Assembly: GCA_012270005.1 (NCBI GenBank)
Contig: JAAXJD010000072.1
Coordinates: forward strand, 313 to 32,425
Source of the DNA: Flavobacterium sp.
GTDB lineage: Bacteria > Bacteroidota > Bacteroidia > Flavobacteriales > Flavobacteriaceae
Length of the DNA stretch: 32,113 bases
Reading direction: 5' to 3'
The notes under the pieces were generated by a model. That model was not told the origin of the DNA, did no database searches, and saw nothing but the letters and a program-made list of their open reading frames with translations. The stretch's first letter is position 1. Each line of letters starts with the position of its first letter. Shown one piece after another: positions 1 to 32,113 of this stretch. The position numbers were made by a program, and so were the translations under genes.

Positions 1-1
1 A

Positions 2-241
2 CTTAATGTAGCTACGCTGCCCAAAGTAGATTTTAAAAAGCAAAGTGTGGCAGTCCTTTTTATGGGTCAAAAACCTACCGGCGGCTATGCAATTACGGTA
101 ACTGAGGTGGCTATTGATAAAGAGAAAAAAGCGATGCTTACCGTGGCGCGCTCTAAGCCCGATGGTATGGCGGTAACTATGATTACCCAGCCGTACTGCG
201 TAGTACTTATACCAAAAGCAAACACGCTGGAAATAAAATAA
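2..241 (+). CDS. PrcB C-terminal-domain protein, 5' part missing
   Basis: The reading frame is open from the window edge to a TAA, so only the last 79 residues are visible. The stretch VDFKKQSVAVLFMGQKPTGG followed by YAITVTEV fits the C-terminal domain of PrcB-type proteins (beta strand, GxKPTGGY turn, beta strand). PrcB was first described as a protease-complex-associated lipoprotein; its biochemical role is not established. The end LIPKANTLEIK is a normal terminus. A GTG lies in frame at position 47, but the similarity extends upstream of it, so the true start is outside the window. The gene converges with the response-regulator operon and shares a terminator with it. Family assignment is moderate because half or more of the protein is missing. 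Confidence 0.6.
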   Translation, partial: LNVATLPKVDFKKQSVAVLFMGQKPTGGYAITVTEVAIDKEKKAMLTVARSKPDGMAVTMITQPYCVVLIPKANTLEIK

Positions 242-246
242 AGAAC

Positions 247-280
247 AAAAAATCCCGCTGGTAACTGCCAGCGGGATTTA
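247..280. terminator. Bidirectional rho-independent terminator
   Basis: A perfect 12-bp stem (250-261 with 268-279) closes a 6-base loop, TAACTG. It is flanked by A-runs on the left and T-rich DNA on the right, so it can end transcription from both the PrcB-like gene and the convergent sensor operon. Confidence 0.85.
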
Positions 281-284
281 TTGT

Positions 285-1334
285 TTAGTTTTTCATCTTA
301 GCCAGTCTTTCCGGCTTTACAAGCGTAATGGTACTGGCTTGTTTATCTATAATTCCTTCGTCTTTAAAGTCGGTTAATGTACGGCTTACCGTTTCCGGTG
401 ATGTGCCCGAAAGTGCCGCAAGATCGTCCCGGCTTATTTTAATGCTTTTACCGTCGGTACTGTGGTTTGTTACCAGCTTTACCAGGGTTTCGGCTATACG
501 TTTACGTACAGACGAGTACGCTATCTGCATAAGTCGATCTTCTTTTTCACGAATGTTTTGTGCAAGCAGGGTTATAAACCGTGCACCTACATCCGGGTAC
601 AGGTACAGTAGCTTATCCAGTTGGTCTGTGGGTAAAAAGCTTAGTTCCGTTTCCTCCAGTGCCACGGCTGTATCGGTATACTTATCTTCAGAGAGGATAA
701 TATTAACATCCAGGTAGTCATCAGTTTTATAAATTCCGGTTATAAGCTCCCTGCCATCCTCGGTCATTTTAACCGTTTTTACCTTTCCGCTGATTATAAA
801 GTAAATACCGGTAACGCGGTCGCCCTCGTAGTGTATGTGCTGGTTTTTCTTATAAGTCTTAGAGCTGCGTTCCAGCATTAATTTTTTTAATTCGGCCAGC
901 CCGTCTTTTTTCGTAATAACCTCGTTAAGCTGTTGCGCTGATTTACCATAAAATAGCTGTTGTACCTGTTTACGTTTTAAGCGGCTTTCTATGGCGCGTA
1001 GTAGTTCGGTATCGTCAAAAGGTTTAGTAAGGTAATCGTCGGCTCCCAGTTCCATTCCGCGCCTTACATCAGTGCGCTCAGCCTTTGCGGTAAGGAATAT
1101 AAAAGGAGTTGCCTGCATATCAGGGTGGGTGTTTAGCGCCTGTAACACATCGTACCCATCCATTTCGGGCATCATAATATCGCACAGCACTATGTCGGGT
1201 TTGTGTTTTAGGGCAGCTTCCACGCCTTTTTTGCCATTTTCGGCAGCGGCTACATCATAGCCGGACAGTTCCAGGATTTCTACAACGTTCTCCCGGATGT
1301 CATCGTTATCTTCAATGATAAGTACTTTTGTCAT
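285..1334 (-). CDS. Response regulator: receiver domain fused to CRP/FNR domain
   Basis: The protein has 349 residues. Residues 1-120 are a receiver domain with acidic pocket E8/D9, phospho-acceptor D52 (LCDIMMPEMDG) and K104 (LTKPF). Residues about 150-262 are a cyclic-nucleotide-binding-type fold (YEGDRVTGIYFIISGKV). Residues about 272-345 are a CRP-type winged helix. The recognition helix reads SPETVSR, with E314, S317 and R318, which is the ExxSR pattern of FNR (which reads TTGAT) rather than the RExxGR of CRP. The N-terminal region of FNR with its iron-sulfur cysteines is absent, so control presumably comes through phosphorylation. It overlaps the upstream kinase gene by 4 bases (ATGA), so the two are translationally coupled and almost certainly partners. 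Targets are unknown; an FNR-type box nearby at 3644-3655 is a candidate. Confidence 0.9.
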   Translation of the reverse strand: MTKVLIIEDNDDIRENVVEILELSGYDVAAAENGKKGVEAALKHKPDIVLCDIMMPEMDGYDVLQALNTHPDMQATPFIFLTAKAERTDVRRGMELGADDYLTKPFDDTELLRAIESRLKRKQVQQLFYGKSAQQLNEVITKKDGLAELKKLMLERSSKTYKKNQHIHYEGDRVTGIYFIISGKVKTVKMTEDGRELITGIYKTDDYLDVNIILSEDKYTDTAVALEETELSFLPTDQLDKLLYLYPDVGARFITLLAQNIREKEDRLMQIAYSSVRKRIAETLVKLVTNHSTDGKSIKISRDDLAALSGTSPETVSRTLTDFKDEGIIDKQASTITLVKPERLAKMKN

Positions 1335-2518
1335 AATAATGGAACTGTGATGGTAAAGATGGTTCCTTCATTTTCTGCGCTATGGCAGGTTACAGTACCC
1401 TGCATAAGGGATACATAGCGCGCTACAATATTTAATCCCAGGCCGGTGCCCGGTATGTTTCCTGTATTTTGCGCTCTAAAAAATGCTTCAAACAGGTGTT
1501 TTTGTTCACTTTCTGGTATGCCTATGCCGTTATCTTGTATGGCTATGGTTATGGCATCTGCCGATATTTGTGTACTAAAGTTAATTAGCGTTTCCTCACC
1601 AGAATACTTTATAGCATTACTTAGCAAGTTAATAAAGCAGTTTTTAAGCAGGTTTTTATCTAGCCGTACCATGGTTTCGTTCCCCGTATGGCAATACGAT
1701 ATCTTTTGTTTTTTCTTAGCCAGCAGCTGCATTTCTTCCACGGTTTCCTTCCCAAAAATAGTAAGGTCAAACGTAGCGTAGCTAACCTCTATTTTACCGG
1801 CTTCGGCCTTTTCCACATGCAGAAAGTCGTCTAGTATAGTGGTAAGGTTACTCACCGCATTTTTTATTTTTTGCAGGTGGCGTTCTATTTTATTGTCTTC
1901 AAGTTTTTCGGTGTAACGCTCCAGTAGGGAATTAGATAACTGTATGGAAGCAAGCGGGGTTCTAAACTCATGCGAAGCCATAGATAACAGCCTACTCTTT
2001 AGTTGCCCGAGTTCCTTTTCTTTTTCCAGCGACTGGCTTACTTCTTCTTTGGCAAGGGTAAGTTCGTCTATGGTTTCGTTTAATGACAGGGTACGGTCTT
2101 TAACCAGTTCTTCAAGGTGTTGCGTATACTGCATAAGCCGGGTTTCGGCCTCCTTTTGCTGGCTTAAATCGTGTATAAACCCAGCAAAAATACGCATTTC
2201 ACCAAATGTTACCTCGCTAACACCCAACCTAAAAGGGAAAATACTACCGTTTTTTTTACGGCCCAGTACGTCGCGTCCGTAGCCTATAATATGGCCTACT
2301 CCTGTACGCAGGTAGTTGCTTATATATCCGTCATGGTTTTCCCTGTCGGGAGAGGGCATAAGTACAGCAATGTTTTTACCAATAACCTCCTCAGGCTCGT
2401 ACTGAAACAACCTGCAAGCCGAAGGGTTAATAGATTCTATTAATCCGCGGTCGCTTATAATTACAATGCCGTCGATGGCATTTTGAATAATAGCCTTTAA
2501 TAGCGCTTCGTTTTTCAT
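1331..2518 (-). CDS. FixL-like PAS sensor histidine kinase, putative heme oxygen sensor
   Basis: The protein has 395 residues with no membrane segment, so it is a soluble kinase. Residues 1-125 are a PAS domain, 125-172 a coiled coil, then HisKA with H183 (SHEFRTPL), and HATPase with N-box NLLSNAIKYS, DNGIGIP and GTGLGLNIV. The PAS region tracks the heme PAS of Bradyrhizobium FixL closely: H62 in NHDGYIS falls at the heme-ligating histidine (FixL H200), and H76, I77 and R82 in HIIGYGR fall at H214, I215 and the oxygen-contacting R220. FixL R206 is replaced here by N68. Heme binding is inferred from these residues, not shown. The kinase is the first gene of a two-gene operon with the receiver-CRP/FNR protein. 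Confidence 0.88.
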   Translation of the reverse strand: MKNEALLKAIIQNAIDGIVIISDRGLIESINPSACRLFQYEPEEVIGKNIAVLMPSPDRENHDGYISNYLRTGVGHIIGYGRDVLGRKKNGSIFPFRLGVSEVTFGEMRIFAGFIHDLSQQKEAETRLMQYTQHLEELVKDRTLSLNETIDELTLAKEEVSQSLEKEKELGQLKSRLLSMASHEFRTPLASIQLSNSLLERYTEKLEDNKIERHLQKIKNAVSNLTTILDDFLHVEKAEAGKIEVSYATFDLTIFGKETVEEMQLLAKKKQKISYCHTGNETMVRLDKNLLKNCFINLLSNAIKYSGEETLINFSTQISADAITIAIQDNGIGIPESEQKHLFEAFFRAQNTGNIPGTGLGLNIVARYVSLMQGTVTCHSAENEGTIFTITVPLL

Positions 2519-2549
2519 GGTCTGTAGGTATGCTTTACAAATATCGTAA

Positions 2550-2574
2550 AATTATCTGCAAAAAGCAGATAATT
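2550..2574. other. Perfect inverted repeat between kinase gene and PEP-synthase-like gene
   Basis: AATTATCTGC and GCAGATAATT form a perfect 10-bp dyad around five A residues. On the minus strand it lies 45 bases after the PEP-synthase-like gene and 32 bases before the kinase start. It has no strong T-tract on its exit side (TTTACGATA), so it could be a weak terminator or an operator in the kinase promoter. The sequence does not decide between them. Confidence 0.5.
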
Positions 2575-2618
2575 ATGTAGCATACTATTAATGTTTAAGC
2601 GTTTTTAAAAGCGAGACG

Positions 2619-3551
2619 TTATTGCTTATAAATATTTATAAGATGATAGGTGTTTGTAAGTCCGTCTTTTGCCCACTCAATCCCTGTCGTGCTCTCAACC
2701 TTAGGTAGCCAATCTAAAAGTTTTTCGGCCTCTGCTTCCGGAACAGAAAATTCGTCCCTTATTTCAGCCGGGGTTATTTTTAATTGTGTAGAATTGGTAC
2801 CTGCAGCAAATTCTACATAGGTGCTCATGTGTCCTTTTTTACCTTTAACTTTTTGTAATAGTTGTTGGTCGTTATAAATAAGCACATCCGGCTGGGCTTC
2901 ATCTGTCCAAAGGATTTCTCCGAGTCCCCATGTACCTTTTATAACGCTGTTTTTTCCATCGTACTTTAATGTACCCGAAATACCGATGTCTGACCGTACC
3001 ATTTTTTGAACCATTACCGCCATTGATACATCGGAGAATTTTATGTTTTGGGTTACATAGTATTTTATGGCCCTGTCTGTAAATAACGATGCAAAGCAAC
3101 ATTTTACCGCGTAGGTAAGTGCCAGCACACCACGTATGTTAAGGTAAGAATCGGCAAGGCCAGCGGGTAGGTTAGTGCCTGTAGGGCTGTTTCTAACCGC
3201 TACAGACTGGTCATTAGGGAAATAAGTGGCATAGGCTTTTGTAAGAGCAGCTTCTGCCTCACGCGGAAATTTACCATTACACACCAGCCTGCGGCACTGC
3301 GCGGCAACGTCTGGCAGGTTTTCGTAGGTAACCGTATCTATGGTTTGAAGCAGAGCATCCAGCTTGTCGGCCAGTTTATTATGATTTATAAAGCGGTTGT
3401 AGTTAGCCGCAGTAATTATAAAACCATCGGGTATGGGTATACCGGTAACGGGCTGTTGCTGTTTCAGCAAAACAAGGGTTAGTGCTTTTTCTCCGGTTTT
3501 AGCAATGTCTTCTGGGGTAACATGGCCAAAATATTTTATTAACTCCTCCAT
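2619..3551 (-). CDS. Stand-alone degenerate PEP synthase/PPDK N-terminal (ATP-grasp) domain protein
   Basis: The 310 residues match only the nucleotide-binding N-terminal part of phosphoenolpyruvate synthase; the phosphohistidine and PEP/pyruvate-binding domains are absent, against about 790 residues for PpsA. Recognisable blocks are GEKALTLVLLK, IPIPDGFIITAANYNRF, VAVRNSPTGTNLPAGLADSY, CCFASLFTDRAIKYY, AVMVQKMVRSDIGISG and GTWGLGEI. Several positions normally strict are changed: RSSATAEDLP becomes RNSPTGTNLP, and the segment after SG is shortened. It therefore cannot perform the full PEP synthase reaction; it may retain nucleotide binding or act through a partner. The coding frame is intact with its own promoter, so it looks like a settled short gene rather than a fresh truncation. 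An FNR/CRP-type box sits in its promoter. Confidence 0.75.
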   Translation of the reverse strand: MEELIKYFGHVTPEDIAKTGEKALTLVLLKQQQPVTGIPIPDGFIITAANYNRFINHNKLADKLDALLQTIDTVTYENLPDVAAQCRRLVCNGKFPREAEAALTKAYATYFPNDQSVAVRNSPTGTNLPAGLADSYLNIRGVLALTYAVKCCFASLFTDRAIKYYVTQNIKFSDVSMAVMVQKMVRSDIGISGTLKYDGKNSVIKGTWGLGEILWTDEAQPDVLIYNDQQLLQKVKGKKGHMSTYVEFAAGTNSTQLKITPAEIRDEFSVPEAEAEKLLDWLPKVESTTGIEWAKDGLTNTYHLINIYKQ

Positions 3552-3612
3552 GGGGTGTATCGGCTTATCTCATAAAAGGCCTGGCAACTTTTGCAGGTTC
3601 CCTCTCAGTGTA

Positions 3613-3620
3613 CAAATATA
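3613..3620 (-). promoter_or_regulatory. Bacteroidota -7 box of the PEP-synthase-like gene
   Basis: Read on the minus strand this is TATATTTG, a full match to TAnnTTTG. The predicted transcript would begin near 3609, leaving a leader of about 58 bases before the ATG. No convincing -33 TTG is seen, as expected of an activator-dependent promoter. Confidence 0.55.
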
Positions 3621-3643
3621 TTTTCGGTAGCATTTCTATAAAA

Positions 3644-3655
3644 TGATATGTATCA
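3644..3655. promoter_or_regulatory. FNR/CRP-type operator
   Basis: TGAT-N4-ATCA, the core of an FNR box, and the right half extends to TCACAT, a CRP-type half-site. Its centre (3649.5) is about 41 bases upstream of the start predicted from the -7 box, the classic position for a class II activator of this family. The neighbouring receiver-CRP/FNR hybrid carries the matching ExxSR recognition helix. Binding by that protein is an inference. Confidence 0.55.
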
Positions 3656-3750
3656 CATCGGCAGGAAATACAAAACTTAATGTTTGCTTATAAAAACGGT
3701 TTATTGGCGTACTGTTAAAAATATTAACAACAATTTTAACACATATCTAT

Positions 3751-3758
3751 TACCTTTG
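3751..3758 (+). promoter_or_regulatory. -7 box directly in front of the small exported protein
   Basis: TACCTTTG matches TAnnTTTG exactly. Only five bases separate it from the GTG at 3764, so the transcript would start at or next to the initiation codon. An imperfect dyad, GTTAA-N5-TTAAC (3714-3728), lies just upstream and could be an operator. Confidence 0.5.
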
Positions 3759-3763
3759 CTTTT

Positions 3764-4150
3764 GTGAGAAAACTACTGGCCATATTAGTATTATTCGGAT
3801 ACCTGGGAGGTAACACACTTTTGTGTGAGCTTGCTAAGGTACCGCTATTAGTACAACACTATATGGATCATACTTCTAATGATCCCGGGCTTAGTTTTTC
3901 AGATTTCCTGCACATGCACTACACAGGTAAGGACATTAAAGATGGTGATTATGATACCGACATGAAACTTCCATACAAATCCCATGACCATTCTGTAAAC
4001 AGTTACGTATTTTATGCGCCGCTGCATCAGGTGTACAGGGGGCTTAGTGTAGCACCACGCATTGTTTTTACAAAAGAAACTCCAGAATATTCGTATATAT
4101 ATTCTTCGCTTTTAGGGCAATCCATTTGGCAACCGCCAAAAATAGCATAA
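3764..4150 (+). CDS. Small putatively exported protein upstream of the metal-efflux genes
   Basis: The 128 residues begin MRKLLAILVLFGYLGGNTLL, a hydrophobic stretch fitting a signal peptide or membrane anchor; no lipobox is seen. The rest is polar and carries histidine clusters (QHYMDH, FLHMHYTG, KSHDHS) that could bind metal. I do not recognise a named family with certainty; small proteins of this type occur beside CzcA-like genes in Flavobacteria. The GTG start is chosen because it preserves the hydrophobic N-terminus; the first in-frame ATG (residue 34) would lose it. The gene lies 71 bases before the pump gene in the same direction, so a role in metal resistance is suggested by position only. 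Confidence 0.6.
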   Translation: MRKLLAILVLFGYLGGNTLLCELAKVPLLVQHYMDHTSNDPGLSFSDFLHMHYTGKDIKDGDYDTDMKLPYKSHDHSVNSYVFYAPLHQVYRGLSVAPRIVFTKETPEYSYIYSSLLGQSIWQPPKIA

Positions 4151-4221
4151 TAGTTACTAACTTTAGAGAGTCTGCACACAGATGCGGAGCCGTTTAACTA
4201 TTATTGCTATTTAGTACAATT

Positions 4222-7200
4222 ATGCTAAACAAAATCATTGAGTTTTCCGTACGGAATAAACTCATTATAGGGTTATTTATACTGGCCCTTGTAGGGTATG
4301 GCGCATACGAAACCACACGCCTGCCCATAGATGCTGTACCCGATATTACCAATAATCAGGTACAGGTTATAACCGTAGCACCGTCTTTTGGCGCTACAGA
4401 TATAGAGCGATTAGTAACATTTCCTATAGAACAGGCTAACAGTAATATTGCCGGAATGAAAGAGATACGCAGTTTTTCGCGTTTCGGGCTTTCGCTGGTA
4501 ACCATTGTTTTTGAAGATAATGTAGATGTATACTGGGCACGCCAGCAGGTAGCCGAAAGATTGCAGCAGGTGCAAAGCCAAATTCCGCAGGGCATAGGCA
4601 CACCCGAACTAGGACCTATTTCTACAGGCCTTGGCGAAATTTACCAGTATGTTGTACGCGCCAAAAAAGGATACGAAAAACGGTACGATATTACCCGCCT
4701 ACGCACCATACAGGACTGGATTGTACGCCGCCAGCTGCTGGACGTTAAGGGGGTTGCCGAAGTAAGTAGTTTTGGCGGTAAGCTAAAACAATATGAGGTT
4801 GCCATAAACCCTGATAAGCTTAATGCATATGGCATCACCATAAACGATGTATTTAAAGCACTTGAAGACAACAACCAAAACACCGGTGGAGCCTATATAG
4901 AAAAAGGCCCTACCGTGTTGTACATACGCTCAGAAGGATTAGTTGGCACCATAGAAGACATAGGCAATGTAGCCCTGGAAAATAAACAAGGTATGCCGGT
5001 ATTCCTGCGCGATATTGCCGAGATTAAAACGGGTTATGCTACCCGCTATGGGGCACTTACCTATAATGATGAAGGTGAGGTAGCCGGTGCTATTGTTATG
5101 ATGCTTAAAGGGGCAAACAGCAGCGAGGTGATAAAGAATGTAAAAGAGCGCATAACCCAAATAGAAAAAACATTACCCGAGGGCGTTGAGATAGAACCAT
5201 TTCTGGACCGTACTAAAATGGTAAACAATGCCATAGGCACTGTAGAACATAACCTTATGGAAGGGGCGCTTATAGTAGTGTTTGTACTGGTAGTGTTTTT
5301 AGGTAACTTCAGGGCGGGGCTGTTAGTGGCGTCTGTAATACCGCTGGCCATGCTTTTTGCAATTTGCATGATGAACCTCTTTGGTGTAAGCGGTAACCTT
5401 ATGAGCCTGGGCGCACTGGATTTCGGGCTTATTGTAGATGGTGCCGTGATTATTGTAGAAGCGGTAATGCACAAATTGCACCACAGTAAAAAACTGGCTA
5501 AGGCTGGTAAGTTAAGCCAAAATAAAATGGACAGTGTGGTTACGTCTTCTGCAGAAAAAATGATGAATAGTGCTGTTTTCGGTCAGATTATTATCCTGAT
5601 TGTATACCTGCCGATTTTTACCCTTGAAGGTATTGAAGGGAAAATGTTTAAGCCTATGGCGCAAACGGTGGCTTTTGCCTTACTTGGTGCCTTTATACTG
5701 TCGCTTACGTATATACCTATGATGAGCGCGTTGTTCCTGAGCAGGAAAACAGCCCATAGCGAAAACATATCCGACAAGGTCATGGCAAAAATTGAGGCAG
5801 CATATCAGGGTGCACTTTTAAAATTATTACACCATCAAAAGAAAATACTGGCTACTGTGGCCCTGCTGTTTGTGGCAGCCGTAGGTGTAATGCTATCGTT
5901 AGGTGGGGAGTTTATCCCATCGCTAGAGGAGGGTGACTTTGCCGTGGAAAGCCGTGTGCTTACCGGCAGTAACCTGCAAACCACTATAGAAACTACCAGT
6001 AAAGCAGCAGGTATACTAAAGCAACGATTTCCTGAGGTTATTAAGGTGGTAACAAAGATAGGCAGTGGAGAAGTACCTACAGATCCTATGCCTATGGAAG
6101 CCGCGGATATGATGATTATCCTAAAAGATAAAAGCGAATGGACTACCGCAAAAACCACTGCGGAGCTTACCGGGAAAATGAGCAAAGCGCTGGAAGATGT
6201 GCCGGGGCTTACAGCAGGATTTCAGTTCCCGGTGCAGATGCGTTTTAACGAGCTTATGACCGGCGCGCGTCAGGATGTGGTTTTAAAAGTATTTGGAGAA
6301 AACCTGGACAGCCTGGCTAATACCGCGGCCAAGCTGGGTAAAATTATAAATACCGTAGATGGGGCTACAGCATTGTATATAGAACCGGTAACCGGTATGC
6401 AGCAAGTGGTTATTAATTATAACCGTGCGCTTATGGCGCAGTATCATTTGTCTGTAGCCGATGTAAACCGCGTGGTAAATACAGCCTTTGCTGGGCAGAG
6501 TGCAGGATTGGTATTTGAGGAAGAAAAACGTTTTGACATTGTGGTGCGCCTGGATGCCGATAAGCGTAAAAACCTGGACGACATTCGTAATGTACTGGTG
6601 CCTACACAAAATGGTGTGCAAGTACCGCTATCATTACTGGCCGATGTAAAGTTGGTACATGGACCAAACCAAATTCAGCGTGAGGATGCCAAACGCCGTA
6701 TTGTAGTTGGCTTTAATGTTAGTGGCCGCGATGTACAGAGTATTGTGGAAGAACTTCAGGCTAAGGTAGATAAGCAGTTAAAACTGCCCACAGGTTACTA
6801 TGTAACCTACGGTGGTGCTTTTGAAAACCTTAACCAGGCAAAAGCGCGACTTTCTATAGCTGTACCTATATCGCTTGCGCTAATATTTGTGTTGCTTTTC
6901 TTTGCGTTTCGTTCTGTAAAGCAGGGGCTTATTATTTACACGGCTATACCGCTTTCGGCTATAGGAGGTGTATTTTTCCTTGCGTTACGCGGTATGCCGT
7001 TTAGCATCAGCGCCGGGGTAGGTTTCATTGCGTTATTTGGGGTAGCAGTACTAAATGGTATTGTATTGATTTCAGAATTTAACCGGCTTAAGCAATCGGG
7101 TTTAACTAATATTGTACAAATTATTAAAACAGGTACACGGTCGCGTTTACGCCCTGTACTAATGACGGCTTTTGTGGCCTCGTTAGGTTTTTTACCTATG

Positions 7201-8559
7201 GCCATTAGTAACGGAGCTGGTGCCGAGGTACAGCGCCCGCTGGCTACTGTAGTTATTGGCGGCCTTATGGTGGCTACATTCCTTACACTTTTTGTTTTAC
7301 CTATGTTATATATTCTTTCAGAAAAAGGTTTCCGTGTGCGCAAAGGCACGGGCATGACAACATTGATTGCACTGATTTTACTAACTGGTTTTAGTGCTTC
7401 GGCTCAGGAAAAAATCACCCTTAACGACGCCCTTAACCGCGCAGTTGCCAATAATAACCAGGTTAAAAGCGAACGCCTTAAGGCACAATATAGGGAAGCC
7501 CTTACGGCAACCGGTACTGATATTCAAAAGACAGCGCTAACAGGCGAGTACGGACAAATAAACAGCATCTACAACGATACTAAATTCGGCGTGAGCCAAA
7601 CCATATCATTTCCTACGGTATACAACAGGCAAAAAAAACTGCTTGGGGAAGAGTATAAGGCAGCACTGCTTTCGGCTTCGTTAAAGGTGTTTGAAATAAA
7701 AAAAGCTGTCACCCAGGTGTTTTACACCTATACTTACCTGTACGAAAAAGAACAGTTGCTGCTACGCGCCGATTCGTTATATTCCGGCTTCGCCCAAAAG
7801 GCAAAACTTCGCCTGAAAAGCGGTGAAACGAATGTACTGGAGGAAGCTACTGCCGAAAACCAGCGCGCTATGGTAGCCATGCAATTACTGCAATTACGCA
7901 GGCAACTGCAAACTACAGCGCTTGAGTTTCAGCTGTTACTAAATTCTGATGCGCCTGTAATACCCTTGTTATCCGATAAAAAAACGGTGGCATCTTTTTT
8001 AGGTAAAAGCGTAGATAATAGCCCTTACTTAAAGTATCTTGGTTATCAAAAAAACATTGCTGCAGCACAAACAGAGGTAGAGCGCGCTAAACTATTACCC
8101 GATATTACCTTTGGTTATGCTAATATGAGTATTAAAGGTACCGGTGCAAATGATGTTTTTTATGGTTACGGTACGCGGTTTAGCGCAGTGCAATTTGGTT
8201 TACAGGTACCTATATTCCTGGGGCATCAGCGCGCACGTATAAAAGCGGCAAAGCTGTCGGAAAGCATTGCCCAGGCAGATTATGTTACTGAGCAGCAAAA
8301 GCTCCAATCAAAACAGGCGCAGCTTATGGCCGCGTATAACAGCGGTACTGACGCTACAAGATATTACGAAGAAAAAGGGCTTAAAAATGCGGGCGTTATG
8401 CGCCGTGCAGCAGTGAGGCAATTTGAATCAGGCGAAATAAATTTCCTTGATTTTGTACTGCTGGCTAATCAGAGCATAACCATAGAAAATGATTATGTAG
8501 AGGCTCTTAAGTCGTTAAACGACATTATAATTGAGTTAAACTTTATAGCGGAAAACTAA
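4222..8559 (+). CDS. czcA: CzcA-type heavy-metal RND efflux pump fused to a TolC/CzcC-like outer-membrane channel
   Basis: This is a 1445-residue fusion. Residues 1 to about 1040 are a heavy-metal-efflux RND pump with the usual twelve membrane helices and two large periplasmic loops. Helix 4 reads DFGLIVDGAVIIVE, giving D400, D406 and E413, the proton-relay triad of CzcA. MRFNELMTGARQDV resembles Zn/Co/Cd/Ni pumps (CzcA, CnrA) more than CusA. From M1045 a signal-peptide-like segment (TTLIALILLTGFSASA, then QEK) leads into a TolC-family coiled-coil channel of about 400 residues. The ATG at 4222 is preferred over an in-frame TTG 18 bases upstream because it gives the normal pump N-terminus MLNKIIEFSVRNKL. 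The lipoprotein adaptor gene follows after one base. Exact metal specificity is not readable. Confidence 0.93.
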   Translation: MLNKIIEFSVRNKLIIGLFILALVGYGAYETTRLPIDAVPDITNNQVQVITVAPSFGATDIERLVTFPIEQANSNIAGMKEIRSFSRFGLSLVTIVFEDNVDVYWARQQVAERLQQVQSQIPQGIGTPELGPISTGLGEIYQYVVRAKKGYEKRYDITRLRTIQDWIVRRQLLDVKGVAEVSSFGGKLKQYEVAINPDKLNAYGITINDVFKALEDNNQNTGGAYIEKGPTVLYIRSEGLVGTIEDIGNVALENKQGMPVFLRDIAEIKTGYATRYGALTYNDEGEVAGAIVMMLKGANSSEVIKNVKERITQIEKTLPEGVEIEPFLDRTKMVNNAIGTVEHNLMEGALIVVFVLVVFLGNFRAGLLVASVIPLAMLFAICMMNLFGVSGNLMSLGALDFGLIVDGAVIIVEAVMHKLHHSKKLAKAGKLSQNKMDSVVTSSAEKMMNSAVFGQIIILIVYLPIFTLEGIEGKMFKPMAQTVAFALLGAFILSLTYIPMMSALFLSRKTAHSENISDKVMAKIEAAYQGALLKLLHHQKKILATVALLFVAAVGVMLSLGGEFIPSLEEGDFAVESRVLTGSNLQTTIETTSKAAGILKQRFPEVIKVVTKIGSGEVPTDPMPMEAADMMIILKDKSEWTTAKTTAELTGKMSKALEDVPGLTAGFQFPVQMRFNELMTGARQDVVLKVFGENLDSLANTAAKLGKIINTVDGATALYIEPVTGMQQVVINYNRALMAQYHLSVADVNRVVNTAFAGQSAGLVFEEEKRFDIVVRLDADKRKNLDDIRNVLVPTQNGVQVPLSLLADVKLVHGPNQIQREDAKRRIVVGFNVSGRDVQSIVEELQAKVDKQLKLPTGYYVTYGGAFENLNQAKARLSIAVPISLALIFVLLFFAFRSVKQGLIIYTAIPLSAIGGVFFLALRGMPFSISAGVGFIALFGVAVLNGIVLISEFNRLKQSGLTNIVQIIKTGTRSRLRPVLMTAFVASLGFLPMAISNGAGAEVQRPLATVVIGGLMVATFLTLFVLPMLYILSEKGFRVRKGTGMTTLIALILLTGFSASAQEKITLNDALNRAVANNNQVKSERLKAQYREALTATGTDIQKTALTGEYGQINSIYNDTKFGVSQTISFPTVYNRQKKLLGEEYKAALLSASLKVFEIKKAVTQVFYTYTYLYEKEQLLLRADSLYSGFAQKAKLRLKSGETNVLEEATAENQRAMVAMQLLQLRRQLQTTALEFQLLLNSDAPVIPLLSDKKTVASFLGKSVDNSPYLKYLGYQKNIAAAQTEVERAKLLPDITFGYANMSIKGTGANDVFYGYGTRFSAVQFGLQVPIFLGHQRARIKAAKLSESIAQADYVTEQQKLQSKQAQLMAAYNSGTDATRYYEEKGLKNAGVMRRAAVRQFESGEINFLDFVLLANQSITIENDYVEALKSLNDIIIELNFIAEN

Positions 8560-8560
8560 C

Positions 8561-9691
8561 ATGAAAAATATACTGTGGCTTGCCGCTGTTGCTATAATGG
8601 CAGCGTCGTGCAAACAAAAAGAAACTACCCCCGAAACAACAGCTTCGGCAAATGAAAATGAAGTGGTGCTTACCGATGCGCAATATAAAAATGCGGGTAT
8701 AGAAACGGTAAAATTTACGGAGAAAAATATAAGCACCATCCTTAAAGTGAACGGGAAAATAGATGTACCTCCGCAAAACATGGTATCGGTAAGCGCACCG
8801 ATGGGCGGCTACGTAAGAAAACTAAACCTTTTACCCGGAGAACCTGTACATAAAGGGCAGGTTATTGCTGTGCTTGAGGATCAGCAATACGTAAAGCTAC
8901 AGCAGGATTACCTGGTAACAAAAGCTAAACTTCAAGTAGCGGAGCAGGAATATTCGCGCCAGCGCACGCTTAACGAAAGCAAAGCGGCGAGCGATAAGAT
9001 TACCGAACAAGCCGGTGCGGAGGTCACTGGGCTTAGGGTAACGCTAAAGGCACTGGAAGAACAGCTTAAACTTATCAGTATTAATCCGGCAAGGCTAACG
9101 GCAGGGAGTATTTCCAGGTCGGTTAACCTGCTAAGCCCCATTAATGGTTTTGTTACTAGCGTTTTGGTTAATACAGGTAAATATGCTAATCCGTCTGATG
9201 TGCTGCTGGAGCTTATAGACCCATCGGACATTCACCTGAACCTGAATATTTTTGAAAAAGATGCTGCCCATATAAAAATGGGACAGAATGTTATTGCTTA
9301 TACTAACAGCAACCCGACTGAAAAACACATGGCAAATATTGTAGTTATCAGTAAGGATGTAAATGCCAGCGGTATCGTTGAGGTACATTGCCATTTTAAG
9401 AAATACGACCCTAAATTATTGCCAGGTACTTATATGAATGCCGAGATTGAAACCACATCGAGCCTTTCTTCGTCGCTACCGGAGGATAGTATTGTTACTT
9501 TTGAAGGAAAAGACTACGTTTTTGTAAAAACTGGTACCAGGCAGTTTACCATACAGCCTGTTACTGCCGGAAAAACAGAAAACGGCTTTACAGAAATTAA
9601 AGATGCTGCATCGCTCTCAGGCAAAGAGATAGTAGGGAAGGGGGCGTATACGCTGCTCATGAAAATGAAAAATACCGCAGAAGAAGAATAG
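8561..9691 (+). CDS. czcB: Periplasmic adaptor lipoprotein of the RND efflux pump (CzcB/CusB-like)
   Basis: The 376-residue membrane fusion protein bridges the pump and the outer-membrane channel. It begins MKNILWLAAVAIMAASC, a lipoprotein signal with the acylated cysteine at C17. The lipoyl/barrel-sandwich half-motif is SVSAPMGGYVRKLNLLPGEP with VHKGQVIAVLED; a helical hairpin covers about residues 105-170, the second lipoyl half is LLSPINGFVTSVLVNTGKY, and beta-barrel and membrane-proximal domains follow. The histidine-rich metal-binding extension of some CusB/CzcB proteins is absent. It starts one base after the pump stop codon, so the two are co-transcribed, and it is the last gene before a strong terminator. 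Confidence 0.92.
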   Translation: MKNILWLAAVAIMAASCKQKETTPETTASANENEVVLTDAQYKNAGIETVKFTEKNISTILKVNGKIDVPPQNMVSVSAPMGGYVRKLNLLPGEPVHKGQVIAVLEDQQYVKLQQDYLVTKAKLQVAEQEYSRQRTLNESKAASDKITEQAGAEVTGLRVTLKALEEQLKLISINPARLTAGSISRSVNLLSPINGFVTSVLVNTGKYANPSDVLLELIDPSDIHLNLNIFEKDAAHIKMGQNVIAYTNSNPTEKHMANIVVISKDVNASGIVEVHCHFKKYDPKLLPGTYMNAEIETTSSLSSSLPEDSIVTFEGKDYVFVKTGTRQFTIQPVTAGKTENGFTEIKDAASLSGKEIVGKGAYTLLMKMKNTAEEE

Positions 9692-9703
9692 TATTTTCTG
9701 TAT

Positions 9704-9746
9704 AAAACAAAAACGACCACCTGTAACGGGTGGTCGTTTTTGTTTT
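9704..9746. terminator. Strong bidirectional terminator
   Basis: A perfect 18-bp stem (9704-9721 with 9729-9746) around a 7-base loop, with A-rich and T-rich ends that allow it to work in both directions. It separates the efflux operon from the convergent PhnA-domain gene. Confidence 0.92.
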
Positions 9747-9757
9747 ATGCAGTTCCG

Positions 9758-10339
9758 TTACTGTTTTTTAACGTATTTGGTAAGGATAACAATGGTTTGC
9801 CCTTCTACTTTACCCTCTATTTGTTCGTGGTTATCGTGCACCAGCCTTATGTTTCTTACGGCTGTACCTATTTTAGCGTTTAACGACGAACCTTTAACAT
9901 CAAGGTCTTTTATAAGTGTTACCGTATCGCCTCCCTGTAGTATATTACCGTTGCTGTCCATGTGTAGTTGTACGTTTCCATCACCCAGGTGGTCGCCGCT
10001 TGCTTGTGCCCATTCCATGTTATCATCGTCCAGATATATCATGTCCAGCGCGTCTGAAGCCCAACTTTCGTTACGGAACCTGTTTAGCATACGATACGCT
10101 ACTACTTGTACTGCAGGAACTTCACTCCACATGGCAGTAGGTAATATGCTTTCCCAGAATTTACTGTCTGGCAGTTCTTTTTTTTCTATCTGGTTCAGGC
10201 ATTTTTCGCTGATAAGAATACTGCTGTCTGCACCTTTATTTTTTGCAAAAGGCACTTCGTAAATTCTAAGGTTATCGGCTGTGCCGCTCAGCTCGCATAA
10301 GTTTCCGCTTCTTTGCTTCAGTACTTCTTCAATTTTCAT
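9758..10339 (-). CDS. PhnA (YjdM)-domain protein with altered N-terminal metal motif
   Basis: The C-terminal 70 of 193 residues are a clear PhnA domain: [20 protein letters not shown], then [20 protein letters not shown] and [13 protein letters not shown]. Despite its name this family is not linked biochemically to phosphonate use; its function is unsettled. The N-terminal part ([23 protein letters not shown]) resembles the zinc-ribbon-like head that in relatives reads CELCG. Here the second cysteine is a serine (C15 kept, S18), so zinc binding by that loop is doubtful. The middle region is specific to the long version of the family. The gene is monocistronic, convergent with the efflux operon and divergent from folE. 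Confidence 0.8.
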
Positions 10340-10413
10340 GATGTAGATTTAAAAAGGCCGAAAAGATAAAAATTTACACCCTTTAGCCCTCTAAATCACC
10401 CGCGGTTATTGTA

Positions 10414-10435
10414 AAATGTGACGACGATCACATTT
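10414..10435. promoter_or_regulatory. Perfect CRP-type palindrome upstream of folE
   Basis: The arms AAATGTGA and TCACATTT are perfectly complementary around a 6-base spacer (CGACGA), matching TGTGA-N6-TCACA at every position. The centre (10424.5) is about 70 bases before the folE start predicted from the -7 box, a usual class I activator distance. It lies in the shared region between folE and the PhnA-domain gene, so it could serve either. Which regulator binds is not shown by the window. Confidence 0.65.
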
Positions 10436-10483
10436 TTCTTGTTTTGTTTAATGTTTTTACAAAAAAGTTAAACAAATTTGTTG

Positions 10484-10491
10484 TACCTTTG
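10484..10491 (+). promoter_or_regulatory. -7 box of folE
   Basis: TACCTTTG is an exact TAnnTTTG match, predicting a transcript start near 10495 and a leader of about 43 bases. The leader contains a short 6-bp dyad (10501-10506 with 10518-10523). No clear -33 element is seen. Confidence 0.6.
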
Positions 10492-10537
10492 TAAAGGAGA
10501 TGAGCTAATAACCATAAAGCTCAAAGAGTAATTAGGT

Positions 10538-11236
10538 ATGGAAAAGAATGGAGTTTTAAATTACGTGCACACAAAAAACGGAATCAATGGTTTTTCGCAC
10601 GAAGAAATAGGAGATGAGCATCTTAGTACAGGGCCTGAAACGCCAATGAAGCCCGATGCGTTTTTACTTTCTGATGAAGAAAAGAAAGATAAGATAGCAG
10701 CGCTTTTTGCTGAAATTATGGATGTAATGGGACTGGATCTTACAGACGATTCTTTAAGAGGCACACCACAGCGGGTAGCAAAAATGTACATAGATGAAAT
10801 ATTTTCAGGGCTTAACCCTGCAAATAAGCCTAAGATAGCGCTGTTTGATAACAAATACCGTTATAACCAAATGCTTGTAGAGAAAAACATAAGTTTTTAC
10901 TCTAACTGCGAGCACCACTTTGTACCAATTATGGGCAGGGCGCACGTAGCCTACATTTCATCTGGCAAGGTAATAGGTTTATCTAAGTTAAACAGGGTAG
11001 TGCAGTATTTTGCAAAAAGGCCCCAGGTACAGGAAAGGCTTACCAACCAGATAGGTATGGAGCTGCAACAAATACTGGGTACCGAAGACGTAGCTGTGAT
11101 TATAGATGCCAAGCACTTGTGCGTATCATCTCGCGGTATTAAAGATGAAACCTCTGCAACGGTTACTGTTTTTTACGGTGGTGCTTTTAACAGCCCTGAA
11201 AAAATTGCAGAACTACACAATTACATAAACAACTAA
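10538..11236 (+). CDS. folE: GTP cyclohydrolase I
   Basis: This enzyme converts GTP to 7,8-dihydroneopterin triphosphate, the first step of tetrahydrofolate and pterin synthesis, as a cytoplasmic homodecamer. The 232-residue protein has all the type I signatures: zinc ligands C124 and H127 in SNCEHHFVPIMG and C195 in KHLCVSSRGIKD, plus GLSKLNRVVQYFAKRPQVQE and the substrate-binding SATVTVFYGGAF. The first 45 residues are a variable extension typical of longer bacterial FolE. The ATG lies at the expected distance from the -7 box. It stands alone between a promoter with a CRP-type palindrome and its own terminator. Confidence 0.97.
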   Translation: MEKNGVLNYVHTKNGINGFSHEEIGDEHLSTGPETPMKPDAFLLSDEEKKDKIAALFAEIMDVMGLDLTDDSLRGTPQRVAKMYIDEIFSGLNPANKPKIALFDNKYRYNQMLVEKNISFYSNCEHHFVPIMGRAHVAYISSGKVIGLSKLNRVVQYFAKRPQVQERLTNQIGMELQQILGTEDVAVIIDAKHLCVSSRGIKDETSATVTVFYGGAFNSPEKIAELHNYINN

Positions 11237-11297
11237 GCGGAAAAGTACTATTAATTTTTCTCATATAGTTTTGGTTTTCTTAAAGTTACTTGTATGT

Positions 11298-11329
11298 AAA
11301 TCCTGCCGCTGTTAAGGCAGGATTTTTTT
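11298..11329 (+). terminator. folE terminator
   Basis: AAATCCTGCC pairs perfectly with GGCAGGATTT around an 8-base loop, followed by a T-run. Confidence 0.88.
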
Positions 11330-11330
11330 A

Positions 11331-11365
11331 TAAAAAGAAATTCCATCCTTTTGGGGATGGAATTT
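11331..11365 (-). terminator. Terminator of the minus-strand mannan operon
   Basis: AAATTCCATCC (11338-11348) pairs perfectly with GGATGGAATTT (11355-11365). On the minus strand the hairpin is followed by a T-rich tract, closing the reductase - GH27 - GH5 transcript. Confidence 0.82.
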
Positions 11366-11405
11366 ACAGGACTAACTAATTAAACTCATGGTGTTATTTA
11401 AAGCA

Positions 11406-12368
11406 CTAAAGTTTTTCGTTCAGTTTTTTTAAATATGCACGTGCCATACGGCCGCTTTCTTTAAGGTCTTTATCTTTCCACTTTCCTTCAGAGCCGGCAG
11501 AAGGGTACAGCACGCTACAGGTTTCGTCTTTATCTGAAACCGACCAGGTAATCCAGCTCAGTTTTCGGGCTTCCATCCAGCCTATCCAGTTTTGCCATTC
11601 TGCTTTATCCAGCGAGCCATCTCCGGTAGCTTCCATTCCGGCACTTTCAGATATAAACACCGGCAGCCCTGCTTTAAGTGCTGCATCGGTACGGTCTCTA
11701 AGATACTGCTTATGTGTGGCGGCGTAAAAGTGCACGGTGTACATAAGATTATTGTAGCCTTTTATAGGGTCTGCGGCAGGCAGGTTAATATCCTGGTCCC
11801 AGTGTGGGCAGCCTACCAGTATAATGTTATCAGGGTCGTTTTTACGTATCACCTTTATCACCTCTTCTGCGTAGGCTTTTACTTCCGGCCATGTTTCCTC
11901 ATCGGGTTCATTAAATACCTCATAAATAATGTTTGGGTATTTGGCGTACTTTTTACTCATCTCGTCAAAAAACGCCTTTGCTTCTTCCAGGTTTATGTTA
12001 TGGCTGTGCCAGTCTATTATAACATAAATATTGTTCTTTATGGCACCGTCTACCACATTTGTAACGCATTTTTTTACAAACTCGGGGTTGTCTTTATAGG
12101 TTTTGCCTTTATCGCCCACCTCAATACCGGCAGCAGCGCGCAGTACGTTTACGTTCCAGTCGTCTTTTAGCCATTTAACGGTTTTAGCGTTATAGAATCT
12201 TGGCCAAAAACTACTCCAACCAAAGCTCATTCCCCTTAATACTACAGGTTTGCCATGGCTGTCTGTAAGTTGTGTACCCTGTACGCTTAGTTTGCCGTGC
12301 TCTTTTACCTGCGCGGTAGCAGCCGAAGCCATGACCAGGGATAGTGCCAGGATTTTTATTTTTTTCAT
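11406..12368 (-). CDS. GH5 endo-beta-1,4-glucanase/mannanase (subfamily 2-like), secreted
   Basis: The 320-residue retaining glycoside hydrolase is a single catalytic domain. A signal peptide (MKKIKILALSLVMASAATAQ) is followed by GKPVVLRGMSFGW, IDWHSHNI, acid/base E154 in VFNEP, HFYAATH, and nucleophile E241 in FISESAG. The order GxPVxLRGMSxGW near the N-terminus and the size fit GH5 subfamily 2, mostly endoglucanases, unlike the other GH5 of this locus. In a mannan locus this suggests cutting at glucose residues of glucomannan. No lipobox and no C-terminal sorting domain are present, so a periplasmic place is likely. It starts four bases after the GH27 gene and ends its operon. Substrate is inferred; CMCase, lichenase or mannanase activity all remain possible. 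Confidence 0.85.
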   Translation of the reverse strand: MKKIKILALSLVMASAATAQVKEHGKLSVQGTQLTDSHGKPVVLRGMSFGWSSFWPRFYNAKTVKWLKDDWNVNVLRAAAGIEVGDKGKTYKDNPEFVKKCVTNVVDGAIKNNIYVIIDWHSHNINLEEAKAFFDEMSKKYAKYPNIIYEVFNEPDEETWPEVKAYAEEVIKVIRKNDPDNIILVGCPHWDQDINLPAADPIKGYNNLMYTVHFYAATHKQYLRDRTDAALKAGLPVFISESAGMEATGDGSLDKAEWQNWIGWMEARKLSWITWSVSDKDETCSVLYPSAGSEGKWKDKDLKESGRMARAYLKKLNEKL

Positions 12369-12372
12369 ATAC

Positions 12373-13614
12373 TTATTTCTTTTTAGTTAAACGCAGCACC
12401 ACTACATCGTGTGCAGGCACCATTGTTTTAAATACTTTTTTGGTAGTGGCTGTGCCTTTGTCTTTTTTATCCCAAAGATTTTTAAGGCTATACGTAGTAG
12501 TAGCGAAGTTAGTACTGAAGCCAAAATCTACATCTTTTATTTCATTTTTACTCCAGTCAAAATCTACTGTTTTATTTACAGTACCACGGTTTAAGAATGC
12601 TATAGCCCAGTCGCCACCCTGTAGTGGCTTTGCCCAAACTTCAAGCCCGTCTGTGGCTGATACCTTAAAGCCCTGTGTACCCTGCTTATCCTGGTTGAGG
12701 GCAATAACTTCTTTATTTGTAAGTACTTCAAGCGTTTCGGCATCCATAGTCCTTAGGTCATTACCGGCAATAAGTGGTGCCGCAAGCATGGCCCATAAGG
12801 TAAAGTGTGCCCTGTTTTCGCCGGGAGTAAGTTTACCATTACCTATTTCCAGCATATCCGGATCGTTCCAGTGGCCCGGGCCGGCGTACTTTCTTAAGTC
12901 TTTTTGCATGTCTACAATTTGCATAACGCCCCATGATTTCCAGGTGCCGTGGTCTTCTATACAATCGAAACAGTTGTATATGTCGCCTGTAGTCCTCCAA
13001 AGGTGGCCTACGTTTTGCCCCCATTCCCATGGTTTATCGGTACCCCATTCGCAAATACTCAGTACTATAGGTCGACCTGCTTTTTTAAGTGCTGCTGTTA
13101 TGGTTTTATAAGCACCTTCGGCTTTAAGGCCTTCGGTATTGCACCAGTCGTACTTAAGGTAATCTATACCCCACGCGGCGTATTGCTGTGCATCCTGAAA
13201 TTCGAATCCACGGCTGCCCGGCCTGCCGCCACAGGTTTGGCTACCCGCATCGCTGTAAATACCCAGTTTTAGCCCCTTGCTGTGCACATAATCTGCCAGT
13301 GCCTTCATACCCGAAGGGAAACGTTTAGCATCCGGGTGAATAAAACCCTGTGCATCTCTGTCGCCGTGCCAGCAGTCGTCTATATTTATGTAGGTGTAAC
13401 CGGCATCGCGCATTCCGGTAGCTACCATGGCGTCTGCCATTTGCATAATCATTTTTTCGTCTACGTTACAGGCAAATTTATTCCAGCTATTCCATCCCAT
13501 AGGCGGGGTAAGGGCAAGGTTTTGGTATTTTGTATAATCCTGCACGTAGTTGTTGCCCTGAGCAAATCCGGTAAGGCCGGTGGCAAGGCACAGTGCTGTA
13601 ATCAGTTTCTTCAT
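12373..13614 (-). CDS. GH27 alpha-galactosidase, periplasmic
   Basis: The enzyme removes alpha-1,6-galactose side chains from galactomannan or galactoglucomannan. The 413-residue protein has a signal peptide (MKKLITALCLATGLTGFAQG), the GH27 entry motif LTPPMGWNSWNKF, INIDDCWHG, nucleophile D156 in YLKYDWCNT, CEWGTDKPW, acid/base D211 in WRTTGDI, and PGHWNDPDML. A C-terminal beta-sandwich follows (LEVWAKPLQGGDWAIAFLNR). The length is typical for the family. The gene follows the reductase gene by 19 bases and precedes the GH5 gene by four, so all three are one transcription unit. Alpha-N-acetylgalactosaminidase is the other GH27 activity, but the mannan context makes galactosidase far more likely. 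Confidence 0.93.
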   Translation of the reverse strand: MKKLITALCLATGLTGFAQGNNYVQDYTKYQNLALTPPMGWNSWNKFACNVDEKMIMQMADAMVATGMRDAGYTYINIDDCWHGDRDAQGFIHPDAKRFPSGMKALADYVHSKGLKLGIYSDAGSQTCGGRPGSRGFEFQDAQQYAAWGIDYLKYDWCNTEGLKAEGAYKTITAALKKAGRPIVLSICEWGTDKPWEWGQNVGHLWRTTGDIYNCFDCIEDHGTWKSWGVMQIVDMQKDLRKYAGPGHWNDPDMLEIGNGKLTPGENRAHFTLWAMLAAPLIAGNDLRTMDAETLEVLTNKEVIALNQDKQGTQGFKVSATDGLEVWAKPLQGGDWAIAFLNRGTVNKTVDFDWSKNEIKDVDFGFSTNFATTTYSLKNLWDKKDKGTATTKKVFKTMVPAHDVVVLRLTKKK

Positions 13615-13633
13615 TAATTGGTGTATTTTCAGT

Positions 13634-14629
13634 TTATTGATTGAGTATATTATCTATAGCGTTCAGTTCCTCCTCGCTAAAGCTTATATTTTTAAGGCAC
13701 TGTATACTATCGGTTACCTGTTCCGGCTTACTGGCGCCTATAAGTACCGATGTTACCCTGCTATCTTTTAATATCCACGACAGCGCCATGTGAGCCAACT
13801 TTTGTCCACGTTGTTGTGCAATGGCATTAAGCTGTTTTATTTTCTCTATTTTTTCGGGTGTAATGTGACTTTGGTTTAAAAACTGCCCGCTTGTAGCTAC
13901 CCGGCTATCTGCAGGGATGCCATTAAGGTACTTATCGGTAAGTAAGCCCTGTGCCAGTGGCGAAAAAGGGATACAACCCACACCGTTAACACCCAGCACA
14001 TCGAGCAGTCCGTTTTCCGGGTCGCGTACAAACATGCTGTATTTCGGTTGATGAATTACGCATGGTGTACCCATTTCCTTTAATAACGTTATGGCCTTTT
14101 GTGCGTGTTCTGCATTGTAATTGCTTATACCTGCATATAATGCTTTTCCCTGCCTTACAATAAGGTCCAGGGTTGCCATGGTTTCTTCCAATGGCGTTTC
14201 AGGGTCTGGGCGATGATGGTAAAAAATATCTACATAATCAAGCTTCATCCGCTTAAGGCTCTGATCCAGGCTGGAAACCAAATATTTTTTACTGCCCCAG
14301 TTGCCATAAGGCCCCTCCCACATGGTATAGCCGGCTTTGGTAGAAATGATAAGCTCATCCCTGTAAGATGTAAAATCCTGATGAAGTATTTTACCAAAAT
14401 TTTCTTCTGCCGAGCCCGGCGGGGGACCATAGTTATTGGCAAGGTCAAAATGAGTTATACCACTATCAAAAGCAGTGTGCAGTATGTTGCGGCTGTTTTC
14501 AAAATCGTTAACGTGGCCAAAGTTGTGCCATAAGCCAAGGGATAATGCGGATAGTTTAAGTCCGCTTTTTCCGCAGCGGCGGTATTGCATATCAGTGTAT
14601 CTGATTGCAGCGGGAGTATATTGTAGCAT
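13634..14629 (-). CDS. Aldo/keto reductase, YghZ (L-glyceraldehyde 3-phosphate reductase)-like
   Basis: This is a cytoplasmic NADPH-dependent oxidoreductase of 331 residues with a (beta/alpha)8 barrel. The catalytic tetrad is visible: D62 and Y67 in FDLANNYGPPPGSAEENFGK, K98 in STKAGY, and H139 in FYHHRPDPETPLEETM. The sequence MQYRRCGKSGLKLSALSLGL with WHNFG matches the YghZ group (AKR14) closely, including a short N-terminal extension, which supports the start at 14629 over the internal ATG at residue 14. YghZ reduces L-glyceraldehyde 3-phosphate and methylglyoxal, but AKR substrates are broad. It leads the operon with alpha-galactosidase and GH5, so it may reduce or oxidise a sugar from mannan breakdown; that is inference from position only. 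Confidence 0.88.
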   Translation of the reverse strand: MLQYTPAAIRYTDMQYRRCGKSGLKLSALSLGLWHNFGHVNDFENSRNILHTAFDSGITHFDLANNYGPPPGSAEENFGKILHQDFTSYRDELIISTKAGYTMWEGPYGNWGSKKYLVSSLDQSLKRMKLDYVDIFYHHRPDPETPLEETMATLDLIVRQGKALYAGISNYNAEHAQKAITLLKEMGTPCVIHQPKYSMFVRDPENGLLDVLGVNGVGCIPFSPLAQGLLTDKYLNGIPADSRVATSGQFLNQSHITPEKIEKIKQLNAIAQQRGQKLAHMALSWILKDSRVTSVLIGASKPEQVTDSIQCLKNISFSEEELNAIDNILNQ

Positions 14630-14680
14630 AAATTAGAGGTGTTTGATTAACACGTACAATGTACAAATGTTTACTACATA

Positions 14681-14712
14681 AAAACATTCCCCGTAAATAA
14701 TTACGGGGAATG
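14681..14712 (-). terminator. Terminator of the susC-susD-SGBP operon
   Basis: CATTCCCCGTAA (14685-14696) and TTACGGGGAATG (14701-14712) form a perfect 12-bp stem with a 4-base loop. On the minus strand it ends in TTTT. It separates the binding/transport operon from the reductase operon. Confidence 0.85.
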
Positions 14713-14755
14713 CTTGGTGTTTATATGCTTTTTAATCGTTTCAAACCAAAAACAA

Positions 14756-15766
14756 TTAATCTACAGTGTAACCTATGTTATCAAAGTAATAGTTGTGTGC
14801 ACTGCCTGTAAACTCCTGGAAAGAAATGTTTTGCAGGGCAGCAGGCCTTCCGCCAAGCTGTTCCCAGGTAAATTTATAGTCTTTCCATTCTTTACCAGTG
14901 GTTACAGCCCTGGTAGCATCGCCCCATCCTGTACCGTTAAAAATAAGTACCAGTTTACCGGCATCGTCTGAACGGATAGCGAAATGGATACCGGTGTACT
15001 GAGATACGCTTTCGTCCCATCCCCAGTTACCCTGAATGTTATCCCATCCGGCGATATTCTTTTTAATGAAGGTAGTACCCTGGTAAGCATCGGTAAGGCT
15101 TGTAAGGTATGAGTGGTTGTTCCAAGCCTCAATAGTCCATGGTGAGTAAAACACATCGTCATAAATTGCCGTTCCTACCGCAGTATTCCATGTAGAAGCA
15201 CCAGATGGCGTAGTAACCGTAATGTACTTGTGGTTAGAACCTACCGGCATTACTGCTTTAATTTCGGTAAGGGTGCTTGATACGATTTCTGCCTGTACAC
15301 CGCCCACTGTTACAACCGGATCCAGGAAGTAGCTACCATAAATGGTAAACTGCTCTCCATCGGCTACGTTAACCGGGTTAAAACTCTTTACCGTTGGCGC
15401 CGGTGGAAGTATCCTAAAACTATAGGTTGCTGTACCGCCGTCGGTAACTACTTTAAGCTCGCTTGGAGCGTTTTCGTACGGCGTATTTTTATCTATCGTT
15501 ACAAATATTACGTTATCTGTAACAAGGGTGCTGTTAAAGTACGTATCTACGTTATTAAAGTAGATTTTCTTAGTACTGTTAAAGCCTTTACCCCTAATAA
15601 TGTACATGTTGTTTGCTAAACCATCTTTTTTTTTTGATTTTTTTGTGGCAAGTCTTAGTTTTTCTATGTCTTGAGCTCCGGCAGCGTCATCGTTGTTACA
15701 CGATACCGTTAGGCCAAGGGCAACCACAAACAGCAAACCGAAGAATTTAATAAAATTAGCTTTCAT
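14756..15766 (-). CDS. Surface glycan-binding lipoprotein with IPT/TIG repeats (SusE position)
   Basis: This is a 336-residue lipoprotein (MKANFIKFFGLLFVVALGLTVSC, acylated C23). Two immunoglobulin-like IPT/TIG modules follow: about residues 50-115 (YIIRGKGFNSTKKIYFNNVD) and 120-200 (PAPTVKSFNPVNVADGEQFT, IYGSYFLDPVVTVGG). The C-terminal 130 residues form a carbohydrate-binding beta domain (YDDVFYSPWTIEAWNN to AHNYYFDNIGYTVD) rich in Trp and Tyr, similar to the C-terminal domain of surface glycan-binding proteins next to SusD in xyloglucan and mannan loci. It should hold mannan at the cell surface and hand it to the SusCD complex. A lysine-rich linker (KKSKKKDG) follows the lipid anchor. It is the third gene of the susCD operon, 19 bases after susD. 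Confidence 0.85.
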   Translation of the reverse strand: MKANFIKFFGLLFVVALGLTVSCNNDDAAGAQDIEKLRLATKKSKKKDGLANNMYIIRGKGFNSTKKIYFNNVDTYFNSTLVTDNVIFVTIDKNTPYENAPSELKVVTDGGTATYSFRILPPAPTVKSFNPVNVADGEQFTIYGSYFLDPVVTVGGVQAEIVSSTLTEIKAVMPVGSNHKYITVTTPSGASTWNTAVGTAIYDDVFYSPWTIEAWNNHSYLTSLTDAYQGTTFIKKNIAGWDNIQGNWGWDESVSQYTGIHFAIRSDDAGKLVLIFNGTGWGDATRAVTTGKEWKDYKFTWEQLGGRPAALQNISFQEFTGSAHNYYFDNIGYTVD

Positions 15767-15785
15767 GTGTGATGCAATTTTTTAA

Positions 15786-17387
15786 TTATTCAAAGTTATA
15801 CGGAACCGGAGCATCCAGTAGCTTAGGGTTTTTAGCCAGGTCGTTATCCGGATACGGTAAGTAAAAGTCGTTAGCCGCCGGGGTAAAATATTCTGCGCCA
15901 AACATATTTCCCCTGTTTTGAGCAGCCATAATGGCAGTAGCCTGTTCTCTTGGCAACCTGCCCAGGTCAAACCAGTAGTCACCTTCAAACATAAGTTCTT
16001 TACGGCGTTCCTGGAAAATATCATCAAACGTAATGCTTGTTTTAGCCGTTAGTCCTGCACGTGTCCTTACTGCATTAAATGATGCAAGTGCATTAGCATC
16101 GCTTGTGCTGGCACCACCGGCAAGGGTAGCTTCGGCATGGATAAGCAATAACTCTGCATACCTCATTATGTAGGTATTGTTTTCCATCATTTTCCAGTTG
16201 TCTATAGGGCCTGTCTGGTCGCCATTCTCTATACCTATTACATACTTTTTAATAGCAGCACCGGCACCCTGTCCGCCTATGTCTGCGGCAGATGGTACTG
16301 TAAAGCCCATTTGGTCAGTAAGGCCTGAGTTTGTACGTACTTTAATGTCAGCGTACACATCGCCCGGTAGCATAATGGTTTCTTTCCTGCGAAGGTCGCC
16401 GGCTTCCCAAATGTTAAGCACATCCTGAGATGGGCCAAATACACCACCGTAAGAAGCGTTAGATGTAGTAAGGGCAGGGGTACTGATACCAAACTGTGTG
16501 TTAGCATTGTTTGCCGAACCATAACGGCCGTCTACCACCCACTGTATAGCGAAGATAGATTCCTCGTTATTGTTGTTAGGGAATGTAAACAGGTCATGGA
16601 ACGACTTGTTTGGCAACGAACTGCCTCCAAGTAGCTTAAACTCGCCGCTGTTTATTACATCTTCGGCCATAGCCTTACTTTCAGCATACTTTTTAAGGTA
16701 TAGGTATACTTTAGCAAGCATAGCTTTTGCCGAACCTTTAGAAACCCTACCGTTAGCAGTGTAGTTAGAACCACGTGTTTTTTCTTTTAGCAGTTCTATA
16801 GCTTTCAGGTAGTCCTTTTCAATAAGGGTATAGATGTCCTCAATTCTGTTGGTGTTCATTTGAGGCGTGTCTATATAGTCAAGATTGTTCTCAATAATAG
16901 GCACCGGACCCCATAAGCGTACCAGGTAAAAATAGGCAGTGGCACGCATAAAGTATGCTTCACCTACCGCGTTGTTTAATACATCTGTACTAACCGCAGG
17001 CGATACCCTTGAAGGCAGGAAGTTAATAACGTTGTTTGCCTGGGCCACATTAGACCACAGGGATTTCCAACCCGAGAAAAGCTCATTGTCACTACCGTTT
17101 AGCGAAAAGTTTCGCATGGCACTAACGTCGCTTGACCCTGAGTACATGTTACCAGAACCTACTTCGGCAATGGCGTAGAAAAACTTGTTACCGAAGTTAA
17201 ACCACGTGCGCGAATACATACCGTTTGTGGCTGATTCTACCTGCGCGTCGTTTTGGTAATAGTTATCAAGTGTGATAGCATCTTCGGCAGGGCGGTCGGT
17301 AAATTCCTGCGTACATGAAGACAGCAACCCCGTAAGGGCTAAAGCAGCTAAGAAAGCGTAACCTTTAGATATCTTTTTCATTGTCAT
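15786..17387 (-). CDS. susD: SusD/RagB-family outer-membrane glycan-binding lipoprotein
   Basis: This surface lipoprotein captures oligosaccharides over the SusC pore. It is about 533 residues long. The signal MKKISKGYAFLAALALTGLLSSC has a lipobox ending in cysteine. N-terminal TPR-like helices include FTDRPAEDAITLDNYYQNDA, AQVESATNGMY and NAVGEAYFMRATAYFYLVR with LWGPVPI. The C-terminal RagB/SusD region includes YIMRYAELLLIHAEATLAGG, FNAVRTRAGL and DIFQERRKELMFEGDYWFDL. Two ATG codons (17387 and 17381) fit; an in-frame start at 17405 would overlap susC and add residues before the signal peptide, so it is rejected. Partner of the adjacent SusC. Confidence 0.95.
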   Translation of the reverse strand: MTMKKISKGYAFLAALALTGLLSSCTQEFTDRPAEDAITLDNYYQNDAQVESATNGMYSRTWFNFGNKFFYAIAEVGSGNMYSGSSDVSAMRNFSLNGSDNELFSGWKSLWSNVAQANNVINFLPSRVSPAVSTDVLNNAVGEAYFMRATAYFYLVRLWGPVPIIENNLDYIDTPQMNTNRIEDIYTLIEKDYLKAIELLKEKTRGSNYTANGRVSKGSAKAMLAKVYLYLKKYAESKAMAEDVINSGEFKLLGGSSLPNKSFHDLFTFPNNNNEESIFAIQWVVDGRYGSANNANTQFGISTPALTTSNASYGGVFGPSQDVLNIWEAGDLRRKETIMLPGDVYADIKVRTNSGLTDQMGFTVPSAADIGGQGAGAAIKKYVIGIENGDQTGPIDNWKMMENNTYIMRYAELLLIHAEATLAGGASTSDANALASFNAVRTRAGLTAKTSITFDDIFQERRKELMFEGDYWFDLGRLPREQATAIMAAQNRGNMFGAEYFTPAANDFYLPYPDNDLAKNPKLLDAPVPYNFE

Positions 17388-17391
17388 TTTA

Positions 17392-20300
17392 TTAGAATTC
17401 AACATTTACACCTACAGAATACGTACGCGGAGTAGGATACCTACCGTTGTCTATACCGGTAAGAAGCTGGTTTTGGTTGTAAGAACCAACCTCAGGGTCG
17501 TAACCACGGTAGTTAGTAAGTGTGTACAGGTTCTGAACACTTCCGTAAATCCTCATCCTTGATAGTTTTATCTTAGAGATAAGAGATGAAGGTAGTGAGT
17601 AGCCCAGTGTTACGTTTTGTAGCCTTGCATACGAACCATCTTCAATCCAACGGGTAGAGATAAGGTTGTTTTGTGCAGATATACTACCTACAGGCCTAGG
17701 CAATGCAGCGTTAGGGTTTGTAGGGCTCCAGTAATTAGCGGCATCTGTAAGGTAATTTGTGTATAATGATGAGTTACTTACACCGTTACGGTAGGTAAGG
17801 TTCATAATATCGTTACCGTAGCTACCTTGGATAAAGATAGAAGCATCCCAGTTTTTGTAGTGGAAATTGTTAGTGAAACCAAATGTAAACTTAGGGTGAG
17901 GGTTACCTATAAGGGTTTTATCAAGCTCGTTTACAACACCATCTCCGTTAACATCTTTGTACTTAATATCACCTGCTTCTATTGCCTGACCAAACTGCTG
18001 TGGCGCAGCGGCAGCATCTGCAGCGTTTCTTACAATACCTTCAGAAACATATCCGTAGAACATACCTATAGGCTGGCCTACAACGGTGTTTGTTACATCG
18101 TAAGACATAAAGCCGTTAAGGTTTACAGGCTGCGTAAGTACAAGGCCGTTTTGTATAGAAGTCAGCTGGTTTTTGTAGTGAGAAAATACAAGCGTAGAGT
18201 TCCACTGCAGTTCGCCTTTGCTGTTGTAAGTAAGGGTAATATCATAACCGTTGTTCTTCATAGAACCAAGGTTAGAATAAGGAGCATCCATACCTCCGTA
18301 GAAGCCTTCTCCACCGGTTAGGAAAGCAGGCAGCGGCACCTGGAATAAGAAGTCTTTTGATTTTTTGCTGTACACGTCTATGCTTGCAGAAAGGCGTGAA
18401 CTAAACAATGAAAAATCAAGACCGAAGTTAGTTTGCTGCATAGACTCCCATGTAAGGTTAGGGTTAGGGAAATTAGACGGCAGAAAGCCGGCTCCTAAGC
18501 CTGAGTTCTGCTGGGTAAGTGTAGCACTATACCTGGCCTGAGGGATTTGCTGGTTACCGGTTTCACCATAACCAACCCTGAATTTAATGTTGTCTACATA
18601 TTTTTTAGTAGCTTCCATAAATGGCTCGTTACTTAATTTCCAAGAACCTGCCACTGAAGGGAAATAACCGGTTTGTTTGTCTTTTACGGTTGGGTCAAAA
18701 CGAGATGAACGGTCGCTCCTTACAGAAGCAGAAACGCCATATTTGTTTCCAAAGTCGTAAATCACCCTTCCGAATAACGACGCAATAGAGCCGCTACCTT
18801 TATAACCTGTTACTTTAAAGCTGTTAGCATCGGCCAGGTTTACCGTGTGTGGGTCGTTAGCCAGGAAACCTGTAGAGAAGATTTCATTACCCTCCCAGTG
18901 GCTGTCGTTTGCTTCCTGACCTGCAAGTACGGTTACGTGGTGTTTGCCAAATGTATTGTCGTACGTAAGTAAGTTTTTAATGTTTACCGAGTACCAGTTT
19001 TGGTTACGCTCTGTAGAAAAAGCAATAGGGTTGTTTTGTATACCAAAGCTGTATGTAGGTACAAAATAATGGTTTTCGCTAAACTCAGTGTTGGCACTGG
19101 CTTCAATCCTATACTTAAGGCCTTTAATGATTTCGGCTTCTGCGTAAGCATTACCCATAAAATTTTTACGGATAAGTTTGTTTTGCTTAGTAAGTGCTTC
19201 TGCTACAGGGTTAAAGTAGTATACCCCCGAAGAGTTTTGTGCAGAACCTGCAAACGATCCGTCTGGGTTTCTTACCGGTACATCTGGCGTTTGCTGAAGC
19301 ATATTGCTTATAATACCTGAGTAACTCTGGTTTATAGTAATGTTTTCGTTAGTAACACCGGCATTAGTATTAACACCTACACGAAGCCAGTCTTTTACCT
19401 TAGTATCAAGGTTTATTTTGGCAGTGTAACGCTTAAAGCCAGAACCTATCTGCGTGCCTTCCTGATCAAGAAGTCCTCCTGAGATGTAGTACGATGTATT
19501 TTCAGATCCGCCTGAGAAAGAAAGCTGGTGGCTTTTTCCTATCGCTGTCTGGAAAACCGCATCCTGCCAGTCTGTACCTTTACCAAGTAGTTCAGGGTGA
19601 GCAAACTCCGGCCTTAGCTGGCTGTCTGCAAATCCAAATATTGGTGAAAGCTCATTTTGGTGACGGGCATACTGCCTAAGGTCCATCATATCCAGCTTTT
19701 TGTAAATGGTAGCTGCGGTAGTGTAGCCTTCGTAAGAAAGTTTACCGCTTCCTTTTTTACCTGATTTGGTTGTAATGATGATTACACCATTTGCACCTCT
19801 TGATCCGTAGATTGCTGTAGCTGAAGCATCTTTAAGGATATCTATGCTAAGGATGTCGTTAGGGTTAATCATAGATAGCGGGCTTACTGCGTTGTTACCA
19901 GAATCGCCAGAGCTGCCAAAGTCGTTAGCTGCCATAGGGCGGCCGCTCATAGACTTACCGGTAGCATCTCCTGAAACCGGAACACCATCTATAATGTAAA
20001 GCGGCTCGTTAGTACCGCTAATAGAGGTTGTACCACGTACCCTTATAGATACGGCACTACCCGGTGCTCCTGAGTTGTTAGATACAGATACACCCGCAGC
20101 CTTACCCTGTATCATTTGGTCTACAGAGGTTTGTTTAAGGTTTTCAATATCTTTTGTACGTATAGATGAAACTGAACTGTTAAGATCTTCTTTCTTTTGA
20201 GTACCGTAACCTATAACCACCACTTCATCAAGGGTTTTAGAGGCTTCGGCCAGTTTCACATTAATTTTGGTTTTGCCTTTTACGGCTACTTCTTCGGTTG

Positions 20301-20562
20301 TAAAACCTATGAAGCTGAAAACAAGTGTACCGTTTTCCGGTACTTCAATGGTGTAGTCGCCATCCAGGCCTGTGGCTACCCCGTTCTGTGTGCCTTTTAC
20401 GGTTACATTTACCCCCGGAATGGTCATTCCTTTTTCGTCCGATACCACGCCGCTTACCTTGTGCTGTGCATGCAAACTCCCTGCAAAACAGAGCGACAGC
20501 AAGCAGAAAAGGGCTCGTCCTTTAGTACACCATTTAATAACTTTGTGTAGTGTATTACCCAT
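17392..20562 (-). CDS. susC: SusC/RagA-family TonB-dependent outer-membrane transporter
   Basis: The 1056-residue TonB-dependent porin imports oligosaccharides across the outer membrane with SusD. After a signal peptide (ending in SLHAQ) comes a carboxypeptidase-D-like N-terminal domain (VSGVVSDEKGMTIPGVNVTV, GLDGDYTIEVPENG), a region LDEVVVIGYGTQKKEDL typical of SusC, and the plug with SVDQMIQGKAAGVSVSNNSG and IRVRGTTSISGTNEPLYIID. A 22-strand barrel follows, ending in NVEF with a terminal aromatic residue, as expected for outer-membrane insertion. The ATG at 20562 is chosen over an in-frame TTG 36 bases upstream because it starts directly at the signal peptide. Mannan-derived ligands are inferred from neighbours. 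Confidence 0.96.
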   Translation of the reverse strand: MGNTLHKVIKWCTKGRALFCLLSLCFAGSLHAQHKVSGVVSDEKGMTIPGVNVTVKGTQNGVATGLDGDYTIEVPENGTLVFSFIGFTTEEVAVKGKTKINVKLAEASKTLDEVVVIGYGTQKKEDLNSSVSSIRTKDIENLKQTSVDQMIQGKAAGVSVSNNSGAPGSAVSIRVRGTTSISGTNEPLYIIDGVPVSGDATGKSMSGRPMAANDFGSSGDSGNNAVSPLSMINPNDILSIDILKDASATAIYGSRGANGVIIITTKSGKKGSGKLSYEGYTTAATIYKKLDMMDLRQYARHQNELSPIFGFADSQLRPEFAHPELLGKGTDWQDAVFQTAIGKSHQLSFSGGSENTSYYISGGLLDQEGTQIGSGFKRYTAKINLDTKVKDWLRVGVNTNAGVTNENITINQSYSGIISNMLQQTPDVPVRNPDGSFAGSAQNSSGVYYFNPVAEALTKQNKLIRKNFMGNAYAEAEIIKGLKYRIEASANTEFSENHYFVPTYSFGIQNNPIAFSTERNQNWYSVNIKNLLTYDNTFGKHHVTVLAGQEANDSHWEGNEIFSTGFLANDPHTVNLADANSFKVTGYKGSGSIASLFGRVIYDFGNKYGVSASVRSDRSSRFDPTVKDKQTGYFPSVAGSWKLSNEPFMEATKKYVDNIKFRVGYGETGNQQIPQARYSATLTQQNSGLGAGFLPSNFPNPNLTWESMQQTNFGLDFSLFSSRLSASIDVYSKKSKDFLFQVPLPAFLTGGEGFYGGMDAPYSNLGSMKNNGYDITLTYNSKGELQWNSTLVFSHYKNQLTSIQNGLVLTQPVNLNGFMSYDVTNTVVGQPIGMFYGYVSEGIVRNAADAAAAPQQFGQAIEAGDIKYKDVNGDGVVNELDKTLIGNPHPKFTFGFTNNFHYKNWDASIFIQGSYGNDIMNLTYRNGVSNSSLYTNYLTDAANYWSPTNPNAALPRPVGSISAQNNLISTRWIEDGSYARLQNVTLGYSLPSSLISKIKLSRMRIYGSVQNLYTLTNYRGYDPEVGSYNQNQLLTGIDNGRYPTPRTYSVGVNVEF

Positions 20563-20767
20563 AGTAAAATTTGTGTTTGGTGAGCTACTAATTCGCAATT
20601 AATAAGGTTAGAAATTTAGCTATCAATAATTTTAGGGTTCTTTTATTGATGAAAACAAATTTAGACTTAACCCCTGCAGTAGGTTAATAATATTTTATCT
20701 TGTCATTTTAATATTTCCTCTAACGTTTGCGTAGCGTTTGTACTTTAATATATATACTACAAATAAA
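20563..20767 (-). promoter_or_regulatory. susC promoter and leader region
   Basis: This is the non-coding stretch between susC and the araC terminator. It holds one good -7 box, TAAATTTG on the minus strand (20656-20663), predicting a leader of about 90 bases, and AT-rich DNA. The octamer GTAAAATT stands just before the start codon (20564-20571) and recurs in the araC/GH26 intergenic region. No clear -33 element or RNA switch is seen. Confidence 0.5.
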
Positions 20768-20808
20768 AACAGGGTTAAATTGTTTAAAAACAATAAATTA
20801 ACCCTGTT
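20761..20808 (-). terminator. araC terminator
   Basis: AACAGGGTTAA (20768-20778) pairs perfectly with TTAACCCTGTT (20798-20808). The stem extends inward by ATTG/CAAT past a 3-base bulge. On the minus strand a T-rich exit (TTTTATTT) follows. It uncouples araC from susC transcription. Confidence 0.8.
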
Positions 20809-20863
20809 ATTTGTGTTTGTGAAGCAATGAGTGTATTGTACTTTTTTGTCAAAATCATACCGC

Positions 20864-21739
20864 TTATAAAAAGCGTTTCATACCCTGGAACTCATCCCGG
20901 TACTGGCTTGGCGTTGTTTTTTTTATGCTTTTAAAAATCCGGTTGAAGTTGGCTATATTGTTAAAACCGCTTTTATAAGCAATCTCACTTATGCTAAGGT
21001 CTTTTTCTATCAGCCAGCGTGCGGCATACCCTACACGTATATCGTTAAGGTAGTTTACAAATGTTTTATTAGTGCGCTTTTTTATAAAGCGGTTAAACGA
21101 TACGGGGCTCATACTGGCTGCAGAGCTTACATCGTCAAGCGTGATTTTTTCGCTAAAGTTGCGTTGAATATACTCGTACACCAGCTTCATTTTATCGTCA
21201 TCTTCAAAAACATCGCTGTCTACCGTGTAATTGCTCAGCAGGCGCTGGTTACGTGAGTTGGCCATATCGTGCAGGATTGACATTATTTCAAGGAAATAGT
21301 CCATGCCATCGAGCTTGCTTATGCGCCTGAACCGTTCTGCCAGCTCATTAGATGTTTTTTTAGAAAACAATATACCATGGTTGCTGCGGTTAAACATATC
21401 TTTGATGGGGCGCATTATGCGGCGCTCAAGCAAAGAGTCGTCAAACAGGTCGTTGTGAAACTGTATGGTAATCTCGTTGATGTCTTTGTTTTTGCATTTA
21501 AACAGTTCCCATCCATGGGGCAGGTTAGGCCCTACGAGTACAAGCTCTATGTCGTCTATTTCTTCAATGTGGTCGCCTACAATGCGTTTTACGCCCTTTC
21601 CGCCCAAAATAAAGTTAATTTCGTATTCGGGGTGGTAGTGTATAGGGAACTCAAAGGTGTCTTTGTGCCGGTCAAATACCAGGAAGCTGTCGTCTTTAGA
21701 TAAAGGCGGTATTTCGCGATGAAATTTTTGGTTGTCCAT
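20864..21739 (-). CDS. AraC-family transcriptional regulator of the mannan locus
   Basis: This 291-residue cytoplasmic regulator has an N-terminal cupin-type sensor domain (residues about 15-100: FPIHYHPEYEINFILGGKGV, LVLVGPNLPHGWELF). Its C-terminal pair of AraC helix-turn-helix motifs spans about 190-285 (SEKITLDDVSSAASMSPVSF, LSISEIAYKSGFNNIANFNR). Such cupin-AraC proteins sense soluble sugars inside the cell, which fits a locus that imports intact disaccharide. The gene sits between susC and the divergent GH26 operon and is the only regulator in the locus; no hybrid two-component sensor or SusR is present. Its likely targets are the susC and GH26 promoters, with mannobiose or a related disaccharide as inducer; both are inferences. 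Confidence 0.9.
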   Translation of the reverse strand: MDNQKFHREIPPLSKDDSFLVFDRHKDTFEFPIHYHPEYEINFILGGKGVKRIVGDHIEEIDDIELVLVGPNLPHGWELFKCKNKDINEITIQFHNDLFDDSLLERRIMRPIKDMFNRSNHGILFSKKTSNELAERFRRISKLDGMDYFLEIMSILHDMANSRNQRLLSNYTVDSDVFEDDDKMKLVYEYIQRNFSEKITLDDVSSAASMSPVSFNRFIKKRTNKTFVNYLNDIRVGYAARWLIEKDLSISEIAYKSGFNNIANFNRIFKSIKKTTPSQYRDEFQGMKRFL

Positions 21740-21812
21740 AGCTACTACAACGTTTGTAAAATTTTGTTACAATAATGATAAAATAGTATTAACTGATATT
21801 GAATGCCCGTTA

Positions 21813-21820
21813 TATCTTTG
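21813..21820 (+). promoter_or_regulatory. -7 box of the GH26-symporter-GH130-epimerase operon
   Basis: TATCTTTG matches TAnnTTTG. The predicted start near 21824 leaves a leader of about 105 bases before the GH26 ATG. No good -33 TTG is present, which fits dependence on the divergent AraC-type activator. Confidence 0.55.
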
Positions 21821-21882
21821 GCATTATCAAAAATGGGCTGATAAAATTATACTGTTGGAAATTATCAATCTAATTAATTAAG

Positions 21883-21904
21883 AATTTTACAATGAAGTAA
21901 AATT
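21883..21904. other. Inverted repeat in the GH26 leader
   Basis: AATTTTAC and GTAAAATT face each other around AATGAA, then a T-run follows. A related imperfect dyad, GTAAAATTTTGTTAC, lies at 21756-21770 near the araC start. It could be a regulator site or a weak leader hairpin; the arms are AT-rich, so chance is possible. Confidence 0.4.
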
Positions 21905-21928
21905 TTTTTGAAGCACATGCAAATATAG

Positions 21929-23086
21929 ATGAAAAATAATATTACCATACTTTTAGCCGGAATTTTTCTTGTATCATGCAAAAGCACATCGCAAACTGCA
22001 GGGGTACAGGTGCTTCCTGCCGATAAGAATGCCACACCGGAAACCGTAACCTTATACCAAAATTTGTTTAAATCACGAGAAAAAGGATATTTTTTTGGTC
22101 ATCAGGATGCATTGGCTTACGGTGTTAACTGGCGTTATGAAGAAGGCCGCAGCGACGTAAAAGATGTTACCGGCGATTACCCCGCGGTATACGGCTGGGA
22201 TCTTGGCCGTATAGAGGATAAAGCAGATAAAGACCTCGATGGTGTGCCGTTTAGTAACCAAAAACGTTACGTGCAGCAAGTGTACAAGTGGGGTGGCATT
22301 AACACCTTTAGTTGGCTCATGAATATCCCGCTAACTTGCAAATACGGCGGGACTAACGAGCCGGGTACTGTGGCTTCGGTGCTTCCGGGGGGAGCAAAGC
22401 ATGAGTTGTTTAAGACTTGGCTTGATAATGCAGCCGCGTATTTTCTTACACTTAAAGGTAAAGATGGCAAGCTTATTCCTATATTATTCCGTCCGTACCA
22501 TGAGTTTACCGGAAACTGGTTTTGGTGGTGTAAAAATACTACCACCCCGGAACAGTTTAAAGCACTATGGAAGTTTACGGTTGAGTATTTTGAAGCCAAA
22601 GGCGTACACAACCTGTTGTATGTGTACAACACATCAGACTCCGGGGTAGAAACCAAAGCTGATTTTATGGAATACTATCCTGGTGATGCTTATGTAGATA
22701 TGGTTAGCTTTGATATTTACCAGGGAGGAGAGGAAGCTGCCAAACGCGATAAATTTGCGGCAGACACCCACCGCCTTGTAGGTATAATAGACGAGGTGGC
22801 ACGCGAACACAACAAGCTTTCCGCTATTGCCGAAACGGGTTTTGAGCAAATTCCGTATGCTACCTGGTGGACAGAAACGCTTACAAATGCCATTGCTGAC
22901 CGAAAAATATCGTACGTACTGGTATGGCGTAACCATGGGTGGAATGAGTACATGACACCACCGCGCATGCACTACTATGCGCCGTACAAAGGGCATAAGT
23001 ATGAGGCGGACTTTGTAAAATACTACAACCAGCCGGAAACCCTTTTCCAAAAAGAAGCAACAAAACTAAACCTTTATAAAAAATAA
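21929..23086 (+). CDS. GH26 beta-mannanase lipoprotein (first copy)
   Basis: This endo- or exo-acting beta-1,4-mannanase has 385 residues. The signal MKNNITILLAGIFLVSC has the lipid-anchored cysteine at C17. GH26 motifs are GHQDALAYGVNW, GGINTFSWLMNIP, acid/base E192 in RPYHEFTGNWFWW, YYPGDAYVDMVSFDIY, nucleophile E302 in AIAETGF, and VLVWRNHGWN. It is a single catalytic domain with no binding module. It leads the operon with the symporter, GH130 and epimerase, the gene set known for mannobiose use in Bacteroides fragilis, where the partner GH26 releases mannobiose. Location at the cell surface or the periplasmic face of the outer membrane cannot be decided from the anchor alone. Confidence 0.93.
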   Translation: MKNNITILLAGIFLVSCKSTSQTAGVQVLPADKNATPETVTLYQNLFKSREKGYFFGHQDALAYGVNWRYEEGRSDVKDVTGDYPAVYGWDLGRIEDKADKDLDGVPFSNQKRYVQQVYKWGGINTFSWLMNIPLTCKYGGTNEPGTVASVLPGGAKHELFKTWLDNAAAYFLTLKGKDGKLIPILFRPYHEFTGNWFWWCKNTTTPEQFKALWKFTVEYFEAKGVHNLLYVYNTSDSGVETKADFMEYYPGDAYVDMVSFDIYQGGEEAAKRDKFAADTHRLVGIIDEVAREHNKLSAIAETGFEQIPYATWWTETLTNAIADRKISYVLVWRNHGWNEYMTPPRMHYYAPYKGHKYEADFVKYYNQPETLFQKEATKLNLYKK

Positions 23087-23116
23087 GCGTTTTACATACG
23101 CTTGCCTTGTTATATA

Positions 23117-25042
23117 ATGAGACTTACAGCTATAGACCTCTCTATTATTGCCGCGTATTTTTTACTTATGGTGGCAATAGGTATTATAATGAAAAACCGC
23201 GCCAAGCGCAGTAAAGACAGCTACCTTATGGGGGGCAAAGTGCTTCCGTGGTATATGCTGGGCCTTAGCGATGCTAGCGATATGTTTGATATAAGTGGTA
23301 CCATGCTGCTGGTTAGTATGGCGTTTTTATACGGATTTAAAAGTGTATGGATTCCGTGGATGTGGCCTGTGTTTAACCAGGTGTTCCTTATGGTGTTCCT
23401 GAGTAAATGGCTTAGGCGAAGCAATGCTACTACCGGTGCCGAGTGGCTAGGTACGCGTTTTGGCCTAACTGATAAAGGGGTGCGCAGCAGCCATGCTGTA
23501 GTAGTAGTGTTTGCGCTTATGCTTTGTGTGGGTTATATGGCCTATGCATTTGTGGGTGTGGGCGAATTCCTTGAAATATTTATACCATACGATACTATAA
23601 AAGGTGCAGTACCATTTTTGGATCAGCATGTAGAGCAGTTTGCCGCAGGCTCAGCCGAATATAAAGCAGCATTGCTTGATGCTAAACATTTTACGGCACA
23701 GTTTTACGGTGTAAGCATTTGCATTGTAGCTACATTTTATAGTATAGTAGGAGGTATGCACGGTATTGTACTGGCCGACTTTATTAAGTACATGATTATG
23801 ATTGTGTGTTCGCTTTTTGTGGGTACCATAGCCATGATGGCGCTTGCAGACAGCGGTATTGTATTTACAGATAAAATGCCACTGGGGTGGGACAGCCCGT
23901 TGTTTGGCGCAGAACTTGGGCTCGACTGGCAAACCATATTACCCGAAGCACAGCACAAGCTGGAGCAGGATGGGTATAAGCTGTTTTCTGCTGTGGTAGC
24001 CATGATGTTTTTTAGCGGCGTGCTAAAAAGCCTTGCCGGCCCTGCACCTAACTACGATTGCCAAAAAATATTAAGTACCAAGTCGCCGGAGGAAGCCAGT
24101 AAAATGAGTGGATTCATTTCTATTATACTGCTGCCTATACGTTACTTTATGACAATGGGCTTATGTATACTGGGCGTGCTTTACTTTAAAGACCTTGAAA
24201 TAAACCATACGGCAGACGGTATTAACTTTGAAAGCATAATGCCTGCTGTAATTAACAAATATCTGCCTGTAGGGCTTGTGGGGCTGGTACTTGCCGGATT
24301 CCTGGGGGCTTTTATGAGTAACTTTAGCGGCACGCTAAATGCAGGGCAGGCGTATATAGTAAACGACATTTACCTGAAGTATTTTAAGCCAGATGCGGGC
24401 AGGAAACAAATCATCCGTATGGGGTATCTTTCAGGAACGCTTATGGTAATCCTGGGTGTAGGCCTTGGCTTGCTTATAAAAGATGTAAACATGATATTCA
24501 ACATTATCACCGCAGGGCTGTATGGGGGCTTTGTGTGTGCTAATGTACTCAAATGGTACTGGTGGCGCTTTAATGCTACCGGTTTCTTCTGGGGAATGCT
24601 TGCTGGTATCATAGCCAGCGCCATACCACCGTTTTTATCGGTTACGGGCATCAGCCATTTCTTTGATGGTACCCGTATGTTGTACTTTTTCCCGGTGTTT
24701 TTTGTAATCCAGTTGGCAGCCTGTATTTTGGGTTCTTACGCGGCGCCTCCAACGAATACCGAAACGCTGGTTAATTTCTACAAAACCGTAAGGCCGTGGG
24801 GTATGTGGAAACCCATACACGAGCTTGCACAACAACAAGACCCGGCTCTGCAAAAGAACAAGAACTTTGGCATAAACATGGCGAACGTGGCTATGGGCAT
24901 GGCAGGACAAATTTTGCTTACGCTGTTGCCTATGTACTTTATCTTAAGTAAATGGACCGGGTTTTTTACTGTGTTGATTTTACTCGCGGTAATATTTGCC
25001 GTAATGAAAAAAACATGGTGGAACAGGCTTACCGACTTTTAA
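23117..25042 (+). CDS. Sodium:solute symporter (SSS family), probable mannobiose/mannosylglucose importer
   Basis: The 641-residue inner-membrane protein has about 14 hydrophobic helices. It starts LTAIDLSIIAAYFLLMVAIG, followed by SKDSYLMGGKVLPWYMLGLS, the SSS opening in which the substrate and sodium sites lie. Other SSS blocks are ATTGAEWLGTRFG, FYSIVGGMHGIVLADFIKYM, and GFLGAFMSNFSGTLNAGQAY followed by IVNDIYLKYF. The ATG at 23117 gives the normal cytoplasmic start; an in-frame TTG 15 bases upstream is unlikely. It lies 30 bases after GH26 and 42 before GH130. Since the next two enzymes act on mannobiose and mannosylglucose in the cytoplasm, these are the probable cargo. Confidence 0.9.
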   Translation: MRLTAIDLSIIAAYFLLMVAIGIIMKNRAKRSKDSYLMGGKVLPWYMLGLSDASDMFDISGTMLLVSMAFLYGFKSVWIPWMWPVFNQVFLMVFLSKWLRRSNATTGAEWLGTRFGLTDKGVRSSHAVVVVFALMLCVGYMAYAFVGVGEFLEIFIPYDTIKGAVPFLDQHVEQFAAGSAEYKAALLDAKHFTAQFYGVSICIVATFYSIVGGMHGIVLADFIKYMIMIVCSLFVGTIAMMALADSGIVFTDKMPLGWDSPLFGAELGLDWQTILPEAQHKLEQDGYKLFSAVVAMMFFSGVLKSLAGPAPNYDCQKILSTKSPEEASKMSGFISIILLPIRYFMTMGLCILGVLYFKDLEINHTADGINFESIMPAVINKYLPVGLVGLVLAGFLGAFMSNFSGTLNAGQAYIVNDIYLKYFKPDAGRKQIIRMGYLSGTLMVILGVGLGLLIKDVNMIFNIITAGLYGGFVCANVLKWYWWRFNATGFFWGMLAGIIASAIPPFLSVTGISHFFDGTRMLYFFPVFFVIQLAACILGSYAAPPTNTETLVNFYKTVRPWGMWKPIHELAQQQDPALQKNKNFGINMANVAMGMAGQILLTLLPMYFILSKWTGFFTVLILLAVIFAVMKKTWWNRLTDF

Positions 25043-25084
25043 AAACAAAACGATTACACCAATTATTACAAAAGGAAATTGGAT

Positions 25085-26272
25085 ATGATTACTGAAAACA
25101 CGGTTGTAATACCAAACTACGACGCGTTGGTAAAAGCCCACCGCGAACTGATAGAAAAAAAGAATGAGCCAGCAGCAGCCGGTAATGGTGTGTACACGCG
25201 TTATAAAAACCCTGTGGTTACAGCGGCACATATTCCGCTGCACTGGAGGTACGACCTTAATGCCGAGACTAATCCGCATGGTATGGAACGCATAGGTTTT
25301 AACGCCGCGTTTAATGCCGGTGCCACCAAATGGAACGGCAAGTACATTATGTGCGTTCGTGTAGAAGGTGTAGATCGTAAATCGTTCTTCGCCATTGCCG
25401 AAAGCCCTAATGGTATAGATAACTTTGAGTTTTGGGACAATCCGGTGGGTATCCCTCAGCTTGATGGTATTGATGATACCAATGTGTACGACATGAGGCT
25501 TATTCAGCACGAAGACGGTTATGTGTACGGTATTTTTTGTACCGAGCGCAAAGACCCTACCGCCCCTAAAGGCGATACCAGTTCGGCTGTAGCCAATGCA
25601 GGTATTGTGCGTACTAAAGACCTTATAAACTGGGAGCGCCTGCCCGACCTGATTAGTAATACAGGCCAGCAGCGCAATGTGGTACTGCATCCGGAGTTTG
25701 TAAACGGAAAGTATGCAGTATACACGCGCCCTCAGGATGGTTTTATAGACGTGGGTAGCGGAGGCGGTATTGGCCTGGGCTTTATCGATAAAATGGAAAA
25801 TCCTGAAGTTCAGGATGAAAAAATCATCTGCGGTAAAGTATACCATACCATTTACGAACTTAAAAATGGCCTTGGCCCGGCACCTATAAAAACCGAAAAA
25901 GGTTGGCTTCACCTGGCGCATGGTGTGCGTAACACTGCGGCGGGGCTACGCTATACGTTGTACATGTTTATGACCGATATTAACGAGATAGATAAGGTTA
26001 CACACCACCCTGCAGGTCATTTTATGGCTCCTGAAGGCATTGAACGTGTGGGCGATGTAAGCAATGTATTGTTTTCTAACGGCTGGATAGCCGATGAAGA
26101 TGGCACAGTATATATTTACTACGCATCGTCTGATACGCGCATGCACGTAGCGGTTTCTACCGTAGACAAACTGGTAGATTATGTAATCAATTCGCCTGTA
26201 GATACCTTTACTTCGGCAGGTTCGGTACAAACCATAATAGATCTTGTAGACAGCAACAAGAAGTTTTTATAA
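25085..26272 (+). CDS. GH130 4-O-beta-D-mannosyl-D-glucose phosphorylase
   Basis: This cytoplasmic enzyme of 395 residues has no signal peptide. It phosphorolyses beta-1,4-mannosyl-glucose to alpha-mannose-1-phosphate and glucose. GH130 subfamily 1 hallmarks are AAHIPLHWRYDLNAETNPHG, ERIGFNAAF, RVEGVDRKSFFAIAESPNGI, proton donor D136 in NVYDMRL, GIFCTERKDPTAPKGDTSSA, VVLHPEFVNGKYAVYTRPQDG with FIDVGSGGGIG, and LAHGVRNTAAGLRY. The ATG at 25085, preceded at 8 bases by AAAGGA, is preferred over an in-frame TTG 6 bases upstream. The stop codon overlaps the epimerase start by one base (TAATG), and the epimerase makes its substrate. Mannooligosaccharide phosphorylase (subfamily 2) is the alternative, made less likely by these motifs. 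Confidence 0.93.
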   Translation: MITENTVVIPNYDALVKAHRELIEKKNEPAAAGNGVYTRYKNPVVTAAHIPLHWRYDLNAETNPHGMERIGFNAAFNAGATKWNGKYIMCVRVEGVDRKSFFAIAESPNGIDNFEFWDNPVGIPQLDGIDDTNVYDMRLIQHEDGYVYGIFCTERKDPTAPKGDTSSAVANAGIVRTKDLINWERLPDLISNTGQQRNVVLHPEFVNGKYAVYTRPQDGFIDVGSGGGIGLGFIDKMENPEVQDEKIICGKVYHTIYELKNGLGPAPIKTEKGWLHLAHGVRNTAAGLRYTLYMFMTDINEIDKVTHHPAGHFMAPEGIERVGDVSNVLFSNGWIADEDGTVYIYYASSDTRMHVAVSTVDKLVDYVINSPVDTFTSAGSVQTIIDLVDSNKKFL

Positions 26273-27444
26273 TGATGCCACTTAAAGAAGCCATGCACTA
26301 CGAGCTGAAAAGCATACTGGAGTATTGGGAAAAAAATACGGTAGATACGGTTAATGGTGGCTTTATAGGCACAGTTGACTGTAACGAACAAAAAGACTAT
26401 TCAGCCGAGAAAGGCTCCGTAATGAATGCCCGCATTTTGTGGGCATTTGCTGCGGCATATCCTGTTACAAAAAATGAGGTGCACTTGCAGCTGGCACACC
26501 GCGCATACAATTACCTGTCTACTTATTTTTATGATAAGGTGAACGGCGGTTTGCTTTGGAGTGTAAATGCTGATGGTTCGCCTAAGGATACCAAAAACCA
26601 AATCTATGCGCTGGCATTTGCCATTTACGGGCTTTCGGAATACTATGCCGTTACCCGTAATGATGATGCCCTTAATCTTGCCATCAATCTTTATTATAAG
26701 ATAGAGGAGCATAGTTTTGATAAAGAATACTCAGGTTATTTAGAAGCTTTTACGCGCGAATGGCAACCGATTGACGATCTTCGCCTGAGCGAAAAAGATG
26801 CTAACGAAAAGAAAACCATGAATACCCACCTGCATATTGTAGAAGGGTATGCTAACCTGTACAGGGTTTGGCCCGACGCAGGTTTAAAGAGCGTTATAAA
26901 ACAACTGCTCATTACCATAAATAACCATTTTATGGATATAGAAACCGGTCACCTGCACCTGTTTTTTAATGAAGAATGGGTAGAGAAGCCGGACGTAATT
27001 TCTTACGGGCATGATATTGAGGCGGCTTGGTTACTGTTGTGGTGCGCAGAGGTAATAAACGATGTACAGCTTATAGAAATTTATAAGAAGCACGCCGTTA
27101 TTATGGCCGATGTTACCTTTGAGGGGGTAGATACTGATGGCGGGCTTTGGTACGAATACGATCCGCACGAAGACCATCTTATAGCCGAAAAGCACTGGTG
27201 GCCGCAAAGCGAATTTATGATAGGTATGGTTAATGCCTGGCAGCTTACGGGTGATGAAAAATATCTTGTTGCTGCAAACCAAAATTGGGAGTTTACAAAA
27301 AAATATATACTGGATACCGTAAATGGTGAGTGGGTATGGGGCGTTAATGCTGATTATTCACTGATTTTAAAAGATAAGGCGGGTTTCTGGAAATGCCCTT
27401 ACCATAACAGCAGGGCATGCCTGGAGCTTATAAAGCGCCTGTAA
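26272..27444 (+). CDS. Cellobiose 2-epimerase (AGE superfamily), mannobiose epimerase
   Basis: The 390-residue cytoplasmic (alpha/alpha)6-barrel enzyme inverts C2 of the reducing sugar of beta-1,4 disaccharides; here it should turn mannobiose into mannosylglucose for GH130. The catalytic histidines are visible: H188 in MNTHLHIVEGY, H247 in ISYGHDIEAAW and H378 in KCPYHNSRACLE, with the same spacing as in the Ruminococcus albus enzyme (H184, H243, H374). EKHWWPQSEFMIG is the substrate-site tryptophan loop. Length matches the family. Its ATG shares one base with the GH130 stop codon. It is the last gene before a terminator. N-acetylglucosamine 2-epimerase is excluded by the cellobiose-epimerase motifs and context. 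Confidence 0.92.
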   Translation: MMPLKEAMHYELKSILEYWEKNTVDTVNGGFIGTVDCNEQKDYSAEKGSVMNARILWAFAAAYPVTKNEVHLQLAHRAYNYLSTYFYDKVNGGLLWSVNADGSPKDTKNQIYALAFAIYGLSEYYAVTRNDDALNLAINLYYKIEEHSFDKEYSGYLEAFTREWQPIDDLRLSEKDANEKKTMNTHLHIVEGYANLYRVWPDAGLKSVIKQLLITINNHFMDIETGHLHLFFNEEWVEKPDVISYGHDIEAAWLLLWCAEVINDVQLIEIYKKHAVIMADVTFEGVDTDGGLWYEYDPHEDHLIAEKHWWPQSEFMIGMVNAWQLTGDEKYLVAANQNWEFTKKYILDTVNGEWVWGVNADYSLILKDKAGFWKCPYHNSRACLELIKRL

Positions 27445-27502
27445 CCACATAAAGGTAGTAAGACGCCTTTGTAAATGCTCATTTAAAACTATTTATTGGG
27501 TT

Positions 27503-27540
27503 AAAGCCTGCAAGATGTTGTTTTGCAGGCTTTTATTTTT
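27503..27540 (+). terminator. Terminator after the epimerase gene
   Basis: AAAGCCTGCAA pairs perfectly with TTGCAGGCTTT around a 9-base loop, followed by TTTATTTTT. Confidence 0.87.
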
Positions 27541-27676
27541 TGTGCCGTACATAGCGGCGTATGAAAATATAATATGTTTTTTTGACAAAATAGCAGTATC
27601 CCGAAAACGATTGATATGCTAATTTGCAATAACCAAAATGAAGGGTATTTTGATCCTTTTTTGGAATTCACAAGCT

Positions 27677-28888
27677 ATGAAGAAGATTTTAATTGTGGTA
27701 CTTGCCCTTGGGTTGGCATCGTGCAGCGGAGACGATAACAAGGCCGCTGCTACAACTACGCCACCCGTGCAGACCGATGTGCTTACGGCACAAAATGTAC
27801 GTTCTTACCTGGCCGATCCTAATGCCACAGCCGAAACGGTAGCCCTGTTTTACAATCTGCACAATACACAGAAATCAAAATTCCTTATAGGGCAGCAAGA
27901 CGCGTTTAACGCTTTTTATCAGGATGCCGCCGGCAGTTCGGATATAAAAAAAGCTACGGGCAGCGACCCTGCGCTTTTGGGCTCAGACTTTATGTTTATT
28001 ACCGATAATCAAAATGACGGTACACCTCAAAACTGGTTTTACCAGCAGGAAGTTATCATAACCAATCACGTTAAGGAGGCTTATAATAAGGGTATGGTAA
28101 ATACCTTTAGCTGGCACCTGCGCGAGCCGTATCGCGGCACATCGTTTTACACCAGCGATATGACTGCTCAGGAAAAAGCAAATGCGTTTGCCAGCATACT
28201 TCCGGGAGGAGAAAACCACGGATATTTTAAGCAAAAGCTAGATAAGGTAGCCAGTGTGCTAAACAACCTTAAAGGAGCCGATGGCAAGCTGATACCGGTT
28301 ATTTTCCGCCCGTTCCATGAGTTTGACGGTAATTGGTTTTGGTGGGGCGCTGCCTACTGTACACCAGACCAGTACAAACAGGCATGGCAGTTTTTAGTAA
28401 CCTACCTGCGCGATACTAAGGGCGTACACAATATACTGTATGCTTACTCGCCAGATAACAGTTATACTACTTCCGCTAAGTACCTGGAGCGTTATCCGGG
28501 AGATGCTTACGTAGATGTGCTGGGTATGGATAATTACGGCGATTTTAGCAACGGCAGTACACAAGGCGTTACAAATGCCGGCAATAAAATAAAAATGGTA
28601 TCGACATTGGCACAGGAAAGAGTTAAAATCTGCGCCATGACCGAAACAGGTTACCGGGTAACGGCCACTACGGCACCTTTGGCTGGTTTTTTCAGTACAA
28701 ATATGTACAACGCCCTTACGGCAAATGATAGTAAGGTAGCATATGTAATGTTTTGGTACAACGACGCTACAGGGTATTATGTACCACCATCGGGACAGAG
28801 CAATACCCAGGATTTTAAAGACTTTGCTTCGAAATCAAAATCGGTATTACAGCACAACATACCTGCTATGTATACCATTACACAATAG
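27677..28888 (+). CDS. GH26 beta-mannanase lipoprotein (second copy)
   Basis: The 403-residue protein starts MKKILIVVLALGLASC (lipid-anchored C16); an in-frame ATG 39 bases upstream would put extra residues before the signal peptide and is rejected. A Thr/Pro linker precedes the GH26 barrel: LIGQQDAFNAFYQD, GMVNTFSWHLREPY, acid/base E215 in RPFHEFDGNWFWW, RYPGDAYVDVLGMDNYG, nucleophile E323 in AMTETGYR, and YVMFWYNDATGYYVPP. It is clearly related to, but well diverged from, the first GH26 (GQQD for GHQD, ten-residue differences in loops), so the two probably differ in product or location. It has its own upstream region of 230 bases and its own terminator. Confidence 0.92.
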   Translation: MKKILIVVLALGLASCSGDDNKAAATTTPPVQTDVLTAQNVRSYLADPNATAETVALFYNLHNTQKSKFLIGQQDAFNAFYQDAAGSSDIKKATGSDPALLGSDFMFITDNQNDGTPQNWFYQQEVIITNHVKEAYNKGMVNTFSWHLREPYRGTSFYTSDMTAQEKANAFASILPGGENHGYFKQKLDKVASVLNNLKGADGKLIPVIFRPFHEFDGNWFWWGAAYCTPDQYKQAWQFLVTYLRDTKGVHNILYAYSPDNSYTTSAKYLERYPGDAYVDVLGMDNYGDFSNGSTQGVTNAGNKIKMVSTLAQERVKICAMTETGYRVTATTAPLAGFFSTNMYNALTANDSKVAYVMFWYNDATGYYVPPSGQSNTQDFKDFASKSKSVLQHNIPAMYTITQ

Positions 28889-28915
28889 GTTAAAATTTGG
28901 GTTAATGTTTTTCGT

Positions 28916-28953
28916 AGGGCGCGGCTCTTGAGGAGGGGCTGCGCCCTCTTTTT
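28916..28953 (+). terminator. Terminator between the second GH26 and GH5 genes
   Basis: AGGGCGCGGC pairs with GCTGCGCCCT (one G-U pair) around a 12-base loop, followed by TCTTTTT. It lies only 23 bases before the GH5 start, so GH5 is expressed by readthrough or from a promoter not recognised here. Confidence 0.75.
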
Positions 28954-28975
28954 ACCCCGAAAAAAGATATATTTT

Positions 28976-30280
28976 ATGATGCACATATTAAAAACTACCC
29001 TTGCACTTACGGCAATGGGGCTAAGTATTTCCTGCGCAGCCCAAAAAAACACTGCGGGTCCTGAGCATATTACCGTAAAGGGAACAGCGTTTTATAAAGG
29101 CAATAAACCCTACCATTACATTGGGGCTAACTACTGGTATGGCAGCCTGCTGGCCAGTAAAAGCGTGGGCGATCGTACCCGCCTTGCTAAGGAGCTGGAC
29201 GAGCTAAAAGCAAACGGTATAGACAACCTCCGTATACTGGTTGGTGCCGAAGGGGGCACGCAGGACTTTACCGTAAAGCCAGCGCTGCAGCCACAGCAAG
29301 GCGTGTATAACGATGACCTGCTCGATGGACTGGATTATTTGCTTAATGAGTTACGGAAGCGTAATATGTATGCCGTGCTTTATTTGGGGAATAACTGGGA
29401 GTGGAGTGGCGGTATGGCGCAATACCTGGAATGGAACGGCAAGGGCACATTGCCTAACCCTAACATTCCGCCCAATACCTGGCCGCAATTTATGGACTAC
29501 GTAAAGCAGTTTCATCAGTGTGTGCCATGCCAGGAGGCCATGAAAAAGCACATTGCCAAAATAATTACACGTACTAACGCGTACAGTAAGGTAAAGTACA
29601 CGGAAGACAATACCATTATGGCGTGGCAAATAGCCAATGAACCACGTGTATTTACAGCTGATAATGAAGGACATTTTACCACCTGGTTAAATGATGTGGT
29701 GGACACCATAGACCAGCTGGATGGCTATCACCTGATTTGTACCGGAAGCGAAGGCAAGGCAGGTTCGGCAGATGATATAGCCATATATGAGCGTACCCAC
29801 AATAACCCTAAGATAGATTATCTTACCATGCACATCTGGCCTAAGAACTGGGGTTGGTACAAACACGAAACGCCCGCCGAAACGCTTCCTGTCGCGATTA
29901 ATAAAACCATGGAATACATAGACCAGCACATAGCGGTAGCCGAAAAGCTGAACAAACCATTGGTGCTGGAGGAATTCGGTTTACCCCGAACACACGAAAG
30001 CCTGGACAGGAAAGTACCTGCCACAGACCGCGAGGTGTATTACAAAGCTATTTTTGATAAGCTGCAAAGCAGCATAAAACAACATAAGGCATTTACCGCA
30101 CTTAATTTTTGGGGCTATGGCGGTACCGGTAAAAACAATCCGTCACAGGGCCATTGGCACGAAGGCGATGCATTTACTGCAGACCCACCACAAGAGCCAC
30201 AGGGGCTTAATACGGTTTTTAGTACCGATACGGGTATGCTAAAAATGATTAAAAAGTATAATATGGCGATTCGAAAATAA
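28976..30280 (+). CDS. GH5 beta-mannanase (subfamily 7-like)
   Basis: The 434-residue retaining endo-beta-1,4-mannanase shows FYKGNKPYHYIGANYWYGSL, RILVGAEGG, YLGNNWEWSGGMAQYLEW, acid/base E222 in WQIANEPRVF, MHIWPKNWGW, nucleophile E333 in VLEEFGLPR, and ALNFWGYGG. This layout is that of GH5 subfamily 7 and is distinct from the GH5 at 11406. The N-terminus MMHILKTTLALTAMGLSISC followed by AAQ is a signal peptide; the cysteine may be acylated, but its -3 residue (Ser) is not typical, so type I cleavage after CAA is also possible. Two adjacent ATGs serve as start; an in-frame start 48 bases upstream lies inside the preceding terminator hairpin and is rejected. Confidence 0.9.
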   Translation: MMHILKTTLALTAMGLSISCAAQKNTAGPEHITVKGTAFYKGNKPYHYIGANYWYGSLLASKSVGDRTRLAKELDELKANGIDNLRILVGAEGGTQDFTVKPALQPQQGVYNDDLLDGLDYLLNELRKRNMYAVLYLGNNWEWSGGMAQYLEWNGKGTLPNPNIPPNTWPQFMDYVKQFHQCVPCQEAMKKHIAKIITRTNAYSKVKYTEDNTIMAWQIANEPRVFTADNEGHFTTWLNDVVDTIDQLDGYHLICTGSEGKAGSADDIAIYERTHNNPKIDYLTMHIWPKNWGWYKHETPAETLPVAINKTMEYIDQHIAVAEKLNKPLVLEEFGLPRTHESLDRKVPATDREVYYKAIFDKLQSSIKQHKAFTALNFWGYGGTGKNNPSQGHWHEGDAFTADPPQEPQGLNTVFSTDTGMLKMIKKYNMAIRK

Positions 30281-30342
30281 CAAAATATTTTATCGAATAC
30301 CGGCCAGTGCAAGGCAAACGTTTTGTGTTGGTTACGTAAAAG

Positions 30343-30388
30343 AGCCTTTTTGTTTAATTAGCTTTTAATTAACTCAAAAGGCTTTCTT
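30343..30388 (+). terminator. Probable terminator after the GH5 mannanase
   Basis: AGCCTTTT (30343-30350) pairs with AAAAGGCT (30376-30383), and an inner dyad TTAATTA/TTAATTAA extends the hairpin with small bulges, followed by TTCTT. It marks the right end of the mannan locus. Confidence 0.55.
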
Positions 30389-30454
30389 AATTAAGGTGTT
30401 ATCGTAAAATAGAGTGGGTCCTTTTGGATAATAACAAATCAAAACCTATACGTT

Positions 30455-31303
30455 ATGCCATTTATCTTAAACACCAACACCGGCCTTACCGGTACACCCG
30501 AAGAGGTACAAATCTATTATCAGGAAGTAGGCGAGGGTAACCCTGTGGTACTTATACACGGCTGGCCCCTGAACCTGGAAATGTGGGAGTACCAGTTTAA
30601 CGAACTCCCTAAGCATAACATACGTGTAATAGCCTATGACCGCCGTGGCTTTGGTAAGTCGTCTAAACCGTGGGAGCCGTATACGTACGACGCCTTTGCA
30701 CAGGACTTAAAGGCGCTGCTTGAAACGCTGGACCTGTATAATGTTACCCTTGTAGGGTTTAGTATGGGTGGGGGTGAAGTAGCCCGTTTCCTTTCTAAAT
30801 ACAACAATGAAGGCAGGGTTACAAAAGCGGCTTTTGTAAGTTCGGTAACGCCGTTTTTGCTTAAAACCGATAGTAATCCGGATGGTGTTCCGCAAGAGCA
30901 GTTTGATGGCATACAACAACAGCTTGAAGATGACCGTGCGCATTTCCTTACCGGTTTTGGTAAGCAGTTTTATGGCGTACACCTGTTTAGCAACCCCGTA
31001 AGCGAAGAACGGCTACAGCAGGATTCGGTGCTGGCATTACAGGCTGCAGGTTATGCTACCATAAAAGCTATGCAGGCATGGTCTACAACCGACTTTAGGG
31101 ATGACTTAACCTGTATAAAAGTGCCTACGCTTGTAATACATGGTAAAGCCGACGAAACGGTTCCTATTGATATATCTGGTGAAAAGACTGCGGCTGCTAT
31201 TCCTCAGGCTAAGTTTGTAGTGTTTGACGATGCCCCTCACGGATTGGTGTACACTCACAAAGAAAAGTTTAATGAGGAGATTATAAGTTTTATAAACAGT
31301 TAA
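30455..31303 (+). CDS. Alpha/beta hydrolase, cofactor-free chloroperoxidase/esterase group
   Basis: The 282-residue cytoplasmic alpha/beta-hydrolase fold shows the oxyanion-hole segment VVLIHGWPLN, nucleophile S103 in VGFSMGGGEVARF, acid D233 in HGKADETVP and base H262 in DAPHGL. YDRRGFGKSSKPW and the HGWPL start are typical of the non-heme haloperoxidase group, which act as esterases or perhydrolases; the physiological substrate is unknown. No signal peptide is present, so it is unlikely to deacetylate mannan outside the cytoplasm. It is separated from the mannan genes by a hairpin and 174 bases, and has its own terminator, so it is probably an unrelated single gene. Confidence 0.85.
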   Translation: MPFILNTNTGLTGTPEEVQIYYQEVGEGNPVVLIHGWPLNLEMWEYQFNELPKHNIRVIAYDRRGFGKSSKPWEPYTYDAFAQDLKALLETLDLYNVTLVGFSMGGGEVARFLSKYNNEGRVTKAAFVSSVTPFLLKTDSNPDGVPQEQFDGIQQQLEDDRAHFLTGFGKQFYGVHLFSNPVSEERLQQDSVLALQAAGYATIKAMQAWSTTDFRDDLTCIKVPTLVIHGKADETVPIDISGEKTAAAIPQAKFVVFDDAPHGLVYTHKEKFNEEIISFINS

Positions 31304-31328
31304 TAACTGAAGATAAGTTTAACTACAG

Positions 31329-31357
31329 GCGGCGCATTTCTTGCGCCGCTTTTTTTG
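31329..31357 (+). terminator. Terminator of the alpha/beta hydrolase gene
   Basis: GCGGCGCA pairs perfectly with TGCGCCGC around TTTCT, followed by eight T residues. Confidence 0.88.
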
Positions 31358-31542
31358 TTGGTCTGCTTTTTAGAATTGTTTGTAAAATTATTGCTCGTTA
31401 CTTCTCTTGCTAGTGCCACTACCACTACCTGTTTGGTTAAGCCGTTATCAACCAGTAAAGAGAAACCCTTTCTATTATTAAATCCGTTATATTTTTTAGT
31501 TTTTTTACTTAAAAAGCATCGTTTTAAAACAATCATTGCTAC

Positions 31543-31550
31543 TATATTTG
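31543..31550 (+). promoter_or_regulatory. -7 box of the secreted repeat protein
   Basis: TATATTTG matches TAnnTTTG and sits 29 bases before the ATG, giving a leader of about 25 bases. The rest of 31358-31579 is AT-rich with no other feature I can support. Confidence 0.55.
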
Positions 31551-31579
31551 TTTCCTTATAAATCATCAACGTAAAAACT

Positions 31580-32113
31580 ATGAAGTTAAAAACTACTTTT
31601 TGTTTAATGCTTTTTTATTCGCTTTTTGCTACCGCCCAAAACGATTTGTGTGCCGGAGCTACTACTTTAACGCCTTCGGCGACCATGTATAGCACGCAGG
31701 GAAGTTTTAGTGGCAGTTCTTTAGATGGAACTGCTTCGGCCTGTGCTCCTAATACGTCTCAGGATGTGTGGTACAAGTTTGTAGCTACTGACCAAACAAT
31801 GTACGTGGAGGTGTATAATGCCACAAACATAGGCCTTGATGTAGCTATGGAAATTTACAATGGCGATTGTAGCGGCACTTTATTGGTCTGTAAAAACAGT
31901 AATAACGCCACACAGGGCTATGAAAGCTATTTTGGTAATAATTTTGTTGTGGGGCAAACATACTATATAAGGATACTGAACGCTTCTGCAAATTTTTCTG
32001 CCTCAAACTTTAATATCGGCGTACAGAAATTCCCCACACCTGCAAACGATTTGTGCACCAGTGCTACCACCATAGTTCCGAGTACCACGTTCATCAATAA
32101 CCCGGGAAGTTTT
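31580..32113 (+). CDS. Secreted protein with repeated NDLC-type domains, 3' end outside window
   Basis: The 178 visible residues run off the window. A signal peptide (MKLKTTFCLMLFYSLFATAQ) ends in ATAQ. The mature part starts NDLCAGATTLTPSATMYSTQ and contains DVWYKFVATDQTMYVEVYNA and GQTYYIRILNAS, a beta-sandwich of the type found in large adhesin-like or type IX-secreted Bacteroidota proteins. The start of a second copy (NDLCTSATTIVPSTTFIN) appears at residue 156, so the domain repeats with a period of 135 residues. The domain has paired cysteines. A C-terminal sorting domain would be expected further on but cannot be seen. Function is unknown. Confidence 0.75.
   Translation, partial: MKLKTTFCLMLFYSLFATAQNDLCAGATTLTPSATMYSTQGSFSGSSLDGTASACAPNTSQDVWYKFVATDQTMYVEVYNATNIGLDVAMEIYNGDCSGTLLVCKNSNNATQGYESYFGNNFVVGQTYYIRILNASANFSASNFNIGVQKFPTPANDLCTSATTIVPSTTFINNPGSF

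Follow-up and report, generated by a model that had tools for sequence, protein, structure and literature searches.

We propose that an overlapping gene pair from Flavobacterium sp. probably encodes a two-component system for low oxygen: a soluble heme-PAS kinase of FixL type would signal to a receiver-FNR regulator of the same operon. The window (the whole stretch of DNA analysed) comprises 32,113 nt of contig JAAXJD010000072.1, and the pair under study occupies positions 285–2518. Our argument draws on domain anatomy, conserved pairing, conserved sites with their promoter geometry, and genomic context, all of which were observed directly. Comparative genomics gives good support to a FixL-like kinase that acts directly on an FNR-type regulator, given the conserved pair, the promoter-locked sites, and the genomes without a standalone FNR in which the pair sits within a hemN-cco cluster. 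The pair probably switches on low-oxygen respiration genes. It appears to act beside a cysteine-containing FNR in the window's genome and without one in some relatives.

Organization of the gene pair

The sensor histidine kinase gene (HK; 1331..2518, minus strand) encodes a 395-aa protein with a PAS-HisKA-HATPase_c arrangement, and the response regulator gene (RR; 285..1334, minus strand) encodes 349 aa comprising a receiver and a CRP/FNR module, as defined by open reading frames and Pfam matches. The start of RR and the stop of HK share 4 nt, and both frames were located where the first-pass annotation had placed an overlapping pair. A standalone PPDK_N gene (the ATP-binding domain of PEP synthase; 310 aa; 2619..3551, minus strand; PF01326, 1.3e-48) is likely the first gene of the HK-RR block. 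Among 30 other Flavobacterium loci, 10 have a gene of the PEP-synthase type immediately before HK.

The kinase carries a FixL-like PAS domain

HK is probably cytosolic; no domain beyond PAS, HisKA, and HATPase_c was found. The solved structures nearest to its PAS domain (residues 6–117; 2168..2503, minus strand; PF00989) are FixL chains (9.8e-30 to 6.4e-27), followed by DosP heme-PAS chains (2.9e-11 to 3.5e-9) and a next chain at 5e-5. FixL leads the first DosP chain by 18 orders of magnitude and the first chain of neither type by 24, and this separation of FixL, DosP, and the remaining chains argues that the resemblance exceeds chance. The structure model of HK (mean pLDDT 75.1) was set aside as evidence on the PAS fold, since the fold searches were swamped by the kinase core; Foldseek/VIA-align matches were mostly kinase domains and carried little information on PAS.

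An ungapped alignment with Bradyrhizobium FixL upheld the heme-pocket assignment made earlier: H62, H76, I77, and R82 coincide with the FixL letters H, H, I, and R, and H62 (2333..2335, minus strand), which may be the proximal heme ligand, falls on the heme-ligand histidine. We take H76, I77, R82, and N68 to match FixL H214, I215, R220, and R206, respectively. The reported replacement of arginine by N68 is correct for the window's protein but is not a family trait, as arginine occupies this position in 66 of the 96 orthologs having it. H62 is kept in 91/96 HK orthologs and R82 in 93/96; H76 is variable (present in only 72/96). By sequence, HK possesses both the heme-ligand histidine and the distal arginine of a FixL-type PAS, and it scores below the curated cut-off of NF041777 (sens_FixL_Rhizob; 153 bits versus 850). 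The candidate phospho-acceptor of the HisKA domain, H183 in SMASHEFRTPL (1970..1972, minus strand), is histidine in all 97 aligned HK sequences.

Sequence similarity of a PAS domain is no proof of heme, and it is conceivable, if rather unlikely, that the kinase partners RR at the promoters described below while its PAS domain senses NO, CO, redox state, or another ligand, or serves as a dimer module. The variability of H76 would fit such a reading, as would a Flavobacterium lineage (L146–L148) from which H62 and the FG-loop motif have disappeared together. Altogether 5 of 30 Flavobacterium orthologs lack H62 (four have Y and one has S), so heme-ligand sensing by the kinase may not be universal. 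The clear proximity to FixL and the high retention of H62 and R82 argue instead for a heme sensor, as does the distribution of losses: both residues are retained in all four FNR-less Flavobacterium genomes, and all five genomes that lost H62 have FNR. That ccoNO and HemN genes carry the candidate sites also speaks for an oxygen signal.

The response regulator joins a receiver to a CRP/FNR module

The receiver of RR (Response_reg, PF00072, 8.5e-33; residues 4–116; 987..1325, minus strand) contains the acidic pocket, phospho-acceptor aspartate, T/S, and K of two-component receivers. E8, D9, D52, T82, and K104 are invariant in 18 sequences, and both K104 and the candidate phospho-acceptor D52 (1179..1181, minus strand) occur in 66/66 relatives. 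The CRP/FNR module (residues 159–346; 297..860, minus strand; PF00027, PF13545) comprises a cNMP-binding-like barrel (159–243), a dimer helix, and HTH_Crp_2 (278–346). Barrel, Crp-type HTH, and ExxSR helix place RR in the CRP/FNR superfamily, and CRP and FNR structures were among the top Foldseek matches of its model. Within the recognition helix, ETVSR (residues 314–318; 381..395, minus strand) is conserved in relatives, with E314 and R318 in 66/66 and S317 in 65/66.

The sole cysteine of RR is C51, inside the receiver, and the 349-aa protein lacks the iron-sulfur cysteines of FNR proper. These Pfam and alignment results agree with the first-pass description of a receiver (D52) fused to an ExxSR-bearing CRP/FNR module without such cysteines. 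RR scored below the curated cut-offs for FNR (NF008365; 72.4 versus 228 bits) and FixK (NF050806; 75.8 versus 300), and its cNMP_binding and HTH_Crp_2 output sets it apart from FixJ, with its LuxR/GerE-type HTH. Judged by eye in the 18-sequence alignment, the barrel appears to lack GE...RS/T, which we assume to be the cAMP-binding motif of the CRP barrel.

The pair is conserved and recurs near respiratory genes

A search of related genomes, suggested earlier as a check, recovered the pair in 66 of 68 loci in a scan of those with HK more than 43% identical, and in 30/30 Flavobacterium loci. It was also present on the plasmids we examined, two from Hymenobacter and one from Runella. Its recurrent neighbourhood includes cco/hemN, bd-oxidase, and truncated hemoglobin genes: a HemN family gene is present in 52/66 pair loci (family assigned from one representative), and in Hymenobacter swuensis ccoS/ccoN, a metal P-ATPase, and truncated hemoglobins adjoin the pair. 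In three Flavobacterium genomes without a standalone cysteine-FNR, the pair lies inside the hemN-cco cluster and the ccoNO sites stand at gap 23 (see below). Not every pair can have cbb3 as its target, since 3 of the 26 pair-bearing genomes tested gave no match to ccoNO.

Bacteroidota commonly encode PAS kinases and CRP regulators, and none of the annotated genes next to the pair on the Runella plasmid is respiratory, as might be expected if an ordinary PAS kinase and a CRP-type regulator had been paired by chance with no link to oxygen. The near-invariable pairing, the respiratory context, and the site geometry make such a coincidence highly improbable.

A candidate operator at fixed promoter distances

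Around the pair, TGAY-N4-RTCA ranks first of 64 palindromes of like form. It occurs upstream of HK at 52 of 65 loci and within 150 nt after RR at 60 of 65 (L001 was left out of both counts); the first site past RR often shares bases with the stop codon of that gene, which makes its conservation partly coding. Tandem copies are found as 24 pairs at exactly 22 bp, compared with at most one for any other of the 64 palindromes.

In the window, the operator candidate TGATACATATCA (3644..3655, minus strand) lies 92 nt from the PPDK_N start codon and is followed, at a gap of 23 nt, by TATATTTG (3613..3620, minus strand), a match to TAnnTTTG, presumably the Bacteroidota -7 promoter element consensus. 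A gap of 23 or 45 nt between site and TAnnTTTG was observed in 17/30 Flavobacterium HK-RR loci and 60/65 others, as well as in the window; any other single gap was seen in at most two loci of either set. In the remaining 13/30 Flavobacterium loci, no site stands at either gap. A second site in the window (10419..10430, plus strand), between yjdM (minus) and folE (plus), is off the 23/45 gap and is a weak operator candidate.

Longer operators were tried and rejected. The full anaerobox TTGAY-N4-RTCAA (TTGAT-N4-ATCAA) gave 5 matches in the window's own genome versus 10 in a reversed control, and was found upstream of HK in 0/66, the dehydrogenase gene in 0/62, and hemN in 1/52 loci. The corresponding counts for the CRP box TGTGA-N6-TCACA were 0/66, 1/62, and 0/52. 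Genome scans for sites returned 27 versus 53 in the reversed control with two mismatches, and 3 versus 1 with a stricter pattern. Genome-wide matches are thus uninformative, and we used promoter-locked sites alone. Intergenic sites at L082 (U32 peptidase) and L104 (TrxR-like protein, ferredoxin-size ORF) do not stand at 23/45 and were discarded. TGA-N6-TCA was not enriched before hemN at the 52 pair loci (5/52 versus 4.7 in shuffles), suggesting that hemN is probably read from an upstream promoter there.

Shared sites with a standalone FNR

The site precedes ccoNO in 29/29 Flavobacterium genomes having these genes, and in all 21 loci with a located start (20 outside Flavobacterium), where the next palindrome reaches 7/21; the ccoN of Sphingobacterium L258 and L260 was left out of this set because the start was not located. 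The 23/45 gap occurs at only 4 of 22 ccoN loci outside Flavobacterium, with none in Hymenobacter L276.

The window's genome also encodes a standalone FNR with cysteines C4, C7, C29, and five more, divergent from ccoI, and gap-23 sites precede hemN, ccoNO, and this cysteine-FNR itself. Because the cysteine-FNR shares both site and 23-nt geometry in Flavobacterium, the sites alone do not reveal their binder. They may belong to the cysteine-FNR or another CRP-family protein, the pair being merely a target and RR reading something else, and the equal conservation of the ccoNO site in 14/14 pair-less Flavobacterium genomes with ccoNO that were examined is in line with this. We nevertheless consider this explanation unlikely. 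The cysteine-FNR ortholog is missing in 4/30 pair-bearing Flavobacterium genomes, and in pair-bearing genomes without it sites remain at ccoNO, near ccoI, and before hemN. Outside Flavobacterium, 25 pair-bearing genomes contain no match to the window's FNR above 35% identity; the best-matching locus is RR itself in 15 of 19 cases and another CRP-family protein in the other 4, but the ccoNO sites are still present in 20/20. These other CRP-family proteins are about 30% identical to FNR, and one (L249) has a cysteine cluster. The 22-bp tandem at pair loci and the FNR-type ExxSR helix of RR likewise favor RR as a reader of the sites. Absence of FNR was not significantly associated with presence of the pair (4/30 versus 13/223 genomes at least 90% complete, Fisher p = 0.13).

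The first-pass annotation had described a FixL/FixJ/FixK cascade condensed to two proteins. The direct coupling of a kinase to an FNR-type reader is supported by the conserved unit, the FNR-like half-sites fixed in the pair, ccoNO, and hemN promoters, and the FNR-less genomes. A clean replacement of the cascade is not, since in the window's genome a cysteine-FNR has like sites and the pair would be an additional input.

Proposed mechanism

From these sequences we infer heme binding, an O2 response, H183-to-D52 phosphotransfer, and activation. O2 bound to the PAS heme would keep the kinase off; falling O2 would permit autophosphorylation of H183 and transfer of the phosphate to D52. Phosphorylated RR would dimerise and bind TGAY-N4-RTCA at a set spacing from TAnnTTTG, which lies downstream, and would often place two dimers there with 22 bp between them. 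The site centres would fall near -41.5 and -63.5, typical positions for FNR-class activators. RR could thereby turn on its own operon, cbb3 oxidase, and oxygen-independent HemN, and further targets may include the neighbouring genes for D-2-hydroxyacid dehydrogenase, Hsp20, Usp, and PEP synthase.

We are evenly divided on a broader proposal, namely that the heme-PAS kinase/receiver-FNR pair of Bacteroidota is a widespread oxygen circuit with FNR's operator and geometry (in tandem, about -41.5/-63.5) that acquired control of the cbb3/hemN regulon where lineages lack an iron-sulfur FNR, a phosphorelay directly taking the place of the iron-sulfur oxygen sensor at the same DNA sites. If true, this would be an oxygen relay in a shortest form, found outside Proteobacteria, with a sensor kinase acting straight onto an FNR-type activator. 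It would explain how cbb3 oxidase could be controlled where no obvious cysteine-FNR exists, as in many Sphingobacteriaceae and in a few Flavobacterium. Regulatory replacement could then be studied as a natural experiment, with one set of operators served by an iron-sulfur sensor, by a phosphorelay, or by the two together. The circuit could be tested directly in culturable soil bacteria.

Comparison with known systems

In rhizobia, oxygen control passes from FixL to FixJ, a REC-LuxR/GerE-type protein, and on to fixK, a CRP/FNR gene. Like FixL-FixJ-FixK2 of Bradyrhizobium and Sinorhizobium, the pair has a kinase whose PAS is by sequence of FixL type, a two-component relay, and an FNR-type end point on cbb3 and related genes. 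It differs in dispensing with FixJ and with fixK transcription: with the receiver built into the FNR-type protein, one protein does the work of two. The hFixL-FxkR-FixK system of Rhizobium leguminosarum and R. etli is an alternative relay of FixL type, with FixK acting on fixNOQP as its end point and FnrN alongside, as the window's cysteine-FNR may be. It still takes two steps, with FxkR bound to a K-box ahead of fixK (PMC7888657). The pair has no intermediate regulator.

RR shares with FNR, FnrN, and ANR the ExxSR helix, the TGAY half-site found in TTGAT, the positions of its sites, and promoters; unlike them it lacks iron-sulfur cysteines, would be controlled by a receiver, and does not require the outer TT of the anaerobox. 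Its domain architecture is that of REC-CRP proteins, recognized in response-regulator surveys as a class with CRP-type output; the open literature searched yielded no experimental work on oxygen regulators of the REC-CRP type. DosP/EcDOS, the second nearest solved PAS, is a phosphodiesterase, unlike the kinase HK. Its PAS domain carries heme b (PMC8694187). In the open literature searched, no title or abstract opening described a FixL/receiver-FNR pair in Bacteroidota. The parts of the system are thus of known kinds, their arrangement is without description in that literature, and the enrichment and geometry of TGAY-N4-RTCA around the pair are new here.

Architecture and conservation of the kinase-regulator pair

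The domain scan resolved two genes on the minus strand, encoding a 395-aa PAS-HisKA-HATPase_c kinase (HK, 1331-2518) and a 349-aa receiver-cNMP_binding-HTH_Crp_2 regulator (RR, 285-1334); the HK stop and the RR start overlap by 4 nt. Together with the residue alignment, this layout agrees with the first-pass annotation, which had described a PAS kinase and an overlapping receiver-CRP/FNR gene. The assembly is 3.57 Mb in size and 93% complete, and the closest named HK match in the contig scan was from Flavobacterium sp. Root420 (69% identity), which is our basis for taking the genomes of the genus sample (G numbers) to be Flavobacterium.

The genome-contig scan returned 76 loci, 68 with an HK more than 43% identical, and RR lay directly downstream in 66 of these 68. 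Mucilaginibacter accounts for most of the 66 loci; the others come from Pedobacter, Pelobium, and Sphingobacterium, with a single locus each from Flavobacterium and Lewinellaceae. In the genus sample, HK was found at E <= 1e-90 in 30 of 299 genomes, own genome counted, and all 30 further Flavobacterium loci fetched (from 29 genomes) carried the pair. The search of related genomes proposed at first pass thus recovered the same two genes repeatedly. A family-wide sample of 299 genomes gave an HK match at E <= 1e-100 in the own genome only. With tblastn, RR also turned up on plasmids, in six records from Hymenobacter, Runella, and Spirosoma; the kinase adjoins it in all three records inspected.

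Upstream of HK on the same strand, across a 100-nt gap, the domain scan placed a 310-aa standalone PPDK_N protein (2619-3551, minus). PPDK_N is the ATP-binding domain of PEP synthase. Standalone forms of 310-351 aa lie directly upstream of the kinase in the window and at loci L136, L137, L138, L140, and L142, and an 802-810 aa PEP synthase occupies that place instead at L001, L139, L141, and L143-L145. The window leaves no space for the domains that the short version lacks, so this version appears to be a genuine gene. Elsewhere in the window, a 1451-aa ORF (4204-9691, plus) resembles a CusA/CzcA-type RND pump with a putative in-frame outer-membrane-factor-like tail, and an RND-type periplasmic adaptor comes after it. 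A probable locus for the use of mannan or galactomannan spans 11406-28888. It encodes a GH5 cellulase-family protein, two GH26 proteins, an alpha-galactosidase, and an aldo/keto reductase, together with SusD, a SusC-like receptor, an AraC-type regulator, and a sodium:solute symporter.

Neighbour families in the 66 loci, assigned from one representative per cluster, included a D-2-hydroxyacid dehydrogenase (62/66) and oxygen-independent HemN (52/66). A Sphingobacterium locus (L053) has an additional P-ATPase with a PF12156 domain, which occurs in CcoI-type pumps and suggests a CcoI reading. Among the 30 Flavobacterium loci, a PEP-synthase-type gene is directly upstream of the pair in 10 and Hsp20 directly downstream in five; a Usp protein is downstream at locus L225. 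On Hymenobacter swuensis pHsw1 (L276, 5413-14920), a plasmid typed as mobilizable, the pair sits beside two truncated hemoglobins, followed by a metal P-ATPase, ccoS, and ccoN. In H. psoromatis, two genes annotated as subunits of cytochrome D oxidase lie ~2 kb past the pair. No respiratory gene was present among the annotated genes near the Runella plasmid copy.

Sensor and regulator residues

Compared with all PDB chains, the HK PAS domain matched FixL best (9.8e-30 to 6.4e-27) and DosP second (from 2.9e-11), with the next chain at 5e-5; both are listed as heme-b PAS proteins in an excerpt of PMC8694187. An ungapped alignment placed H62, H76, I77, and R82 opposite H, H, I, and R of FixL, matching the spacing originally proposed. 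We then aligned 97 HK sequences (66 scan loci after four paralogs were dropped, 30 Flavobacterium loci, and the window), one of which lacks the stretch holding these residues (n=96). H62 is retained in 91/96, R82 in 93/96, and H76 in 72/96, and the position of N68 is R in 66/96 orthologs. H62 is lost in five Flavobacterium orthologs, and all five genomes possess a standalone FNR with iron-sulfur-type cysteines (cysteine-FNR); the four genomes lacking cysteine-FNR retain both H62 and R82. At three of the five H62-less loci (L146-L148), the HIIG motif and H76 decay along with H62. This joint loss and retention would fit residues serving one cofactor and is not proof of heme. At L146-L148, kinase and regulator persist, as do two tandem sites spaced 22 bp downstream of RR, and the downstream ORF is 957-1581 aa. 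Judged from these sequences, they look like a re-purposed branch that has given up heme-ligand sensing.

The RR receiver pocket is complete, and D52 is invariant among aligned relatives. Its CRP/FNR module has ETVSR (E314 and R318 in 66/66, S317 in 65/66). C51 is the sole cysteine of RR, which makes an FNR-type iron-sulfur switch very unlikely; the input of RR is likely to be the receiver. For the pair as a whole, we infer heme binding, oxygen response, and phosphotransfer.

Operator and promoter geometry

TGA-N6-TCA occurred upstream of HK in 53/66 loci versus 5.4 in shuffles and upstream of the dehydrogenase in 61/62 versus 5.7, and was not enriched upstream of hemN (5/52 versus 4.7). Listing the sites refined the motif to TGAY-N4-RTCA with A/T flanks, which in all five sets ranked first among the 64 palindromes of this form. 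An exact 22-bp spacing occurred in 24 pairs, versus at most one for any other of the palindromes. The site pairs on H. swuensis pHsw1 are spaced 23 bp, not 22.

We take TAnnTTTG to be the consensus of the Bacteroidota -7 element. Gaps of 23 or 45 nt from site to element were found at 17/30 Flavobacterium and 60/65 other HK-RR loci, and at 29/29 Flavobacterium and 4/22 other ccoN loci. By comparison, single gaps of other lengths were met on average in 0.11 (Flavobacterium) and 0.19 (other) HK-RR loci (maximum 2 and 2) and in 0.10 and 0.01 ccoN loci (maximum 5 and 1). Scoring matches at one gap against the 63 other palindromes, in sets slightly larger than those of the locus counts, gave 20 versus <=4 for Flavobacterium HK-RR (gap 23), 70 versus <=6 for other HK-RR (gap 45), 33 versus <=12 for Flavobacterium ccoN (gap 23), and 3 versus <=3 for other ccoN loci (gap 45). 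In the window, a gap of 23 nt separates the candidate operator (3644-3655) from the TAnnTTTG match TATATTTG (3613-3620), and both precede the PPDK_N start codon (3551). If transcription starts 4-5 nt past the element, site centres would fall near -41.5 and -63.5. The intergenic region of yjdM and folE (GTP cyclohydrolase I) holds another TGAY-N4-RTCA with symmetric flanks (10419-10430), which has no TAnnTTTG element at the customary gap.

Which regulator reads the sites

In the own genome, cysteine-FNR is divergent from ccoI, and gap-23 sites precede hemN, ccoNO, and cysteine-FNR itself. We tested 30 Flavobacterium genomes for ccoNO (15 of the 29 other pair-bearing, 15 of 269 pair-less). It was present in 29, with a site <=500 nt upstream in 29/29 (15 with the pair, 14 without); the 14 pair-less cases indicate that FNR alone is enough to preserve the ccoNO site.

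An FNR ortholog is absent from 4/30 pair-bearing Flavobacterium genomes. Three of these (G488, G370, G506) hold the pair in one cluster with hemN, ccoH, ccoNO, and ccoI, with a gap-23 site at ccoNO in 3/3 and at hemN in 2/3. In the fourth (G486), ~7 kb separate the pair from the start of HemN, and neither of the two stretches fetched showed a recognisable cco gene. The link between pair presence and FNR absence was not significant (4/30 versus 13/223, p = 0.13). Outside Flavobacterium, 23/25 pair-bearing genomes match FNR at all, none above 35% identity. Of the 19 loci returned for these matches, 15 are RR itself and three are other CRP-family proteins (L234, L243, L245); the last (L249) has a cysteine cluster, so not every such genome is without an FNR-like protein. 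These genomes have ccoNO in 22/25 cases, with a site before it in 20/20 loci whose start was found.

Operators and synteny thus lend independent support to the proposed direct coupling to an FNR-type reader; in the window itself, the pair is probably a parallel input alongside cysteine-FNR. Three pair-bearing genomes without ccoNO, and the Runella copy without respiratory context, slightly lower our confidence in the main explanation.

Comparison with known systems

The FixL relays in excerpts of PMC7888657 and PMC4999443 include fixK as a step of its own, and an excerpt of PMC8510549 predicts carbon sensing for CRP/FNR homologs of Flavobacteriales and Saprospiraceae MAGs. An excerpt of PMC9239204 contains nothing on a kinase plus receiver-FNR architecture, and our search of the open literature found no account of this FixL-like kinase/receiver-FNR pair. 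By curated models, HK is not a member of FixL and RR is not a member of FixK or FNR, and the RR output domain (cNMP_binding and HTH_Crp_2) excludes membership in FixJ. The resemblance to FixL-FixJ-FixK lies in the pair's likely mode of working, not in membership of these classes.
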